A DNA stretch of 64,000 nt, taken from Streptomyces sp. Mut1. GTDB taxonomy: Bacteria > Actinomycetota > Actinomycetes > Streptomycetales > Streptomycetaceae. The number at the start of each line of letters is the position of its first letter. Position 1 is the stretch's first letter. The position numbers and the translations under genes are program-made. This document shows positions 1 through 64,000 of the stretch, piece by piece. The notes beneath the pieces were generated by a model that worked only from the letters and a program-made list of their open reading frames with translations, made no database searches and was not told the origin of the DNA. Location: NCBI RefSeq assembly GCF_030719295.1, contig NZ_CP120997.1, positions 6,396,001 through 6,460,000 of the forward strand. The letters run 5' to 3'.

Positions 1-490
1 CCGCGTAGTCCACCAGGTCCATCTTGTTGACGGCCAGCACCACGTGCGGGACGCGCAGCAGGGCGGCGACCGCGGCGTGCCGGCGGGTCTGCTCGACCAC
101 CCCGTTGCGGGCGTCGACCAGGACGACGGCCAGCTCGGCCGTGGAGGCGCCGGTGACCATGTTGCGGGTGTACTGCACATGGCCGGGGGTGTCGGCGAGG
201 ATGAACCGGCGCCGGGGCGTCGCGAAGTAGCGGTAGGCGACGTCGATGGTGATGCCCTGCTCGCGCTCGGCGCGCAGCCCGTCGGTCAGCAGCGCCAGGT
301 CCGGCGCCTCCTGGCCGCGGTTGCGCGAGGCGTGCTCGACGGCCTCCAGCTGGTCGGTGAGGACCGACTTGGAGTCGTGCAGCAGGCGTCCCACGAGGGT
401 GGACTTGCCGTCGTCGACCGACCCCGCGGTGGCGAACCGCAGCAGGGTGGTGGCCGCGAGCAGCTCGGCCGACTGGGTGGACGTGGTCAT
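1..490 (-). CDS. cysN: Sulfate adenylyltransferase subunit 1 (GTPase), 5' part only
   Basis: This is the large, GTP-hydrolysing subunit of ATP sulfurylase, which with CysD makes adenylylsulfate (APS) from ATP and sulfate in the cytoplasm. The N-terminal GTPase domain is visible in order: P-loop GSVDDGKST, switch region with the [15 protein letters not shown] signature, DTPGH (G3), and NKMD (G4). The gene runs off the left edge, so the C-terminal EF-Tu-like domains are not seen. The ATG at 490-488 lies one base after the cysD stop codon, so the two are translationally coupled. Very secure by motif and by its partner gene. Confidence 0.96.
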
Positions 491-491
491 C

Positions 492-1427
492 TTAGAAGTA
501 CCCCTCGCGCTTGCGGTCTTCCATCGCGGCCTCGGACATCTTGTCGTCGGCGCGGGTGGCACCCCGTTCGGTGAGCCGGGAAGCGGCGATCTCGGTGATC
601 ACGGCGTCCAGCGTGGTGGCGTCGGAGTCGACGGCGCCCGTGCAGGACATGTCGCCGACCGTGCGGTAGCGCACCTGACGGGTCTCGGTGCTCTCGTGCT
701 CCTTGGGGCCGCCCCAGTCGCCGGCGGTCAGCCACATGCCGGAGCGGTTGAAGACCTCGCGCTCGTGGGCGAAGTAGATCGCCGGGAGCTCGATCCGCTC
801 GCGCTGGATGTACTGCCAGACGTCCAGCTCGGTCCAGTTGGAGATCGGGAAGACCCGGACGTGCTCACCGGGGGCGTGCCGGCCGTTGTACAGCTGCCAC
901 AGCTCGGGGCGCTGGCGGCGCGGGTCCCACTGGGAGAACTCGTCGCGCAGCGAGAAGACCCGCTCCTTGGCGCGCGCCTTCTCCTCGTCGCGCCGCCCGC
1001 CGCCGAACACCGCGTCGAAGCGGTGCTGCTGGATCGCCTCGGTCAGCGGCACGGTCTGCAAGGGGTTGCGGGTGCCGTCGGGGCGCTCGCGGAGCTTTCC
1101 GGCGTCGATGTACTCCTGGACGGAGGCGACGTGCAGCCGCAGCCCGTGCTCGGCGACCGTGCGGTCGCGGTACTCCAGGACCTCGGGGAAGTTGTGCCCG
1201 GTGTCCACGTGCAGCAGGGCGAACGGCACCGGCGCGGGCGCGAACGCCTTGAGCGCCAGGTGCAGCATCAGGATCGAGTCCTTGCCGCCGGAGAAGAGGA
1301 TCACCGGCCGCTCGAACTCGCCCGCCACCTCGCGGAAGATGTGCACCGCCTCGGACTCCAGCGAGTCCAGGTGGCTGAGTGCGTACGGATAGCCGGTGTC
1401 TTCCGACACAGTCGCGACGGTCGTCAC
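492..1427 (-). CDS. cysD: Sulfate adenylyltransferase subunit 2
   Basis: CysD is the PP-loop ATP pyrophosphatase subunit of ATP sulfurylase; it adenylylates sulfate with energy from the CysN GTPase. The PP-loop reads [11 protein letters not shown] near residue 45, and the family sequence RNFP-like, [16 protein letters not shown] and [10 protein letters not shown] are present. It has 311 residues, the usual length. The start chosen is the GTG at 1427, preceded by GAGGGG; a longer upstream frame is overlap with cysC. Its start overlaps the end of cysC by 4 nt and cysN follows after 1 nt, so this is one operon. Confidence 0.96.
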
Positions 1428-1969
1428 GCTGCACCCCTCTCGCTCAGCAGCGCGTAAAGCTCCGCTGCGGACTCCTGCACGGTCTGCCGGTGCGACTCGA
1501 TCCGCAGATCGGGCGACTCGGGCGCCTCGTAGGGGTCGTCCACCCCGGTGAGCCCGCTGATCTCGCCCGCCGCCTGCTTGGCGTACAGCCCCTTCACATC
1601 GCGCTCCGAGCACACCTCGACCGGAGTGGCGACGTGCACCTCCAGATACGCGGTGCCCTCGGCCCGGTGGCGTCCGCGGACCGCGTCGCGGCTGTCCGCG
1701 TACGGGGCGATGACCGGGACCAGCACCTTCACGCCGTTGGCCGCCAGCAGTTCGGCGACGAAGCCGATCCGCTGGACGTTGGTGTGCCGGTCCTCGCGCG
1801 AGAAGCCGAGGCCCGCCGAGAGGAACTCGCGGATCTCGTCGCCGTCGAGCACCTCCACCCGGTGGCCCTCGCCGCGCAGCCGCCCGGCGAGTTCGTAGGC
1901 GATGGTGGTCTTGCCGGCGCTCGGCAGACCGGTCAGCCAGACGGTGGCTCCCGTCTCCGTCACGCTCAT
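1424..1969 (-). CDS. cysC: Adenylylsulfate kinase
   Basis: APS kinase phosphorylates APS to PAPS in the cytoplasm. The Walker A motif GLPSAGKTT lies near residue 15, and the family sequences LDGDEIREFLSAGLGFSREDR, and GLYAKQAAGEI follow. The protein is about 181 residues, a normal length. The ATG at 1969 is chosen because AGGAG (complement of 1976-1980) sits 6 nt upstream; an in-frame ATG at 1993 overlapping the cysH stop would add eight residues. Because the neighbouring reductase has the iron-sulfur cysteines of APS reductases, PAPS is probably made for sulfation rather than reduction. That is an inference. Confidence 0.95.
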   Translation of the reverse strand: MSVTETGATVWLTGLPSAGKTTIAYELAGRLRGEGHRVEVLDGDEIREFLSAGLGFSREDRHTNVQRIGFVAELLAANGVKVLVPVIAPYADSRDAVRGRHRAEGTAYLEVHVATPVEVCSERDVKGLYAKQAAGEISGLTGVDDPYEAPESPDLRIESHRQTVQESAAELYALLSERGAA

Positions 1970-1992
1970 CGAAGTCTCCTGATCAGTCGTCA

Positions 1993-2709
1993 TCAGCCGT
2001 GCAGCCCGCACTCGGTCTTGCCGCGCCCGGCCCAGCGTCCGGCCCGCGCGTCCTCGCCCTCCAGCACCCGCCGGGTGCAGGGCGCGCAGCCCACGGAGGC
2101 GTAACCGTCCATCAGCAGCGGGTTGGTGAGCACACCGTGCTCGGCGACGTACGCGTCGACGTCGTCCTGGGTCCAGCGGGCGATCGGCGAGACCTTCACC
2201 TTGCGCCGCTTCTCGTCCCAGCCGACGACGGGGGTGTTCGCCCGGGTGGGGGACTCGTCGCGGCGCAGCCCGGTCGCCCAGGCCGTGTACGAGGTCAGGC
2301 CCTCCTCCAGCGGCTGGACCTTGCGCAGCTTGCAGCAGAGGTCGGGGTCGCGGTCGTGCAGCTTCGGCCCGTACTCGGCGTCCTGCTCGGCCACGGTCCG
2401 GCGCGGGGTCAGCGTGATGACGTTGACGTCCATCACGGCGTCCACCGCGTCCCGGGTCCCGATGGTCTCCTCGAAGTGGTAGCCGGTGTCGAGGAACACC
2501 ACGTCGACCCCGGGCCGCACCCGGGAGGCGAGGTGGGCGACGACCGCGTCCTCCATGGAGGAGGTGACGCAGAACCGGGTCCCGAACGTCTCGGTCGCCC
2601 ACCGGAGGATGTCGGACGCGGAGGCGTCCTCCAGCTCGCGTCCGGCCTGCTCGGCGAGCTCCCTCAGGCTCTCGTCGGTGAGCGCGCCGATCTCCTGATC
2701 GACCGTCAT
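1993..2709 (-). CDS. cysH: Phosphoadenylyl/adenylyl-sulfate reductase (APS-type)
   Basis: CysH reduces activated sulfate to sulfite with thioredoxin as donor. The 238-residue protein has the PP-loop-like fold sequence (ITSSMEDAVV, LDTGYHFEET), the paired cysteines DLCCKL and the second pair GCAPCTR, and a C-terminal ECGLHG with the catalytic cysteine. The CC...CxxC set binds a [4Fe-4S] cluster in characterised APS reductases, so APS is the likely substrate. The ATG at 2709 overlaps the stop of the upstream zinc-ribbon gene by 4 nt. Start is before TVDQE; an extended frame upstream is only read-through of the neighbour. Confidence 0.95.
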   Translation of the reverse strand: MTVDQEIGALTDESLRELAEQAGRELEDASASDILRWATETFGTRFCVTSSMEDAVVAHLASRVRPGVDVVFLDTGYHFEETIGTRDAVDAVMDVNVITLTPRRTVAEQDAEYGPKLHDRDPDLCCKLRKVQPLEEGLTSYTAWATGLRRDESPTRANTPVVGWDEKRRKVKVSPIARWTQDDVDAYVAEHGVLTNPLLMDGYASVGCAPCTRRVLEGEDARAGRWAGRGKTECGLHG

Positions 2710-2885
2710 ATTCCGTCCCCTCCCGCGTCGTTGGACTTCAGTCCCCGGCTCAGCAGCCCCAGGAACTTCAGCTGGAACGCCCGGTTGCAGGAGGCGCATT
2801 CCCATGCCCCGTGCCCCGCCTCGTGCGGGCGCAGGTCCTCGTCACCGCAGTAGGGGCAGTGGAAGGGCGCGGCGCGCTCGCTCAT
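2706..2885 (-). CDS. Small zinc-ribbon protein of the sulfate-reduction operon
   Basis: A 59-residue protein with two CxxC pairs, HCPYCGDEDL near residue 10 and ECASCNRAF near residue 30, followed by a hydrophobic and basic tail (LKFLGLLSRGL). This is the pattern of a small zinc ribbon or a rubredoxin-like metal site. It overlaps both sir (4 nt, ATGA) and cysH (4 nt), so it must be co-translated with them. An equivalent small gene sits at this place in other Streptomyces cys operons, from memory. Function is unknown; an accessory role with sulfite reductase or CysH is inferred only from the position. Confidence 0.85.
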   Translation of the reverse strand: MSERAAPFHCPYCGDEDLRPHEAGHGAWECASCNRAFQLKFLGLLSRGLKSNDAGGDGI

Positions 2886-4579
2886 GACAGGGACTCCGCA
2901 CTGGCGCGGGCCGCCCAGGTGGCGAAGCGCTCGTTCTCCTCGCGCTCCTCCAGGTAGTGGCCGATGACCCGCTCGACGTAGTCGGGCAGCTCCTCGGACG
3001 TGACCTTCAGTCCGCGCACCTTGCGGCCGAACCCGGCGTCCAGCCCGAGCGCCCCGCCGAGGTGCACCTGGAAGCCCTCGACCGAGTTTCCGTCGGCGTC
3101 GAGCATGAGCTGGCCCTTGAGGCCGATGTCCGCCGTCTGGATGCGGGCGCAGGCGTTGGGGCAGCCGTTGATGTTGATGGTGAGCGGCTCGTCGAAGTCC
3201 GGGAGCCTGCGCTCCAGTTCCTCGATGAGGGAGGCGCCGCGGCCCTTGGTGTCGACGATCGCCAGCTTGCAGAACTCGATGCCGGTGCAGGCCATCGTGC
3301 CCCGCCGGAACGTCGAGGGCTTCACCTGGAGACCCAGCGCCTCCAGGCCGGCGGAGAGCGAGTCGACGCGGTCCTGCTCCACGTCGAGGATGATCATCTT
3401 CTGCTCCACCGTGGTCCGCACCCGGTGGGAGCCGTGCTCCTCGGCCAGCTCGGCGATCTTGGTGAGGGCGGTGCCGTCCAGCCGGCCGACACGGGGGGCG
3501 AAGCCCACGTAGAACCGGCCGTCCCGCTGCGGGTGCACCCCCACGTGGTCGCGCCAGCGCGAGACCGGCTCCTCGGGGGCGGGGCCGTCGAGCAGCGGGC
3601 GCCGCAGGAACTCGTCCTCCAGCACCTGGCGGAACTTGGCGACACCCCAGTCGGCGACCAGGAACTTCAGCCGGGCGCGGTTGCGCAGCCGCCGGTAGCC
3701 GTAGTCGCGGAAGAGGCTGGTGACCGCCGCCCAGACGTCGGGGACCTCGTCCAACGGCACCCAGGCGCCCAGGCGTTCGGCCAGCCGGGGATTGGTGGAG
3801 AGCCCGCCGCCGACCCAGAGGTCGAAGCCGGGGCCGTGCTCGGGGTGCACGACACCGACGAACGAGATGTCGTTGATCTCGTGGACGACGTCCTGCACGG
3901 GGGAGCCGGAGATGGCGGTCTTGAACTTGCGGGGCAGGTTGGAGAATTCCTTGCTGCCGATGTGGCGGGCGTGGATCTCCTCCAGGGCCGGGGTGCCGTC
4001 GATGATCTCGTCGGCGGCGATCCCTGCCACCGGCGAACCGATCATCGTGCGCGGGCAGTCGCCGCACGCCTCGGTGGTGGAGAGCCCGACGGCCTCCAGC
4101 TTCTCCCAGATCGCGGGCACGTCCTCGATCCGCACCCAGTGCATCTGCACGTTCTGCCGGTCGGTGATGTCGGCGGAGCCACGGGCGTACTGCTGTGACA
4201 CCTCACCGATGGCGCGCAGCTGAGCGGTGGTCAGACGGCCGCCGTCGATGCGGGTGCGCATCATGAAGAACTTGTCCTCGAGCTCCTCCGGCTCCAGGGC
4301 CCCGGTCTTGCCGCCGTCGATCCCGGGCTTGCGCTGGGTGTACAGCCCCCACCAGCGCATGCGTCCGCGCAGGTCGTTGGGGTCGATCGAGTCGAACCCG
4401 CGCTTGGAGTAGATCGTCTCAATGCGTGTCCGCACATTGAGACTGTCGTCGTCCTTCTTGAGCTGCTCGTTCCCGTTGAGAGGCGTGTGGTGTCCCATGG
4501 CCCACTGGCCCTCACCACGATGGCGCCCGACCTTGCGGCGGGGCGTCGCGGTAGCGGTTTTCTCCGGGCTGGAGGCCAT
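2882..4579 (-). CDS. sir: Assimilatory sulfite reductase (ferredoxin), nitrite/sulfite reductase family
   Basis: This siroheme and [4Fe-4S] enzyme reduces sulfite to sulfide with ferredoxin. The 565-residue protein shows the two halves of the family: the RGRMRWWGLYTQRKPGIDGG ferredoxin-like start, the substrate-site sequence CGDCPRTMIGSPVAG, and the cluster cysteines TMACTGIEFCKLAIVDTKG and NINGCPNACARIQTADIGLKG. The ATG at 4579 has AAGGAC about 10 nt upstream. It is the first structural gene of the operon, followed by the zinc-ribbon gene and cysHCDN, and is preceded by a cysteine-containing leader peptide. NirA-type nitrite reductase is the alternative, but the operon makes sulfite the natural substrate. 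Confidence 0.94.
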   Translation of the reverse strand: MASSPEKTATATPRRKVGRHRGEGQWAMGHHTPLNGNEQLKKDDDSLNVRTRIETIYSKRGFDSIDPNDLRGRMRWWGLYTQRKPGIDGGKTGALEPEELEDKFFMMRTRIDGGRLTTAQLRAIGEVSQQYARGSADITDRQNVQMHWVRIEDVPAIWEKLEAVGLSTTEACGDCPRTMIGSPVAGIAADEIIDGTPALEEIHARHIGSKEFSNLPRKFKTAISGSPVQDVVHEINDISFVGVVHPEHGPGFDLWVGGGLSTNPRLAERLGAWVPLDEVPDVWAAVTSLFRDYGYRRLRNRARLKFLVADWGVAKFRQVLEDEFLRRPLLDGPAPEEPVSRWRDHVGVHPQRDGRFYVGFAPRVGRLDGTALTKIAELAEEHGSHRVRTTVEQKMIILDVEQDRVDSLSAGLEALGLQVKPSTFRRGTMACTGIEFCKLAIVDTKGRGASLIEELERRLPDFDEPLTININGCPNACARIQTADIGLKGQLMLDADGNSVEGFQVHLGGALGLDAGFGRKVRGLKVTSEELPDYVERVIGHYLEEREENERFATWAARASAESLS

Positions 4580-4696
4580 GGCAAATACGTCCTTCGGGAC
4601 TGCAGGAGGGCGGCTCTGAACTGCACACTCGCGTCTGGCGCGGCGGTGCGCAGGGCTGAACTGAAGCAAAGGGGGATCTCGGCGGTGCTGGGACTC

Positions 4697-4756
4697 TCAG
4701 CTCACCGGACAGATGGCGCTGGACATGCGGCCGAGGTCGACGTGGCGTCGACTCAC
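4697..4756 (-). CDS. Putative 19-residue cysteine leader peptide upstream of sir
   Basis: Reading on the minus strand from GTG at 4756 gives MSRRHVDLGRMSSAICPVS then TGA. The pattern RRHVDLxRxxSAIC matches, from memory, a family of very short actinobacterial leader peptides found before sulfur-assimilation and transport genes; the single Cys codon lies four codons before the stop. It ends about 117 nt before the sir ATG. Such peptides are thought to couple ribosome progress at Cys codons to expression of the operon. A GGAACTGGAA stretch is a weak ribosome site upstream. The recognition is from the peptide motif; the regulatory mechanism here is inferred. Confidence 0.8.
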   Translation of the reverse strand: MSRRHVDLGRMSSAICPVS

Positions 4757-4864
4757 CAAGGCAATTCCAGTTCCGGACATGACGGAAGCGTGTCATGGGG
4801 ATCTCTGGGCAGTCCACCACTATCCATGATGTGGACGAGACTGTCCCGGTGGGTGAGACGATGT

Positions 4865-4892
4865 GGCGCCCGTCACGCGAGTGACGGGCGCC
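4865..4892. terminator. Perfect 12-bp hairpin between the acetyltransferase gene and the cys operon
   Basis: GGCGCCCGTCAC (4865-4876), loop GCGA, GTGACGGGCGCC (4881-4892). It lies about 40 nt after the stop of the GNAT gene on the minus strand and ahead of the cys leader, so it should end GNAT transcription. No clear T run follows, which is common in Streptomyces. Confidence 0.7.
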
Positions 4893-4929
4893 GGGGCGGA
4901 GCGTAAAACCGGACAAGCACGGGGAATTG

Positions 4930-5538
4930 CTACGGAAGCGGCTCGCGGCCCGAGCCGGGCCAGGGGCCGGGCGTCGTCACCGGTTCCTCCAGTTCCGTGC
5001 GGGTGTCGAAGAGCCGGAAGCCGCGCCGCAGATAGTTGTCCATCGCGTGTGGACCGTCCTTCGAGCAGGTGTGCAGCCACACCCGCTTCGTCGCGGGCCG
5101 CCCCGGCCACCGCTCGGCCAGGTCCCAGGCGCGGGCCGTGCCGTACGACAGCAGATGACCGCCGATCCGCCGGCCCCGGAAGGCCGGGATCAGCCCGAAG
5201 TACATGATCTCGACCACGCCGTCGTCCTGCGGGTCCAGCTCGATGTAGCCGGCCGGGGTCCCGTCCGCGTACGCCACCCAGGTCTCCGCACCCGGCCGGT
5301 CCAGGACCTCCTGCCACTGCGCGTACGACATCGACAGCCGGTCCGTCCACCGGACGTCACCGCCGACCGCCGTGTACAGGAAACGGCTGAACTCGGGCAG
5401 CGGCACCCCGGACCGTACGATCCGGACGTCCGCGTCCGGCACGGCTGACGGCCGCAGATCCCCGGGCGAGGTCTGCTCCAGCGACCAGATGGTCACCTCG
5501 TCGACGGCGGGGCCTGCGGGGCGTACGGGATTGCTCAT
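4930..5538 (-). CDS. GNAT family N-acetyltransferase
   Basis: A 202-residue acetyltransferase-fold protein. The acetyl-CoA loop region is visible as FGLIPAFRGRRIGGHLLSYG near residues 125-145, following VEIMYFG, and the C-terminal half has the LHTCSKDGPHAMDNYLRRGFR pattern of the last GNAT helices. The ATG at 5538 begins MSNPVRPAG. Substrate is unknown. It is a single gene between the cys operon and a GAF regulator, closed by the hairpin at 4865-4892. Family assignment is secure, the substrate is not predictable. Confidence 0.88.
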   Translation of the reverse strand: MSNPVRPAGPAVDEVTIWSLEQTSPGDLRPSAVPDADVRIVRSGVPLPEFSRFLYTAVGGDVRWTDRLSMSYAQWQEVLDRPGAETWVAYADGTPAGYIELDPQDDGVVEIMYFGLIPAFRGRRIGGHLLSYGTARAWDLAERWPGRPATKRVWLHTCSKDGPHAMDNYLRRGFRLFDTRTELEEPVTTPGPWPGSGREPLP

Positions 5539-5629
5539 GGCTGCCAGACAACCATGCCCCGCCGCCCGCGCCCAAGCCGGGTCCCGCACCGCCGCCGGCG
5601 CCCGGGACCTGCGCGGACACCACCCCCGC

Positions 5630-6910
5630 TCAGGGGTTGCCGCGCCCCGCCACGACCACCGGGGCCTTCGAACGCGGCAGCAGATCCGCCGGGTCCTCCG
5701 GATGGATCACCTCCACCTCGACGCCCTCGCCGAACCGGTACGGGCGGTGCGCCAGCACCTCGGCGAGATGGCGCCGCAGCCGCGAGATCTCCGCCCGCAC
5801 CGTCACCGTCCTGGTCGCGTCACCGAAGAGGTCCTGCGCCAGCTCCGACGCCGTACGGCCCTCGCGCCGCACCGCCAGCGCGTACAGCAGCTCGGCGTGG
5901 CGCGGGGAGAGCCGCTGCGTCCACGTCCCCACCGGGCTCACCACATTCACCGCCAGCGTGCGCGGCCGGCTCAGATCGAGCACCACCCGGCGCGGCGGGC
6001 TGTCCATCGCCCCGTCCGCCACCTGCACCAGCCAGCCGCCCGCCAGCGGCTCCACCCGGCACATCCCGAGCGACGGCAGCCACACCCGCCCCGGCTCCAG
6101 CGACTTCGGCAACGGCAGCCGGTCCACCGGAGGCATCCCCGTCACCGCCGCCGTCCAGCCGTGGGCGTCCACCGCCAGCGCCCGCCCGCCCAGCCGGCAC
6201 AGGACCGGCGCGGCCACCGAACGCAGCCGGTCGATCGCCTCCAGATGCCGCACCCGGATCTCGCTCTCGGCCAGCCGGGCCACCGAACCCACCAGGGCCA
6301 GCGTCGCCGGGTGGAACGTGGAGGCGGGGCCGCTGATGTCGACGATCCCCATCAGCCGCCCGTCCCGCGGATCACGGACCGGTGCGGCGGCGCACGTCCA
6401 GCCGTGCAGACTGCGCACGAAGTGCTCCGCCGAGTGCACCCGCACCGGGGCGCGCGAGGCCAGCGCCGTACCGATCGCGTTGGTCCCGGTGCTCTCCTCC
6501 GACCACGCGGCGCCCTCCGCGAGACAGATGCCGTCGGCCCGGCGCAGCACCCCCGTGTTGCCCTGGCGCCACAGCACCCGGCCCTCCACATCGGTGACCA
6601 CCATGATCTGCTGCGAGGCGTCCGCGATGCTCGCCAGCCCGTCGCTGAGCAGCGGCATCACCTCGCCCAGCGCCGAACTGCGGCGCCGGTGCTCGATCTC
6701 GTCCGCCTCCAGCAGCCGGCTCTGCGTCGTCTGCTCGGGATCGATGCCGCTGCGCAGCACCCGGTCCCAGGACGCCCCGATCTCGGCCCGGGGCGTCGCG
6801 GGCATCCGGTCGCCCGCCATCCGCGCCTCCCGGGCCCGGTGCGCCAGGCGCCTGGTCTGCGCGGTCTCCTGAGCGGTCAGCCGCACCACATCGACCGGAG
6901 TCGTCTCCAC
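5630..6910 (-). CDS. GAF domain transcriptional regulator (AcoR-like sensor half with a C-terminal winged helix)
   Basis: A 426-residue protein starting at GTG 6910. Residues about 45-260 resemble the sensor half of AcoR-type regulators: RVLRSGIDPEQ, then a GAF domain with GVCLAEG-like DGICLAEGAAWSEESTGTN and HFVRSLHGWTCAAAPVRDP, a signature of this group. It lacks the sigma-54 AAA+ domain; instead the C-terminal 100 residues (LSPRHAELLYAL, GRTASELAQDLFGD, VTVRAEISRLRRHL) form a winged-helix DNA-binding domain. Effector and targets are unknown. In Streptomyces such genes often sit beside alcohol or aldehyde dehydrogenases; here the next gene is an acyl-CoA dehydrogenase homologue, 247 nt away on the same strand. 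Confidence 0.85.
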   Translation of the reverse strand: METTPVDVVRLTAQETAQTRRLAHRAREARMAGDRMPATPRAEIGASWDRVLRSGIDPEQTTQSRLLEADEIEHRRRSSALGEVMPLLSDGLASIADASQQIMVVTDVEGRVLWRQGNTGVLRRADGICLAEGAAWSEESTGTNAIGTALASRAPVRVHSAEHFVRSLHGWTCAAAPVRDPRDGRLMGIVDISGPASTFHPATLALVGSVARLAESEIRVRHLEAIDRLRSVAAPVLCRLGGRALAVDAHGWTAAVTGMPPVDRLPLPKSLEPGRVWLPSLGMCRVEPLAGGWLVQVADGAMDSPPRRVVLDLSRPRTLAVNVVSPVGTWTQRLSPRHAELLYALAVRREGRTASELAQDLFGDATRTVTVRAEISRLRRHLAEVLAHRPYRFGEGVEVEVIHPEDPADLLPRSKAPVVVAGRGNP

Positions 6911-7157
6911 GCCGGTTCCCCCTCACACCCGTGCCCGGCCCGTTCGCGGGGCCGCGCCCTCATCCTGCCGTCACAGGACCCCCGATACCGCAACTCCACA
7001 CAATGGTTGCAACCCTCTGCAACTCTGGCGAGGGCCCCGGGCCCGTACAAGAGTGGCGGTACACCGCACGGCGGGGCTCCGGCCCCCAAGTCCGGTGTGT
7101 ACAGCATGGGGGGTGGTGCCGTGTCGGCGCAGCATCACCCCCCGTCGCTGTCCCGGG

Positions 7158-8795
7158 TCAGTGCTCCACCGGCCGGGCCCGCTCCACCACCGACGCCAGA
7201 TCCAGGGTGTGCGGCAGCGTCCCGAACGCGGCGCCCCCGTCCCCGCCCAGGCGCGAAGCGCAGAACGCGTCCGCCACCTCCGGCGGCGCCCAGCGCACCA
7301 GCAGCGAGCCCTGGAGCACCAGCGCGACGCGCTCCACCACCCGGCGGGCCCGCGCCTCGATCCCCGCCAGATCGGCCAGCTCCGTCAGCAGGTCCCTGAT
7401 CGCCGCGTCGAGCCGGTGATCGGCGCCCCGGGCCCGCCCCACCTCTTGGAGGAACGCGTTCAGCGCGAGCGGCTCACGCCGCAACGCCCGCAGCACGTCC
7501 AGCGCCTGGACGTTCCCCGAACCCTCCCAGATCGAGTTGAGCGGCGCCTCGCGCAGCAGCCGGGGCATGCCCGACTCCTCCACGTAGCCGTTGCCGCCCA
7601 GGCACTCCAGCGCCTCACCCACCACGGACGCGCACCGCTTGGTCACCCAGAACTTCGCCGCCGGCACCGCGATCCGCAGGAACGCCGACTCGCTCTCGCC
7701 CCCGTCGTCGTACGCCGCCGCGAGCCGCATCGCCAGCACGGTCGCCGCCTCCGACTCCAGCGCCAGATCGGCCAGCACATTGCGCATCAGCGGCTTCTCC
7801 ACGAGCGGCCCGCCGAACGCGGAGCGGTACGTCGTGTGGTGCACCGCCTGCGCCACCGCCTGCCGCATCAGCGCCGCCGAACCCGTCACACAGTCCAGCC
7901 GGGTCGCCGCCACCATGCCGATGATGGTGCGTACCCCGCGCCCCTCCGCACCGATCCGGCGCGCCCACGTCCCGTCGAACTCGACCTCGGCCGAGGCGTT
8001 CGACCGGTTGCCCAGCTTGTCCTTGAGCCGCTGGATCGCGAACGGATTGCGCGTGCCGTCCGGCAGCACCCGGGGCAGCAGGAAGCAGGTCGGCCCGTCC
8101 GGGGCCCGCGCCAGCACCAGGAAACCGTCGGACATCGGAGCCGAGCAGAACCACTTGTGCCCGGTCAGCAGATACTCGCCCTCGCCGGCCAGCGGCTCGG
8201 CGCGCGTCGTACCCGCCCGTACGTCGGAGCCGCCCTGCTTCTCCGTCATCGCCATGCCCAGCAGCGCCCCTGCCTTCCGCCCGGCCGGCCGCAGCCCCTG
8301 CTCGTAGGCCCGCGAGGTCAGCAGCGGCTCCCACTCGGCGGCCACCTCGGGCTCGGCGCGCAGGGCCGGCACCGCGGCGTGCGTCATCGACAGCGGGCAG
8401 CCGTGCCCCGCCTCGGCCTGCGTCCACACCAGGAAGCCCGCCGCCCGGCGCACATGCCCGCCCGGCCGGTCCCAGGCAGCGGTCAGACCCGCGCCGACGC
8501 CATGGCCCAGCAGCCGGTGCCAGGCGGGGTGGAACTCCACCTCGTCGACGCGGTGTCCGTACCGGTCGTGCGTGCGCAGGACCGGCGGGTTCTCGTTCGC
8601 CTGCGCCCCCCAGGACGCCGCCTGGGCCGAGCCCGCGGAGCGCCCGAGCCGGGCCAGCCCCTGTCTGGCCTCGTCCAGCACCTCGGCCGGAAGGTGGCGT
8701 TCCACGGCCTCGCCGAGCACCCGGTCCGCGCCGAAGACGTCGTAGCCGAGGAGGGGAGGGGGCTGGTTGGACACGGTGTGGGTGGTGGCTGCCAT
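7158..8795 (-). CDS. aidB: AidB-like acyl-CoA dehydrogenase
   Basis: A flavoprotein of the acyl-CoA dehydrogenase fold, 545 residues, close in length to E. coli AidB (541). Matching segments include THTVSNQPPPL at the N terminus, GMAMTEKQGGSDVR, TGHKWFCSAPMSD, RLKDKLGNRSNAS and LPRLLREAPLNSIWEGSGN. In E. coli AidB is induced by alkylating agents and binds DNA and FAD; its true reaction is unresolved. The ATG at 8795 is chosen to match the AidB start rather than a 17-residue longer frame. It is divergent from the YihY gene with only 17 nt between start codons. An Ada-AlkA gene is elsewhere in this window (53.4 kb), but not linked. Confidence 0.9.
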   Translation of the reverse strand: MAATTHTVSNQPPPLLGYDVFGADRVLGEAVERHLPAEVLDEARQGLARLGRSAGSAQAASWGAQANENPPVLRTHDRYGHRVDEVEFHPAWHRLLGHGVGAGLTAAWDRPGGHVRRAAGFLVWTQAEAGHGCPLSMTHAAVPALRAEPEVAAEWEPLLTSRAYEQGLRPAGRKAGALLGMAMTEKQGGSDVRAGTTRAEPLAGEGEYLLTGHKWFCSAPMSDGFLVLARAPDGPTCFLLPRVLPDGTRNPFAIQRLKDKLGNRSNASAEVEFDGTWARRIGAEGRGVRTIIGMVAATRLDCVTGSAALMRQAVAQAVHHTTYRSAFGGPLVEKPLMRNVLADLALESEAATVLAMRLAAAYDDGGESESAFLRIAVPAAKFWVTKRCASVVGEALECLGGNGYVEESGMPRLLREAPLNSIWEGSGNVQALDVLRALRREPLALNAFLQEVGRARGADHRLDAAIRDLLTELADLAGIEARARRVVERVALVLQGSLLVRWAPPEVADAFCASRLGGDGGAAFGTLPHTLDLASVVERARPVEH

Positions 8796-8800
8796 GCCGA

Positions 8801-8806
8801 TACGGT
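8801..8806 (+). promoter_or_regulatory. Candidate -10 box for a leaderless yihY transcript
   Basis: TACGGT lies seven nucleotides before the GTG start at 8813. A TANNNT box at that distance is the usual mark of leaderless mRNAs in actinobacteria, and only 17 nt separate the two divergent start codons, leaving no room for a long 5' leader. Inferred, not proven. Confidence 0.4.
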
Positions 8807-8812
8807 AAGGAC

Positions 8813-10006
8813 GTGCAGGCAGCAAACGAAACACCCGAGCGGCCACCGGGCCGGCTCCACCGGGCCCGAGTGCTCTACCGCAACGTATCCAAGCGGCAGC
8901 TCGCCTGGCAGTTGCTCAAGGACACGGTCAACTCGTGCATGGAGTACCGCATCCTGGGACTCGCCGCCGAGGCGGCGTTCTTCACCCTGCTGTCCCTGCC
9001 TCCGCTGCTCCTCGGCCTGATCGGCCTGTTGGGCTACGTCGACGAGTGGACCAGCACCACCACCGTCGCCTCCATCGAGCGCAACATCCTCAGCGCCGCG
9101 CACACCGTGCTCTCCGAGCGCGGCGTCAACGACTTCGCCAAACCGCTCCTGTCGGACGTCACCACCGGCGCCCGGCCGGACGTCATCTCCATCGGCTTCG
9201 CCATCGCCCTGTGGTCCGGCTCCCGCGCGGTCAACGTCTTCATCGACACGATCACCGTGATGTACGGCCTCGACGGGCAGCGCGGCATCGTCAAGACCCG
9301 GATGCTCGCCTTCCTGCTGTACGTGGTGGCGCTGCTGCTCGGCGCGGTGGTCCTGCCGCTGCTCGTGGTCGGTCCCGACCGGGTCGTCGAGCTCATACCG
9401 TGGGGCACCGAGGTCATCGCCGTCCTGTACTGGCCCCTGGTGATACTGCTGTCGGTCGCCTTCCTCACCACCCTCTACCACGTGTCCGTGCCGGTGCGTT
9501 CGCCGTGGATCGAGGACATGCCGGGCGCCCTGGTGGCGCTCGCGATGTGGGTGGTCGGCAGCTTCCTGCTGCGGATCTACCTCACCAGTACGGTCGAGGG
9601 CCCCACGATCTACGGATCGCTCGCCGCCCCCATCGCCGTGCTGCTGTGGATCGGCGTCTCCGCGTTCGCGGTCCTGGTGGGCGCCGCGGTGAACGCGGCC
9701 ATCGACCGGGTCTGGCCCTCGGTCGCGACGGCCGCCGCCCGCGCCGCGAACGACCGGGTGCGCGCCGCCCAGGCCGCCGAGTTCGTGGCCCGCACCCAGG
9801 CGGAGAGCTGGCACGGCGGACCGCAGGACTACGACGAGGACGACGAGGAGGAGGACGACGAGGAGGGCGATGTGGGCGACAGCCCGTACATGCCGTCCGA
9901 GTTCCCCGAGCGCTGGTCGCGGTTCCTGCCGCCGGACGACGTGAAGTCCCGGCTCCAGCCCGGCCGCGACAAGGACGCGGACAAGCCGCACCCGCACGAC
10001 GAGTGA
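8813..10006 (+). CDS. YihY/virulence factor BrkB family membrane protein
   Basis: A 397-residue integral membrane protein of the YihY family, function not established (older claims as RNase BN were withdrawn). The N-terminal family segment LKDTVNSCMEYRILGLAAEAAFFTLLS is followed by about six membrane segments, including FLLYVVALLLGAVVLPLLVV and FGSLAAPIAVLLWIGVSAFAVLVGAAVNAAI-type helices. The C-terminal 75 residues are cytoplasmic and very acidic around residue 345 (DYDEDDEEEDDEEGD). The GTG at 8813 may serve a leaderless mRNA. It ends 3 nt before the stop of the convergent CU044_2847 gene. Confidence 0.85.
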   Translation: MQAANETPERPPGRLHRARVLYRNVSKRQLAWQLLKDTVNSCMEYRILGLAAEAAFFTLLSLPPLLLGLIGLLGYVDEWTSTTTVASIERNILSAAHTVLSERGVNDFAKPLLSDVTTGARPDVISIGFAIALWSGSRAVNVFIDTITVMYGLDGQRGIVKTRMLAFLLYVVALLLGAVVLPLLVVGPDRVVELIPWGTEVIAVLYWPLVILLSVAFLTTLYHVSVPVRSPWIEDMPGALVALAMWVVGSFLLRIYLTSTVEGPTIYGSLAAPIAVLLWIGVSAFAVLVGAAVNAAIDRVWPSVATAAARAANDRVRAAQAAEFVARTQAESWHGGPQDYDEDDEEEDDEEGDVGDSPYMPSEFPERWSRFLPPDDVKSRLQPGRDKDADKPHPHDE

Positions 10007-10009
10007 GGC

Positions 10010-10351
10010 TCAGCCGGCCGCCCGGTCCGGCGCCCCCGGCGACCAGGACAGCTTCACCGTCAGATGCCCCTCCAGGGCGCTCTTCGCGATCACCGCTCCG
10101 GCCTCCGAGGTGATCTTCACGCCGAACTCCAGCTCCACCCCGTCCGGCTTCAGCGCCCCGTCCCGGAACACGTTGAGCGCCGACTCGGCGGCCGACCTGA
10201 TGCCCTCAAGCGCGCTGTCGAAGGTGCGCCCGGCCCGCGCCAGGGCGTGGTGCCCGTCGCGCGCCACCAACTGCGCACCGGGCGCGTGACGGTCGACCTC
10301 CACCGTCACCGTCGCCCCGCTGTCCGTGGTGAACTCCATCAGTGACGCCAT
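10010..10351 (-). CDS. CU044_2847 family protein (trypsin-co-occurring domain 1)
   Basis: A 113-residue soluble protein starting MASLMEFTTDSGATVTVEV. Its conserved parts (RTFDSALEGIRSAAESALNVFRD, VELEFGVKITSEAGAVIAKSALEGHLTVKLSW) match the small beta-rich domain that often sits next to or inside trypsin-like proteases and NTPase signalling proteins in actinobacteria. No protease is adjacent here; the divergent neighbour is an AraC regulator. Function unknown. An in-frame ATG 20 codons further upstream is possible, but it would overlap the space before the AraC gene. Confidence 0.75.
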   Translation of the reverse strand: MASLMEFTTDSGATVTVEVDRHAPGAQLVARDGHHALARAGRTFDSALEGIRSAAESALNVFRDGALKPDGVELEFGVKITSEAGAVIAKSALEGHLTVKLSWSPGAPDRAAG

Positions 10352-10409
10352 GACCGCCCCCGGGTAGCCGATTACGCACGTGGTCGTGTCCGTGCACGAG
10401 ACTAGTGCC

Positions 10410-11105
10410 ATGGGCGTCAGCTACGAAGAGCGCGCGTCGCGACTGGACGGCGCGAAGGTGTGGACCGTGACCGTCCCGCCGGGCACGGCCCATCCGGTGC
10501 TGCCCGACGGCTGCATGGACCTGCTCTGGAGCGGCGACCGGCTGCTCGTCGCGGGACCGGACACCCACGCCGAGCCGCCCGCGGGGACCGGGGGCGCCTG
10601 GGCGGGCGTCCGCTTCGCCCCCGGCACCGCGCCCGCCCTGCTGGGCGTGCCCGCCCACGAACTGCGCGACCGCCGGGTTCCGCTGGCCGCCCTGTGGCCC
10701 GGCGCCCCGGTCCGCGAACTCACCGAGCGGGTCGCCGAGGCGGACGACCCGGCCACGGCCCTGGAGGACATCGCCCTGGACCGGGCGGCCGGCACCGGGC
10801 CGCCCGACCCGGTGATGCGCTCCGTCGCCGCACGGCTGGAGGCCGGAGCCACCGTCGCCGATGCGGCCGGGACCGCCGGCCTCGGCGCCCGCCAGCTGCA
10901 CCGCCGCTCCCTGGCCGCCTTCGGCTACGGGCCCAAGACGCTCGCCCGGGTGCTGCGGCTCCAGCGGGCACTGGCCCTCGTGCGCTCCGGGCTGCCGTAC
11001 GCGGACGCGGCGCTCGCGGCGGGCTGCGCCGACCAGGCACACCTCGCCCGGGACATGCGCGACCTGGCCGGCACCACCCTGACCGCCTACTTCGGCCGCG
11101 CCTGA
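10410..11105 (+). CDS. AraC family transcriptional regulator
   Basis: A 231-residue regulator. The N-terminal half ([55 protein letters not shown]) is the small beta domain common to DUF6597-type AraC proteins; the C-terminal half holds the two HTH motifs, with [31 protein letters not shown] and a second HTH in [23 protein letters not shown]. The ATG at 10410 follows a short divergent gap of 58 nt from the CU044_2847 gene. Ligand and targets unknown. The convergent gene downstream is a glyoxalase-like protein, a frequent partner of this AraC class. Confidence 0.87.
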
Positions 11106-11117
11106 GGAGCCGGGGGC

Positions 11118-11510
11118 TCAGCCGGCGGCGGCGAACAGCGAGACCGCGCAGCCGTCCGGGTCGAGGACGACGGCGTACCGCTGCCCCCACACGGCGTCCC
11201 ACGGCTTCAGGTGCCCCCGGTATCCGGCGCCGGTCAGCTCCGCGTAGACCGCGTCCACCTCCGCCGGGCTGTCGCACAGGAAGGCGAGCCCGAGCCGGTC
11301 CCCGCCGGACGGCGGGGACCAGCCGGGGTCGAACGAGCGGACGGTGTCCTCGGTGTCCCACAGCAGGCGCCCGCCGCCCGGCAGGGTCACCTCGACATGG
11401 GGCGCGGATTCCGCGCCGGCCGGGATGCCGAGGCCGAGCCGGCGGTAGAAGGCGAGCGATGCGGGCAGATCGGCGGTGGTGATGCCGATCGCGTCGAGTC
11501 GTGGAGTCAT
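11118..11510 (-). CDS. VOC family (glyoxalase/bleomycin-resistance-like) protein
   Basis: A 130-residue vicinal oxygen chelate fold protein. The pattern IGITTADLPASLAFYRRLGL at the start and GQRYAVVLDPDGCAVSLFA at the end frames the two beta-alpha-beta-beta-beta units. Metal ligands of glyoxalase I are not obvious: the first-strand position is Gly/Ile rather than His, and the final acidic ligand is not clear, so a binding protein or a diverged enzyme is possible. ATG at 11510. Convergent with the AraC gene, 12 nt apart. Confidence 0.82.
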   Translation of the reverse strand: MTPRLDAIGITTADLPASLAFYRRLGLGIPAGAESAPHVEVTLPGGGRLLWDTEDTVRSFDPGWSPPSGGDRLGLAFLCDSPAEVDAVYAELTGAGYRGHLKPWDAVWGQRYAVVLDPDGCAVSLFAAAG

Positions 11511-11557
11511 GCCCCGACCGTAGGCCGGGCCCCGGCCCACGGTCTTGAACGAATCGG

Positions 11558-13123
11558 TCATGCCCCGTCGCGAGGAACGCGGTCCACGTCCGCGGGCGAG
11601 GTGCCCGGGTCCGTCAGCGCCAGGCCCAGCGCGGCGCGCTCGGTGACCCAGCGGGTGGGGCGGTGGCGCGGGTCGCCGGTCGTGGCGTGCAGCGCCCGGT
11701 GCAGCCGGAGCACGCGGGCCGCCCCGATCCGCTCGCCCCAGGCCAGCGGGCCCACCGGATAGCCGAGCCCGGTTGTCACCGCCACGTCGATGTCGGCCGG
11801 GGCGGCGAGGGCGCGCTCCGCGATGGACGCCGCGACCGACACGATCGAGGCGAGCAGCCGCTGCGCGACCGACCCCGCCGTGTCCCGGACCACCGACACC
11901 GCGAACGGCTCGCCGCCGTCCGCCGGCCGGGCCAGCACCGCGCGGGCGTCCCCGGCCGCCGCCGGGTCCGCCGCCGGGGTCACCGCGAGCACCCGGCGCC
12001 GCCCGGCCGCCGGCAGCGGGTCCACGCCGAAGGTGCGGGCGGCGGGCAGCCCGTGCGCGGCCACCGCCGAAGCGACCGTGGTGCCCCAGACCGGGACCAG
12101 GACCAGCGCGTCGCCCGCGGGCCGCGCCCCGCTCCCGACCCTCGCGCCCGCCGCGGCCAGCGCCTCGCGGAGCGCGGCGGCGTCGGCCTCCTGCGCGGGG
12201 TCCGGGGCGAAGACGTGCACCGGGCGGTCCGCGTCCCCGGTGACCGGCGGCTCGGGCGCGGGGCCGGCGGCCTCGGGGCCGTACGCGTACCAGCCGCGCC
12301 CGGTCTTGCGGCCGTGCAGGCCGGCCGCCACCCGGTTCGGGGTCAGGTAGGAGGGACGCAGCCGGTCCTCGTGGCGGAAGCCCGTCCAGATCGAGTCGAT
12401 GACGGCGGCGGTCACATCGAGCCCGGTGAGGTCCATCAGCTCGAACGGGCCCATCCGCAGCCCCAGCACGTCCCGGGCGATCCGGTCGATGTCCGCCGGC
12501 TCGCCGACGGTCTCCTCCAGCAACGCCAGCGCCTCCGTCACCAGCCCGCGCCCGGCGTGGTTGACGAGGAAGCCGGGGGTGTCGGCGACGGTCACCGCGC
12601 GGTGGCCGCAGCTCTCCACGAGCGAGGTCAGCAGCGGCGGGATGTCCGGCCGGGTGGCGGCGCCGGGCACCACCTCCACGATGCGCATCAGCGGCACCGG
12701 GTTGAAGAAGTGCAGCCCGGCCAGGCGCGCCGGGTCCTTCAGCGTGGCGGCGATCCGGGTCACGGACAGCGAGGAGGTGTTGGTCGCGAAGACGGCGGAG
12801 GCGGGCAGCGCCCGCTCCAGGCGGCCGAAGACCTCGGCCTTGGTGTCCAGGTCCTCGCGCACGGCCTCGATCACCAGGCCGACGTCCGGGCCCGCCGCCC
12901 ACGGGTCATCCAGCGGGACCAGCCGCTCCAGCGCGGCCGCCGCGTCCCCGGCGGCCATCCGGCCCTTGGCCACGGCCCGCTCCAGCATGGACCCCACGAA
13001 GGCGACCGCGTCCGTCACCGCCTCGGTGCGTACGTCGCACAGCTCCACGGTGTGTCCGGCCGCGGCCGCCCACTGGGCGATGCCGCGGCCCATGGCTCCG
13101 GCGCCGACGATCCTGATACGCAT
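11558..13123 (-). CDS. 3-hydroxyacyl-CoA dehydrogenase (PaaH type, with duplicated C-terminal domain)
   Basis: An NAD-dependent beta-hydroxyacyl-CoA dehydrogenase of 521 residues. The Rossmann motif GAGAMGRGIAQWAAAAGH is at residue 7, FATNTSSLSV and HFFNPVPLMRIVEVV carry the catalytic His and substrate Asn signatures, and NRVAAGL with the RKTGRGWYAYG loop ends the first C-terminal domain. A second, diverged 3HCDH domain follows (residues about 400-510, LASIVSVAASIAERALA). That architecture and length match PaaH/PaaC, which oxidises 3-hydroxyadipyl-CoA in phenylacetate breakdown; no other paa genes are nearby, so the substrate is uncertain. Start ATG 13123, divergent from a LysR gene across 151 nt. 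Confidence 0.87.
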   Translation of the reverse strand: MRIRIVGAGAMGRGIAQWAAAAGHTVELCDVRTEAVTDAVAFVGSMLERAVAKGRMAAGDAAAALERLVPLDDPWAAGPDVGLVIEAVREDLDTKAEVFGRLERALPASAVFATNTSSLSVTRIAATLKDPARLAGLHFFNPVPLMRIVEVVPGAATRPDIPPLLTSLVESCGHRAVTVADTPGFLVNHAGRGLVTEALALLEETVGEPADIDRIARDVLGLRMGPFELMDLTGLDVTAAVIDSIWTGFRHEDRLRPSYLTPNRVAAGLHGRKTGRGWYAYGPEAAGPAPEPPVTGDADRPVHVFAPDPAQEADAAALREALAAAGARVGSGARPAGDALVLVPVWGTTVASAVAAHGLPAARTFGVDPLPAAGRRRVLAVTPAADPAAAGDARAVLARPADGGEPFAVSVVRDTAGSVAQRLLASIVSVAASIAERALAAPADIDVAVTTGLGYPVGPLAWGERIGAARVLRLHRALHATTGDPRHRPTRWVTERAALGLALTDPGTSPADVDRVPRDGA

Positions 13124-13274
13124 GCGGGTCACGGTCCTCTCGATGGGGCGCGGGCAGGGTGCCCGCACCGCCGACGCTTCCAGCGGCCTTTGATCCCCGT
13201 CCAATACCGAATTAGGCTCAGACCCGGACGCCGGACGAATCAATGATGCGGGCGGACCCGGGGGAGGGGACGGC

Positions 13275-14213
13275 ATGGAGCTGCGCCACCTCTCCGCGTT
13301 CCTCGCCGTGGCGGAGGAACTGCACTTCGGCCGCGCCGCCAAGCGGCTCCAGATGGCGCAGCCGCCGCTGAGCCAGCAGATCCGCCGCCTGGAGAAGGAA
13401 CTCGGCGTCCAGCTCTTCGAACGCAACACCCGCTCGGTGCGGCTCACCAGCGCGGGTGAGTCCTTCCTCCAGCCGGTGCGGACCGTGCTGGACGACCTGG
13501 ACACGGCGGTACGGGCCGCGCGCGCGGCCGGACAGGGCGCGTACGGGCGGGTCCGCATCGGCTTCGCGGGCGCCTCAAGCCACGAGACCCTGCCGCTGCT
13601 CACCCGGGCGGTGCGGGCCGCCCACCCGGGAATCGAGCTGGTCATGACCGGCCAGACCTACGCCAACGTGGCGCTCGCCCGGGTCGCGGACGGCTCGCTC
13701 GACCTCGGGTTCGTCCGGCTGCCGGTGACGCAGCCGGGCGTGAGCTGCCGGGTGATCGACGAGGAGGTGCTGGTCTGCGCGCTGCCCGTCGACCATCCGC
13801 TCGCCGCCCGTCCGGAGATCCCGCTCGACGCGCTGGCCGGGGAGCCGTTCGTCGCGTTCCCGGCCAACACCGGCTCCACCGTGCGCGACGCGATGGTCGA
13901 GGCGTGCGAGGCGGCCGGATTCAACCCGCGCGTGGTGCAGGAGGCGCCGGACTCGTACACCATCCTGGCGCTGGTCGCGGCGGGCGTCGGGGTCACGCTG
14001 ACCGTCACCTCCGTCCAGCACATCCAGCTCGGCGGCCTCGTCCACCGCCCGCTCGCCGGACCGCCGATCAGACGGCAGGCGGCGCTCGCCTGGCGGACGG
14101 ACAACCCCTCGGCCGCCCTGCACGCCGTGCTCGCCGTCGCGGAGCGGGCGCTGCCCACGCCGGCCGGCCCCGTCACCCGTCCCGGCCGGCGCCGAGGAAG
14201 GCGAGCAGACTGA
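13275..14213 (+). CDS. LysR family transcriptional regulator
   Basis: A 312-residue LysR protein. The N-terminal winged helix MELRHLSAFLAVAEELHFGRAAKRLQMAQPPLSQQIRRLE is textbook for the family, and residues 95-300 form the two-lobed effector domain. It is closest in style to the BenM/CatM-like group (TRSVRLTSAGESF, GFAGASSHETLPLL), whose members control aromatic or acyl-CoA catabolism. It is divergent from the PaaH-type dehydrogenase, which it probably regulates through the shared 151-nt gap. Its 3' end overlaps the ATP-grasp gene on the other strand by 41 nt. GGGAGGGGACGGC precedes the ATG. Confidence 0.92.
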   Translation: MELRHLSAFLAVAEELHFGRAAKRLQMAQPPLSQQIRRLEKELGVQLFERNTRSVRLTSAGESFLQPVRTVLDDLDTAVRAARAAGQGAYGRVRIGFAGASSHETLPLLTRAVRAAHPGIELVMTGQTYANVALARVADGSLDLGFVRLPVTQPGVSCRVIDEEVLVCALPVDHPLAARPEIPLDALAGEPFVAFPANTGSTVRDAMVEACEAAGFNPRVVQEAPDSYTILALVAAGVGVTLTVTSVQHIQLGGLVHRPLAGPPIRRQAALAWRTDNPSAALHAVLAVAERALPTPAGPVTRPGRRRGRRAD

Positions 14214-15162
14214 CCGCCGCCGGGCGCGTGTCACCGACCGCGGACCGGTGCAGGTCCCGCACGGTCCGCACCACGGCCCGGGTCACCACGTCGACGCCGG
14301 CCTTCCGTTCGAACCAGCGCCAGTCGCCGTGGGCGTTCATCTCCAGGAAGACCGGCTCGCCCCGGTCCCGCCCCCGCAGGAAGTCGAACGCCCCGTAGAC
14401 GGCACCGGTCTTCCGGGCGATGGCGCGTGCGGCCGAGGCCACGGCGGCCGGGGGCCGGACCTGACGGACCCCCACCTCGTCCGGGCGCGTCCAGATGTCC
14501 TCGGGGCGCTCCTTGGCCACCTCGAAGGCGTGCAGCTCGTCCCCGGCGAGGTAGACCCGGTACTCGGTGTCGTGCTCCACGTACTCCTGGAGCACCACCG
14601 GTGTGCCGCGCGGCAGGCCGGGCAGTCCGGCGAGCCGGACCCGGTCGACGACCCGCGGCAGGTGCCAGTCGAGCCGGCCCGGCTCCGGCTCCACGTAATG
14701 CCGGTCGAGGACCTTGAGCACGTACCGCTCGGCCGGGAGGAGCCCGGCCGCGTCCGCCGGGTCGGTGGTGACCAGTCCGCGCGGTACGCGCACCCCGAGC
14801 GCCCGGGCCAGGTCCAGCTGCACCAGCTGCCCCGGATCGGCGGCGCCGATGGCGGCCGGGGAGGCGGCGGCCAGCTGCCGGACCAGCGCGGTCCACGCGT
14901 CCCGGTACACCATCCGCCCGCCGGCCGGGCCGGCCGGGAGCGCGGCGCGCAGCGAGAAGTGCCGCAGCCAGGTCACCGTCGGGGCGAACCGGTGCCCGTC
15001 CAGGGCCAGTACACCGTCCGGCCCGCGCACCGCCCGGACCTCCGCCAGGTGGTCCGCGTCGAGCCGGTGCACGGGCACCCCGATCCGGCGCAGCAGCTCC
15101 GACGCCTCGGTCGCCTCCCCGTCGCCCTGCCTGGTGAGCAGCAGGACGCACCGCTCAGCCAT
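14173..15162 (-). CDS. ATP-grasp protein, possibly a peptide ligase of the RiPP cluster
   Basis: A 329-residue protein with an MvdC/MvdD/TgmB-like layout: a pre-ATP-grasp N-terminal domain (VLLLTRQGDGEATEASELLRRIG, residues 6-28; later TWLRHFSLRA), then the ATP-grasp core with YVLKVLDRHYV near 180, VVLQEYVEHDTEYRVYL near 220, and the metal-binding FDFLRGRDRGEPVFLEMNAHGDW near 285. In graspetide pathways such enzymes make ester or amide links in a precursor peptide. Here it is the last gene of a five-gene operon divergent from a peptide precursor. Start ATG overlaps the GAF gene by 8 nt. Role in that pathway is inferred; an RNA- or amino-acid-directed ligase is the alternative. Confidence 0.8.
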   Translation of the reverse strand: MAERCVLLLTRQGDGEATEASELLRRIGVPVHRLDADHLAEVRAVRGPDGVLALDGHRFAPTVTWLRHFSLRAALPAGPAGGRMVYRDAWTALVRQLAAASPAAIGAADPGQLVQLDLARALGVRVPRGLVTTDPADAAGLLPAERYVLKVLDRHYVEPEPGRLDWHLPRVVDRVRLAGLPGLPRGTPVVLQEYVEHDTEYRVYLAGDELHAFEVAKERPEDIWTRPDEVGVRQVRPPAAVASAARAIARKTGAVYGAFDFLRGRDRGEPVFLEMNAHGDWRWFERKAGVDVVTRAVVRTVRDLHRSAVGDTRPAAVSLLAFLGAGRDG

Positions 15163-15709
15163 GGGTCGGGGCCAGCAGCGACTCCGCCATCTCCAGGAGC
15201 CGCAGGGCCTTGTCGGAACGGTTGCTGGGCTCGGCGGCGCGCAGCCGGGTGAGCAGTTCGAGGCCGATGGCGGCCTGGTCGGCCAGCAGCCCGAGGAGTT
15301 CGACGTCCGCCATCTCCCGTACGCCGTCGGCGCCCCGGTCCAGCACCTCCAGGACGCCGACGCACTCGTCGTCGCCGAACAGCGGCGCGGCCATGATGCT
15401 GTCGGGCACGTACCCGGTGGAGGCGGCGGCCTCGCCCGAGAAGTGCCGCGACTCGCGCAGGTCGTCGACGAGCATCGACTGACCGGACGCGGCGACCCAG
15501 CCCGCGATGCCGGTCCCCGCCGGGAACCGCGTACCGACGAGCTGCCCGTCACCCTCACCGGCCACGGCCTCGAAGACGAGGTCGCCGGTCGCCGGGTCGA
15601 TCAGGAAGATCGAGGAGGCCGCCGCGCCGAAGACATGGCGCGCGACTTCCACGATGGACTGCAGCAGGCGGCGCCCCACGGGCGTCGCGGCGTCAACAGG
15701 TTTCGTCAT
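15155..15709 (-). CDS. GAF domain protein
   Basis: A 184-residue protein made almost wholly of one GAF domain: RLLQSIVEVARHVFGAAASSIFLIDPATGDLVF, PAGTGIAGWVAASGQSMLVDDL, IMAAPLFGDDECVGVLEVLDR and LLADQAAIGLEL. Such domains bind small ligands or cyclic nucleotides or sense redox. A class III nucleotide cyclase is two genes upstream in the same operon, which makes cyclic nucleotide binding a reasonable guess. The ATG at 15709 is fixed by GGAGG five nt upstream. It overlaps the protease gene by 17 nt and the ATP-grasp gene by 8 nt. Confidence 0.85.
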   Translation of the reverse strand: MTKPVDAATPVGRRLLQSIVEVARHVFGAAASSIFLIDPATGDLVFEAVAGEGDGQLVGTRFPAGTGIAGWVAASGQSMLVDDLRESRHFSGEAAASTGYVPDSIMAAPLFGDDECVGVLEVLDRGADGVREMADVELLGLLADQAAIGLELLTRLRAAEPSNRSDKALRLLEMAESLLAPTHG

Positions 15710-16568
15710 GCGCACCTCCAAGTCGACCGGTGGTGTTCCCGGCGCAGAGGAACAGCACCGTCTTCAGCTGGAACGGCGTGAGCCAGGGGTGCTTGCCGAG
15801 GATCAGCGCGCACAGGCCCGAGATGTGCGGCGCGGCGAAACTGTTGCCGGTCGAGCGGATGGTCCCGCCCCCCGGCCACGCCACGGGCACGCGTACACCG
15901 CGCGCGTGGAACTCCACGGGCGGCGCGGGGTTGTAGTAGTACGTCATCGGGTCGTCCTCGTCGTGGCTCGCGACGGAGATCACCGAGGAGAACGACCAGG
16001 GATAGCTGGGCACCGGCCGGTTGTGCGCGGAGACGACGAGCGCGCACCGGCGGAAGTAGGCCCGGTCGGCGAGCTCGTGGAGCTGGGCGGTCAGCGCGGG
16101 CCGGGTCGTCGCCAGGCTCAGGTTGATGACGTCGAAGTTCTGCTCGATGGCCCAGGAGAGCCCGGCGATCAGGGCCGGGCCGCTGCCCGTCTTGCCGTCG
16201 GTCAGCACCTGGGCGGACGAGACCGAGACCCCCGGTGCGACGGACCGGATCACCCCGGCGCAGGCGGTGCCGTGTCCGGCGCGGTCGGTGGGTTCGCACG
16301 GCACCATCTCCACCTCGCCGTCCTCGTCCGGGACGGCCGTCACGGCGAGGTCGACCGGGCCGGCCATCGGATGGCCGCCCTCGACCCCGCTGTCCACGAC
16401 GCACACCCGGACCCCGGAGCCGTCGGCCCCGCCCCACGCCCACTGAGGCGAGACCGAGTCCATGGGGATGGAAGCGAACCCCTCACGAGCCTGCGCCCTC
16501 GTCGCGCCCCAGGCCGGCACGCCCGGCGTGTAGGGCCGCGAGGGCCGTCTCCAGGGTGGATCGCTCAT
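15693..16568 (-). CDS. S8 family (subtilisin-like) serine peptidase, cytoplasmic
   Basis: A 291-residue subtilase with a complete triad: Asp in VCVVDSGVEGGHP, His in RAGHGTACAGV, Ser in GNSFAAPHISGLCA, and the oxyanion Asn in VVSAHNRP. There is no signal peptide, prepeptide or transmembrane segment, so it should act in the cytoplasm. In several RiPP pathways a subtilase removes the leader, and this gene lies in the operon divergent from the peptide precursor. It starts at ATG 16568, overlapping the cyclase gene by 4 nt, and ends inside the GAF gene. Activity as leader peptidase is inferred. Confidence 0.87.
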   Translation of the reverse strand: MSDPPWRRPSRPYTPGVPAWGATRAQAREGFASIPMDSVSPQWAWGGADGSGVRVCVVDSGVEGGHPMAGPVDLAVTAVPDEDGEVEMVPCEPTDRAGHGTACAGVIRSVAPGVSVSSAQVLTDGKTGSGPALIAGLSWAIEQNFDVINLSLATTRPALTAQLHELADRAYFRRCALVVSAHNRPVPSYPWSFSSVISVASHDEDDPMTYYYNPAPPVEFHARGVRVPVAWPGGGTIRSTGNSFAAPHISGLCALILGKHPWLTPFQLKTVLFLCAGNTTGRLGGAHDETC

Positions 16569-19500
16569 CGGTCCTCCTCCGGTCCCGCCGTGCTCCAGGC
16601 CCGTACCGTCCGGGCGGGGAGCACCGCCTCCTTCGCCGTCAGGGCGTCCAGCGCCCGCCCGGCGGCGTGCCGGGCCCGCTCCGGTTCACCGGCGGCGTCC
16701 AGCACCCGCGCCGCCTCGAACCAGACGTCACCGATGAGGCACGGGTCGTCGGTGCCGTCCAGGGCGGCGACGGCCCGCCCGGCGTCCCCGACCGCGTCCC
16801 CGTACGCCCCGGCCCGCGCCCGCGCCCGTGCCCGCAGCGCCAGCCGGACGGCCCGGGTACGGGTCTCCTCCGGCTGGTCCGCGGGCGGGTCGGCCAGCTC
16901 GGCCGCGTCCGGACCGGGGCCGTGCCCGGTGCAGAACCGCTCCCGGGCCGCGTACAGGCGCAAGGTGGCCGCGGTCCGCGTCTGCCCCAGGGCGGCGAGC
17001 CCGTCCGCCGCCGCCCCGTAATGGCCGGCGGCCGTCAGGTGCGCCCCGGCCAGGGACTCGACGAACCCCGCCGTCTGGTCGGCCGCGAGCGTGCCGAGGG
17101 CCAGCGCCAGGTCGTCGCAGTGGACACGGACCAGCGCGATGTCCTCACGGGCCGCGTCCACCCGGTCCGACAGGGCCAGATGCCGGGCCCGGGTCAGGAG
17201 CACCGGCACGAGCAGGCTCCGGTCGCCGTCGAACCGCCGGACCAACTCCTCGCAGAGCACGATCGCCTGGGTGAGCGGGGTCGGCGACCACTGCGTCAGC
17301 TCACAGATCGACGCGAGGATGCGGTTGCCCTCGTAGGTGTCGCCGAGCCCGCGCGCCCGGGAGAGCGCGTCGCGCATGGAGCCCTCCGCCGCGCCGACCC
17401 GGCCCTCCGCGAAGCTCCGCAGCGAGGACAGCTGGTGCAGCCTGCACCAGCTCAGGTCGTCCGCCGGCCCGGGCACGGCCGGCCCGCCGCCGGGGGCGTA
17501 CGGGGCGCCGGCGGGCTCCGGTCCGCCCGAGCGCAGGGCGATCAGCCGGCGCAGGATGGCGCAGGTGTCCCGGGTCGGGGCGTCGCCCCCGTTCCTGCGC
17601 TCCGCTTCCGCCACGGCCCGCCGCGCGCTGTCCCAACGGCCCAGCGCGGCATACGCGTCGGTGATGCGGGCGGCGAGCACCCGGTGCTGGGGGTCGCCGT
17701 CCGGGGTGAGGGCGCGCCCGCGTTCCATCAGCGAGACGGCGGCGGGCAGGTCGCGGCGGTGCAGCGCCCCGTACCCCGTGGTCACCAGGGCGCGGGCCGC
17801 ACGCCCGGTCAGCGCGGGCAGCCCGGGGTCGCCCGGATCGGCCTCGGACCGCAGCCGGCACGCGGACTCCAGGTGGTGGGCGGCGTCCCCCTCCGCGGCC
17901 GGGCCCGGCGCCCCGCCTTCGAGCCGGTCCGCGAGCACGGTGTGCCAGGTGGCGCGCCGGGCCTTGGAGGTCATCTCGTACAAGGTGTCCCGGGCCAGCG
18001 CCCGGGTGAACCGGTAGGTGCCGGGCGGGCCGTACGGATGGATCACCCGGGAGCGCAGCAGCCGGCCCAGGGCGTCATCGAGGACCCCGTCCGCCAGCGC
18101 CGGCTCGTCCTCGGCGAGCGCGCGCACCTCCTCGGCGGTGAACGACCCGCCCACCCCCGCGGAGCGCTCCAGCACGGCCCGGTCGGTGGCCGGCAGCCGG
18201 TCCAGCCAGGCCGTCAGCAGGACCCGGATCGACGTGGGAACGCCCTGGTCCACGGCCCGGTGGCCGGCCAGGTTCTCCAGGAGCAGTTCGGCGAACAGCG
18301 GATTGCCGTCGCACTCCCGCACCACCCGGGCCAGGTCGTCGGTGGCGACCGCCTCCTGCGCGGCCACTTCCGCCCGGTCCGCGAGCAGTTCCACCAGCCG
18401 CTCGGTCTGTGCGGGCGGCAGCGCGTCGAGGCGCAGTGCGAGGTCCCCGGCCGGCACCGCGGCACCCGTCTCGGCGCGCGTCACACAGATGATCAGCAGG
18501 GGGGTGTCCCGGGCGCCCTCGGCGAGATCGGCGACCATGTCGGAGAGGGTCGGCTGCGCCCACTGGAAGTCCTCCAGGACCAGGACCACCGGGGCGTCGC
18601 GGCCCAGGGCCTCCAGGAGCCGCCGGAACGCCCACCCGATCTCGTCGACACTCACCGGCAGCCCGCTCCCGGTGCGGACGCCCAGGGCGACGGCGAGGGC
18701 GGTGACAGCGCGGTCCGCGCCCGGGCGCAGCGTCTCCAGTGCCCGTTGCGCCTGTTCCCAGCCGCCGGGCAGCGACCAGACCGCCTCGGCCAGCGGGCGG
18801 TGGGCGAGCCCGGCACCGAACGCCTGGCAGCCGGCCCGCAGGACGACGGCGTCCTCCCCGACGCGGTCCAGGAACTCCCGCACCAGGCGCGACTTCCCGA
18901 TGCCCGGGGGACCGGCGACCGTCACCGGGCGGCTACGGCGCTCGTCCCGGGCCTCCGCGAACTCGGCCCACAGGACGCGCAGTTCGCCTTCGCGCCCGAC
19001 GAGCGGCACCAGGTCCTCGCGGCTCGCCGCGTCGAGGACGGACAACACCCGCCGGGCGGCGACCGGTTCGCGCTTGCCCTTCACCCGCAGCGGGGCGACG
19101 GCCTCCATACGGACCCGGCCGCCCACCAGCCCGGCCGTCTCCTCACCGATCAGGATCTCGTGCGGATCGGCGTGCGACTGGAGGCGGGCGGCCGTGTGCA
19201 CGACATCCCCGACCACCCTGGCCGCGCCGCCGAGCACCCCCGCCACCACGGCCTCTCCCGAGGCGATCCCGCAGTGGATGTCCAGCCGCACCCCGGGACC
19301 GGTCGCGATGGCCGCCACGGACTCGCGTACGGCGCACGCCGCCCGGACCGCGTGCAGCGCGTCGTCCTCATGGGTGACGAACGCCCCGAAGACGGCCATC
19401 ACGGCGTCGCCGATGAACTTCTCGACCACGCCGCCGTGTTCGGTGACCGCCGTGGTGCAGGCCCGGTAGTACCGGTCCATCGTGCGCCGCAGCGCCTCGG

Positions 19501-19678
19501 GGTCCAGGGTCTCGGCCAGCACGGTCGAGCCGACGAGGTCGATGAAGAGAGCCGTGACGATTCTGCGGCTGTCCGACGACGGCGCCCCCGCGACCACCGG
19601 TGTGCCGCACTCGGGGCAGAACCGTGCTCCGTCCGGCACCGTGGCACGGCAACCGCCGCACCGCGCGCCACCGTTCAC
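16565..19678 (-). CDS. Class III nucleotide cyclase / AAA ATPase / TPR signalling protein
   Basis: A 1037-residue multidomain protein. Order: zinc ribbon (Cys7, Cys10, Cys21, Cys24), class III adenylate/guanylate cyclase catalytic domain at about 38-215 with ALFIDLVGSTVLAET and FIGDAVMAVFGAF supplying the metal-binding Asp residues, a STAND-type AAA domain from about 225 with Walker A GPPGIGKSRL and Walker B VVLVLEDFQWAQ, then tetratricopeptide-like helices to the end. The layout recalls LAL regulators with the HTH replaced by a cyclase. GTG start at 19678 overlaps the LuxR gene by 4 nt. It probably senses a signal and drives expression or activity of the operon; the ligand is unknown. Confidence 0.88.
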   Translation of the reverse strand: MNGGARCGGCRATVPDGARFCPECGTPVVAGAPSSDSRRIVTALFIDLVGSTVLAETLDPEALRRTMDRYYRACTTAVTEHGGVVEKFIGDAVMAVFGAFVTHEDDALHAVRAACAVRESVAAIATGPGVRLDIHCGIASGEAVVAGVLGGAARVVGDVVHTAARLQSHADPHEILIGEETAGLVGGRVRMEAVAPLRVKGKREPVAARRVLSVLDAASREDLVPLVGREGELRVLWAEFAEARDERRSRPVTVAGPPGIGKSRLVREFLDRVGEDAVVLRAGCQAFGAGLAHRPLAEAVWSLPGGWEQAQRALETLRPGADRAVTALAVALGVRTGSGLPVSVDEIGWAFRRLLEALGRDAPVVLVLEDFQWAQPTLSDMVADLAEGARDTPLLIICVTRAETGAAVPAGDLALRLDALPPAQTERLVELLADRAEVAAQEAVATDDLARVVRECDGNPLFAELLLENLAGHRAVDQGVPTSIRVLLTAWLDRLPATDRAVLERSAGVGGSFTAEEVRALAEDEPALADGVLDDALGRLLRSRVIHPYGPPGTYRFTRALARDTLYEMTSKARRATWHTVLADRLEGGAPGPAAEGDAAHHLESACRLRSEADPGDPGLPALTGRAARALVTTGYGALHRRDLPAAVSLMERGRALTPDGDPQHRVLAARITDAYAALGRWDSARRAVAEAERRNGGDAPTRDTCAILRRLIALRSGGPEPAGAPYAPGGGPAVPGPADDLSWCRLHQLSSLRSFAEGRVGAAEGSMRDALSRARGLGDTYEGNRILASICELTQWSPTPLTQAIVLCEELVRRFDGDRSLLVPVLLTRARHLALSDRVDAAREDIALVRVHCDDLALALGTLAADQTAGFVESLAGAHLTAAGHYGAAADGLAALGQTRTAATLRLYAARERFCTGHGPGPDAAELADPPADQPEETRTRAVRLALRARARARAGAYGDAVGDAGRAVAALDGTDDPCLIGDVWFEAARVLDAAGEPERARHAAGRALDALTAKEAVLPARTVRAWSTAGPEEDR

Positions 19679-20214
19679 AGGAGCTTGATGTCCTGTCCCT
19701 CCACCTCACCGGACACCGCTTCCAGCCGCTCCCTGACGGAGTTCAGCACCCGGACCTCGTGCTCGCTGAGCCCCGAGAGGACCGAGCGCTGCTCGACCGC
19801 CAGCAGGTCCACCGGGTGGCCGGCCTCACGTAGTGCGTGCAGGGCGTCGAAGGTCATGGCTACCGGTACCTCGTTCCCGTAGTGCGGCCAGTCGAGCGTG
19901 ACGCCCGCCGGTCCGATGGAGCACTCCGCGACCGCTGCCGCGAGGGCGCCGATGGTCTCGGGAGCCTCCTGCCGTCTGCGCTCGTCGGCGGGCAGCGGTG
20001 GCCATATCCCCTGGACCAGAACGCCCTGGGCGTACAGCCGCGCAATCATTTCCGTACGGTTCGACGCGCCCGTTCTTCGGAGCATGTTGCATAAGTGGGC
20101 CGCCACCGTGTGAGGGCTGATGCAGAGAGCTTCGGCGATATCCCGGTTCGAGGAGCCGGCGGCCACGAGCGAAGCGATAAGAATCTCACGCCTGGTCAAA
20201 CCCTTTACCCCCAT
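19675..20214 (-). CDS. LuxR-type HTH regulator fused to a precursor-peptide-like C-terminal domain
   Basis: A 179-residue protein. Residues 4-66 are a LuxR/NarL HTH (LTRREILIASLVAAGSSNRDIAEALCISPHTVAAHL). Residues 120-179 align without gaps over 52 positions to the leader of the divergent 65-residue peptide gene, with about 29 identities (ALR-AG-PVDLL, GLS--EV-VL-S, RL-AVS--VEGQ), but it ends in DIKLL with no cysteine. An ATG at 19857 starts exactly at this domain, so a separate 60-residue product is possible, though its ribosome site is weak. Codon 41 (Leu) is TTA, the rare bldA-dependent codon, inside the HTH. First gene of the left arm of the RiPP cluster; it may read the precursor or its modification partner. 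Confidence 0.85.
   Translation of the reverse strand: MGVKGLTRREILIASLVAAGSSNRDIAEALCISPHTVAAHLCNMLRRTGASNRTEMIARLYAQGVLVQGIWPPLPADERRRQEAPETIGALAAAVAECSIGPAGVTLDWPHYGNEVPVAMTFDALHALREAGHPVDLLAVEQRSVLSGLSEHEVRVLNSVRERLEAVSGEVEGQDIKLL
20092..20094 (-). promoter_or_regulatory. In-frame TTA leucine codon in the LuxR-type gene
   Basis: Codon 41 of the regulator, in HTVAAHL, is TTA. In Streptomyces this codon needs the bldA tRNA, which matures late, so TTA-bearing regulators tie specialised metabolism to development. Seen directly; the consequence is established for other clusters and inferred here. Confidence 0.85.
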
Positions 20215-20419
20215 TGTGGTGAGCGAAGCGTGGGCCGGCAGGGAAATACCTCACTCCCGGGGGTCAGAGTAGCTGCGGGGCATGTTCCGGACAAGAACGC
20301 CGCGAACGGGATCACAGGACCACTGGATTCATAGTCGATCGGGGGATATGAAGCCGGGGGGCGCCGGAGCAGCCTTGCCGTTGCACCAGCCCGTGACTGT
20401 CTCCCTGAAGGAGTGACCC
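20215..20419. promoter_or_regulatory. Divergent control region between the two arms of the RiPP cluster
   Basis: This 205-nt gap separates the start codons of the LuxR-type regulator (left) and the precursor gene (right), so it must hold both promoters. It is less GC-rich than its surroundings. A partial dyad GTTC-N7-GAAC is at 20284-20298, and CATAGT near 20330 and GATATG near 20346 are possible -10 boxes for the right arm. None of these is strong enough to call a promoter alone. Confidence 0.5.
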
Positions 20420-20617
20420 ATGTCGCAAGCACCTCTCGACGCGCTGCGCAGCGCCGGCACCCCGGTCGACCTGCTGTCGGACTCCGAGCGCGAGATCTTC
20501 AACGGCCTCAGCCCGGACGAGGTCGCGGTCCTCGGCTCGATCCAGGCCCGGCTCAACGCCGTGTCCGCCGCGGTCGAGGGCCAGGTGAACGACAACCAGG
20601 TCAACGTCCTCTGCTGA
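20420..20617 (+). CDS. Candidate RiPP precursor peptide ending in Cys
   Basis: A 65-residue peptide with a strong ribosome site (GAAGGAG, six nt before ATG). Residues 1-55 form a helical, acidic leader (PLDALRSAGTPVDLLS, GLSPDEVAVLGSIQARLNAVSAAVEGQ). The tail VNDNQVNVLC is the likely core: Asn- and Val-rich, no Ser or Thr, and one terminal Cys. The next genes are a SPASM radical SAM enzyme and a LanD-like decarboxylase, whose known relatives act on a C-terminal Cys. The leader is repeated in the C-terminal domain of the divergent LuxR-type regulator. The core length and cleavage site are guesses. Confidence 0.85.
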   Translation: MSQAPLDALRSAGTPVDLLSDSEREIFNGLSPDEVAVLGSIQARLNAVSAAVEGQVNDNQVNVLC

Positions 20618-20714
20618 TAACGGCCCTGGCGGGTCCGGCGGCACCGGCCGTCGGGCCCGCCGGAGGGGACGCGCCGGACCGCCGTGCGTCCGGACACCCA
20701 GTGGGAGCGTGATG

Positions 20715-22079
20715 ATGGACCAAGTCAGCAGATACCTGGTGCTCAGTGACCGCGCGTACGCCGACACCACCGGCGTCCCGGTACGGCTCGCCTACAGCAC
20801 CCGCACCGCGAGCACCGTCGCGGTGGACCTCCCCACCGCGCGGGCACTGGAGGCCGGCGACGCCGCCGCGCTCGCCCCGGCCTGGACCGGCGCCCTGCGC
20901 GCGGCCCAGCTGCTCGTACCGGCCGGCGAGGACGAGCTGTCCGCCGTACTCGACCGCAACCGGCGCGCGTCCGCGGACCGTTCGGCGGTGCACATCGCTC
21001 TGCTGCCGACCTCCTACTGCAACATGGGCTGCGCCTACTGCGGCCAGGAACACACCCGGGGCGGCCTGTCCCGCGACCACCGCAGCCGGGTCCGCGACCG
21101 CGTGCTGCGCGCCGTGACCGCCCCGGGGACCCGCAGCGCCCGGATCGACTGGTTCGGGGCCGAGCCGATGATGGGCTACGCGGTCATCCGCGACCTCGCC
21201 CCCCGCTTCGTCGCCGCCGCCGCCGAGCACGGGGTCGCCTACTCCTCGGTGATCGTCACCAACGGCTCCCTCCTCACCCCCGCGAAAATCAACACGCTCA
21301 TCCGCTCCTGCGGGGTCACCCATTTCGAGATCACGATCGACGGACCGCCGGATATACACAATGAACACCGGCCGCTGAAAAGCGGACGAGGATCTTTCTG
21401 GAACATCGTGCGCGCCGTGCGTTCCGTACTCGACGAACCGGATCTCGGTCCCACCCATTTCGCGTTCCGGACGAATGTCGATGTGCACAACCAGGACTCC
21501 GTACCCCGCTATGTCGAGCTGATGGCGGAGCTGGGCTTCAGCCACCCACGTGTGTCCTTCTCGATCGCTCCCGTCCACTCGTGGGGAAACGACGTATCGG
21601 CGATCGAGGTGTCCAAGTACGAGTTCGCCGAGCGCGAGACGGGGTGGCTCCGGCTGCTCTCCGAGCACGGGCTGCACACCCAACTGCTGCCGACCACCGC
21701 GCGGAAGGTCCTCTGCCCCGCCACGACCCGCTCGTCCGAGATCATCAGCAGCACCGGCAACATCTTCTCGTGCAGCGAGTACCCCCTCGTCCCCGAGGCC
21801 GAGCGCACCCTCGCGCTGACGCACATCGACCGGGCGGGTACCGAACCGGTCCGGCCGCTGGGCCCCTTCGACGGCTGGAACGACCAGATCGCCGAGGGCA
21901 CCACCTGGTGCAAGAGCTGCGTCTTCATGCCCACCTGCGGCGGCTCCTGCCCCAAGGCATGGCAGGAGGGCCACCCGCCCTGCCCCGGCTACAAGTACAA
22001 CGTCCAGGACAGGCTCGATCTCATCGCCGCCCAGTGCGGCCTGCGCGACGTGGCCGGTGAGCCCGCCGGAGCCCGTTGA
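20715..22079 (+). CDS. SPASM-domain radical SAM peptide-modifying enzyme
   Basis: A 454-residue radical SAM enzyme. The SAM/[4Fe-4S] motif SYCNMGCAYC (Cys102, 106, 109; CX3CX2C) opens the barrel, with DWFGAEPMM and VTNGSLLT following. The C-terminal SPASM region has the full cysteine pattern: C-x-GNIFSC, CKSCVFMPTCGGSC (CX2CX5CX3C) and PPC, binding two auxiliary clusters. SPASM enzymes next to small peptides usually make thioether, C-C or C-O crosslinks. ATG 20715 is preferred (GGGAG seven nt upstream); GTG 20709 and ATG 20712 are in frame. The stop overlaps the decarboxylase start (TGATG). A stretch near 21280-21500 has lower GC. Confidence 0.93.
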   Translation: MDQVSRYLVLSDRAYADTTGVPVRLAYSTRTASTVAVDLPTARALEAGDAAALAPAWTGALRAAQLLVPAGEDELSAVLDRNRRASADRSAVHIALLPTSYCNMGCAYCGQEHTRGGLSRDHRSRVRDRVLRAVTAPGTRSARIDWFGAEPMMGYAVIRDLAPRFVAAAAEHGVAYSSVIVTNGSLLTPAKINTLIRSCGVTHFEITIDGPPDIHNEHRPLKSGRGSFWNIVRAVRSVLDEPDLGPTHFAFRTNVDVHNQDSVPRYVELMAELGFSHPRVSFSIAPVHSWGNDVSAIEVSKYEFAERETGWLRLLSEHGLHTQLLPTTARKVLCPATTRSSEIISSTGNIFSCSEYPLVPEAERTLALTHIDRAGTEPVRPLGPFDGWNDQIAEGTTWCKSCVFMPTCGGSCPKAWQEGHPPCPGYKYNVQDRLDLIAAQCGLRDVAGEPAGAR

Positions 22080-22672
22080 TGACGGCGCGGACCGGCCCGG
22101 ACGCCCCGCGCCGGCTGCTCATCGGAGTGTGCGGCTCCGGCAACGTACTCGCCGTTCCGCAGTACCTCATGGCTCTGCGCACCGGCCTCGGACCCGGCGT
22201 CGAGATCCGTATGGCCATGACCCGCTCCGCCGCCGCGCTCATTCCGGCCGCGACCATGCGGCTACTGTGCCGGGACGTGTACTGCGACGGCGAGGACGAA
22301 CTGACGACCGGTCATGTCGCCCCCGCCGTCTGGGCGGACCGCTTCGTCGTCCTGCCCGCCACCGCCAACATGCTCGGCCAGGCCGCCAACGGACTCGCCT
22401 CCGGACTCCTCAGCTCTGCGCTGCTCGCCCATGACCGTCCAGTGGTGTTCTTTCCGAGCATGAACAGCCTAATGTGGGAGCGCCCCGCCGTCCGCCGCAA
22501 CGTGGACCGATTGCGCGCGGACGGGCATGCCGTCGTGGACCCGGTGCCCGCCACCGGCTGGCTGATCGCCGCGGGCGACGTACGCAAGAACCTCGGGCTG
22601 CCGCCGCCCGCCACCGTGACGGCGGTGATCGGCGAGTTCCTGGACCTGCCGGTCGGCCCGCTCGGGGGCTGA
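22079..22672 (+). CDS. LanD/EpiD-like flavoprotein cysteine decarboxylase (HFCD family)
   Basis: A 197-residue homo-oligomeric flavin-containing Cys decarboxylase. It has the three family marks: active-site His79 in TGHVAPAVWAD, PATANM at 93-98 (PASANT in EpiD), and PSMNSLMW at 126-133, which fits the PxMNxxMW substrate-clamp signature. EpiD and MrsD oxidatively decarboxylate a C-terminal Cys to an enethiol, later joined into an aminovinyl-cysteine ring. The upstream peptide ends in Cys, so it is the natural substrate. There is no lanthipeptide dehydratase nearby. Coenzyme A biosynthetic PPC decarboxylase is unlikely at this size and place. Confidence 0.9.
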   Translation: MTARTGPDAPRRLLIGVCGSGNVLAVPQYLMALRTGLGPGVEIRMAMTRSAAALIPAATMRLLCRDVYCDGEDELTTGHVAPAVWADRFVVLPATANMLGQAANGLASGLLSSALLAHDRPVVFFPSMNSLMWERPAVRRNVDRLRADGHAVVDPVPATGWLIAAGDVRKNLGLPPPATVTAVIGEFLDLPVGPLGG

Positions 22673-22699
22673 GCACACCATCCAGCACAAGGGGGAGAC

Positions 22700-24067
22700 G
22701 TGGCAGCAGCCGGACACCGGCTCCGTACGGCACTGGCGGGCGGACCCATGTCGGTGCGCGGCTTCCGGCTGCTGCTCGCCGGGCAGCTCTCCTCCACGGT
22801 CGGCGACTACTGCTACGCCGTCGCGCTGCCCTGGCTGATCCTCTCCGGCGGTGGCGGCCCGGTCCTGCTCGGCACGGTCCTGGCCTGCTACGGCATCCCC
22901 CGCGTCGTCACGATTCCGCTGGGCGGGGTGGTGGCCGACCGGATCGGCGGCCGGCGCGTCATGCTCATGGCCGACCTGGTGCGCGCCGCGGCCGTCGGCA
23001 CCCTCGCGGTGCTCGCCTCGGCCGGAACACCGACACTGAGTCAGCTCGCCCCCATCGCCGTCGTGTTGGGCGCCTGCTCCGGCATGTTCATCCCCGCCTC
23101 GTACACCCTCCTGCCCGCCCTGCTGCGCAAGGAGGACCTCGGCCGGGGCAACGCCCTGTCGACCATGGTCAACCAGGTCGGCGGACTCCTCGGACCCACC
23201 GCGGGCGGCGCCCTGGTGGCCGCCTTCGACGCGGGTCCTGCGCTCACGGTCGACGCTGCGTCCTTCCTCGTGTCGGCGCTGGTCCTCGCCCGAATACGCA
23301 CCGGCGCGGACGCGCCGGAACACGACGGGCCCGTCGCCACCGACGAGACCGCGGTCCGCAAGACGTCCTTCCGTGAACTTCTGCGCCACGGAAGGCTGCT
23401 GCACATCGTGCTGGTGGTGGCCCTCGTCTGCAACCTGGGCTTCAACGGCACGATCGAGGTGGCGTTGCCCGAACTGGCCCATCAGGGCATGGGCGCCACC
23501 GGCTACGGAATTCTGCTCACCTGCCTGAGCCTGGGCGGTCTGGCCGGCTCCCTGGTCGCCGCCCGCAGCCGTCCGGTGGAGTCGCCCGCCTATCTGTTCG
23601 CCACGCTCGCGGTCGTCATGGGCATCGCCCTGGGCGCCGTCCCGTACGCCGGTGGCCTGATCGGCGCGGCGGTGTGCGTCTGCGTCTACGCCCTGGCCAG
23701 CGGCTGGCAGAACATCGTCGTGGTGACGATGCTCCAGGTCTGGGCGCCGTCCGCGCTCATCGGCCGGGTCATGAGCCTGGTCATGCTGGCCGTCATGGGC
23801 ACCTTCCCGATCTCCGTCGCGGTGGCCGGCTTCGGAGTCCGCCACCTCGGCGCGGCCCCCTTCTTCCCGGTGGCGGGCGGGGCCATCGCCCTCACCGTGC
23901 TGGGCGCACTCACCCAGCGGGTGTTCCGCGACCACCGCGCCGACACCGAGTACGCCCCGCCGGTGCCCGTACCCGCCGCGGCCCCGGCCGTCGGGCCCGC
24001 ACCCGGCGTACCGGCCGCCCGCTCCACACATCCCGGGCAGGACGACAGTCAGGAGTCGCAGCGATGA
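22700..24067 (+). CDS. MFS transporter, probable exporter of the peptide product
   Basis: A 455-residue major facilitator with about 12 membrane helices, of the macrolide-efflux/enterobactin-exporter type (RLLLAGQLSSTVGDYCYAVALPWLIL at the first helix, ADRIGGRRVMLMADLVRAA in loop 2-3, NQVGGLLGPTAGGALVAAFD). The GTG at 22700 follows GGGGGAG. It lies between the decarboxylase and the B12 radical SAM gene and overlaps the latter by 4 nt. Export of the modified peptide, or self-resistance, is inferred from position. Confidence 0.88.
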   Translation: MAAAGHRLRTALAGGPMSVRGFRLLLAGQLSSTVGDYCYAVALPWLILSGGGGPVLLGTVLACYGIPRVVTIPLGGVVADRIGGRRVMLMADLVRAAAVGTLAVLASAGTPTLSQLAPIAVVLGACSGMFIPASYTLLPALLRKEDLGRGNALSTMVNQVGGLLGPTAGGALVAAFDAGPALTVDAASFLVSALVLARIRTGADAPEHDGPVATDETAVRKTSFRELLRHGRLLHIVLVVALVCNLGFNGTIEVALPELAHQGMGATGYGILLTCLSLGGLAGSLVAARSRPVESPAYLFATLAVVMGIALGAVPYAGGLIGAAVCVCVYALASGWQNIVVVTMLQVWAPSALIGRVMSLVMLAVMGTFPISVAVAGFGVRHLGAAPFFPVAGGAIALTVLGALTQRVFRDHRADTEYAPPVPVPAAAPAVGPAPGVPAARSTHPGQDDSQESQR

Positions 24068-26265
24068 GCGTGTTCGTCCCGTTGGGCATGCCGCGGTTCG
24101 AGGGCGAACCGGACCACGGCCCGCGGCCGGGCCGGGGCACAGTCAACACCGCGTACCTGCTGGTCAATCCGCCCGTGACCGACCCGACGACCGCCTACCA
24201 CTCGATCCCGTACCTGGTGGGCGCCGCCAGGGCGGCCGGCCACACCGAGTACGCCTGCGTGGACGCCAATCTCGACGCCTTCACCCACCTCGCCGACCCC
24301 TTGCGCTTCGGCGCCACGCTCGCGGCCGCCCGCTCCCTGCGCGCCGAGATCGAGGCCAGGTCCGCCGCCCCCCGCCGCCACGACGAGATCCGCTACCGGC
24401 AGGCCCTGGCCGCCGAGGGCCTGACCGCGACATCGGCGCGCGACGCGATCCGTGTGTTCCAGGACCCCGACCTCTTCTACCACCCCCCGACCTACGCCCA
24501 GGCGGTCGCGGTGACGAGCCGGTGGTGGGAGCTCATCGCCCTGGAGATGCCGCCCGGCGCGGCGGACGGCTTCTCGATGCGGGTGAAGTCCGCCGTCAAC
24601 CTGTGCAGCACGGCGGACCTGTCCGACCCCGAGGTCCCGGCGGCCGTGGCCCGCCCCTTCGAGGGCTACTTCGCCGACGAGTTCGTCCCCAGGCTGCGCG
24701 AACGCCCCTGGGCTGTGGTGGGACTCTCCGTCAACTACACCAGTCAGCTGCCCGTCGCCCTCAGGATGGCCCGCCTGATCCGGACCGCACTGCCCGACAC
24801 GGTGATCGTCTTCGGCGGCACCGAGGTCGGCGACGTGGTCAAGTACGCCTCCGACCCGGCGGCCGCGTGGCGGGTCTTCCAGGACGCCGACCTGATCGTT
24901 CCGGGCGAGGGCGAGACCGCCCTCATCGGCATCCTCGACGCGGTCGGGAACGGCGCGGTCCGGGGCGGTGACGCCTTCGAGGGCATCGGCGGCGTGATGA
25001 CCAGGAAACGGCCCGACCCCGTCATCGCGTACGGCAGCGTGGACACGCTCGACTCCCCGGCGTACGACGTGTGGGACTGGGACCGGTACTGGGCGCCCGA
25101 ACCGGTGATCCTCTACAGCCCGACCCGGGGGTGCTACTGGAACAAGTGCACCTTCTGCGACTACGGCCTCAACACCGACCGGCCGACCTCGCCCTCGCGC
25201 GAACGCCCCGTCGCCGCCGTCCTTGAGGACCTGCGGGAGGTGAGCCGCTACGGCAGGACCCTCTACTTCGCGGTGGACGCCATGTCCCCGCGCTATCTGC
25301 GCACCCTCGCCGCCGCCCTCGCCGAATCCTCCCTGGACCTGCGCTGGTCCGCCGAACTGCGGCTGGAGCGGACGTTTCCCAAGCGCGCCGTCGGTGAACT
25401 CCTCGCGGCCTCCGGCTGCGTCGCGGTCTCCTTCGGCTACGAGTCGGGCAGCCAGCGGGTCCTCGACCTCATCGACAAGGGGGTGAAGATCGACGCCGTC
25501 CCGGACGTCCTGGCCGAGCTGGCGCGCAACGGCATCGCCGCGCAGATGATGGGCTTCACCGGCTTCCCCACCGAGACCCGGGACGAGGCGCTCGCGACGT
25601 ACGAGTTCCTCCAGGACCACGAGAAGCTGTGGACGACGGCGGGCATCGGCCTGTTCGCGCTGACCCCCGGCTCCATCGTCGCCAAGGACCCCGGCCGGTT
25701 CGGCATCGACCTCCTGCCGACCTCCGCCTCCGACGACATCCGGCGCTATGTGCCCTGGCGCGACCGGACGTCCGGTGAGGTGCACTGGCCGGAGTCCGAG
25801 GACCCCCGCGTCCCGCGCGAACACAGCGCCGGCTTCCGCAGGACCAGCTTCGACCGCCCCTTCGTCGGCGGCATCGACGCCGCGCACACCCTGCTCTACC
25901 ACGCCCGCTTCGGCCGGGGACTGATGCCCGAGGCCCCCGAGGGCCCCGGCCGCGACGAAGAACCCCGCGTCCGCCTGGTCGAGGAACCGGTGGTGACCAT
26001 CCCGTTCGCCTCCATCGAGGGGCTGACCGGTGTCGACGACCTGATGGCGCAGGTCAGCCGTCGCAGCCGGGAGCACCTGGACACCACATCCGGCGGCTAC
26101 GGGGAATGGCTCGACGGGACCGGCACCGCCCGCCCCGGCTCCTGCGGGGTCCTCGTCCTCGCCCACGGCGACCTCGTGGAGGTGCCCGCGGGCGTGGACT
26201 TCACCGCGGACAACGCCCTCACCCGCGCCCTGCGCCTGATGCTCGCGACGCAGGTCCGCGCCTGA
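24064..26265 (+). CDS. B12-binding-domain radical SAM protein
   Basis: A 733-residue enzyme. The N-terminal part holds a cobalamin-binding Rossmann-like domain ([45 protein letters not shown], about 215-300) without the DxHxxG motif, as in most class B radical SAM methylases. The radical SAM barrel follows with [13 protein letters not shown]: Cys357, 362 and 365 are spaced CX4CX2C instead of CX3CX2C. Class B members methylate unactivated carbons or do ring contractions. AGGAG precedes the ATG by eight nt; the start overlaps the MFS stop. Last gene of the right arm; expected to tailor the precursor or another small substrate. Confidence 0.88.
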
Positions 26266-26295
26266 GGCCGTCCGCGGCGGCCGGGCCGGCCGATT

Positions 26296-26312
26296 GAGAC
26301 GCCGGGCGTCTC
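26296..26312. promoter_or_regulatory. 17-bp perfect palindrome after the RiPP arm
   Basis: GAGACGCC-G-GGCGTCTC lies 30 nt after the B12 radical SAM stop and 104 nt before the thiolase start. It can fold as a 7-bp stem with a 3-nt loop (terminator) or act as an operator for the thiolase gene. The sequence does not decide between these. Confidence 0.45.
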
Positions 26313-26416
26313 GATGCCAGGGAAACTGGGTATTGGACCGGCTCGGTCGCCGGGTGCGAGGGTCGTGCCGGACCCCTGTCCACCGACGCCCCGCCGCCCC
26401 CGGAAAGGCCCCCGCC

Positions 26417-27643
26417 GTGCCCGACCCTCTCGATGTCGTGATCTGCGAACCCCTGCGCACCCCCATCGGCCGCTTCGGCGGGGTGTTCGCCGGGCAGCGG
26501 CCGGCCGCCCTCGCCGCCCGTGTCATCGCCGAGGTCGTCGCCCGCACCGGCATCGACCCCGACCGGGTCGACGAGGTGATCCTCGGCCACTCCTACCCCT
26601 CGGCCGAGGCCCCCGCCATCGGCCGGGTCGCCGCCCTGGACGCCGGGCTCCCGCAGACGGTCACCGGCATCCAGACCGACCGCCGCTGCGGCTCCGGGCT
26701 CCAGGCGGTCCTGGACGCGGCCATGCAGATCCGCGCCGGGTTCAGCGAGGTCGTCATCGCGGGCGGCGTGGACGTGATGAGCGCGGCCCCCTACTACACG
26801 CACGACGGGCGCTGGGGCATCAAGGGCCCCGGACTCCAGCTCCACGACGCGCTCGCCCGGGGCCGGGTCACCGCGGGCGGCCTCCACCACCCCGTACCGG
26901 GCGGCATGATCGAGACCGCCGAGAACCTGCGCCGGGCGTACGGCATCAGCCGAGCCGACCAGGACGCGCTGGCCCTGCGCTCGCAGCGGCGGGCCGGCCG
27001 GGCGGCGGCCGAGGGCCGGTACGAGGCCGAGATCGTCCCGGTCACGGTGAGGACCAGGAAGGCCGAGACGGTGGTCGGCGCCGACGAGCACCCCCGCCCC
27101 GACACCACCGCCGAACAACTCGCCGCGCTCCGCCCGGTCATGCTGAAGTCCGACCCGGAGGCCACCGTCACCGCGGGCAACGCCAGCGGCCAGAACGACG
27201 CGGCGGCCGCCTGCCTGGTGACGAGCGCCGCCACCGCCGAACGCCTCGGCCTCAACCCGCTGGCGCGGCTGGTCTCCTTCGCCAGGGCCGGAGTCCCCGC
27301 CGCCACCATGGGCCTCGGCCCCGTCCCCGCCACCCGCACCGCGCTCGGCCGCGCCGGCCTCACGCTCGCCGACCTCGACCTGATCGAGCTCAACGAGGCG
27401 TTCGCCGCCCAGGTGCTGGCCTGCACCCGGGAGCTGGGCCTCGGCGAGAAGGACCACGAGGAGCGGATCAACGTGAACGGCTCCGGCGTCTCGCTCGGCC
27501 ACCCCGTCGGCGCCACCGGAGCCCGCATCCTCGCCACCCTCACCCGGGAACTGCACCGCCGCGAGGCGCGCTACGGCCTGGAGACCATGTGCATCGGCGG
27601 CGGCCAGGGCCTCGCCGCGGTCTTCGAGCGCGTCGCGGTCTGA
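26417..27643 (+). CDS. Acetyl-CoA C-acyltransferase (thiolase II family)
   Basis: A 408-residue thiolase that condenses or cleaves acyl-CoA. Catalytic residues are all visible: the nucleophile Cys in [11 protein letters not shown] near residue 90, the His in [19 protein letters not shown], and the second Cys in [15 protein letters not shown] sequence near the end; NEAFAAQ is also present. GTG 26417 is taken as start because the enzyme sequence begins [21 protein letters not shown] right after it and GGAAAGG lies upstream. Stands alone between the RiPP arm and the sialic-acid operon, on the opposite strand to the latter. Biosynthetic or degradative direction cannot be told. Confidence 0.93.
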
Positions 27644-27654
27644 GACCCGCGGAC

Positions 27655-27681
27655 GCCGCCGGGACGGACGGCCCCGGCGGC
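27655..27681. terminator. Convergent hairpin between thiolase and nanT
   Basis: GCCGCCGGG (27655-27663) pairs with CCCGGCGGC (27673-27681) over a 9-nt loop. It sits between the ends of two converging genes and could serve both. No T run. Confidence 0.5.
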
Positions 27682-27698
27682 GCCCGGACCGGCCGGCC

Positions 27699-29156
27699 CT
27701 ACCGCTCCACGGCGACCGGCCCGTCCGCCGCCGGACCCGCCGCCAGGTGGTCGTCCCGGGCGTCCGGGTCGGCCAGCCGGTTCAGCCGGGCCGGTACGTC
27801 GAAGCCGACCAGCAGGACCACGATCACCGTGCCGGCGAACGTCAGCACCGCCAGCGCCCGGCCCAGGTCCATGCCGGAGGCCAGATGCGCCCCGAGGACC
27901 GGGGCGACGGCCCCGCCGAGAGCACCCACGTTGTACGTGAAGCCGAGCGCGGCGCCCCGGCTGCGGGTCGGGAAGTGGCCGCCGATGTAGCGGGGGAGCA
28001 GGCCGGAGATGCCGAAGCTCGTCGCCTGGAGCAGGAAGAGCAGGACTCCGAGCAGCAGCAGGTTGTTCTCCACCGCGAAGACCGGGTAGACGAAGGCGAG
28101 CGAGGCCAGCAGCGTCAGCGCGTACGCCTTCTTCGTACCGATCCGGTCGCCGAGGAAGCCGGCCGTCCAGCAGCCGACCATGGTGCCGAAGCCCGCGAAG
28201 TACAGGACGTCGGTGACCTGCCCCGTCGTGTAGCCCAGCTCCGTCTTCAGATACGTCGGCAGCAGAGCCTGGATCGGCCAGGAATACAGGAACGCGAAGA
28301 ACAGCGTCACGATCATCGACAGGTACAGCACCCAGCCGCGCCTGCCGCCCAGCTGCACGGCCAGTGCGGCGAGCGAGAGCCCGGCGACCACCGAGAGCAC
28401 CGGGACCATGCCGGAGCCGCCCGGGGTGAAGACGAGGAACAGCGAGAGCGTGGCGACGGCCACCAGGACCGTGTTGGCGGTGGCCCGGCGCGGGGTCAGG
28501 AACAGCGGCCGGAACGGGTTGGGCCTGGCACCCTCGTCCGCGACCGACTCCGTCCACTCCTCCGCCTCCGGCAGCGCCCGCCGCATCCACAGCGCGACCG
28601 CTATCGGGATCAGGCCGAGGTAGAACATCCAGCGCCAGCCGAGCGAGGGCACCACCCAGTCGTAGACCTGGGCCGCCAGCACCGAACCCACCGAGAAGCC
28701 GGAGATCAGAAAGCCGCTGGCCCGGTTGCGCAGCGCGGGCGGCCAGCTCTCCATCACGTATGTGGAGCTGGCGCTGTACTCCCCGGCCATGCCCATGCCG
28801 ATGGCCAGCCGGGCGGCGAACAGGCTGTGGTAGTTCCACGCGAATCCGCAGGCGAAGGTGCCCAGCGAGTACAGCAGGATGCTCACCACCATCGACAGCT
28901 TGCGGCCGTAGCGGTCGCCGAGGGCGCCGAGCACGGCACCGCCGAGCCAGCGGGTGATGAACGCGCCGGAGATCAGACTGGCGGCCTGCACCGTGCTCAG
29001 CCCGAAGTCGTCACTGATCTCGGTCAGGACGAGGGTGATCAGCACGAAGTCGAAGCCGTCCAGGACGTAGCCGATCCAGGCGGCGAAGAACGACTTCCAC
29101 TGGGTGCGGCTCACCTGGCGGTACCAGGGGAGCGTGGGGGGTGTGGTGGTGTGCAC
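27699..29156 (-). CDS. nanT: Sialic acid MFS transporter
   Basis: A 485-residue major facilitator very like E. coli NanT from the first helix on: PWYRQVSRTQWKSFFAAW, GYVLDGFDFVLITLVLTEI, TVQAASLISGAFITRW, GALGDRYGRKLSMV, IGMGMAGEYSASSTYVMESWP, RASGFLISGFSVGSVLAAQVY. NanT imports N-acetylneuraminate with protons. It has the family's extra middle helices. GTG 29156 has GGAG five nt upstream. Last gene of the nanA-nanK-nanE-nanT operon. Its presence along with the ABC transporter at 40-46 kb gives the cell two probable sialic-acid importers. Confidence 0.92.
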   Translation of the reverse strand: MHTTTPPTLPWYRQVSRTQWKSFFAAWIGYVLDGFDFVLITLVLTEISDDFGLSTVQAASLISGAFITRWLGGAVLGALGDRYGRKLSMVVSILLYSLGTFACGFAWNYHSLFAARLAIGMGMAGEYSASSTYVMESWPPALRNRASGFLISGFSVGSVLAAQVYDWVVPSLGWRWMFYLGLIPIAVALWMRRALPEAEEWTESVADEGARPNPFRPLFLTPRRATANTVLVAVATLSLFLVFTPGGSGMVPVLSVVAGLSLAALAVQLGGRRGWVLYLSMIVTLFFAFLYSWPIQALLPTYLKTELGYTTGQVTDVLYFAGFGTMVGCWTAGFLGDRIGTKKAYALTLLASLAFVYPVFAVENNLLLLGVLLFLLQATSFGISGLLPRYIGGHFPTRSRGAALGFTYNVGALGGAVAPVLGAHLASGMDLGRALAVLTFAGTVIVVLLVGFDVPARLNRLADPDARDDHLAAGPAADGPVAVER

Positions 29157-29219
29157 GGTGACTCCAGGATGCGGGACGGCGCTCGTCGTTGAACAGCCGC
29201 CCCGCTGGGTGGGCGCAGA

Positions 29220-29900
29220 TCAGGGCCGGGCGATACCCGCGACGAAGCGGCTGGTCAGGGCCGTGGGGGCGGTGATGGCCGTGCCGACGACGACGCTGTG
29301 CGCGCCGCGCGCCAGGGCCTCGGCCGCTTCCTCGGGGGTGTTGACGCGCCCCTCGGCGACGACGGGTACGTCGATGGCGGCGGCGAGCCGGGCGACCAGG
29401 TCGAGGTCGGGGCCTGTCTGCTTCGGCTGCCCCGGGACGTAGCCGGACAGGGTCGTGGAGACGAAGTCCGCGCCCAGCCCCGCGGCGGTGACGCCCTCGG
29501 CGAGGGTGGAGACGTCGGCCATGACGAGGGCGCCGGCCGCGTGGACCGCCTCGACCAGCTCGGCGAAGGTCGAACCGTCGGGGCGCGGCCGGTCGGTGGC
29601 GTCGGCGGCGACCACGGCCGCGCCGGCCTCGGCGACCGCCAGGGCGTGCCGGACGGTCGGGGTGATGTAGACGCCGACGTCGCCGTCCTTCCACAGGCCG
29701 ATGACCGGCAGGTCGACGGCGGCGACGATCGCGGCGACGACCTCCGGCTCGTTGGCGCGGATCGCCGCGCCGCCGCCGGCGACGGCCGACCGCGCGAGCC
29801 GCACCAGCGTGGAGGTCTCCCGCATCGGGTCGCCGGGGGGCGCCTGGCAGGACACGATCAGCTTGCCCTGGAGAGTGGTGGCCAGTTCCTGTGCGCTCAT
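29220..29900 (-). CDS. nanE: N-acetylmannosamine-6-phosphate 2-epimerase
   Basis: A 226-residue TIM-barrel epimerase turning ManNAc-6-P into GlcNAc-6-P. The family sequence is clear: KLIVSCQAPPGDPM at the N terminus, GGAAIRANEPEVVAAI, VIGLWKDGD, YITPTVRHALAVAEAGA, ADVSTLAEGVTAAGLGADFVSTTLSGY and VVAEGRVNTPEEA, with the catalytic Lys in LWKD. ATG 29900 overlaps the nanK stop by 4 nt. Middle of the nan operon. Confidence 0.94.
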   Translation of the reverse strand: MSAQELATTLQGKLIVSCQAPPGDPMRETSTLVRLARSAVAGGGAAIRANEPEVVAAIVAAVDLPVIGLWKDGDVGVYITPTVRHALAVAEAGAAVVAADATDRPRPDGSTFAELVEAVHAAGALVMADVSTLAEGVTAAGLGADFVSTTLSGYVPGQPKQTGPDLDLVARLAAAIDVPVVAEGRVNTPEEAAEALARGAHSVVVGTAITAPTALTSRFVAGIARP

Positions 29901-30847
29901 CGGAGAGCTCCCGGGTGGTGGAGGGGAAGGGTGGTGGTGAGGGCGGCGGCGCCGAGCACGGCCGCGTCGTGGCCGAACAGCGGGGCGCGCGGTACGAGCC
30001 CGCGCAGCGGCCCCATCAGCTCGGCGGCGAAGGCGGCGCGCAGGGCGTCCTCGTACAGCGCGCCGATGCGCGGGACGCCGCCGCCGACGACGACCCGGTC
30101 GGGGCCGAGCGCGTTGGCGAGCCCGCCGAGGACGTGGCCCGCGGCCGCCGCGCCCGTGGTGATGGCGGTGACGGCGTCGGCGTCGCCTTCGGCGGCGCGG
30201 GCGGCGACGGTCTCCAGACGGTCCACGGGGGCACCGGTCAGCCGGGCGTAGTGGGCGGCGATGCCCGGCCCGGACGCGATGACCTCCAGATGGCCGGTGG
30301 CCCCGCAGGTGCAGGGCAGCCGGGCCGCCTCCGGGCTCGGCAGATGGCCGAGGTGCCCGGCGATGCCGGAGGCGCCGTGCAGCATCCGCCCGTCGGACGC
30401 GAGGGCGCCGCCGACGCCGGTGCCGATGGCCGCGAACAGCAGGGAGGCGTGCTCGTTGCCCTCGGCGCGCAGCGCGTCGAGCTCGGGGCCCGCGGTGGCG
30501 CGTACGTCGTTGTCGCAGGCCACCGCGTAGCCCGTACGGTCGGCCAGGCCGGCGCCCAGCGCGGTGCCGGCCCAGCCGCGGAGCGAGTCCGTGGCGCTGG
30601 TGACCATGCCGCTGCGGGGGTCGATCACCCCGGCCGCCGCGATGCCGAGCACGGCGGCGCGGCGGCCCGGGTCGACCTCGGCGGCGGCCGCCGCCAGCGC
30701 GTCGAGCACCGCGTCGGCGCCCTCCTGGGCCGGGGTGGGCCTGCTGTGCCGGGCCAGGACCGCGCCGTCCGCGCCGAACAGCGCGGCGGCGATCTTCGTA
30801 CCGCCCAGGTCGAGGCCGACGACGGGGCCCGGTGCCGGACGCGTCAT
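29897..30847 (-). CDS. nanK: ROK family kinase, probable N-acetylmannosamine kinase
   Basis: A 316-residue ROK sugar kinase. The ATP motif GLDLGGTKIAAALF is at residue 10; the catalytic Asp is in ACDNDVRATA; GTGVGGALASDGRMLHGASGIAGHLGHL precedes the zinc-site sequence CTCGATGHLE, in which the usual last Cys is His. ManNAc is the expected substrate from the flanking nanE and nanA, with both of which it overlaps by 4 nt. Glucokinase-type ROK activity is the alternative without context. Confidence 0.9.
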   Translation of the reverse strand: MTRPAPGPVVGLDLGGTKIAAALFGADGAVLARHSRPTPAQEGADAVLDALAAAAAEVDPGRRAAVLGIAAAGVIDPRSGMVTSATDSLRGWAGTALGAGLADRTGYAVACDNDVRATAGPELDALRAEGNEHASLLFAAIGTGVGGALASDGRMLHGASGIAGHLGHLPSPEAARLPCTCGATGHLEVIASGPGIAAHYARLTGAPVDRLETVAARAAEGDADAVTAITTGAAAAGHVLGGLANALGPDRVVVGGGVPRIGALYEDALRAAFAAELMGPLRGLVPRAPLFGHDAAVLGAAALTTTLPLHHPGALR

Positions 30848-31803
30848 CGGACCGGCGGCAGACCGGCGTCGCGCAGCCGTCCGGAGACGAACGCGACGGA
30901 CTCCGCGGACAGCTGGATCTGCGGGAAGGCGGTGTCGCCGCACGCGATGACGCCGAGCAGCTGAAGCGCCGCCTTGAACGAGCCGAGCGCCGAGGAGCTG
31001 CGGCCCATGTCCGCCTCGGGGCCGGCGTCGACCATCGCGAACAGCTCGGTCAGCCGCTCCTGCTCCTTGGCGGCCGGCGTCCAGTCCCCGGCGCGCGCGG
31101 CGTCGTAGAGCCGTACGTAACCGGCCGGGTCCACGTTGCCGAGACCGGGGACGACCCCGTCGGCGCCGGCCAGCAGGGCCGCGTCCACGGTCAGTTCGGA
31201 ACCGGTGAGGATGCTGAACTCCGGGACCGGGCCGTGCGCGCGGCCCTCGCGGCCGCCGAGCTCCACCACGAGCCTGCGCAGCCCGCCCTCGTCGCCGCTG
31301 CTGTCCTTGAGCCCGGCCAGCGTGCCGTCCTCGGCCAGCTCACGGACCAGGGCCGCCGAGAGCTTGCTCTGCACGGAGACCGGGAGGTCGTACGCGAACA
31401 GCGGCAGGTCCACATCGGCGCGCAGCCGGCGGAAGTGGGCGGCGATCTCCCTGGGGTGGGTGCGGGTGTAGAACGGCGCGGTCGCGACCAGGGCGTCGGC
31501 GCCCAGTGCGGCGGCGGCCCTGGCGTGCTCGGTGACCCGGGGGGTGGTGGTGTCGATGACTCCGGCCAGGACCGGGACGCGGCCGTCGGTGGCGTTGACG
31601 ACGGTCTCCAGGACCGTGGCACGCTGCTCGTCGGTGAGGTAGGCGACCTCGCTGGTGGAGCCGAGCGCGAACAGTCCGTGCACGCCGCCGCCGATGAGGT
31701 GCTCGACGAGCCGGACGAGGGACGCGGTGTCGACCTCCCCCCGGGGGTCGAGCGGGGTGCAGACCGGCGGGACGACGCCGCGCAGCGGTGCGGTCAGAGA
31801 CAT
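30844..31803 (-). CDS. nanA: DapA/NanA family aldolase, probable N-acetylneuraminate lyase
   Basis: A 319-residue TIM-barrel aldolase that, from context, splits N-acetylneuraminate to pyruvate and ManNAc. The Schiff-base Lys lies in LAGLKDSSGDEG, the catalytic Tyr in LFAYDLPVSV, and the carboxylate loop reads GSTSE instead of GSTGE. It is related to the second copy at 45988-46923. First gene of the nan operon, with ATG 31803; it starts downstream of a promoter overlapped by the shared GntR operator. Sequence alone places it only in the DHDPS superfamily; the nanE/nanK/nanT linkage gives the function. Confidence 0.87.
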   Translation of the reverse strand: MSLTAPLRGVVPPVCTPLDPRGEVDTASLVRLVEHLIGGGVHGLFALGSTSEVAYLTDEQRATVLETVVNATDGRVPVLAGVIDTTTPRVTEHARAAAALGADALVATAPFYTRTHPREIAAHFRRLRADVDLPLFAYDLPVSVQSKLSAALVRELAEDGTLAGLKDSSGDEGGLRRLVVELGGREGRAHGPVPEFSILTGSELTVDAALLAGADGVVPGLGNVDPAGYVRLYDAARAGDWTPAAKEQERLTELFAMVDAGPEADMGRSSSALGSFKAALQLLGVIACGDTAFPQIQLSAESVAFVSGRLRDAGLPPVR

Positions 31804-31862
31804 GGTGGAAGGCTCCAGCTGTTCGGGATGCCGGTCCGGGGCCGAACGGCTACCCGGATCGA

Positions 31863-31926
31863 GACGTGAGACGTAAGATGTCCTATGTCTGCTTCACCTT
31901 AATCAGATGCTCCTGCGACCGGTCAA
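31863..31926 (-). promoter_or_regulatory. nan operon promoter with GntR operator copy 1
   Basis: On the minus strand TTGACC (complement of 31921-31926) and TAAGGT (complement of 31896-31901), 19 nt apart, form a promoter directed to nanA. A 20-bp element at 31863-31882 follows it and matches the palindrome GACATCTGACGTCAGATGTC at 16 of 20 positions. The same arrangement recurs at 38.2, 39.3 and 40.2 kb. Confidence 0.7.
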
Positions 31927-31953
31927 GGGGCAAAGGCACCTCGGGAGGACGTT

Positions 31954-32640
31954 GTGGCGCGGCCCACCATGGCTCAGGACATCGAGCGCAGAATCAAGGA
32001 ACTCATCCTGGAGCGCCGCCTCGCACCGGGCGACGCCCTGCCCACCGAGGCCGAGCTGATGGACCTCTTCGAGGCCGGCCGGGTCTCCGTGCGGGAGGCC
32101 CTGAAGTCGCTCCAGGCGGTCAATGTCGTGGAGATCCGCCGGGGTTACGGGACCTTCGTGGGCTCGCTCTCGCTGTCACCGTTCGCCGAGGGGCTGGCCT
32201 TCCGCGCGGCCGTCCGCCACCGCCAGGGCGAGCCGGGCCTCGCCGAGCTGATGAGGGTGCGCGAGGCGCTGGAGGCCGGACTCGTCGGGACCGTCGCGGC
32301 CGGCGTCCCGGACGAGGACATCGACGTGCTGCGCGGGCTCGTCGAGAAGATGGAGGCGGACGCGGGCGGCGGCCGGGTGGCACGCGCCACGGACCGGGCC
32401 TTCCACCTCGCCCTCTACGCCTCGCTCGACAACCACCTGCTCAGCGAGGTGCTCGACGCGTTCTGGGCGGCGATGGACCGGGTGCGCGAGGACTTCGACG
32501 ACGGCCACCAGGACCCCTGGGTCACCTGCTCCCAGCACCGGGAGATCGTGGAGGCGGTCGCGGCGGCCGACGGCGACCGCGCGGTACGGGCGATGCGCAC
32601 CCACTTCGACGGCATCCGCGACCGGCTGAACGCCGGCTGA
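31954..32640 (+). CDS. GntR family regulator (FadR/FCD subfamily) of the nan operon
   Basis: A 228-residue repressor-type protein. The N-terminal winged helix reads LPTEAELMDLFEAGRVSVREALKSLQAVNVVEIRRGYGTFVG; residues 90-225 are the all-helical FCD ligand domain with its metal His residues (FHLALYASLDNHLLSE, CSQHREIVEAV). GTG 31954 has GGGAGGAC upstream. Divergent from nanA across 150 nt that hold an operator. It is a clear paralogue of the regulator at 39441-40160, so one or both bind the four shared palindromes. Ligand is probably sialic acid, ManNAc-6-P or a related compound. Confidence 0.9.
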   Translation: MARPTMAQDIERRIKELILERRLAPGDALPTEAELMDLFEAGRVSVREALKSLQAVNVVEIRRGYGTFVGSLSLSPFAEGLAFRAAVRHRQGEPGLAELMRVREALEAGLVGTVAAGVPDEDIDVLRGLVEKMEADAGGGRVARATDRAFHLALYASLDNHLLSEVLDAFWAAMDRVREDFDDGHQDPWVTCSQHREIVEAVAAADGDRAVRAMRTHFDGIRDRLNAG

Positions 32641-32650
32641 GCGGGCGGCG

Positions 32651-33235
32651 TCAGGCGGGGGTGCCCGTGACCGCCGTGACCGCCATCCGGACCGCGCGCC
32701 CGGACACCGCCGCGTAGTCGTCGCCCGCCTCGATCGCCGTCGTGGCGGCGTTCACGATGCCCTGGAGCAGGACCGCCGTGCGGCGCGGATCGTCCTCGCC
32801 CAGCTCGGCGAGCGCGCCGATCAGTGGGGTCAGCAGCTCCGCGTGGGCCCGGCCTGCGCTCTCCCGGACCAGGTTCGCGTCGCGCACCCCGGCCAGCGCC
32901 TGCGCGATCCGGTGCTCACCGGTCCGCACCAGCTCCAGCTGTGCGGTCACATAGGCGGCGATCCGCTCCCGGGGCGTGTGCGCGGCCGCCATGCCCGCCC
33001 GGATCGCGTCGGTCCAGCGGGGCATCGCGTCCTCGACGACGGCAGCGAGGAGCTCGGGCCGGCCGGGGAAGTACTTGTAGACGCTGTTGCGCGCCAGGCC
33101 GGTGGACCGGGCCACCGCCGCGAAGGTCACCGCGTCGGCGTCGCCGCCCTCCAGCAGCTCGCGCGCCGCCCGCACCAGAGCCAGCCGTTGCTGGGCGTGG
33201 TGCTCGGCGACCGTGGCGGCGCTGATCCGGGGCAT
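32651..33235 (-). CDS. TetR family transcriptional regulator
   Basis: A 194-residue TetR protein with the N-terminal HTH RELLEGGDADAVTFAAVARSTGLARNSVYKYFPGRPELLAAVVED and a C-terminal ligand-binding half. Divergent from the ABC permease-ATPase pair at 33350-35157, which it probably represses through the dyad at 33280-33296. Start ATG 33235. Its end is only 10 nt from the GntR gene stop. Ligand unknown, likely a compound exported by the transporter. Confidence 0.9.
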   Translation of the reverse strand: MPRISAATVAEHHAQQRLALVRAARELLEGGDADAVTFAAVARSTGLARNSVYKYFPGRPELLAAVVEDAMPRWTDAIRAGMAAAHTPRERIAAYVTAQLELVRTGEHRIAQALAGVRDANLVRESAGRAHAELLTPLIGALAELGEDDPRRTAVLLQGIVNAATTAIEAGDDYAAVSGRAVRMAVTAVTGTPA

Positions 33236-33279
33236 CCGCCCAGTCTAGAAGCCCCTTCGGCCCCAAGGACCCCCCACTT

Positions 33280-33296
33280 GGGGACGCGGTGTCCCC
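33280..33296. promoter_or_regulatory. Candidate TetR operator and ABC promoter
   Basis: GGGGACGCGGTGTCCCC is a dyad with a 6-bp arm (GGGGAC/GTCCCC) and 5-nt centre. It lies between TTGGGG (33279-33284) and TAAGTT near 33304, a weak + strand promoter, so a bound repressor would block RNA polymerase. The position between divergent TetR and ABC genes supports this. Confidence 0.6.
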
Positions 33297-33349
33297 ATCA
33301 TCTAAGTTAGCGACGCACCGTCCCTAAACCTTCCATGAAGGGAACCGCC

Positions 33350-34465
33350 GTGTTCCTCGCTCTGCTGGAGCTGCGTGCCGCCCGAGGGCGCTTCGCACTC
33401 ATGGGATCCGTCGTGGTGCTCGTCGCCGCACTCGTCGGCATCGTCTCCGGTTTCACCACCGGCCTCGGCGACGACACCGTCTCCGCCCTGCGCGGCCTGC
33501 CCGCCTCGCACCTCGTCTTCTCGTCCGACGCCCGGTCCGACCAGTTCGCCCGCAGCCTCCTCGACACGAAGACGGCCGACGCCTGGCGCGAGGACGCGGG
33601 CACCGACGCCACGCCCCTGGGCGTCTCGATCACCCGCGGCACGACCGACCGGGGCACCGAGGTCGACCTCGCCGCCTTCGGCGTGCAGCCCACCGGCTTC
33701 CTCAGCCCCGACGTCACCAGCGGCAGCCGCCTCACCGCGGCCGACGCCGGCACCGTCGTGATCTCCGCCGCCCTCGCCGACGACGGAGTGGCCGTGGGCG
33801 ACACCCTCGTCATCGACCGGCTCGGCATCGAACTGCGCGTCGTCGGGGCCACCGGACGCCTCAGCTACGGCCATGTGCCCGCCGCCTACGTCCCGCTGAA
33901 GACCTGGCAGCGCATCCGGTTCAGCACCCCCGGCGCACCCGCCGCCACCGCCGTCCCCGACCAGTTCAGCGCCCTCGCCCTGCGCTCACCGGCCCACACA
34001 TCGGCGGCGGACCTGGACGAGCGCCACTCCACCACCACGCTCACCAAGGAAGAGGCGTACGAGGCGGCCCCCGGCTACACCGGCGAACGGGTCACCATGA
34101 GCTCGATCCAGGTCTTCCTCTACCTGATCGCCCCGCTCGTCGTCGGCGCCTTCTTCGCCGTGTGGACCGTACAGCGCGGCCCCGAACTCGCACTGCTCCG
34201 CGCCCTCGGGGCCTCCCGCAGGCGGCTGCTCGCCCACACCGTCGCCCAGGCGGCCCTGGTCGTGGTGGCCGGCACCGCCGGGGGCGCCGTCCTCGCCGCG
34301 GCGGTCGGGCTCCTGGTGGGGGAGCAGGTGCCGTTCAGCCTTCCCGCCACCACCCTCGTCACCACCATGTGCACCGTCGCGGCCGTGGGGCTCGCCGGCA
34401 CCGCACTGACCCTGCGACGGGTCACCTCCGCCGACCCGCTGACCATGCTGGGAGCCAACCGATGA
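33350..34465 (+). CDS. FtsX-like ABC transporter permease
   Basis: A permease of about 371 residues with one N-terminal membrane helix (FALMGSVVVLVAALVGIVSGF), a large extracytoplasmic MacB-like domain (about 45-250), and three C-terminal helices (YLIAPLVVGAFFAVWTV, VAQAALVVVAGTAGGAVLAAAV, and one more) with the FtsX sequence LALLRALGASRRRLLAHT. GTG 33350 is preferred because GAAGGGA is six nt upstream; an ATG at 33335 has no such site. The stop overlaps the ATPase start by 4 nt. Likely exports or senses a lipid or peptide antibiotic, under TetR control. Confidence 0.88.
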   Translation: MFLALLELRAARGRFALMGSVVVLVAALVGIVSGFTTGLGDDTVSALRGLPASHLVFSSDARSDQFARSLLDTKTADAWREDAGTDATPLGVSITRGTTDRGTEVDLAAFGVQPTGFLSPDVTSGSRLTAADAGTVVISAALADDGVAVGDTLVIDRLGIELRVVGATGRLSYGHVPAAYVPLKTWQRIRFSTPGAPAATAVPDQFSALALRSPAHTSAADLDERHSTTTLTKEEAYEAAPGYTGERVTMSSIQVFLYLIAPLVVGAFFAVWTVQRGPELALLRALGASRRRLLAHTVAQAALVVVAGTAGGAVLAAAVGLLVGEQVPFSLPATTLVTTMCTVAAVGLAGTALTLRRVTSADPLTMLGANR

Positions 34466-35157
34466 ACGAGCCGACGCGACCCGGGCCCCTCGAACTGGAC
34501 GGCGTCACCGTCTCCTTCGGGCGGGGCGACACCCGTACCACCGTCTTCGACGGCCTCGGCCTCACCTTCGAACCGGGCGTGATGACGGCCCTCGTGGGCC
34601 CGTCCGGCTCCGGCAAGTCCTCGCTCCTGGCCGTGGCGGGCGCCCTGCTGCGGCCCGAGGCGGGCCGGGTCCTGCTGGGGGGCGAGGACCTCGCGGCCCT
34701 CACCGACGCCGGGCGCGCCCGGGTACGCCGCGAGAGCATCGGCTACATGTTCCAGAGCGGCAACCTGCTCTCCGGGCTTCCCGCGGTGGAACAGCTCCTG
34801 GCCGCCGCGTACATCAGCGGCCGGCGCCCCCGCGGATACCGCTCGCGGGCCGAGGAGGCGCTGGGCGCGGTCGGTCTCGGGCACCGGCTGCGCCACCGCC
34901 CCGAGCAGCTGTCGGGCGGCGAACGCCAGCGCGTCGCCCTGGCCCGCGCGCTCTTCCTGTCGCCCCGGCTGCTGCTCGTGGACGAGCCGACCGCGGCCGT
35001 CGACCGGTCCCAGGCCGGCGACCTGGCCGGGCTGCTGGCCGCGCGCACCCGCGAGGACCGCTGCGTCACCGTCGTCGCCACCCACGACCCGGTGGTGGCC
35101 GAGGCGGCCGGCCGGGTCGTGGACATGGCCACGCTGACGGGCGCGCTGCCCGCCTGA
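34462..35157 (+). CDS. ABC transporter ATP-binding protein (LolD/MacB type)
   Basis: A 231-residue ATPase with Walker A GPSGSGKSS, Q-loop MFQSGNLL, signature LSGGERQRVALARAL, Walker B LLLVDEPTAAVD and H-loop VATHDP. The sequence style fits the MacB/LolD group that pairs with FtsX-like permeases. Translationally coupled to the preceding permease (4-nt overlap). Forms one operon divergent from the TetR regulator. Substrate unknown. Confidence 0.93.
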   Translation: MNEPTRPGPLELDGVTVSFGRGDTRTTVFDGLGLTFEPGVMTALVGPSGSGKSSLLAVAGALLRPEAGRVLLGGEDLAALTDAGRARVRRESIGYMFQSGNLLSGLPAVEQLLAAAYISGRRPRGYRSRAEEALGAVGLGHRLRHRPEQLSGGERQRVALARALFLSPRLLLVDEPTAAVDRSQAGDLAGLLAARTREDRCVTVVATHDPVVAEAAGRVVDMATLTGALPA

Positions 35158-35212
35158 GCGCCCGGCCGGCCGGCGGAGGCGGACGGCGTCGCGGCGCGCA
35201 CCGCCCCCGCGG

Positions 35213-36649
35213 TTACGGCGTGACCGTCACCGTCCTGCTGCCCGACGCCGCCTTGCCGTCCGACCGGAAGGTCGCGGTCAGCGTCGCGTCACCGGAGGCA
35301 CCGGCCGGGATCGTGACCGGCACCTTGATGTTGGCGCCCTCGCCGGGACGCGTCGCCGGGAACGCCACCCGCTCGGTCGTCCAGCCGCTCGGCACGGTCA
35401 GGTCCAGGGTGCCCGCGCTGCGGGTGACGTCCATCCGGTTCACGACCCGGACGGTGACCTCCGTGGTGGTGCCGGCCTTCAGGGCGGCCGGCGGGGTGAT
35501 CGTGATGTCGGCGCAGGTCCCGCCGAGCCACTTCAGGTCGAAGGAGTCGTACGTGATGTGCTCGGCGTTGCCCCGCTCGTACAGCAGGCCGAGCCGGCCG
35601 TCCGGGAGCCGGGTCAGCGTCGAGTAGGCCGCCGCGCCGGAGTCGACCACCTTCTTGATCGGCCAGGTCTTCCCGTTGTCGCAGGACATCTTGACCGTGA
35701 GGTTCTTCCGCGACGTGGCCTCGGTGTTGCTGAACAGCAGCCAGGAGGACTGCGGGTCGGATGCCGCGGCGTCGGGGGCGTAACGGATGACCGAGGCGTT
35801 GTTCGCCGGGTCGGGGAGCTGGGTGTCCTGGACGAACGGGGTGTAGGTGACCCCGCCGTCCGAGGAGTACGCGATCGTCCGGTAGGGCGCCGAGCGGTTG
35901 TTGAGCATGATCCTGCCGTCGTTCAGCTCGACGGTCTTGTTCTCGTCGCCGCCCGGACCGACCGGGGTGCCCATCTTCCAGGTCTCGCCGTGGTCGTCGC
36001 TGTACGCGCTGACCGCGTAGTTGGCCCCGTTGTCGCGGATGGCGTACTGCTGGATCAGCCGGCCCTTGTACGGCCCGTTGCGCAGCTGGATGCCCTCGCC
36101 CGACGCGGCGAACATGCCGCCCCAGGCCGGGTTCTTGATCTGCTTGGTGATGCGGCGGTGGGTCCAGGTGAGCCCGTCGTCGTCGGAGTAGCTGTAGTCG
36201 GCCTGGAGGACGTTCGGGTCGCTCTCGTCGTTGCCGGTGGCCGAGCCGAAGAAGCCCTGGTTCTCGCCGGCCGCGTAGAACAGGAAGACGCGGCCGGTGG
36301 TGCGGTCGACCAGCAGACTCGGGTCGCCGAAGCCCTTGGGCGCGGCGTCCGAGCGGACGACCTTCTGCTCCTGCCAGGTGGTGCCGCCGTCGGTGCTGCG
36401 CCGCAGCACGACACTGATGTGGGACGGCAGGTCGCCCAGGGTGGGGCGGGCGTCGTACGCGGCGAGCAGGGTGCCCTTGTTCGACGTGGTCAGGGCGGGG
36501 ATGCGGTAGTGGGGGGAGCCGACTCCGTCGACGGTCAGGTCCTGGGACGTGAGCGTGCCGGGGGCGGGCGTGGCGGCCTGCGCGGTACCGGTCGCGGCGA
36601 CCACCATCAGGGTGGCGCCGATCAGTGCGACTGGGACGGTTCGCTGCAT
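35213..36649 (-). CDS. Secreted sialidase (neuraminidase, GH33) with C-terminal NEW3-like domain
   Basis: A 478-residue exosialidase that frees sialic acid from glycans outside the cell. A Sec signal peptide (MQRTVPVALIGATLMVVAATGTAQA) is followed by the catalytic propeller with the RIP motif HYRIPAL and Asp boxes STDGGTTW, SDDDGLTW, SDDHGETW, SSDGGVTY and SCDNGKTW. The last 85 residues (ITPPAALKAGTTTEVTVRVVN...) are an alpha-galactosidase NEW3-type beta-sandwich. ATG 36649. It follows the SGNH gene by 80 nt on the same strand, so it likely shares its promoter at 38.2 kb. It supplies the substrate for the nan and sat transporters. Confidence 0.94.
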   Translation of the reverse strand: MQRTVPVALIGATLMVVAATGTAQAATPAPGTLTSQDLTVDGVGSPHYRIPALTTSNKGTLLAAYDARPTLGDLPSHISVVLRRSTDGGTTWQEQKVVRSDAAPKGFGDPSLLVDRTTGRVFLFYAAGENQGFFGSATGNDESDPNVLQADYSYSDDDGLTWTHRRITKQIKNPAWGGMFAASGEGIQLRNGPYKGRLIQQYAIRDNGANYAVSAYSDDHGETWKMGTPVGPGGDENKTVELNDGRIMLNNRSAPYRTIAYSSDGGVTYTPFVQDTQLPDPANNASVIRYAPDAAASDPQSSWLLFSNTEATSRKNLTVKMSCDNGKTWPIKKVVDSGAAAYSTLTRLPDGRLGLLYERGNAEHITYDSFDLKWLGGTCADITITPPAALKAGTTTEVTVRVVNRMDVTRSAGTLDLTVPSGWTTERVAFPATRPGEGANIKVPVTIPAGASGDATLTATFRSDGKAASGSRTVTVTP

Positions 36650-36729
36650 GGACGATCTCTCTTCTCGGAAGGTTGCTGCTTCTCGAAGGGTGGGAGATTG
36701 CTGGGGACTCGACGGCTGCGGGACAGCCC

Positions 36730-38028
36730 TTAGGGGATGTTCAGGGAGCAGACCCGGCTGTCCGCCTCGAAGATCCGCAGCGCCCTGATCATCTTCAGGA
36801 CGATGCGGTGGTGGCCCCGCTCGTTGGGGTGGAGCCCGTCGCTGAGCAGGGACAGGGGGACCTGGCCGCCGTTGCCGGTCAGCCAGTCGTTGTAGTGGTC
36901 GACGAAGACCGTGTTCTCCTGGGCCGCGACCTCGCCCATCACTCGTGCGTACCCCGAGAGTTCCACCCGCCCCGGCCACTTCGCCGGGTCGACGGGGTTG
37001 GGTGCCTGGAGCACCGGCACGGGTGAGCCGGGCAGGGCGCGCACCGAGCGCACCAGCGAGACGAGGTTGGACCGGTAGGTGTCCGGGCCGAGGCCCGAGG
37101 TCGCGATGTCGTTGGTGCCGATCATGATCGAGACCACGTGCGGCGCGAACGCGGTGACCCGCTGGGCGAACTGCGCGACGAGTTCGGCGCTGGTCGCGCC
37201 GCTCACCCCGGAGTCGATCACGAAGTCCCGGTTCTTCGGCTTGCCCAGCTCCCAGCGGACCCGCTCGGTCCAGTGCTCGGGGTAGCTGCGCCGGCCGTTG
37301 GTGTGCAGCGCGCCGTGCGTGATGCTGTCGCCGGTGATGACCCAGGTGGCCGGGGTGTCGCTGTTGAGGACGACGGAGAGCCGGCCCAGGTCGGCGAGGT
37401 CGGGGCGCGGGCACTGCGCGACGAGTTCGCTCTCGCTCAGCACCCGGTCCCAGACGGCGGCCCGCTCGATCGTGCCGGTGCAGAACCACTCGCCGCCGGG
37501 GTGGTCGCTGTCGGTGTTGCGGCCCAGCGACAGGGCGGTGAGCTTCGAGACGCTGCCGAAGAAGGGGTGCGCGGCCGTCTCGAAGACCGTACGGCCGCCG
37601 GCGTGCAGGCGGGTGCCCGAGGCATCGACGGTGACGGCGACGGTGTGGAGCTCCCCGTCGTCATACCGTGTCCGGGTCATGACATTCACGAGGACGGCGC
37701 CGTTCTCGCGTACGGAGAACTGAAGGGCGCCCCCGCTCAGGTTGAGCGTGATGTTGGACGAGGGGGCGGTCGGGTCCGACGCGCTGATGAGCGTCATCGC
37801 CTGGTTGTGGCTGGTGGTGCGGAAGGTGACGACGATGGTCCCCGCGGTGAGCGGGGCGAGTACGCCGGCCCGGTTCGACAGGTCGACGTACTCGCTGCCG
37901 TCCAGGTCCACCGGGGTGGTGTGGTCCAGGATCGGACCGCTGCCCGTGGCAGCGGCGAAGGCGCGGCCGCCGAGCTGCGTGCTCAGCGCTGCCGCGCCCG
38001 CGGCGAAAAGCATGGATCGTCTGCGCAC
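36730..38028 (-). CDS. Secreted LamG-like plus SGNH/GDSL hydrolase (candidate sialic-acid or glycan O-acetylesterase)
   Basis: A 432-residue exported esterase. The start is GTG 38028, with GGAGG eight nt upstream, giving MRRRSMLFAAGAAALSTQLGGRAFA, a twin-arginine-like signal. Residues about 35-210 are a concanavalin/LamG-like beta-sandwich (VDLDGSEYVDLSNRAGVLAPLTAGTIVVTF). The C-terminal half is an SGNH hydrolase: GDSITHG, GVSGATSAELV, MIGTNDI and the catalytic DGLHPNERGHHR. Placed upstream of the sialidase and under a copy of the shared operator, it probably removes O-acetyl groups from sialoglycans; that is inferred. Confidence 0.88.
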   Translation of the reverse strand: MRRRSMLFAAGAAALSTQLGGRAFAAATGSGPILDHTTPVDLDGSEYVDLSNRAGVLAPLTAGTIVVTFRTTSHNQAMTLISASDPTAPSSNITLNLSGGALQFSVRENGAVLVNVMTRTRYDDGELHTVAVTVDASGTRLHAGGRTVFETAAHPFFGSVSKLTALSLGRNTDSDHPGGEWFCTGTIERAAVWDRVLSESELVAQCPRPDLADLGRLSVVLNSDTPATWVITGDSITHGALHTNGRRSYPEHWTERVRWELGKPKNRDFVIDSGVSGATSAELVAQFAQRVTAFAPHVVSIMIGTNDIATSGLGPDTYRSNLVSLVRSVRALPGSPVPVLQAPNPVDPAKWPGRVELSGYARVMGEVAAQENTVFVDHYNDWLTGNGGQVPLSLLSDGLHPNERGHHRIVLKMIRALRIFEADSRVCSLNIP

Positions 38029-38166
38029 GGAAGGTGCCTCCGGTCGGGAGTGGCCGGCCTGCCCGGGTGGCAGGCGGTCGCGGGGGGTCGGCGAGCGAGA
38101 GGTCCGGCAAGGCATGGAGGTGTTCCGCCGGCCCACCGGCGGAGCGAGTGGAACACCGAGTGATCT

Positions 38167-38230
38167 GACGGATGACGTCAGATGTCCTACCGGCAAACGG
38201 ACCCTAGGCAGCGCCCCGGGCGGCCGTCAA
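38167..38230 (-). promoter_or_regulatory. Promoter and GntR operator copy 2 for the SGNH-sialidase unit
   Basis: On the minus strand TTGACG (complement of 38225-38230), an 18-nt spacer and TAGGGT (complement of 38201-38206). The operator at 38167-38186 matches the palindrome GACATCTGACGTCAGATGTC at 17 of 20 positions and lies 14 nt after the -10 box, over the likely start point. About 50 nt of this promoter are nearly repeated at 39.3 kb. Confidence 0.75.
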
Positions 38231-38269
38231 GAGGTGCGCGCGCACCCGGCCGGCGCCGCGGCGTATCCG

Positions 38270-39256
38270 TCAGACCGCGGCCGTGCCCGCGAACAGCGAG
38301 GCCACCCAGGCCAGTTGTTCCCGCTGCTGGTGCTCGGCACCGCCCTCGTGCCCGTTGAACTCGTAGACCCGTACGTCCTTGGGACCGGCGTAGCCGTTGT
38401 AGGCGGTGAAGCACGTGGAGGGCGGGCAGATGTCGTCCATCATCGCGATGGAGAACAGCGCGGGGGCCGTCGCCCGGGTGGCGAGCAGCGCGGCGTCGAA
38501 GTACGAGAGGGTTGCGAAGACCGACTCGGTGCGGTCCCGGTGCAGCTTGAGGTATTCGGCGATCTCGGTGTACGGCGGGCGGCCCGTGATCCGGGCGCCC
38601 CGGGGGATGTTGCACAGGAACGGCACGTCCGGCATCACCCCGGCGAGCCCCGGCACGAGTCCGGCGACGGCCAGGGTGATGCCGCCGCCCTGGCTGACCC
38701 CGGTCACCACGATGCGGTCCGGGTCGATCTCCGGGTGCTCGCGCGCCGCGTCCACGCAGCGCACCGCGTCGGCGAACAGCCGCCGGTAGTAGTACGTTTC
38801 GGGGCTCTCGATGCCCCGGGTCAGGAAGCCGGGCACCACTCCTGGGGCTCCGCCGTCCGGGTCGGGGGTGTCCCCGCCGGCCGCCGACCAGCCCTGGCCG
38901 CGGGTGTCCATCAGCAGGTGCGCGTAGCCGGCCGAGGCCCACAGCAGGTTCTCGTGCGCCAGGCCCCGGCCGCGGCCGTACCCCAGGAACTCCACCACGC
39001 AGCCGAGCGGTTCGGCGGCTCCGGCCGGCATCCGCAGCCAGCCGCGCACCGGCTGTCCGGCGAAGCCGGGGACGGTCACGTCGTAGGTGCGGACCTGGGT
39101 GAGCCCGGTCTCCACCTCGGTGAACACCGGCTTCTGTGTCGCGCGGGAGCGGGCCTCCTCCAGCGTCCGGAGCCAGAAGGCGTCGAAGTCCGCCGGAACG
39201 GGCAGCGGCGGCAGGTAGTCGCGGCAGTCGGCGAGCGAGAGGTCCGTCAACGGCAT
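38270..39256 (-). CDS. Acetylxylan esterase / cephalosporin-C deacetylase family protein
   Basis: A 328-residue alpha/beta hydrolase of carbohydrate esterase family 7. The nucleophile elbow GVSQGGG, the oxyanion RGQGW in DTRGQGWSAAGGDTPDP, the acid in SIAMMDDICPPST and the His in YEFNGHEGGAEHQ are all present. No signal peptide, so it deacetylates imported sugars inside the cell. In a sialic-acid setting it may act on O-acetylated sialic acid or GlcNAc derivatives, but this is inference. ATG 39256. It has its own promoter with operator copy 3. Confidence 0.9.
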   Translation of the reverse strand: MPLTDLSLADCRDYLPPLPVPADFDAFWLRTLEEARSRATQKPVFTEVETGLTQVRTYDVTVPGFAGQPVRGWLRMPAGAAEPLGCVVEFLGYGRGRGLAHENLLWASAGYAHLLMDTRGQGWSAAGGDTPDPDGGAPGVVPGFLTRGIESPETYYYRRLFADAVRCVDAAREHPEIDPDRIVVTGVSQGGGITLAVAGLVPGLAGVMPDVPFLCNIPRGARITGRPPYTEIAEYLKLHRDRTESVFATLSYFDAALLATRATAPALFSIAMMDDICPPSTCFTAYNGYAGPKDVRVYEFNGHEGGAEHQQREQLAWVASLFAGTAAV

Positions 39257-39317
39257 GGGGGTGCCCTCCTGGGGGCGCGGTGGGAAGTGCCATGTGCGAG
39301 TCGCGCACCGGACATCA

Positions 39318-39381
39318 GACAGCTGACGTCAGATGTCCTCTCGGCACACGGACCCTAGGCACCGCCTGCGGCGGCCGTCAA
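39318..39381 (-). promoter_or_regulatory. Promoter and GntR operator copy 3 for the esterase gene
   Basis: Minus-strand TTGACG (complement of 39376-39381), an 18-nt spacer and TAGGGT (complement of 39352-39357). The operator 39318-39337 is GACAGCTGACGTCAGATGTC, 19 of 20 to the perfect palindrome and the best copy in the window. The promoter is a near-duplicate of that at 38201-38230. Confidence 0.78.
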
Positions 39382-39440
39382 GGGTCGCTCCAGGGTCCGT
39401 CCGTGGGCCGCGCCGGCCGTGAGAGGAGCCGGTCGGCGGC

Positions 39441-40160
39441 TCAGCGGCGGGCGCGGGCCTCGGAGATCCGGCGCCGCACGGGCGCGTAGTGCTCGCCGAG
39501 CGCCTTGAGGAACCCGGCGATGTCGCCGGCCCGTGCGGCGTCCACGATGTTCTGGTGGGCGGTGATCGTCTCGGTCTCGTCGGCCTGCGTGAAGCCGTCC
39601 AGGTGTGGTGCGACGATCGAGTACACGTCCCAGAAGGCCATCGAGAGCTGGCCGATCAGCTCATTGCCCAGCGGGGCGACGAGCAGGGCGTGGAAGGCGC
39701 GGTCGGCGTCGACGAAGCCGTGGCCCTCCTGGGCGCCCGTCTCGCGCATCGTGGCCACCAGGGCGTCCAGTGCGTCCAGCTGCTCGGCGCTGAGCCGCGA
39801 GACGATCCGGTCGGCCATCCCGCGCTCGAAGAGTTCGCGTACGTCGACCAGGTCGGCCATCACCTGGAAGTCGTCGTCGGGGGAGAGCAGGCCCCGGAAG
39901 GTCAGGCTCTCCACCAGCGCGGACAGGCTCAGCCGGCCGACGTAGGTGCCGTGGCCGTGGCGGACCTCCACGATGTCCAGCGCGTTGAGGATCTTGACCG
40001 CCTCGCGGACGCTGGAACGGCTGGCTCCGAGCGCCTCGCACAGGGCGGGCTCGGTGGGCAGCGGGTCCCCGGGACGGAGCCTTTCCTCAAGGATGTACCG
40101 CTTGATGCCGTCGACGACTTCCTGCCGGAGCAGCTGCCGGCCGGGCCTCGTTCCGGACAT
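39441..40160 (-). CDS. GntR family regulator (FadR/FCD subfamily)
   Basis: A 239-residue regulator, paralogue of the one at 31954. The winged helix LPTEPALCEALGASRSSVREAVKILNALDIVEVRHGHGTYVG is followed by an FCD domain (RAFHALLVAPLGNELIG, TAHQNIVDAARAGD). ATG 40160 has GGGGAG seven nt upstream. It is divergent from the ABC transporter operon, with operator copy 4 at 40228-40247 between the two. As it sits next to operator copies 3 and 4, it is the best candidate for the regulator of the region. Sialic acid or a derivative is the likely inducer. Confidence 0.9.
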   Translation of the reverse strand: MSGTRPGRQLLRQEVVDGIKRYILEERLRPGDPLPTEPALCEALGASRSSVREAVKILNALDIVEVRHGHGTYVGRLSLSALVESLTFRGLLSPDDDFQVMADLVDVRELFERGMADRIVSRLSAEQLDALDALVATMRETGAQEGHGFVDADRAFHALLVAPLGNELIGQLSMAFWDVYSIVAPHLDGFTQADETETITAHQNIVDAARAGDIAGFLKALGEHYAPVRRRISEARARR

Positions 40161-40192
40161 ATGTGAACTCCCCACCTCTTGACCCCTCTCGA

Positions 40193-40247
40193 TTGTCAAG
40201 CTACGTTCCCACGCTATCAAGGCATCAGACATCTGACGTCTGACGCT
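40193..40247 (+). promoter_or_regulatory. Promoter and GntR operator copy 4 for the ABC transporter operon
   Basis: On the plus strand TTGTCA (40193-40198), a 16-nt spacer and TATCAA (40215-40220). The operator at 40228-40247, GACATCTGACGTCTGACGCT, matches the palindrome at 16 of 20 positions with an intact left half. Distance from -10 to operator is like copies 1 to 3. Confidence 0.65.
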
Positions 40248-40329
40248 TCAGGTTCCGCGGCCCCCCGTGAACCTGCGCCAGCCCCCTGTTCCCGTCCACA
40301 ACGCCCCACCTCAAGTCCCTGGAGGACCC

Positions 40330-41925
40330 GTGCCCGAGCTGAGATCAGCCGGTGTCGAGCGCCGCACCTTCCTGCGTTACACCAGTGCCGTCGGCGCCGC
40401 GGCCGCCATCACGGCAGGCCTGTCCGCGTGCGGCGGACCGTCCTCGACCGCCAATGGCTCGACGGGCAAGGGCAGCGGCAGCGACCTCATCGAGGCCGGT
40501 CTGTCCTACCCCCTGTCGACCGGCTTCGACCCGATGATCACCTCGGGCGCGACCCCGTACGCCGCCAATATGCACATCTTCGAGGGCCTGGTGGATCTCG
40601 ATCCGGCAACGCTCGTGGCACGGCCCGCTCTCGCCACCGAGATGCCGAAGAAGATCAACGCCACCACCTACCGCGCCACGCTGCGCAAGGGCGCGACCTT
40701 CCACGACGGATCGGCCGTCACCGCCGACGACGTCGTGTTCAGCTTCGAACGCATCCTGGACGAGAAGAACGCCTCGCTCATGGCGCAGTTCGTGCCCTTC
40801 ATCGACACCGTCAAGGCCGTCGACGCGGGCACGGTCGAGTTCAAGCTCAAGTACCCCTTCGCGCTCTTCCCGTCCCGTATCGCGGTGGCCCGGATCGTGC
40901 CGAAGAAGATCGTCGAGGCGGACGTCAAGGGCTTCGACGCCAAGCCCGTCGGCTCGGGCCCGTACAAGTTCGTCTCGGCGACCCGCGAGGACAAGATCGT
41001 CTTCGAGAAGTACGACAAGTACAACGGCTCGCACCCCGCCAAGGCCAAGCAGATGATCTGGCGCCTGATATCGGACCAGTCGGCCCGGGTCAGCGCCATG
41101 CAGTCGGGTCGCGTCCAGGCCATCGAGGACGTCCCGTACATCGACGTGAAGGGACTCTCGGGCTCCGCGAAGACCGAGTCCGTGCAGTCCTTCGGCCTGC
41201 TCTTCCTGATGTTCAACACCGCCGACAAGCGGTTCGCCGACAAGCGGGTCCGCCAGGCCCTGCACTACGCGCTGGACACCGAGAAGATCATCAAGACCGC
41301 CATGGTCGGCAACGCGACGGCCGCCACGGGCTACGTCCCCGCGACGCACCCCGACTACCAGAAGGCCGCCACGGTCTACACGCACGACGTGGCCAAGGCG
41401 AAGCAGCTGCTCGCCGAAGCGGGGATCAAGAACCTCAAGTTCACCGTCCTGACCGTGGACACCGGCTGGGTCAAGGACATCGCCCCGCTGATCAAGGAGA
41501 GCTGGGCCGCCGCCGGCATCGAGGCCACCCTCGGCATCGCCCAGTCCGCCGCCCAGTACGCCAAGGTCGACAAGGGCGACTTCGAGGTCCTCGTCGCCCC
41601 CGGTGACCCCTCGGTCTTCGGCAACGACGTCGACCTGCTGCTGCGCTGGTTCTACTACGGCTTCTGGCCGGAGAACCGCTACGGCTGGTCCGGGACCGCC
41701 GAGTACAAGAAGGTCAAGCAGCTCCTCGACAAGGCCGCCCAGGCCGCCGACGAGGCGGACCGCAAGCAGCTGTGGGGCCAGATCACCGACCTCCTCTCCG
41801 ACGAGGTCCCGCTCTACCCGATCCTCCACCGCAAGCTGCCCACGGCCTGGAACGAGAAGGCGCTCCCCGGCTTCAAGCCGCTGCCCACCACCGGTCTGTC
41901 CTTCCTGGACGTCGGCCCCGCCTGA
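40330..41925 (+). CDS. satA: ABC transporter substrate-binding lipoprotein, family 5 (SatA-like)
   Basis: A 531-residue extracellular solute receptor of the DppA/OppA family. The N terminus has a twin-arginine-like signal (VERRTFLRYTSAVG) and a lipobox LSAC, so the mature protein is lipid-anchored. Family motifs include the ATEMPKKINATTYRATLRKGATFHDG stretch and TADKRFADKRVRQALHYALD. Start is GTG 40330 with GGAGG. In Haemophilus ducreyi the family-5 system SatABCD carries sialic acid, and its SatC is a permease-ATPase fusion as here. The linked aldolase gene supports sialic acid as the cargo; peptide or nickel would be the alternative. Confidence 0.85.
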   Translation: MPELRSAGVERRTFLRYTSAVGAAAAITAGLSACGGPSSTANGSTGKGSGSDLIEAGLSYPLSTGFDPMITSGATPYAANMHIFEGLVDLDPATLVARPALATEMPKKINATTYRATLRKGATFHDGSAVTADDVVFSFERILDEKNASLMAQFVPFIDTVKAVDAGTVEFKLKYPFALFPSRIAVARIVPKKIVEADVKGFDAKPVGSGPYKFVSATREDKIVFEKYDKYNGSHPAKAKQMIWRLISDQSARVSAMQSGRVQAIEDVPYIDVKGLSGSAKTESVQSFGLLFLMFNTADKRFADKRVRQALHYALDTEKIIKTAMVGNATAATGYVPATHPDYQKAATVYTHDVAKAKQLLAEAGIKNLKFTVLTVDTGWVKDIAPLIKESWAAAGIEATLGIAQSAAQYAKVDKGDFEVLVAPGDPSVFGNDVDLLLRWFYYGFWPENRYGWSGTAEYKKVKQLLDKAAQAADEADRKQLWGQITDLLSDEVPLYPILHRKLPTAWNEKALPGFKPLPTTGLSFLDVGPA

Positions 41926-42061
41926 CCGGCGCCGGGCCGGCGGCCACCGCGCCCCGGCCACCCGAACGGCGCGGCCCGCCCGCGCCCCACACCCCGGTCC
42001 GGGACACCGACCACCCCGGTGTCCCGGACCGGACGACCGCCCAACCGCAAGGAACCCGACG

Positions 42062-43012
42062 ATGGTTGCTTTTCTCCGGCTCGCGCTGCGCCGCGTCGCG
42101 ATGATGCCGGTGATGATCCTCGGTATCGCGTTGCTCGTCTTCGTGGTGCTGCAGTTCTCGCCGGTCGACCCGGCCTACAACGCGCTCGGGGAGAGCGCCA
42201 GCCCGGAGGCCCGGGAGGCCTTCGCCGAGGCCAACGGGCTCAACGACCCGCTGCCCATCCGCTACGTCCACTTCCTCGGCCGGCTGATCCACCTGGATCT
42301 CGGCTCGACCGTCCCGCCGAGCCAGCCCGTGGCCGACCGGATCACCGCCGCCTTCCCGCTCACCCTCCAGCTCACCATTCTCGGGCTCATCATCGCCATC
42401 GTCCTCGCCGTCGCCGGCGGCGTCCTGGGCGCGATGTACCGCGACCGCTGGCCCGACCAGCTCTTCCGGGTGCTGTCCATGGCCGGCGTCGCCGTCCCGT
42501 CCTTCTGGCTCGGCGTCCTGCTCATCCAGCAGTTCGCCCTGAACAGCCAGATCTTCCCGACGGGCGGATACACCAACATCGCCGACTCGTTCGGCGGGTG
42601 GCTCCGGACGATGTTCCTGCCCGCCGTCTCGCTCGCCGTCCCCGTCGCCGCGTCCCTCGCCCGCCTCATCCGCACCGCGATGGTCACCGAACTCGACCGG
42701 GACTACGTGCGCACCGCCCAGGGCAACGGCCTGCCGGTCTTCCTCGTCATCCGCTCGGTGCTGCGCAACGCCCTCGTCACCCCGCTCACCGTGCTCGGGG
42801 TCAAGGTCGGCTACCTGCTCAGCGGCGCCGTCGTCATCGAGGCGATCTTCGACCTGCCCGGCATGGGCAAGCTCATCCTCGAAGGTGTCACCGGAGGCGA
42901 CATCGCCCTGGTCCAGGGCACCGTACTGACCATCGCCATCGCGTTCCTGGTGGTCAACGTCATCGTCGACCTGCTCTACCTGCTGGTCAACCCGCGCATC
43001 AGGACGGTGTGA
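42062..43012 (+). CDS. satB: ABC transporter permease, DppB type (SatB-like)
   Basis: A 316-residue permease with six helices; the first is VAMMPVMILGIALLVFVVLQF. The DppB family box with the coupling EAA-like loop is ELDRDYVRTAQGNGLPVFLVIRSVLRNALVTPLTVLG, and the middle has FRVLSMAGVAVPSFWLGVLLIQQ. AAGGA lies eight nt upstream of the ATG. The gap of 136 nt from satA has no feature I can name. Part of the satA-satB-satC-satD-aldolase operon. Confidence 0.9.
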   Translation: MVAFLRLALRRVAMMPVMILGIALLVFVVLQFSPVDPAYNALGESASPEAREAFAEANGLNDPLPIRYVHFLGRLIHLDLGSTVPPSQPVADRITAAFPLTLQLTILGLIIAIVLAVAGGVLGAMYRDRWPDQLFRVLSMAGVAVPSFWLGVLLIQQFALNSQIFPTGGYTNIADSFGGWLRTMFLPAVSLAVPVAASLARLIRTAMVTELDRDYVRTAQGNGLPVFLVIRSVLRNALVTPLTVLGVKVGYLLSGAVVIEAIFDLPGMGKLILEGVTGGDIALVQGTVLTIAIAFLVVNVIVDLLYLLVNPRIRTV

Positions 43013-43013
43013 C

Positions 43014-44983
43014 ATGTTCGCCACGGGCCGTCTGGCCAAGAAGCTCTCCCGACCGGGCGTCGCCTTCCGCGCCCTCCCGGTAACCTCCCGCGTCGCCCTC
43101 GGCGTCCTGATCCTCGTCCTGCTCGGCGCCGTACTGGCCCCCCTGCTCACCCAGGACCCACTGGCCACGGGCAACCCCGTCCAGGCCCCGAGCGGCGAGC
43201 ACTGGTTCGGCACCGACCGGGCCGGCCGCGACGTGTTCGCCCGCGTCGTGCACGGCTCGCGCTACTCGCTGATCATCGGCCTCGGCTCGACCGCCTGCGC
43301 CCTGGTCGCCGGAGCCGTCCTCGGCTCGCTCGCCGCCACCTCGCGCAAGCTCGGCGACGAGTCCGTCATGCGCACCCTCGACGTCATCATGTCGTTCCCG
43401 CCGATCGCGCTCGCGGCCGTCCTCGTCGCCGTGTTCGGCACCAGCATCCCGGTGATCATCTTCACGATCGCCTTCGTCTACACGCCCTCGCTGGCCCGCG
43501 TTGTCCGCGCCAACGTCCTCTCCCAGTACGGCGAGGACTACGTCGCCGCGGAGAAGGTCATCGGCGCCCGGCGCGGCTACATCGTCCTGCGCCACGTCGC
43601 CGTCAACTGCATGGCCCCGGTCATGGTGTTCGCCACCGTCATGGTCGCCGAGGCGATCATCTTCGAGGCGAGCCTCTCCTTCATCGGCGCCGGTGTGCAG
43701 GACCCCGACCCCAGCTGGGGCAGCGTGCTCGCCTACGGCCGGCAGATCCTCCTGGCGGGCGGCTGGTGGGCCACCTTCTTCCCCGGCCTCGCCCTGCTGA
43801 TCACGGTCCTCGCCCTCAACATCCTCTCCGAGGGCCTCACCGACGCCTCCGCCGCGCCCAAGAGCGCCCGCGCCGCCGTCGACCCCACGGCCGCCACCGC
43901 ACCGGACCCGGTCGAGGCCGCCGCCACCGTCGACATCGACGCCGCACTCGCCAAGCTCGCCCGGCACATCAACGCCACCGAGCCCACCATCACACCGGTA
44001 CGCGAGGACGCCGCCGAACTCCTCGTCGTCCGCGACCTCGCGATCCGCTTCCCGGACCGCTACGGCGAGACCCCGGTCGTCGACCGGCTGAACTTCACCG
44101 TCCACGAGGGCGAGACCCTCGGCCTGGTCGGCGAGTCCGGCTGCGGCAAGTCCATCACCAGCCTCGCCGTCATGGGCCTCCTCGCCCGCAACGCCGAGGT
44201 CAGCGGCGAGATCCTCTACCGCGGCCGGGACCTGCTGAAGCTCCCGCCCAAGGAACGCCGTGCCCTGATGGGACCGGAGATCGCGATGGTCTACCAGGAC
44301 GCGCTCTCCTCCCTCAACCCCTCCGTGCTCGTCGGCACCCAGCTGAAGCAGCTGACCTCGCGTGGCGGTACGAAGACCCCCGCTGAACTCCTGGACCTCG
44401 TCGGCCTCTCGCCCGAGCGCACCCTGCGCAGCTACCCGCACGAGCTCTCCGGCGGCCAGCGCCAGCGCGTGCTCATCGCCATGGCCCTGTCCCGCAGCCC
44501 CCGCCTCCTGATCGCGGACGAGCCGACCACCGCCCTCGACGTCACCGTCCAGGCCCAGGTCGTCGAACTCCTCATCCGGCTCCGCGACGAGCTGGGCTTC
44601 GCCATGGTGCTGGTCTCGCACGACCTCGCCCTCGTCGGTGACCTCTCGCACCGCGTCGCCGTCATGTACGCGGGACGGCTCGCCGAGGTCGGCGACACCC
44701 GGGCGGTCCTCACCGACCCCGCCCACCACTACAGCCGCGGCCTCCTCGGCTCCGTCGTCTCCCTGGAGGCCGGTGCCGAGCGGCTCCACCAGATCCGCGG
44801 CGTCGTCCCCGCCCCCCAGGGCTTCGGCGCCGGCTGCCGCTTCGCCGGACGCTGCGGCGCGGCGACCGAACTCTGTCGCACCACCACCCCCGTCATCACG
44901 GGACGCGGCACCGCGAAGGACCACGGCTTCGCCTGCCACCACCCGGCCGAGGCCGCCGCGAAGAAGCTCGAAGGGAGCGCCCT

Positions 44984-44987
<4 letters not shown>
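43014..44987 (+). CDS. satC: Fused ABC permease and ATPase, DppC-DppD type (SatC-like)
   Basis: A 657-residue fusion. Residues 1-280 are a DppC permease (NWFGTDRAGRDVFARV-like HWFGTDRAGRDVFARV, EDYVAAEKVIGARRGYIVLRHVAVN coupling loop). After an Ala- and Asp-rich linker (about 285-330) comes a complete ATPase: Walker A GESGCGKS, signature LSGGQRQRVLIA, Walker B LLIADEPTTALD, H-loop SHD, and the oligopeptide-ATPase tail with the cysteine motif CRFAGRCGAATELC. Such a fusion is a feature of the sialic-acid SatC protein. ATG one nt after satB stop; overlaps satD by 4 nt. Confidence 0.92.
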
Positions 44988-45987
<1,000 letters not shown>

Positions 45988-45991
<4 letters not shown>

Positions 45992-46923
45992 CCGCCCGAA
46001 CCCCCCGCTACACGGGAGTGATCCCGCCCGTCGTCACCCCGCTCACCGCGGACGGCGAGCTCGACGTCCCCTCCCTGGAGCGGGTTGTGGGGCACCTCAT
46101 CGACGGCGGTGTCACGGGTCTCTTCGCCCTCGGCAGCTCCGGCGAGACCGCCTACCTCACGCCCGGACAGCAGGACCGTGTCATCGAGACCATCACCGCG
46201 GCCGCCGGCGGCCAGGTGCCCGTCCTCGTCGGCGCGATAGAGACCACCACCAACCGGGCGATCGAGCGCGCCCGCCGCGCCGCGGAGCTGGGCGCCGACG
46301 CCGTCGTCGTCACCGCGCCCTTCTACACCCGCACCCACGACACCGAGATCGACCGGCACTTCAGGGACATCGCCGCCGCCCTCGACCTGCCGGTCCTGGC
46401 GTACGACGTACCGGTCTGCGTCCACAGCAAGCTCGACCCGGAACTGCTGCTCCCGCTCGCCGCCGACGGTGTGCTGGCCGGTGTGAAGGACTCCAGCGGC
46501 GACGACGGCTCGTTCCGGCGGCTGGCCATCGGCGCCCGTGAGCTGCCGCACTTCTCCGTGCTCACCGGTCACGAGCTGGTCGTCGACGCGATGATGCTCG
46601 GCGGCGCCGACGGCTCCGTGCCGGGGCTCGGCAACGTCGACCCGCACGGGTACGTACGTCTCCACGAGGCCGCGGTGCGCGGTGACTGGGCCACCGCCCG
46701 TGCCGAGCAGGACCGCCTGGTGACGCTGTTCGACATCATCCGCGCCGCCCGCCCCGGCACGGCCTCCGCCACGGCGGCCGGTCTCGGCGCGTTCAAGACG
46801 GCGCTGATGCTGCGCGGCATCATCGCCACCAACGTGATGAGCCCGCCGATGCGCCGGCTCGACGCCGAGGAGACGGCCGCGGTCGCCGCCTGCCTGGAGC
46901 GCGCGGGGATCGCCACGGTCTGA
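45988..46923 (+). CDS. Second DapA/NanA family aldolase, probable N-acetylneuraminate lyase
   Basis: A 311-residue DHDPS-superfamily aldolase, a paralogue of the nanA product at 30844-31803 with shared blocks GLFALGSS, APFYTRTH, LKDSSGDDGSF-type VKDSSGDDGSF and GGADGSVPGLGNVDPHGYVRL. The carboxylate loop here is GSSGE, closer to known lyases. The Schiff-base Lys is in AGVKDSSGD and the Tyr in LAYDVPVC. AAGGAG precedes the ATG. Coupled to the transporter by a 4-nt overlap, so it should act on the imported compound. Last gene of the operon. Confidence 0.87.
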
Positions 46924-46947
46924 CGGGGCGACGCCACCGGACACACA

Positions 46948-46991
46948 CAGAGGTCCGGCCGGACGGCGAACGCCGTCCGGCCGGACCTCTG
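46948..46991. terminator. 20-bp perfect-stem bidirectional terminator
   Basis: The arms 46948-46967 and 46972-46991 pair perfectly over 20 bp with a 4-nt loop GAAC, beginning CAGAGGTCCGG. It lies between the converging sat operon and chaplin gene and can stop both. Confidence 0.9.
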
Positions 46992-47011
46992 GTGCGTGAG
47001 GGAGCGTCAGG

Positions 47012-47863
47012 TCACTTCTGCGCGGCGCGGGCGCGGCGCATCAGCAGGCCGCCACCGAGCACCATCGCGGCGCTGGCGCCACCGGCGATGCCCAGGTTGC
47101 GGTTGGCACCGGTGTGCGCCATCTGCGGCGGCTTGTGGTGCTTGGGGGTGTGGTGCCAGGTGTGGGTCGGCGGCTTGTGCGGGTGCGACACGTGGGTCGG
47201 CGGGTTGTGCGTGGGCGGGTTGTGCGTCGGGGGCTTGTGGTGCTTCGGCGGCTTGTGGTGCACGGGCGGCGTCGGCGGCTTGTGCTGGTGGCCGGGCGGG
47301 CAGTCCTCGTCGTGGCCCTTCGGCGGCTTGTGGTGGTGCGTCGGGGGCTTGTGCGTCGGCGGCTTGTGGTGGCCGTTGTGGTGCGGGGGCTTGTGCGTCG
47401 GCGGGGTCGGCGGAGTCGGCGGGGTCTCGGCCTCGCTCTCGTTCTCGCACTTGTTGCCGGCGGCCGGGTTCAGCAGGCCGACCACGTTGACCGTGTTGCC
47501 GCAGACGTTCACCGGAATGTCGACCGGGGCCTGGACCACGTTGCCCGAGAGCACGCCGGGCGAGCCGACGGCCACCCCTTCGGCGCTCGCGCCCTGTGCG
47601 TCGCCGGAGGCCGCGCCGCCGCTCTCGTTCTCGCACTCGTTGCCGAAGGCGGGGTTCAGGGCGCCGATCACGTTGACCGTGTTGCCGCAGATGTTGACGG
47701 GGACGTGCACGGGAACCTGCACGACGTTGCCCGACCCGACGCCGGGCGAACCGATCGCGGCGCCGTCGGCCGAGGCATCGGCGAAGGCGTAGCCGCCGGA
47801 GGCGGTCAGGATGCCTGACGCCGCCGCCATGACGAGCATGCTTTTACTCAAGGCTTTTCGCAT
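47012..47863 (-). CDS. Long chaplin with two chaplin domains, His/Pro-rich stalk and sortase signal
   Basis: A 283-residue surface protein for aerial hyphae and spores. After a signal peptide (MRKALSKSMLVMAAASGILTASGGYAFA) come two chaplin domains (SPGVGSGNVVQVPVHVPVNICGN and SPGVLSGNVVQAPVDIPVNVCGN), each with two Cys residues. Residues about 145-245 are a repeat of HKPPTH units, very rich in His and Pro. The C terminus has MAHTG, a membrane helix and RRARAAQK, a class E sortase signal; the usual first residue is Leu. Length and layout match the ChpA/B/C group. ATG 47863, divergent from a rodlin gene. Confidence 0.92.
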   Translation of the reverse strand: MRKALSKSMLVMAAASGILTASGGYAFADASADGAAIGSPGVGSGNVVQVPVHVPVNICGNTVNVIGALNPAFGNECENESGGAASGDAQGASAEGVAVGSPGVLSGNVVQAPVDIPVNVCGNTVNVVGLLNPAAGNKCENESEAETPPTPPTPPTHKPPHHNGHHKPPTHKPPTHHHKPPKGHDEDCPPGHQHKPPTPPVHHKPPKHHKPPTHNPPTHNPPTHVSHPHKPPTHTWHHTPKHHKPPQMAHTGANRNLGIAGGASAAMVLGGGLLMRRARAAQK

Positions 47864-48221
47864 TGGTGCCCTTCCTTGGGACATTTCTCGCGGACACGCG
47901 GCCCGCAGTTCATACATCAGGCGGTGCAGCAGCCGTCGGGTCCGACCGTGGTGCTGGGTGAGACTTCCGGCGGGCGAGCTTGACGACACCCATAACGACG
48001 CCTGGGTGCGTGAGAAACGTGAAACCAGTGAATTTCCTGTGACCACCCGTACGAGGGACCCACAGGGGTCGAGTTGTCGATTTCCGTCAGTATGTCTCGA
48101 TCGCTTTCGCACGGGCGTCCGCCACTTCCCGGCATTCGAGTGAATGGCAATAACCAAACGCCCGGGGACGAGTTGGGCAGGGGGCTCCGGTACGGGGCTT
48201 CCAGTACGAGAAGGGTTCATC
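47864..48221. promoter_or_regulatory. Divergent promoter region of chaplin and first rodlin
   Basis: This 358-nt gap parts the start codons of the long chaplin (minus) and rodlin 1 (plus). It is relatively AT-rich, as expected for developmental promoters. CTTGACGACACCCATAACG near 47980 resembles a -35/-10 pair but is not decisive. BldN controls chaplin and rodlin genes in S. coelicolor; I cannot place its sites with confidence here. Confidence 0.45.
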
Positions 48222-48623
48222 GTGATCAAGAAGGTCCTGGCTACGGGTGCCGTCGCCGCCTCCATCCTCGGTCTCGGCGCCGCGCAGGCGATGGCCATCG
48301 GCAACGACGGCGGCACGACCTCCGTGAACGGCAACGGCGCCTCGCAGTCGTTCGGCAACGCCGAGACGCACGGCGACGGCAGCCCGCAGTTCGACCTGGT
48401 CCAGGGCTCGCTGAACAAGCCCTGCGTCGGCCTGCCGCTCAAGGCCAACGTCGGTTCGCTCATCGGTCTCGTCCCGATCGCGGTCCAGGACGTCAACGTC
48501 CTGTCCAACCCGCAGAACCAGCAGTGCACCGAGAACTCCACCCAGGCCAAGGGCGACGAGCCGCTGTCGCACATCCTGGACGGCATCCCGGTCCTGTCGG
48601 GCAACGGCGCCGGCAACAGCTGA
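48222..48623 (+). CDS. Rodlin (first copy)
   Basis: A 133-residue secreted rodlin, which forms the rodlet layer with chaplins on aerial hyphae. The signal peptide MIKKVLATGAVAASILGLGAAQAMA is followed by the rodlin signature: IGNDGGTTSVNGNG, SPQFDLVQGSLNKPC, PQNQQCTENSTQAKGDEPLSHILD, with two Cys. GTG 48222 has GAGAAGG seven nt upstream. It has a near-duplicate in each of the two following rodlin genes. Confidence 0.95.
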   Translation: MIKKVLATGAVAASILGLGAAQAMAIGNDGGTTSVNGNGASQSFGNAETHGDGSPQFDLVQGSLNKPCVGLPLKANVGSLIGLVPIAVQDVNVLSNPQNQQCTENSTQAKGDEPLSHILDGIPVLSGNGAGNS

Positions 48624-48635
48624 TCCGGCCGTCAC

Positions 48636-48680
48636 CAGGCCCGGCCCGCCGGCGTTCCTCCTCCGAGCGGGCCGGGCCTG
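48636..48680 (+). terminator. Terminator after first rodlin
   Basis: CAGGCCCGGCCCG (48636-48648) pairs with CGGGCCGGGCCTG (48668-48680): a 13-bp stem and 19-nt loop, starting 12 nt after the stop, followed by TTGCTG. Confidence 0.8.
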
Positions 48681-48912
48681 TTGCTGCCCTCCGCACGTGA
48701 CCAGTGGAATCGGCTGATTCCGCTGGGAACGGCGTGTGCTGAACGAAACTGCACCATTCGGGCGGTCTTGGCGGAATCTTCGCGTCGAAGAGTTTCGCAT
48801 ACCGTCCGAAATCGTTACGAATGACAAGGTGGGGTTACGAGTGATCGGAATCCGCGCTCGTGCGGCACGAAAGCCGTGGCCGCTCCGGACCCCGCCGAAG
48901 AAAGGGTCTCAA

Positions 48913-49146
48913 GTGAAGTACACCAAGATCGCCGCCGTCGCCGCCGGTACGCTCATGGCCATGGGCGCCGCTGCCCCGGCCTTCGCCGACTCCGGTGCCG
49001 AGGGTGCCGCCGTCAACTCCCCGGGCGTTCTCTCCGGCAACGTCGTCCAGGTTCCGATTCACATCCCGGTCAACGTCTGTGGCAACACCATCGACGTCAT
49101 CGGCCTGCTGAACCCGGCCTTCGGCAACGCCTGCGTCAACGCCTGA
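48913..49146 (+). CDS. Short chaplin
   Basis: A 77-residue secreted amyloid-forming protein. The signal peptide (MKYTKIAAVAAGTLMAMGAAAPAFA) leaves a single mature chaplin domain: DSGAEGAAVNSPGVLSGNVVQVPIHIPVNVCGNT-like with two Cys, ending NACVNA. It lacks a sortase signal and matches the ChpD-H group. GTG 48913 with AAAGGG upstream. It stands in the 290-nt gap after rodlin 1 with its own terminator, so it is a separate transcription unit. The promoter is probably near 48800 (CGTTACGAATGACAAG). Confidence 0.94.
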   Translation: MKYTKIAAVAAGTLMAMGAAAPAFADSGAEGAAVNSPGVLSGNVVQVPIHIPVNVCGNTIDVIGLLNPAFGNACVNA

Positions 49147-49175
49147 TTCACCACCGCCGAATTCCTCTCGGCACA

Positions 49176-49214
49176 GAAAGCCCCGGATCGCACTCCCCGC
49201 GCTCCGGGGCTTTC
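49176..49214 (+). terminator. Terminator after short chaplin
   Basis: GAAAGCCCCGGA (49176-49187) pairs with TCCGGGGCTTTC (49203-49214) over a 15-nt loop; the stem begins 30 nt after the stop. Confidence 0.85.
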
Positions 49215-49373
49215 CCGTGCGGTCGGGATTCCGAGAAAGACTGGCCCTCCCAGTTGCCCGGCCGCAATCGCGTCGTTAGTCAGTGGGAAAGCGGCAGAAG
49301 TCACGGCTAAAGAAGGCTCGTGCGGCGCGGGGACGCGACCGAAACAGATGCCGCTGCAGAAGGGAACCCGAAA

Positions 49374-49664
49374 GTGAAGTACGCGAAGTCCGCCGCGCTC
49401 GTCGCCGGTTCCGTGGTCGCGCTCGGTACGGCTGCCCCCGCCTTCGCCGTCACCACGCCCACGGCCCCCAGCTTCAGCCTCGACTCAGGTGTCAACCAGG
49501 TGGTGGAGGCCGCCCCGCAGGCGGTCGACCCGGTCCTCGACACCGTCAGCGGCGCCGCCGACAGTCTGCACCGGAACGGGACCGTCACCAAGGTCGCCGA
49601 CCAGGCCACCGGAGCGGCGAAGGACGCGGCGCCCCTGCTGGGCGGCCTCCCGCTCGCCCGCTGA
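49374..49664 (+). CDS. Small secreted protein of the chaplin-rodlin cluster
   Basis: A 96-residue protein with a Sec signal (MKYAKSAALVAGSVVALGTAAPAFA, nearly the same as that of the short chaplin). The mature part is short and helical (SGVNQVVEAAPQAVDPVLDTVSGAADSLHRNG, ATGAAKDAAPLLGGLP) and lacks Cys or a chaplin domain. I do not recognise a family. The signal-peptide likeness suggests it was built by duplication from a chaplin gene or shares its export timing. GTG 49374, with AAGGGAACCCGAAA upstream. Convergent nothing; rodlin 2 follows after 166 nt. Confidence 0.8.
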   Translation: MKYAKSAALVAGSVVALGTAAPAFAVTTPTAPSFSLDSGVNQVVEAAPQAVDPVLDTVSGAADSLHRNGTVTKVADQATGAAKDAAPLLGGLPLAR

Positions 49665-49697
49665 CCCCGCCACGACGGCGCCGTGGCACCCGCGCCG

Positions 49698-49735
49698 TTC
49701 GAGTGCGTACGCACCTTTCGACTGTGCGCGCACCT
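49698..49735 (+). repeat. Two tandem 19-nt repeats plus a partial third before rodlin 2
   Basis: TTCGAGTGCGTACGCACCT (49698-49716) is followed by TTCGACTGTGCGCGCACCT (49717-49735) and then TTCGAGTGACGTGCC (49736-49750). The units are in phase at 19 nt and lie 80-130 nt before the rodlin 2 start, so they may be a repeated regulator site. Confidence 0.75.
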
Positions 49736-49830
49736 TTCGAGTGACGTGCCACAACCATTCCCGCCGCACCGAGTTGATCAGTGCGCTCGGCACCGGCGGG
49801 CAACACAGAGAAAACCAGAAGGGCAGTTTC

Positions 49831-50241
49831 ATGATCAAGAAGATGATGGCCTCGGCAGCCGTCGCCGCATCGATCGTCGGCGTCTCCGCCGCCGTCGCCC
49901 CGGGGGCCATGGCCATCGGTAACGACCAGGGCACCACCACGGTCAACGGCAACGGTGCCATGCAGTCGTACGGCAACTCCGCCACCCACGGCGACTGGAG
50001 CCCGCAGTTCGCGCTCATCCAGGGCTCGCTCAACAAGCCCTGCATCGCCCTGCCGGCCAAGGCCAACGTCGGTTCGCTGCTCGGCGTCGTCCCGATCTCG
50101 GTCCAGGACATCAACGTCCTGTCCTCGCCGCAGAACCAGCAGTGCACCGAGAACTCCACCCAGGCCAAGGGTGACGAGGCCCTCTCGCACATCCTGGACG
50201 ACATCCCGATCCTCTCGGGCAACGGTGCCGCCAACAACTGA
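49831..50241 (+). CDS. Rodlin (second copy)
   Basis: A 136-residue rodlin with signal MIKKMMASAAVAASIVGVSAAVAPGAMA and the same core as rodlin 1: IGNDQGTTTVNGNG, SPQFALIQGSLNKPC, SPQNQQCTENSTQAKGDEALSHILDDIP. ATG 49831 has AGAAGGG upstream. GTTGATCAGTGCG at 49773-49785 is repeated, with one change, upstream of rodlin 3. The tandem 19-nt repeats lie further upstream. No strong hairpin follows it. Confidence 0.95.
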   Translation: MIKKMMASAAVAASIVGVSAAVAPGAMAIGNDQGTTTVNGNGAMQSYGNSATHGDWSPQFALIQGSLNKPCIALPAKANVGSLLGVVPISVQDINVLSSPQNQQCTENSTQAKGDEALSHILDDIPILSGNGAANN

Positions 50242-50462
50242 ACGGGTCCTGACGCACGGGTAGTTCCCCGAGTGCCACGCCCTTCCTGACGCACCTGTGG
50301 GGCCGGTGGGCCCGAGCAGCCGCATCGCCGGCCGCCCCGACCCGCCGGCCCCACGCGCGCGCCCGGACACGGTGGCCGTCCGCTCGCCCGTACGGGACGG
50401 CCCTTGGGCCGGTTGCCGTAGCCGGGGCGGCCGGTCTCCGCCGTAACGGGTAGGGCCTCCTC

Positions 50463-50642
50463 ATGGACCAGCACGACAGCCGGCACCCCGAAGGCTCCAC
50501 CCCGATCTACGACCGGCTCCTCGCCGACTGGCGGGCCGCACGGGCCGGTCCGGTCGCGGAGGAGCGCGAGGTGCCCGGCCCCTCCCGTGCGGGCGGGTTC
50601 GTGCCCGCGGCGCGAAGCTCCGGCGAGGCGGGCCGAAGGTAA
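50463..50642 (+). CDS. Small acidic hypothetical protein with a TPIYDRL segment
   Basis: A 59-residue protein running from ATG 50463 to TAA 50642. It begins MDQHDSRHPEGSTPIYDRLLADWRAARAGP; the TPIYDxLLxDWR segment recurs, as far as I recall, in small Streptomyces proteins of unknown role. It is soluble and unstructured beyond that. It stands between two rodlin genes, in the same direction, which may only be coincidence. No Shine-Dalgarno is obvious (GGCCTCCTC precedes), which lowers confidence in the start. Confidence 0.6.
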   Translation: MDQHDSRHPEGSTPIYDRLLADWRAARAGPVAEEREVPGPSRAGGFVPAARSSGEAGRR

Positions 50643-50761
50643 CGGAAGCCCGTCGAACTCATGCGGGATCGAACCCATTTGAGTGGATCAGCGGAACCGA
50701 AACGTCCGCACGGGGTTGATCAGTACGTTCCAGAACGGAACGCTCCGAAAGGTGAAGCGTG

Positions 50762-51172
50762 ATGAAGAAGATGATGGCCGGCGCGGCTGTGGCCGTGTCC
50801 CTGGTCGGTCTGTCCGCCGCCGCGGCCCCCGCGGCCATGGCGATCGGTAACGACGGGGGCACGACGTCGGTCAACGGCAACGGCGCCGCCAGCTCGTTCG
50901 GCAACAGCGTGACCCGGGGCGACGGCAGCCCGCAGGCGCAGCTCATCCAGGGCTCGCTGAACAAGCTGTGCGTGGGCGCCCCGGTCAAGGCCAACGTGGG
51001 TTCGCTCGTGGGCCTGCTCGTTCCCGTCGCGGTCCAGGACGTCAACGTCCTGTCCAACCCGCAGAACCAGCAGTGCGCCGACAACTCCACCCAGGCCAAG
51101 GGCGACGAGCCCCTGTCGCACCTGGTGGACGACATCCCGGTCCTCTCCGGGAACGGCATCGGCAACAACTGA
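50762..51172 (+). CDS. Rodlin (third copy)
   Basis: A 136-residue rodlin: signal MKKMMAGAAVAVSLVGLSAAAAPAAMA, then IGNDGGTTSVNGNG, SPQAQLIQGSLNKLC, PQNQQCADNSTQAKGDEPLSHLVDDIP. ATG 50762 has AAAGG upstream; a GTG at 50759 is also in frame. GTTGATCAGTACG at 50715-50727 is 35 nt before the start and matches the element before rodlin 2. Closest to rodlin 1 in the middle of the protein. Ends in a strong terminator. Confidence 0.95.
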   Translation: MKKMMAGAAVAVSLVGLSAAAAPAAMAIGNDGGTTSVNGNGAASSFGNSVTRGDGSPQAQLIQGSLNKLCVGAPVKANVGSLVGLLVPVAVQDVNVLSNPQNQQCADNSTQAKGDEPLSHLVDDIPVLSGNGIGNN

Positions 51173-51264
51173 TTCCGTACACCTGCGGCGGGCGGTCCGG
51201 CCTCCGGGCCGCCCGCCGCGCGTCGTCCGTCCTGTGCGACGTGTGTGTACATCCGGCATGACCG

Positions 51265-51295
51265 AGGCCCACCACCCTTCGCGGGTGGTGGGCCT
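51265..51295. terminator. Bidirectional terminator after rodlin 3
   Basis: AGGCCCACCACCC (51265-51277), loop TTCGC, GGGTGGTGGGCCT (51283-51295), then TTTTC. A 13-bp stem with T run; it can also serve the DUF5949 gene from the other side. Confidence 0.9.
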
Positions 51296-51313
51296 TTTCG
51301 ACGGGGCCGGAGG

Positions 51314-51814
51314 TCAGCCGAGGCTGCGGACCGGGAGGACGCAGTGGGCGGAGGTCGCGATGACCTCCGGGTCGCCGGCGTAGGCCCGCAGCTCCGCCTC
51401 GCCGATCGGGAGGCCGGGGGCGCCCTGCGGCCACGGGCGGGTGGCGAACATCGCGTGCACCTCGCCCTGTTCGCGCGCCGCCGCCAGCCACTCCGGCGGC
51501 ACCGGGTACTGCGCGGTGAAGTGGGGGAGCGTCAGGACCGCCTGGCCGGCCTGGACGAGGAGCTTCACGGGCAGACCGGGCGTCTCGTCGGCGCGCACCG
51601 GGGCGCCGCCGACGGTGAGCCCGCTGCGCCGCAGCGCCAGGTGCATGGCGTGCTCGCCGGCCGCCGGGCCGTCCGATCCGTCGCCCAGCGAGTAGGCGAG
51701 CAGGAAGGCGGCGTCACGGCCGCTCTGCTGGTATTCGCCGCTCCAGCCGATCAGGGTGAGGGTGCCCAACTGGGCTTGGGTGAACGTGCCGGTGGCTGTC
51801 TGGGGGGAGGTCAT
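51314..51814 (-). CDS. DUF5949 family protein
   Basis: A 166-residue soluble protein with the DUF5949 pattern: TQAQLGTLTLIGWSGEY, DAAFLLAYSLGDGSDGPAAGEHAM, VRADETPGLPVKLLVQAGQAVLTLPHFTAQYPVPPEWLAAAREQGEVHAMFATRPWP. I know of no function; the family is confined to Streptomyces and relatives. ATG 51814 chosen at MTSPQTATG with GGGGGGAGG upstream. A longer frame upstream is in the intergenic region. Convergent with the rodlin cluster at a shared terminator. Confidence 0.8.
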   Translation of the reverse strand: MTSPQTATGTFTQAQLGTLTLIGWSGEYQQSGRDAAFLLAYSLGDGSDGPAAGEHAMHLALRRSGLTVGGAPVRADETPGLPVKLLVQAGQAVLTLPHFTAQYPVPPEWLAAAREQGEVHAMFATRPWPQGAPGLPIGEAELRAYAGDPEVIATSAHCVLPVRSLG

Positions 51815-52005
51815 GTCCGGCACCCTAACCGCCCGTGACCGGTCGAACTCCATGCGTATCACCCGATCGAGGGATGACCGGTGGCAACCCGGATCGGGCC
51901 GAATAATGCGTTGAGCCGCCGGAGGACCGGGGATATCGTGTGCGACGAGACGGACGGCGGACAGGCTGCCGGTGCCGGACACGCAAGAGTGCGGAGGTGA
52001 GGACA

Positions 52006-52080
52006 TTGGCGACGGTCGTTGTGGTGGGCGCTGCCCACGAGCCGAAGTTCCCTGTTTTCACCCCCGTGGCCACCGGCTGA
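52006..52080 (+). CDS. Possible 24-residue upstream ORF before rsgA
   Basis: TTG 52006 with GGAGG (51993-51997) eight nt upstream starts a 24-codon frame, MATVVVVGAAHEPKFPVFTPVATG, ending TGA at 52080, 66 nt before the rsgA start. A run of four Val codons (GTC GTT GTG GTG) lies near the start. It could couple rsgA expression to translation, or be chance. The strong ribosome site is the only support. Confidence 0.35.
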   Translation: MATVVVVGAAHEPKFPVFTPVATG

Positions 52081-52146
52081 CCTCCTCCTTCGGGACCTTT
52101 TCGCGCCGACGTGCGCACCGCCGGGCCACCCTGTGAAGGGTTTCCC

Positions 52147-53328
52147 TTGTCTTTCCCGTCCTCCTCCCTTTCTTCCTTCTCCTCTTCCTCCGCTTCCTCC
52201 ACCGCCTCGCATCCGCTGGCCGCGTACGGCTGGGACGACGACTGGGCGGCCGAGTTCGCCCCGTACGCCGCCCAGGGGCTGGTGCCCGGCCGTGTGGTGC
52301 GGGTGGACCGCGGCCGGTGCGACATCGTCACCCCGCAGGGCACGGTCTGGGCGGACACCGCGTTCGTCGTGCCCCGTGACCCGATGCGGATCATCTGCAC
52401 CGGCGACTGGGCCGCCGTGGACGCCGAAGGCGACCCGCGGTTCGTCCGTACGCTGCTGCCGCGGCGCACCGCCTTCGTCCGCTCCACCTCGTCCAAGCGT
52501 TCCGAGGGCCAGGTGCTGGCCACCAACATCGATCACATCGCGATCTGCGTCTCGCTGGCCGTGGAGCTCGACCTGGGCCGGGTCGAGCGCTTCCTCGCCC
52601 TGGCCATGTCCAGCGCCGGCGGCGACGCGCTGCTCGGCGACGCCACCGGGGCCGGGGAACGGTACGCCGAACCGCTCGTCGTCCTGACCAAGGCCGACCT
52701 GGTCCCGGACGCGGTCACCCTCTCCCACCTCGTCCAGGACATCGAGCACATCGCCCCCGGGGTGCAGGTGCTGCCGGTCAGCTCCGCCACCGGGGAGGGC
52801 GTCGACGTGTTCTCGGCGATCGTCTCCGGCGGTACGAGCGTGCTCCTGGGAGCCTCCGGCGCGGGCAAGTCCACCCTCGCCAACACACTGCTCGGCAGGG
52901 AGGTGATGGAGGTGCGGGCCGCCCGGGACGTCGACGGCAAGGGCCGGCACACCACCACGACCCGCAACCTGCTCGTCCTGCCGTCGGGCGGGGTCCTGAT
53001 CGACACCCCCGGCCTGCGCGGGGTCGGCCTGTGGGACGCGGGCGTCGGCGTCGGGCAGGTCTTCTCCGAGATCGAGGAGCTGGCCGAGGACTGCCGGTTC
53101 CACGACTGCGCCCACGAGGCGGAGCCCGGATGCGCGGTGCTGGCCGCGATCGAGGACGGCACACTGCCCGAGCGTCGCTTCGACAGCTACCGCAAGCTGC
53201 TGCGCGAGAACCAGCGCATCGTCGCCAAGACCGATGCCCGCGTCCGGGCCGAGATGCGGCGGGACTGGAAGCGCAAGGGGGCCGAGGGCCGGGCCGCGAT
53301 GGAGGCCAAGCGCGGCCGGATCCGGTAG
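52147..53328 (+). CDS. rsgA: Ribosome small-subunit-dependent GTPase A
   Basis: A circularly permuted GTPase that aids late 30S assembly. The OB-fold (VVRVDRGRCDIVTPQG) comes first, then the permuted GTPase: G4 LTKADL, G1 GASGAGKSTL, G3 DTPG in LIDTPGLRGVGLWD, and a C-terminal zinc knuckle (CRFHDCAHEAEPGCAVLAA). Start chosen at TTG 52147 behind AAGGG; a GTG at 52111 is in frame. The N terminus has a Ser-rich stretch from a polypyrimidine tract (52140-52205), unusual for the family. About 393 residues. Confidence 0.9.
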   Translation: MSFPSSSLSSFSSSSASSTASHPLAAYGWDDDWAAEFAPYAAQGLVPGRVVRVDRGRCDIVTPQGTVWADTAFVVPRDPMRIICTGDWAAVDAEGDPRFVRTLLPRRTAFVRSTSSKRSEGQVLATNIDHIAICVSLAVELDLGRVERFLALAMSSAGGDALLGDATGAGERYAEPLVVLTKADLVPDAVTLSHLVQDIEHIAPGVQVLPVSSATGEGVDVFSAIVSGGTSVLLGASGAGKSTLANTLLGREVMEVRAARDVDGKGRHTTTTRNLLVLPSGGVLIDTPGLRGVGLWDAGVGVGQVFSEIEELAEDCRFHDCAHEAEPGCAVLAAIEDGTLPERRFDSYRKLLRENQRIVAKTDARVRAEMRRDWKRKGAEGRAAMEAKRGRIR

Positions 53329-53417
53329 GGCCTGTCCGGGCCGTGTCCGCGGCGACCTGGTCGACGTCCGAAAACCGCGAGTGAGCACGCCCCGGCGGGC
53401 GCACACTGGACGGTGTG

Positions 53418-54848
53418 ATGGACGAAGAGACCAGGTACGAGGCGGTGAGCAGCCGCGACGCGCGTTTCGACGGCGAGTTCTTCTTCGCCGTCGAGACGAC
53501 CGGCATCTACTGCCGGCCGAGCTGCCCCGCCGTCACGCCCAAGCGGAAGAACATCCGCTTCTACCCGACGGCGGCGGCCGCCCAGGGCAACGGCTTCCGG
53601 GCGTGCCGCCGCTGCCGCCCGGACGCAGTCCCCGGCTCCGCCGAGTGGAACGTACGGGCCGATGTGGTCGGGCGCGCCATGCGCATGATCGGTGACGGTG
53701 TGGTGGACCGGGAAGGCGTCCCCGGCCTCGCCCACCGGCTCGGCTACAGCTCCCGCCAGGTGCAGCGCCAGCTCAACGCCGAACTCGGCGCGGGGCCCGT
53801 GGCACTGGCCCGCGCGCAGCGCGCGCACACCGCCCGGGTCCTGCTCCAGACCACCGCGCTGCCCGTCACCGAGATCGCCTTCGCGGCCGGTTTCGGAAGC
53901 CTCAGGCAGTTCAACGACACCGTCCGGCAGATCTACGCCCGCACCCCGAGCGCCCTGCGCACCGAGGCCGGGACCGGGCTCGGCGCGGCCGCCCGGGAGG
54001 CCCGCACGGCCGGCGTCCCGCTCCGCCTCGCCCACCGGGGCCCGTACGCGGCCGGCGACGTCTTCGACCTGCTCGCCGCCGGCACCGTCGCCCGCGTCGA
54101 GGAGGTCTGCGGAGAGCCCGGCGCCCGCACCTACCGGCGTACGCTGCGCCTCCCGTACGGCACCGCCGTCGCCTCCGTGGACGAGCGGTCCGCCGGGAAC
54201 TGGCTGGACGCCCGCATCCACCTCACCGACCTGCGCGACCTGACCACGGCGGTGCAGCGACTGCGCCGCCTCTTCGACCTGGACGCCGACCCGTACGCCG
54301 TGGACGAGCTGCTGGCCACCGATCCGAGGCTCGCACCGGACGTCGCGGCCCGGCCCGGAGTGCGCTCGCCGGGGGCCGCGGACGCGGAGGAGTTCGCCGT
54401 ACGGGTCCTGGTGGGCGAGGCGGCCGCCGGGGAGCTGGCCGCCGCCTACGGCAAGGCCCTGGACGTGCCGTGCGGCGGGCTGACCCATGTCTTCCCCGAG
54501 CCCGGCGCGCTCGCCGGCGCGGATGTCGGCCGGGAGCTGCGCGCGCTCGCGGCGGCGCTCGCCGACGGCGGCGTACGTCTCGACGCGGGCGCCGACCGGG
54601 ACGAGGCCGAACAGGCACTCCTGCGGCTGCCCGGCATCGGCCCGGCCGAGGCCGCGCTGATCCGGATGCGTGGCCTCGGCGACCCCGACGTCGACCCGTA
54701 CGCCACACCCGGCGCGCACCGCTGGCGGCCGTGGCGCTCCTACGGCGTACGCAGGGCGCGGCGGGGGAGGGGTCAGCCCCAGACCACCGCGCCCAGCCAC
54801 GCACCCGTCACCAGCAGGCACGCGAAGAGCTCGACCAGCACCGAGTAG
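53418..54848 (+). CDS. Ada-AlkA fusion: DNA alkylation repair/regulator with incomplete glycosylase domain
   Basis: A 476-residue fusion. Residues 1-78 are the Ada zinc domain with YCRPSCPAVTPKRKNIRFYP and CRRCRP giving the four Cys. Residues 85-190 are an AraC HTH (LAHRLGYSSRQVQRQLNAELG, ITEIAFAAGFGSLRQFNDTVR). From about 200, an AlkA N-terminal domain (LRLAHRGPYAAGDVFDLL) and HhH glycosylase follow. The loop between GLGDPDV and HRWRPWRSY is only about ten residues, so the usual segment with the catalytic Asp seems missing, and GIGPWTA is GIGPAEA. The normal C-terminal AVQHLW is replaced by a basic tail. The 3' end overlaps the convergent DUF456 gene by 76 nt. ATG 53418. Confidence 0.88.
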   Translation: MDEETRYEAVSSRDARFDGEFFFAVETTGIYCRPSCPAVTPKRKNIRFYPTAAAAQGNGFRACRRCRPDAVPGSAEWNVRADVVGRAMRMIGDGVVDREGVPGLAHRLGYSSRQVQRQLNAELGAGPVALARAQRAHTARVLLQTTALPVTEIAFAAGFGSLRQFNDTVRQIYARTPSALRTEAGTGLGAAAREARTAGVPLRLAHRGPYAAGDVFDLLAAGTVARVEEVCGEPGARTYRRTLRLPYGTAVASVDERSAGNWLDARIHLTDLRDLTTAVQRLRRLFDLDADPYAVDELLATDPRLAPDVAARPGVRSPGAADAEEFAVRVLVGEAAAGELAAAYGKALDVPCGGLTHVFPEPGALAGADVGRELRALAAALADGGVRLDAGADRDEAEQALLRLPGIGPAEAALIRMRGLGDPDVDPYATPGAHRWRPWRSYGVRRARRGRGQPQTTAPSHAPVTSRHAKSSTSTE

Positions 54849-55255
54849 CCGGTCGCCCGCATCACCGAGCGGACCGACGCCCACCCCGCTCCCCGGCTGC
54901 CGAGGCGCAGCCGCTCCGCCCCGTAGATCACGCCGACGTAGCCGATGACCGCGCCGACGACCGGGACGACGAAGAAGCCGGTGATCGCGCCGAGCCCGCC
55001 CAGCAGCAGCGTCCGGCGCGGTGCCCCCGACTCGCGGGGCCTGCGCGGCGGCAGCAGGGCCTTGAGCGCCTGGTTGAGCAGGAGGAGCGCCGTCGCCCCG
55101 ATCAGGACACCCCAGGCGAGCGGCGTCATGTCGGTGAGCGCCCACCACAGGACGGCGGCCCAGACGATCGCCTGTCCGGGCACGCCCGGCACCAGCACAC
55201 CGATCAGGCCGAGCAGCATGACCAGTGCGACGACGACGAGCTGCCACACACCCAT
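54773..55255 (-). CDS. DUF456 family membrane protein
   Basis: A 160-residue integral membrane protein with about four helices: LVVVALVMLLGLIGVLVPGVPG, LAWGVLIGATALLLLNQALKALL, GLGAITGFFVVPVVGAVIGYVGVIYGAERL and VLVELFACLLVTGAWLGAVVWG. The first-loop PGVPGQAIVW and the GLGAITGFFVVPVVGA pair are typical of DUF456. Function unknown. ATG 55255. Its 3' end overlaps the Ada-AlkA reading frame on the opposite strand by 76 nt. Confidence 0.88.
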   Translation of the reverse strand: MGVWQLVVVALVMLLGLIGVLVPGVPGQAIVWAAVLWWALTDMTPLAWGVLIGATALLLLNQALKALLPPRRPRESGAPRRTLLLGGLGAITGFFVVPVVGAVIGYVGVIYGAERLRLGSRGAGWASVRSVMRATGYSVLVELFACLLVTGAWLGAVVWG

Positions 55256-55335
55256 TTGACCAGCCTGCCGGAGACCGGCCGGTCCCGCCCGTCCGCGCAG
55301 CCGCACTCGCGGCCGTCGGCGCAGCTCAGAGGCTG

Positions 55336-56337
55336 TTACGGCAGCGGGCGCCGGCGGGGTTCGCGGGCGACCCAGCCCCGCTCGTACGCATGCCAGCCGA
55401 GCTGGAGGCGGGTCGAGACGCCGGTGAGCTCCATCAGGCCCTTGACCCGGCGCTGCACGGTCCGCAGCCCGAGGTCCAGCTGTTTGGCGACGCTCGCGTC
55501 GGTCAGGCCGGCCAGCAGCAGGGACAGGATCTCCAGGTCCGTCGGGTCCGGGCCGCCCGGCCGTGCCAGCACCGCCCCGCTCTCGCCGAGCCGCAGCGGC
55601 ATCGCCTCGCGCCAGACCGCTTCGAACAGCGCCGCCAGCGACTCCAGCAGCCCCGAGCCGTGCACGACCAGCGCCGCGGGCTCCGCGCCCCGGCCGGTCA
55701 GCGGCACCATGGCCAGAGCCCCGTCGGCGATCACCAGCTTGGTCGGGACCCGGTCGACGACCCGGCACTGCTCGTCGCGGCTGAGCGCCGCCGACAGTTC
55801 CAGGATTCCGGACTCCAGGCCCAGCACCTCGCGCTCGACCACCACCCGGAACGTCACCCCGCGCGTGGCCGCCTGTTCCTCCGACTCGTTGTCGAGACCG
55901 CTGACCGCGATCGGCTTGCCGGTGACCAGGGCGCGCACCTCGCTCGTCGCCCCCAGCTGGAGCTGGTGGAACCGGTGGGCCACCGCGCTCGCCCCGGTGA
56001 CCACCTCGACCAGGTCGTGGACGGCCGGTTCGGCGGCGTCCGCCCGGTACTCCTCGGCCAGCAGCACCGCCGCCAGCTCGGCCTGCTCCAGCTGGTGGCG
56101 CTGCTGAGTGAGCAGCGCGCCCAGGGCGACCCCCGGGGGCGCCGCGACCCACCGGCCCGTGCGGGCGGATGACTGGGCGGCCAGGCCGTGCTGCTCCAGC
56201 CGGCGCAGCGTCCGTTCCGTCTCCCGTTCGGGCAGCGCCAGCCGGTGCGAGAGATCGGAGACCTCGGCCGCCCCCAGCGCCACGAGCGCGCGGTAGGCCG
56301 ACTCCTGCCTCTCGTCGAGACCTATGGCTCCCAGCAT
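55336..56337 (-). CDS. Transcriptional regulator with TrmB-like N terminus and LuxR-type HTH
   Basis: A 333-residue regulator. The N-terminal 65 residues are a TrmB/HTH-like domain (LDERQESAYRALVALGAAEVSDLSHRLALPERETERTLRRLEQHGL), a sensing middle part runs to about 250, and the C terminus has a LuxR/NarL HTH (LTDASVAKQLDLGLRTVQRRVKGLMELTGVSTRLQLGWHAYERGW). This architecture is widespread in Streptomyces, with many paralogues and few known ligands. ATG 56337. Single gene. The divergent neighbour is a PP2C-like protein across 371 nt. Confidence 0.87.
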   Translation of the reverse strand: MLGAIGLDERQESAYRALVALGAAEVSDLSHRLALPERETERTLRRLEQHGLAAQSSARTGRWVAAPPGVALGALLTQQRHQLEQAELAAVLLAEEYRADAAEPAVHDLVEVVTGASAVAHRFHQLQLGATSEVRALVTGKPIAVSGLDNESEEQAATRGVTFRVVVEREVLGLESGILELSAALSRDEQCRVVDRVPTKLVIADGALAMVPLTGRGAEPAALVVHGSGLLESLAALFEAVWREAMPLRLGESGAVLARPGGPDPTDLEILSLLLAGLTDASVAKQLDLGLRTVQRRVKGLMELTGVSTRLQLGWHAYERGWVAREPRRRPLP

Positions 56338-56708
56338 CCCCGACCCCTCCCGGACGCAGTGTTCCCCTGTGATGGCATGCCCTCGGCAGGTCCGCCGCCC
56401 GTGGCGGAAAGCGGCCACGGCGCAAACCCGCCGTGGCCCATCATTCCCGTACCACCCATCACTCTGCCAAAGTGGCGGCACGGTGGCCCCAATAACCCCG
56501 GGAACGCGCGCGTTTATGCCTGCCTCGCCCGGTTCGGGAAGAGGAATCCGATACGTTCGCCCGCCTCAGGGCCGCTGCTCTCGCCGGGTGCTGACGCCGG
56601 ATCACCGACCGGTCCGCCGGGCGTCCTTCCCGTGGGGGGTGGGGCCGCCCGGCGGATCAATTTCCCGATGCCCGTTTTCGCGCGGCCCGTGCGGTGGACA
56701 ATAGAGGC
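56338..56708. promoter_or_regulatory. Divergent 371-nt gap with no recognisable gene
   Basis: Between the TrmB/LuxR-like regulator and the PP2C-like gene I see no credible ORF, RNA or repeat. GACAAT (56696-56701) lies seven nt before the ATG at 56709 and may be the -10 box of a leaderless transcript. Confidence 0.4.
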
Positions 56709-58475
56709 ATGAGCCAGCAGGGGGAGAGGCCAGCAGCCCACGAGGACGACTGGTGGCGCAGGCTGTACGACGAATCCACGCCGGACACCGGGGCGAGCCG
56801 GACGGCCGACAGCCTCGACGACCGCTTCGACTCGGCATCCGGCACGGTGGCACCCGGTGGGGGCCCGGCCTACGAGACGGCCGGCCCGGCCTACGAGACG
56901 GCCCCGGAGGTGCCGGAGCCGAGGGAGGCGCCGGACCCGGAGGTGGGAGGGACGCCTGAGCCGTGGGCGGGACCGGAGGCCGGGGCGGAGTCTGCGCCGG
57001 AGTCGGAGCCGGTGCCCGAGCCGTGGACGGTGCCCGAGCCGTGGAGGGGTTCCGGGCCCGGGACGGTGCCCGCGCCTGGGGCGGTGCCCGAGGCGGAGTC
57101 GGCGCCCGCGCAGGGGGCCGCCGCACCCGAGCCCGAGCCGTGGTCGGCGTCCGAGTCCGGGGCGGTACCCGTGCCGGAGACGGGACCCGGGCCCAGGACG
57201 GCGCCGCCCGCGCCGAGGGCTGTCGCGCCCGCGTCCGTGCCGCCGCCGCTCGTCACCCGGACGGCGGACGGCTCCCGGACGGAGTCCGTGCGCGCCCCCT
57301 GGGAGCCGCAGGCCGGCCCGGTGAAGCCGCGTACGTTCCCGGGCCCGCCGCCTCCCGAACCCGAACCGGAGCCCGAGCCGCCCGCCGACCCGCGCGTCGC
57401 CGGGGCCGCCGGGCGTCCCCTCGCCGACCGGCCGGCGGAGGCCGGGGCGCGTGCCGATGACGGGCCGGCCGCCGACGAGGCCCTCGCGCCCCGGCCCCTG
57501 GTCGCCCATGTGGGCCCCCGGCCGCCCACCTACGACGCCGAGCCCACCGCGCTGCCCGCCACCGACCCGTACGAGCTGGACAGCCTCGTCCCCGACACCG
57601 TGCTGGACGGCGCCCGGTACGGCACGTACACCCTGCGGGCCGCGTCCGTGCGCGGCGACTCCGCACGGTTCCGGGGCGAGCCGCGCCGCGACGCGCTGCT
57701 GACGGTGCGCTTCGGGACCGGGGACAACGCCCTGGTCCTCGTCGCCGTCGCCGGAGCCGCCCGGGGCGCGGAGGGGGTGCACACGGCGGCGGCCGACGCC
57801 TGCCGCTGGATCGGCGAAGCCGTCGGGCGCAGCCACGGCCGGCTCTCCGACGACATAAGGGCGGGCCGCCGCGCCGACCTCAAGTCCGGGCTGCACCGGC
57901 TCACCGACCGGGGCTACGGCAAGCTGCGCGCCCGCGCCGCCGAACTCGGCCTGGGACCCGGCGCGTACACCGCGAGCCTGCGCTGCCTGCTGCTGTCCGC
58001 CGATCCCGAGTGCCGCACCCGGGTCTTCTTCGGCGTCGGCGACGGCGGTCTCTTCCGGCTGCGGGACGGCAACTGGCAGGACCTCGAACCGGCCGTGCCG
58101 GCGCCGGACCGGCTCGCCGGGGACCCTGTGGTCGGCTTCGGCTCGCCCGTGCCCGAGAGCGGGCCCGACGGCGACCGGCTGACCATGGACCTGGGTATTC
58201 CGACCGGGCCGGCCCCGTACGTCGAGAATCCGCTGCCCCCGCCCGCCGAACCGTTCCGCTTCCGGGCCTCGGTCGCCCGGCCGGGCGACACCCTGCTGCT
58301 GTGCGGCACGGGCCTCGCCGAGCCGATGCGGGGCGAACCGGCCCTCGCCGGCGAACTCGCCGCGCGCTGGTCGCCCGTGGCGGCGCCCGGCCTCGGAGCG
58401 TTTCTCGCGGACACCCAGATCCGGGTGACGGGGTACGCCGACGACCGTACGGCGGTCGGCGTCTGGGAGGCGTAA
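56709..58475 (+). CDS. PP2C-like protein with Pro/Glu-rich N-terminal half
   Basis: A 588-residue protein. The first 270 residues are low-complexity, rich in Pro, Glu and Ala, with repeats of the EPEPW and PEPW type. From about 290 the sequence resembles protein phosphatase 2C (YGTYTLRAASVRGDSARFRGEPRRDALLTVRF, GGLFRLRDGNWQDLEP, GDTLLLCGTGLAEPM, FLADTQIRVTGYADDRTAVGVWEA). The metal-binding DGMGG motif is replaced by AGAARGAEG, so phosphatase activity is doubtful; a binding or scaffold role is more likely. The final DDRTAV retains the last PP2C Asp motif. ATG 56709. Confidence 0.75.
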   Translation: MSQQGERPAAHEDDWWRRLYDESTPDTGASRTADSLDDRFDSASGTVAPGGGPAYETAGPAYETAPEVPEPREAPDPEVGGTPEPWAGPEAGAESAPESEPVPEPWTVPEPWRGSGPGTVPAPGAVPEAESAPAQGAAAPEPEPWSASESGAVPVPETGPGPRTAPPAPRAVAPASVPPPLVTRTADGSRTESVRAPWEPQAGPVKPRTFPGPPPPEPEPEPEPPADPRVAGAAGRPLADRPAEAGARADDGPAADEALAPRPLVAHVGPRPPTYDAEPTALPATDPYELDSLVPDTVLDGARYGTYTLRAASVRGDSARFRGEPRRDALLTVRFGTGDNALVLVAVAGAARGAEGVHTAAADACRWIGEAVGRSHGRLSDDIRAGRRADLKSGLHRLTDRGYGKLRARAAELGLGPGAYTASLRCLLLSADPECRTRVFFGVGDGGLFRLRDGNWQDLEPAVPAPDRLAGDPVVGFGSPVPESGPDGDRLTMDLGIPTGPAPYVENPLPPPAEPFRFRASVARPGDTLLLCGTGLAEPMRGEPALAGELAARWSPVAAPGLGAFLADTQIRVTGYADDRTAVGVWEA

Positions 58476-58588
58476 CCGCGCACACCATGGGTTGATGGAC
58501 TCCGAAGAGCCGTCCGTCCGGGGTTTCGCGCCCCGGGTTCCGGACAGCCGGACGAGCACGGAGCCCAGGCAGAGGGAGTGCGACACCC

Positions 58589-60331
58589 ATGGCCAAGCAG
58601 AACGTGTCGGAGCAGTTCGTCGACATCCTCGCCAGGGCGGGCGTCAAACGCTTGTACGGAGTCGTCGGCGACAGTCTCAACCCGGTCGTCGACGCCATCC
58701 GGCGCCACCCGGGCGTGGAGTGGATCCAGGTCAGGCACGAGGAGACCGCCGCGTTCGCGGCCGGCGCGGAGGCACAGATCACCGGAACCCTGGCGGCCTG
58801 CGCCGGGTCCTGCGGTCCCGGCAACCTGCACCTCATCAACGGCCTCTACGACGCCCACCGCTCCATGGCCCCCGTGCTCGCGCTCGCCTCGCACATCCCG
58901 TCGAGCGAGATCGGCCTCAACTACTTCCAGGCGACCCACCCCGAGCTGCTCTTCCAGGAGTGCAGCCACTACAACGAGATGATCTCCAACCCGCAGCAGA
59001 TGCCCCGGCTGCTCCAGACCGCCATCCAGCACGCGGTCGGCCAGGGCGGCGTCAGCGTCGTCACCATGCCGGGCGACATCGCCGGGCAGCCCGCTCCGGA
59101 GAAGGCCGTCGAACACGCCCTGGTCACCTCGCGGCCCACCGTACGGCCGGGCGACGACGAGATCGACAAACTCTGCCGGATGGTGGACGGGGCCAAACGG
59201 GTGACGCTGTTCTGCGGGAGCGGCACGGCCGGTGCGCACGCCGAGGTCATGGAGTTCGCCGAGCGGGTCAAGGCCCCGGTCGGGCACGCCCTGCGCGGCA
59301 AGGAGTGGATCCAGTACGACAACCCGTTCGACGTCGGCATGAGCGGGCTGCTCGGCTACGGCGCCGCCTACGAGGCCACCCACGAGTGCGATCTGCTGAT
59401 CCTGCTCGGCACGGACTTCCCGTACAACGCCTTCCTGCCCGACGACGTGCAGATCGTGCAGGTCGATGTGCGGCCCGAACACCTCGGCCGGCGCACCAAG
59501 CTGGATCTGGCCGTCTGGGGCGACGTCCGCGAGACGCTGCGCTGTCTGACGCCCCGGGTCAAGGTCAAGAGCGACCGCAAGTTCCTCGACCGGATGCTCA
59601 AGAAGCACGCCGACGCCCTGGAGGGCGTGGTCAAGGCGTACACCCGCAAGGTCGAGAAGCACGTGCCGATCCACCCCGAGTACGTGGCCTCGGTGCTGGA
59701 CGAGATCGCCGACGACGACGCGGTGTTCACCGTCGACACCGGCATGTGCAACGTATGGGCGGCCCGCTATCTGACGCCCAACGGCAAGCGGCGGGTGATC
59801 GGTTCCTTCAGCCACGGCTCGATGGCCAACGCGCTGCCGCAGGCGATCGGCGCGCAGTTCACCGACCGCAACCGGCAGGTCGTCTCGATGTCGGGCGACG
59901 GCGGATTCACCATGCTGATGGGCGACTTCCTGACCCTGGTCCAGTACAACCTGCCGGTCAAGGTCGTCCTGTTCAACAACTCCTCGCTGGGCATGGTCGA
60001 ACTGGAGATGCTGGTCGGCGGCCTGCCGTCCTTCGGTACGACCAACAAGAACCCGGACTTCGCCGCCGTCGCCCGCGCGGCCGGCGCGTACGGCGTGCGC
60101 GTCGAGAAGCCCAAGGAGCTCCAGAGCGCCCTGAAGGACGCCTTCAAGCACAAGGGGCCGGCGCTCGTCGACGTCGTCACCGACCCCAACGCCCTGTCCA
60201 TCCCGCCGAAGATCAGCGCGGACATGGTGACCGGATTCGCCCTGTCCGCCAGCAAGATCGTGCTGGACGGCGGGGTGGGCCGGATGGTCCAGATGGCCCG
60301 CTCCAACCTCCGTAACATGCCCCGGCCTTGA
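58589..60331 (+). CDS. poxB: Pyruvate dehydrogenase (quinone) / pyruvate oxidase, ThDP-dependent
   Basis: A 580-residue thiamine-diphosphate enzyme that oxidises pyruvate to acetate at the membrane quinone pool. Catalytic Glu lies in RHEETAAFAAG; NPFDVGMSGLLGYGAAYEA and DVRPEHLGRRTKLDLAVWGDV are FAD-domain sequence; GDGGFTMLMGDFLTLVQYNLPVKVVLFNN is the ThDP motif. Length equals E. coli PoxB (572). GAGGGAG lies ten nt before ATG 58589. Acetolactate synthase is excluded by the LSAS- and C-terminal region. Single transcription unit with a short hairpin after it. Confidence 0.93.
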   Translation: MAKQNVSEQFVDILARAGVKRLYGVVGDSLNPVVDAIRRHPGVEWIQVRHEETAAFAAGAEAQITGTLAACAGSCGPGNLHLINGLYDAHRSMAPVLALASHIPSSEIGLNYFQATHPELLFQECSHYNEMISNPQQMPRLLQTAIQHAVGQGGVSVVTMPGDIAGQPAPEKAVEHALVTSRPTVRPGDDEIDKLCRMVDGAKRVTLFCGSGTAGAHAEVMEFAERVKAPVGHALRGKEWIQYDNPFDVGMSGLLGYGAAYEATHECDLLILLGTDFPYNAFLPDDVQIVQVDVRPEHLGRRTKLDLAVWGDVRETLRCLTPRVKVKSDRKFLDRMLKKHADALEGVVKAYTRKVEKHVPIHPEYVASVLDEIADDDAVFTVDTGMCNVWAARYLTPNGKRRVIGSFSHGSMANALPQAIGAQFTDRNRQVVSMSGDGGFTMLMGDFLTLVQYNLPVKVVLFNNSSLGMVELEMLVGGLPSFGTTNKNPDFAAVARAAGAYGVRVEKPKELQSALKDAFKHKGPALVDVVTDPNALSIPPKISADMVTGFALSASKIVLDGGVGRMVQMARSNLRNMPRP

Positions 60332-60339
60332 TCCGGACA

Positions 60340-60364
60340 CCGCTAACGTGGACGGGGTTAGCGG
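60340..60364 (+). terminator. Short hairpin after poxB
   Basis: CCGCTAAC (60340-60347) pairs with GTTAGCGG (60357-60364) over a 9-nt loop. It begins about 9 nt after the stop. It could be a terminator or a regulator site for the following gene. Confidence 0.5.
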
Positions 60365-60439
60365 CGCGTTATGGAGACGGCAGCACGACACGCGAGGCTC
60401 ATGAGAGGAAACGTGTGAAGACTCTCTTGGAGACCCTGC

Positions 60440-62995
60440 GTGAGACATCATATTGCGGAGAAGACCGGGTGGCGCAGAGTCGCCGCTCTGCTCACCGCAC
60501 TCATAGCCATGGCCGCAGTCCTTACCGCCCTGAGCCCCGGGCCGGCTTGGGCGCTGGATGACGACACGGACAATCCGGCGTACCGGTCGCTCGGGAAGGC
60601 GGACAACCCCGACTGGATGAGCGGGATCGGCGACAGCACCCCACTCGGCCGGCTGTCCGTGCCCGGAACGCACGAGACGCTGTCGATCCGAGGCGGCGAC
60701 AGCACCTACACGCAACAGAACGGCGGCCCCAGCGCCCGGACCCTGGCGGCTCAGCTCCAGGCAGGCATCAGGGCCATCGACATCCGGGTGCGGGTCATCG
60801 GCGGCTCGTTCACGATCCACCACGGCAAGGTGTACCAGGACGCGAACTTCGCGGATGTCCTGCGCGTGCTGGGCGAGTTCCTGACCGCGCATCCCAGCGA
60901 GACCGTGATGATGCATCTGCGGGCCGAGTGCGACAACAACAGCTCCTCCACGAGCTTCGACTGCAGGGACGAGCCGACCAGCACGACCGACAAGGACCGC
61001 GCCGACACGTTCCGCAAGTACCTCGCGGATGACCCCAACGCCCAGTTCTTCTGGGGGCCTTCGGTCAGCGGGGAACGCCAGGCGGATGTTCCGAACCTGG
61101 GTGACGTGCGCAAGAAGATCGTCCTGGAGCGCTTCCGGAACGTGGGCGAGTACAGCGGCAAGTACGGTCTCACCGGCGACAGTTACTTCATTCAGGACGA
61201 CTACAACGTGGCGAACATCCTGGACGGGGCCATCAATGACAAGGTCCGGAAGGTTGTCGACCACCTCACTGCGGCCGACCTGGACTCCGACCCCAGGCAC
61301 ATGTACCTGAACTACACGAGCGGCTCCAGCATGTGGGCCTATCCCAAGGCCGTCGCGGACCGGGTGAACGAAAAGGTCCTTCCCCTGCTCGGAGCCATGA
61401 GGTCCCGTACCGGCGAAGTGCTGATGGACTATCCCGGCTACGCGATGATCAACACCATCATCGGCGCGAACCGGCCATGGACCGCCCCCTCATGGCAGAC
61501 TCCGCGGATCGCGGTCATGCCCTTGGGCGACTCCATCACCCTGGGTGTGGGCAGCAGTACCCGGACCGGCTACCGGCCCGCACTGGCGGGCGGCCTCGCC
61601 CAGCACACGGGCGCGCTGGAGTTCGTGGGCTCGCAGACCGACGCCGACGGTGTGACGCACCACGAGGGGCACTCGGGCTGGCTCATCGACCAGTTGCAGG
61701 CGAACATCGAGACCTGGCTCGCGGCCGCCGAACCCAATTTGATCACGCTGCACATCGGCACCAACGACATGAACCGCGACTACCAGGTGGCGACGGCACC
61801 GCAGCGACTGGGTGCGCTCATCGACCAGATTCACGCCGCCTCGCCCGATACCGTCGTCGTGGTCGCCTCACTGGTGCCCGCCACCGACGCGGCGGTTCAG
61901 GCCCGGGTCGACACCTACAACAAGGCGATCCCGGGGATCGTCGCGGACCGGGTCGGGCGGGGCTACAAGATCTCCTGGGTCAGCATGGACGCACTGACCA
62001 CCGGCGACCTCAACGACAACCTGCACCCCAACAACAACGGCTACACCAAGATGGCGGACGCGTTCCTGGGCGGCATCGCGACCGTCGCCGACAGGGGCTG
62101 GATCAAGGAGACGGTCGAGGTCGAGCCCGCACCGCCGCGTCAGGCACCGAACCACGGTGACTACGACGTGGACATCAACGGCGACGGCCGGGCGGACTAC
62201 CTGGTGGTGGAGGACAACGGGGCGGTCCGTGCCTGGCTCAACACCGCCAACCCCACCACCGGCGCCGTCGAGTGGGCCGATCAGGGGGTCATCGCCTCCG
62301 GTTCGAGTGCCTGGACGGGTGACCAGGTCCGCTTCGCCGACGTCGGTGGCGACGCCCGCGTCGACTACCTGGTGGTGGACCCCCGAAACGGGGCGGTCCG
62401 CGCGTTCATCAACACCGGCGGCGACGGCCGCGGCGGCTGGCAGGACAAGGGCGTCATCGCCACCGGCTCCAGCGCGTGGACCGGTGACCAGGTCCGCTTC
62501 GCCGACGTGGGCGGGGACGCCAGGGCCGACTACCTCGTCGTCGGCCCCAACGGTGCCACCCGCGCCCTCCTCAACACCACCAACGCTTCCACCGGCGCCA
62601 TCAAGTGGGCCGATCAGGGGGTCATCGCCTCCGGTTCGAGCGCCTGGACGGGCGACCAGGTCCGTTTCGCCGACGTGGGTGGTGACGCCAGGGCCGACTA
62701 CCTCGTCGTCGGTGCGCAGGGCGCCGTCCACGCCTACGTCAACAACGGCGGCGACGGCCACGGCGGCTGGCAGGACAACGGCGTCATCGCCACCGGTTCC
62801 GCCGGCTGGCTCGCCGGGCAGGTCCGCTTCGCCGACATCAACGGCGACGGCCGCGCCGACTACCTCGTCCTCGACGACAACGGCGCCGTCCGCGCCTACC
62901 TCCACACGGCCGGCACGGATGGGACCGTCAAGTGGGCCGACCAAGGGGTGATCGCCACCGGTACCGGGGCACCCGGCTTCCGCGTCCACATCTGA
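60440..62995 (+). CDS. Secreted PI-PLC / SGNH hydrolase / FG-GAP fusion protein
   Basis: An 851-residue exported fusion. Signal peptide: GWRRVAALLTALIAMAAVLTALSPGPAWA. Residues about 50-330 are a phosphatidylinositol-phospholipase C X domain with catalytic His in VPGTHETLS and in TIHHGKVYQD. Residues about 350-555 are an SGNH esterase (MPLGDSITLGVG, TLHIGTNDM, DNLHPNNNGYTKMAD). Residues about 570-851 hold four FG-GAP/VCBS repeats (VDINGDGRADYLVV, VGGDARVDYLVV) with Ca-binding Asp residues. Two of these repeats are almost identical at DNA level (62272 and 62605, 333 nt apart). GTG 60440 has GGAG seven nt upstream. Substrates unknown. Confidence 0.9.
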   Translation: MRHHIAEKTGWRRVAALLTALIAMAAVLTALSPGPAWALDDDTDNPAYRSLGKADNPDWMSGIGDSTPLGRLSVPGTHETLSIRGGDSTYTQQNGGPSARTLAAQLQAGIRAIDIRVRVIGGSFTIHHGKVYQDANFADVLRVLGEFLTAHPSETVMMHLRAECDNNSSSTSFDCRDEPTSTTDKDRADTFRKYLADDPNAQFFWGPSVSGERQADVPNLGDVRKKIVLERFRNVGEYSGKYGLTGDSYFIQDDYNVANILDGAINDKVRKVVDHLTAADLDSDPRHMYLNYTSGSSMWAYPKAVADRVNEKVLPLLGAMRSRTGEVLMDYPGYAMINTIIGANRPWTAPSWQTPRIAVMPLGDSITLGVGSSTRTGYRPALAGGLAQHTGALEFVGSQTDADGVTHHEGHSGWLIDQLQANIETWLAAAEPNLITLHIGTNDMNRDYQVATAPQRLGALIDQIHAASPDTVVVVASLVPATDAAVQARVDTYNKAIPGIVADRVGRGYKISWVSMDALTTGDLNDNLHPNNNGYTKMADAFLGGIATVADRGWIKETVEVEPAPPRQAPNHGDYDVDINGDGRADYLVVEDNGAVRAWLNTANPTTGAVEWADQGVIASGSSAWTGDQVRFADVGGDARVDYLVVDPRNGAVRAFINTGGDGRGGWQDKGVIATGSSAWTGDQVRFADVGGDARADYLVVGPNGATRALLNTTNASTGAIKWADQGVIASGSSAWTGDQVRFADVGGDARADYLVVGAQGAVHAYVNNGGDGHGGWQDNGVIATGSAGWLAGQVRFADINGDGRADYLVLDDNGAVRAYLHTAGTDGTVKWADQGVIATGTGAPGFRVHI

Positions 62996-63048
62996 ATCCT
63001 GCCCAGCCCCGGTCCCGATCCGTTTCTGACCGGAGATATCGCCCCCAT

Positions 63049-63088
63049 ACGCACGTGCCCCACCGGAATTCCGGTGGGGCACGTGCGT
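63049..63088 (+). terminator. 18-bp terminator after the PI-PLC fusion
   Basis: Arms 63049-63066 and 63071-63088 pair with loop AATT (stem ACGCACGTGCCCCACCGG). It starts 54 nt after the stop. There is no T run. Confidence 0.85.
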
Positions 63089-63170
63089 GCGATTCGGGAG
63101 TGAGGGAGCGTCATCTGTGCGCGACAGTCGGCCTCTTGGCACCCTCGGCGCCATGTGACATATTACTGGC

Positions 63171-64000
63171 GTGTTCACGAGACAGCCTTTGGATGTCGTC
63201 GTTGTCGGAGCCGGAGTGGTCGGCGCCGCCTGCGCCTACCACGCCACCCGGTCCGGACTCTCGGTCGCTGTGGTGGACGGTGGACCGGTCGCCGGCGGCA
63301 CCACGGGGGCAGGGGAGGGCAACCTCCTGGTCTCCGACAAGCCACCGGGTCCGGAGCTGTCCCTCGCGCTGCTCTCCTCCTCGCTCTGGCGCGAGTGGTC
63401 CGAAGAACTGCCCAGGGCTGTCGAGTTCGAGCAGAAGGGCGGACTGGTCGTCGCGGCGGACGAGGCGTCCCTGGCCACCCTGACCGCGACCGCCGCCGGT
63501 CAGAGCCGGGCAGGGGTGCGTGTCACGGCCGTCGCCCCGCACGAACTGCCCGAGGTCGAACCGCACCTGGCGTCCGGACTGGCGGGCGGTGTTCTCTACT
63601 CCCAGGATGCTCAGGTCCAGCCCGCCCTGGCGGCCGCCCACCTGATCCGCGCGGCCCGTGACGCCGGGGCGATCGTGCGCCTGGGCACGCCGGTCACCGC
63701 TGTACTCACCGGCCCGGCGGGCGAGGTGCGCGGCGTGCGCACCGGGGCGGGGGACCTGCTCGCGCCCGCCGTGGTCAACGCGACCGGGGTCAGGGGCGGG
63801 GAGTTCGCCGCACTGGCCGGGGTGGAACTCCCGGTCCTGCCCCGGCGCGGCTTCGTCCTCGTGACCGAGCCCCTGCCGCCCCTGATCCGGCACAAGGTCT
63901 ACGCCGCGGAGTACGTGGCCGATGTGTCCAGCGCCTCGGCCGCTCTCCAGACGTCGCCGGTCGTGGAGGGCACCCCGTCCGGGCCCGTACTGATCGGCGC
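63171..64000 (+). CDS. FAD-dependent oxidoreductase (DAO family), 5' part only
   Basis: The first 277 residues of a DadA/sarcosine-oxidase-like flavoprotein. The FAD-binding Rossmann motif VVVVGAGVVGAACAYHATRSGLSVAVVD is at residue 8, followed by GTTGAGEGNLLVSD, the second FAD loop GAIVRLGTPVTAV, and VVNATGVRGGEFA. The substrate could be an amino acid, sarcosine or a related amine; the catalytic C terminus is cut off by the window edge. GTG 63171; ACATAT seven nt upstream may be the -10 of a leaderless mRNA. It has no linked partners in the window. Confidence 0.88.
   Translation, partial: MFTRQPLDVVVVGAGVVGAACAYHATRSGLSVAVVDGGPVAGGTTGAGEGNLLVSDKPPGPELSLALLSSSLWREWSEELPRAVEFEQKGGLVVAADEASLATLTATAAGQSRAGVRVTAVAPHELPEVEPHLASGLAGGVLYSQDAQVQPALAAAHLIRAARDAGAIVRLGTPVTAVLTGPAGEVRGVRTGAGDLLAPAVVNATGVRGGEFAALAGVELPVLPRRGFVLVTEPLPPLIRHKVYAAEYVADVSSASAALQTSPVVEGTPSGPVLIG

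Follow-up and report, generated by a model that had tools for sequence, protein, structure and literature searches.

On the forward strand of the window (the whole 64,000-nucleotide stretch of Streptomyces sp. Mut1 DNA that was analysed), five genes encode a 65-residue precursor peptide with Cys as its last residue (20420-20617, with AAGGAG upstream), a SPASM radical SAM enzyme (20712-22079; PF04055, CX3CX2C plus seven SPASM cysteines), a LanD-type HFCD flavoprotein (22079-22672; PF02441), an MFS exporter (22700-24067; PF07690, 112 bits), and a cobalamin-type (B12) radical SAM enzyme (24064-26265; PF04055, CX4CX2C). All five were found where the earlier note had put them, including its two different radical SAM enzymes and its exporter, and they are as tightly packed as it had described (in gene order, a 94-base gap, a 1-base overlap, a 27-base gap, and a 4-base overlap). 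The note had also described two arms, and a divergent LuxR-type regulator gene does lie on the reverse strand (19675-20214; GerE 54.7 bits), but the left arm runs on past it for four more genes. These encode a class III nucleotide cyclase/AAA ATPase protein (16565-19678; Guanylate_cyc 58.4 bits, AAA_16 76.9 bits), an S8 subtilisin-like protease (15693-16568; PF00082, 94.4 bits), a GAF-domain protein (15155-15721; PF01590, 63.9 bits), and an ATP-grasp protein related to graspetide maturases (14173-15162; TIGR04187, 82.8 bits), all on the reverse strand and forming a five-gene operon with the regulator. Because these four genes are conserved beyond the regulator, we regard the locus as a conserved ten-gene unit spanning ∼14173-26265. 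Genes on the 3′ flank were considered as members and rejected: an acyltransferase (6 of 15 further loci compared), a sialate symporter (5 of 15), and an epimerase (5 of 15) occur in none of the divergent loci. An in-frame gene (query label "thiolase") lies at 26294-27643.

The grouping of precursor, radical SAM, and HFCD genes, whose recurrence in other genomes the earlier note had proposed as a check, is kept at 17 further loci, more than would be expected by chance. An MFS exporter gene and an HFCD gene are present in 17 of 17, the latter partly by design, as loci were found through the HFCD protein; its presence is independent evidence in L133, which was found via the B12 enzyme, and in L051-L054, which were found via the leader domain (of these, L053 and L054 are the same loci as L006 and L011 and were counted once). 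The left arm is complete in 13 of the 17, the GAF and ATP-grasp genes each being conserved in 13, with an additional partial ATP-grasp match in L010. That locus looks disrupted or misassembled, with a truncated cyclase gene, MFS and B12 genes each in two pieces, and no S8 or GAF match; L008 starts at the SPASM gene, and L006 and L011 stop within the cyclase gene. One further hit, L014, was excluded as a short unrelated match (57% over 77 residues). In the most distant locus, L133 (48-70% protein identity), the order differs: the left arm has the same orientation as the right arm and lies upstream of it, and the B12 gene comes before the MFS gene.

The precursor's leader is an NF045560 domain (residues 5-55; 67.1 bits against the NCBIfam cut-off of 30), and its tail, VNDNQVNVLC, contains the only Cys of the peptide. 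A precursor is readable in 17 of the 18 loci (window included), and all 17 end in N-x-x-C: Asn at −4 and Cys at −1 are fixed, while the residues between them vary (NVLC, NVVC, NTVC, NNLC). As a background rate, Asn stands at i−3 for 4 of 190 cysteines in a rough set of window proteins. The absence of Ser and Thr from the core, claimed earlier, holds for the window but is ruled out as a family trait, as 6 of the 17 cores have Ser or Thr among their last ten residues; the other 11 have neither there and have one Cys each. An Asp is also found in every core, but at −7, −8, or −9, and this variable distance to Cys, set against the constant Asn-Cys spacing, makes it a less likely crosslink partner. 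The NF045559 (StsA-related sactipeptide) model gave 24.8 bits against its cut-off of 75.

The HFCD protein retains PATANM and PSMNSLMW, as had been noted, and family comparisons support its identification as a LanD-like, putative peptidyl-cysteine-type decarboxylase. Its best match among PDB sequences is MrsD (141.7 bits, vs. 58.1 bits for CoaBC), and in a tree it groups with MrsD and a gallidermin-type LanD (UFBoot 97). It thus resembles the LanD enzymes MrsD and EpiD in sequence family, in its PATAN and P-MN--MW motifs, and in having a Cys-ending candidate substrate, but unlike them it is paired with a SPASM enzyme and a B12-type radical SAM enzyme and with no recognized Ser/Thr dehydratase. 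Two features of aminovinyl-cysteine (AviCys) pathways are present, namely a LanD/HFCD enzyme with conserved motifs and a Cys-ending precursor (17 of 17 readable), but the ring partner that such pathways dehydrate, whether Ser, Thr, or another Cys, has no fixed counterpart here, and Asn −4 stands in its place. The next-nearest HFCD loci (L110-L119) have a Cys-ending small ORF nearby in 8 of 10 cases, with no convincing one near the HFCD gene in L115 or L119. Among HFCD loci without this SPASM enzyme, N-x-x-C was found in 0 of 9 (L111-L114, L116-L118, L122, and L123).

All ten cysteines of the SPASM enzyme are retained in 10 aligned family members, and a SPASM maturase with auxiliary-cluster cysteines is what sactipeptide and ranthipeptide systems would lead one to expect. 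The enzyme shares the radical SAM domain and full SPASM cysteine set of the TIGR04463 maturases, PapB (ranthipeptides), and RumMC (sactipeptides), but it falls far below every equivalog cut-off (TIGR04463, 184.2 bits vs. 525), and its predicted substrate has a single C-terminal Cys. An AlphaFold2 model built on an eight-sequence alignment (mean pLDDT 47) was set aside. Outside the family, N-x-x-C occurs in 3 of 14 SPASM loci examined: L125 (41% SPASM identity; peptide ending NGNC) and L126 (∼35%; NSGC inside the peptide), both with no HFCD match in the stretch examined, and L110 (27-28%; peptide ending NGIC), which does have an HFCD gene. Two others (L141, L142) have N-x-x-x-C, five (L130, L140, L143, L145, L148) have neither motif, and three (L144, L146, L147) yielded no settled candidate peptide. 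In L072, whose SPASM relative (∼41%) falls in the same clade (UFBoot 99), the nearest NF045560 peptide ends HSLEGGGVVW and is Cys-free; an N-x-x-C candidate was looked for there and none was found, and because that locus has other radical SAM genes too, the peptide is only a candidate substrate. Asn at −4 nevertheless tracks the SPASM enzyme, being present in the family and in L125, L110, and L126 as against none of the nine SPASM-less HFCD loci.

The B12 enzyme is harder to place. Its B12-binding match is weak (31.5 bits, just below the cut-off of 32.1), and its closest NCBIfam model, TIGR03975 for RiPP B12 radical SAM C-methyltransferases, gave 82.8 bits against a cut-off of 281.85; the CX4CX2C motif reads CYWN[KR]CTFC in 13 of 14 aligned sequences. 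Because its sole PDB match (35 bits) is AprD4, a diol dehydratase according to NCBIfam, some radical dehydration may occur.

The earlier note had called the cluster an apparently new type. The conserved combination of SPASM, B12 radical SAM, and HFCD enzymes without a recognized dehydratase is supported, but novelty of the cluster as a whole is not, because precursor leader and regulator both belong to the described NF045560 domain family, and 35 of 36 other NF045560 loci examined also have the cyclase, S8, and GAF genes. The leader domain is shared with the aroma-sacti family (NF045560) and the StsA-related sactipeptides (NF045559). Five loci with a CxC core (L055-L059) resemble the window in their LuxR, cyclase, S8, GAF, and ATP-grasp relatives; NF045559 sactipeptides differ in that core, the window having one C-terminal Cys plus the HFCD and B12 enzymes. 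A limited literature search met no published RiPP combining SPASM and HFCD enzymes, a weak negative.

The earlier note went too far in stating that a Ser/Thr dehydratase accompanies the decarboxylase in known AviCys pathways, cypemycin being a counterexample. Cypemycin ends in C-L-V-C, and the C-terminal ring proposed here would likewise be i,i+3. As described in PMC4979651, the dehydroalanine of cypemycin derives from Cys, and its Cys decarboxylase belongs to a cluster with no Lan-like dehydratase, just as none was recognized among the ten genes of the window. However, cypemycin has a second Cys as its dehydroalanine source where our family has an invariant Asn, and because the window precursor has a single Cys, that route is closed to it.

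From the genes and motifs, their conservation and family placement, the invariant N-x-x-C, and a conserved upstream site, we infer reactions, a reaction order, a ring partner, and roles for regulator and protease as follows. The reading that we prefer, to which we give slightly less than an even chance, is a RiPP pathway in which an aminovinyl-cysteine-like ring forms with no dehydratase involved and the HFCD and SPASM enzymes both work on the precursor tail. The HFCD enzyme would oxidatively decarboxylate the C-terminal Cys to an enethiol in the manner of LanD; the SPASM enzyme would then generate a carbon radical on Asn −4 and bond this carbon to the sulfur of the enethiol. The resulting i,i+3 ring would bear the carboxamide or the side chain of Asn. 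The order follows from there being a single Cys: in the proposed LanD mechanism (PMC4979651), a free thiol is oxidized before addition, which means that decarboxylation must precede any thioether at this Cys. SPASM enzymes are known to use Asn as a thioether acceptor, as they do in thurincin H and ruminococcin C (PMC8172795). The B12 enzyme would make a further modification, most likely a C-methylation, the S8 protease (closest NCBIfam model QhpE, 95.4 bits, under the cut-off of 165) is a candidate leader peptidase, and the MFS protein would export the product. The simplest chemistry remains the one suggested in the earlier note, in which a radical enzyme crosslinks the decarboxylated Cys. We hold more tentatively, as plausible but rather doubtful, the fuller claim of a dehydratase-independent radical AviCys-like ring in which the SPASM enzyme accepts an enethiol and the ring carries an Asn-derived carboxamide, with SPASM systems having recruited an HFCD enzyme at least twice (in the family and in L110).

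Were this true, an antibiotic ring of a known kind would be reached in a new way, with a radical enzyme replacing the dehydratase. Should the SPASM enzyme join an enethiol to a carbon that is not activated, rings of the AviCys type would no longer require dehydrated residues and could draw on a wider range of building residues, and a SPASM relative, an HFCD gene, and an N-x-x-C end would together make a simple rule for genome mining. The Cys-free nearest peptide of L072 counts against the proposed ring, as does the small share of SPASM loci outside the family that have N-x-x-C. Because the core is rich in Asn, the fixed residue could also reflect needs of the leader side or of the ATP-grasp protein. 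The ring reading assigns no function to the ATP-grasp gene.

An unlikely competitor is that both radical enzymes act away from sulfur, the SPASM enzyme making a C-C, C-N, or stereochemical change near Asn or Val, and the B12 enzyme, or its methyl transfer, trapping or capping an enethiol made by the HFCD protein. In locus L122 of S. meliloti, the HFCD gene adjoins one for a relative of the B12 enzyme (44% over 631 aa), with no SPASM gene and with a Cys-ending 72-aa ORF, so that the B12 enzyme could be the real partner of the HFCD enzyme, and the L072 peptide also fits such chemistry. However, the pairing is not strict, as B12-enzyme relatives in L129 and L134 (∼40%) accompany YcaO genes, plus TfuA in L134, with no HFCD match, and the association of N-x-x-C with the SPASM enzyme also argues against it.

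We consider it improbable that the ATP-grasp protein is a core maturase, activating the core Asp and linking this residue to the sulfur of the enethiol or to the backbone in the way that graspetide enzymes link side-chain carboxylates. The conservation of its gene, its relationship to the TIGR04187 and MvdC models, and the Asp in every core are consistent with this, but its scores, computed on 14173-15168, are far under graspetide cut-offs (TIGR04187, 350; MvdC gave 57.3 bits and MvdD 46.0), and Asp, unlike Asn, keeps no constant distance to Cys. ATP-grasp matches in each of L055-L059, despite their very different core, suggest that the gene may belong to a shared module.

Slightly less probable still is a sactipeptide or ranthipeptide with a SPASM thioether on intact Cys, the HFCD protein being otherwise employed (e.g., as a redox partner or on a by-product). 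The N-x-x-C peptides of L125 and L126, with no HFCD match, favor this, but at our loci the HFCD gene is constant, including those found by other queries, and the sole Cys is C-terminal, as in LanD substrates. Those relatives that have Ser or Thr in the core would suit a conventional AviCys pathway in which an unrecognized dehydratase acts on such residues. We think this very improbable, since neither occurs among the last ten residues of the window core or of 10 other cores and, in agreement with the earlier note, the family models matched by the ten conserved genes include no Ser/Thr dehydratase, LanKC-type kinase, or lyase. That the HFCD protein is merely a phosphopantothenoylcysteine decarboxylase, named earlier as a refuting outcome, is hardly credible: CoaBC and CoaC are its closest NCBIfam models, though under their cut-offs (92.4 of 219.7 and 61.1 of 261.4 bits), but it groups with LanD enzymes, has MrsD as its best PDB match, keeps a constant cluster position, and shares the genome with a full CoaBC encoded elsewhere (TIGR00521, 400.1 bits vs. 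220). We discarded its lack of the PPC-decarboxylase Cys as proof of LanD function, as the genome's own CoaBC also lacks that Cys.

The C-terminal domain of the LuxR-type regulator is a copy of the precursor leader (55% identity over 55 aa; NF045560, 70.8 bits, over the cut-off of 30) that ends in KLL in place of a core. A conserved promoter- or operator-like 16-base site, TAGTCGATCGGGGGAT, lies on the forward strand at 20332-20347, 72 bases upstream of the precursor start. Its pattern, TAGTCGATYGRGGGAT, is exact in 15 of 17 loci, with two mismatches in L013 and L109; it would be expected 0.06 times in the window with two mismatches allowed, and its one exact match in the 8-Mb genome is the site before the precursor. 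The regulator may control the precursor promoter through this site, and the two together could serve to test whether a RiPP leader domain has been put to a second, regulatory use.

The cluster comprises ten genes and one upstream site, within a window spanning 6396001-6460000 of a Streptomyces contig (C1). Its right arm, on the forward strand, encodes the precursor (20420-20617), the SPASM radical SAM enzyme (20712-22079), the LanD-like flavoprotein decarboxylase (HFCD; 22079-22672), an MFS protein (22700-24067) and a B12-type radical SAM enzyme (24064-26265). On the reverse strand, the left arm encodes a LuxR-type regulator (19675-20214), a cyclase/AAA protein (16565-19678), an S8 protease (15693-16568), a GAF protein (15155-15721) and an ATP-grasp protein (14173-15162), adjacent genes overlapping by a few bases in an operon-like manner. 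The cluster is real and conserved, as the precursor-rSAM-HFCD grouping described in the earlier note recurs in a total of 17 loci besides the window. An HFCD scan of named genomes gave 11 loci (ten in Streptomyces, HFCD identity 88-97%); L051, L052 and L106-L109 were added through leader-domain and HFCD searches of further genomes, and L133, from another family, through a B12-enzyme search. Thirteen of the 17 have the whole left arm; L006 and L011 stop at a contig edge, and L008 starts at the SPASM gene. The L010 copy (4644-12187), with a truncated cyclase, no S8 or GAF match, and MFS and B12 genes each split in two, looks like decay or an assembly error. Of 249 genomes in the family, 10 gave an HFCD match at E ≤ 1e-28 (the window's own and four others with the full cluster, the remaining five with other HFCD genes), as did 7 of 394 in the class, among whose fetched loci the window cluster was found only in its own genome.

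The possibility that the HFCD acts only on phosphopantothenoylcysteine was not borne out. Among PDB sequences its best match was MrsD (141.7 bits), followed by 7cfu (108.2) and 6jls (67.0), with EpiD (64.6 and 62.2) and CoaBC (58.1) lower. A 25-sequence tree placed the window-family HFCDs with MrsD and a gallidermin-type LanD (UFBoot 97), apart from the outgroup, the genome's own CoaBC, which scores 400 bits against TIGR00521. A Cys-ending small ORF lies close by in eight of the ten next-nearest HFCD loci (L110-L119). Together, these sequence comparisons support a role as a peptidyl-Cys decarboxylase. At L113 the HFCD adjoins a RamC/LanC-like synthetase, and at L116 (9808-10970) a 52-aa ORF ending DCGCWCCSCC.

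Seventeen precursors, including that of the window, were readable. Their tails were VNDNQVNVLC (seven), VADSNTNVVC (three), VKDNQVNVLC and SQVIDANQVNVLC (two each), and QADSNTNVVC, VADNNNNTVC and MADTNNNLC (one each). When these are aligned C-terminally, the sole fixed residues are Asn -4 and Cys -1; every tail has an Asp, at -7, -8 or -9. The earlier claim of a core lacking Ser and Thr holds for the last ten residues of 11 of the 17, the other six tails having Ser, Thr or both there. Changes between the window and close relatives are mostly synonymous (e.g., six synonymous and no non-synonymous in L007), with more non-synonymous change in L010 (5.5) and L013 (6); L108 has an identical tail and a leader differing at many places.

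All ten aligned family SPASM enzymes retain CX3CX2C and the seven SPASM cysteines. The window enzyme scores 184 bits against TIGR04463 (cut-off 525) and exceeded no NCBIfam cut-off among the best 25 of 41 families listed. We inspected precursors at 14 SPASM loci outside the window family for the same N-x-x-C. It was present at L125 (Streptomyces plasmid NZ_CP108437.1; an unannotated ORF of 33 aa that shows strong codon-position G+C and ends NGNC), L126 (R. etli CP007643.1; internal NSGC in an annotated 77-aa protein) and L110 (ending NGIC). L141 and L142 have N-x-x-x-C, and N-x-x-C was absent at L130, L140, L143, L145 and L148; the candidate precursor was not settled at L144, L146 and L147, and the nearest candidate at L072 is Cys-free. 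The SPASM tree unites the window family with L126, L072 and L125 (UFBoot 99), so that two of the three outside loci in this clade have N-x-x-C. No Asn at -4 was seen at nine HFCD loci without a window-type SPASM enzyme (L111-L114, L116-L118, L122 and L123), and in a rough count over window proteins Asn stood at i-3 of 4 of 190 cysteines. That N-x-x-C tracks the SPASM enzyme is suggested by this contrast, whose pairs were noticed post hoc. L110, whose enzyme is missing one of the seven SPASM cysteines, groups with L141 and L142 (UFBoot 100), outside the window clade, so its SPASM enzyme and HFCD seem to have come together separately.

The L110 cluster (7847-10074) has a Cys-rich precursor ending GNCKSCPVNGIC and a caspase-domain gene downstream; among 70 genomes of its genus, one had it at E ≤ 1e-60 and there was one weaker match. 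At L125 (8462-13247), possibly a linear-plasmid RiPP cluster, the NGNC ORF is followed by SPASM, methyltransferase, SagB-type dehydrogenase and MFS genes. L072 (9474-15189), a leader-domain locus, has two further radical-SAM-like reading frames besides its relative of the window SPASM enzyme.

The C-terminal ring of cypemycin is C-L-V-C, and an i,i+3 N-V-L-C ring here would have the same register. Known AviCys systems use dehydrated residues, according to PMC9415263. The earlier statement that such pathways pair the decarboxylase with a Ser/Thr dehydratase was too broad, since PMC4979651 has the Dha of cypemycin derived from Cys, with no Lan-like dehydratase. Neither source is open here, because the precursor has a single Cys and 11 of the 17 have no Ser or Thr among their last ten residues. 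Decarboxylation is proposed to begin with oxidation of the free thiol (PMC4979651); if a thioether is to form at this sole Cys, the HFCD would therefore have to act beforehand, and the SPASM enzyme would have to use the enethiol, not the thiol, as partner. According to PMC8172795, S-C-alpha bonding to Asn is established for thurincin H and ruminococcin C, and Asp-to-Asn changes abolished the bond in the ranthipeptide PapA; a C-beta bond to Asn would thus depart from PapA's enzyme. By family, the S8 protein would be the leader protease and the MFS protein the exporter. Our literature search, which was limited, found no description of this gene combination. "Apparently new type" needs dividing: the parts are of known kinds and the leader family is already described, while the likely chemistry is new.

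CX4CX2C reads CYWN[KR]CTFC in 13 of 14 aligned B12 enzymes, and CQYAQCLFC, with equal spacing, at L124. From its nearest model, we would guess that the B12 enzyme methylates. It occurs in more than one RiPP setting: S. meliloti plasmid pAK76 (L122) has a relative (44% over 631 aa) adjoining an HFCD (34% over 148 aa), whereas at L129 and L134 YcaO genes lie alongside, with no HFCD match. The pAK76 set (8056-11296, NZ_CP066360.1), on a conjugative plasmid, includes a 72-aa ORF ending GGQNC and lies beside 2OG-Fe(II) oxygenase and cupin genes, with no SPASM match at the locus; it is possibly a further RiPP with Cys decarboxylation. L129 (8683-14363) and L134 (8930-14659) have small ORFs ending CCCPCCCT, L134 also TfuA.

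The leader domain, NF045560, is shared by precursor residues 5-55 (67.1 bits) and the regulator's C-terminal domain (70.8 bits; cut-off 30 for both), with 55% identity over 55 aa. The regulator copy ends DIKLL, DLKLL or ELKLL, without a core; it might enable either the regulator or the cyclase to detect a leader-binding partner or to compete for it. Of 295 genomes in the genus, 58 have the domain, 53 of them scoring above the cut-off; none of 14 control genomes has it. For 39 of the other 57 leader-domain genomes, stretches were retrieved and examined, and four had an HFCD. In 35 of 36 other fetched leader-domain loci (L055-L090), relatives of the cyclase, S8 and GAF genes are also present, so domain and module go together and predate the window chemistry, and the cyclase and GAF protein more likely belong to signalling common to such loci. 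A second leader-domain locus in the window's genome (G000:C1:461334-461489; L001, L090) has these relatives and a peptide ending HSEIAGGALF, without Cys.

Alignment of upstream regions revealed a site, TAGTCGATYGRGGGAT, 72 bases 5' of the window start codon. Of 17 loci, 15 carry it unchanged, and L013 and L109 have two mismatches each; the 8-Mb genome has a single exact match and one further place with two mismatches. The LuxR protein is its likely reader, as the sole recognised DNA-binding protein in the cluster. Adjoining the cluster, reverse-strand genes at 27699-31803 encode a sialate symporter (NF003024) and N-acetylmannosamine-6-phosphate epimerase, both scoring above their cut-offs, and a DapA/NanA-family lyase that falls short of its own; they are likely for sialic-acid use, and such genes adjoin the cluster in close relatives only.
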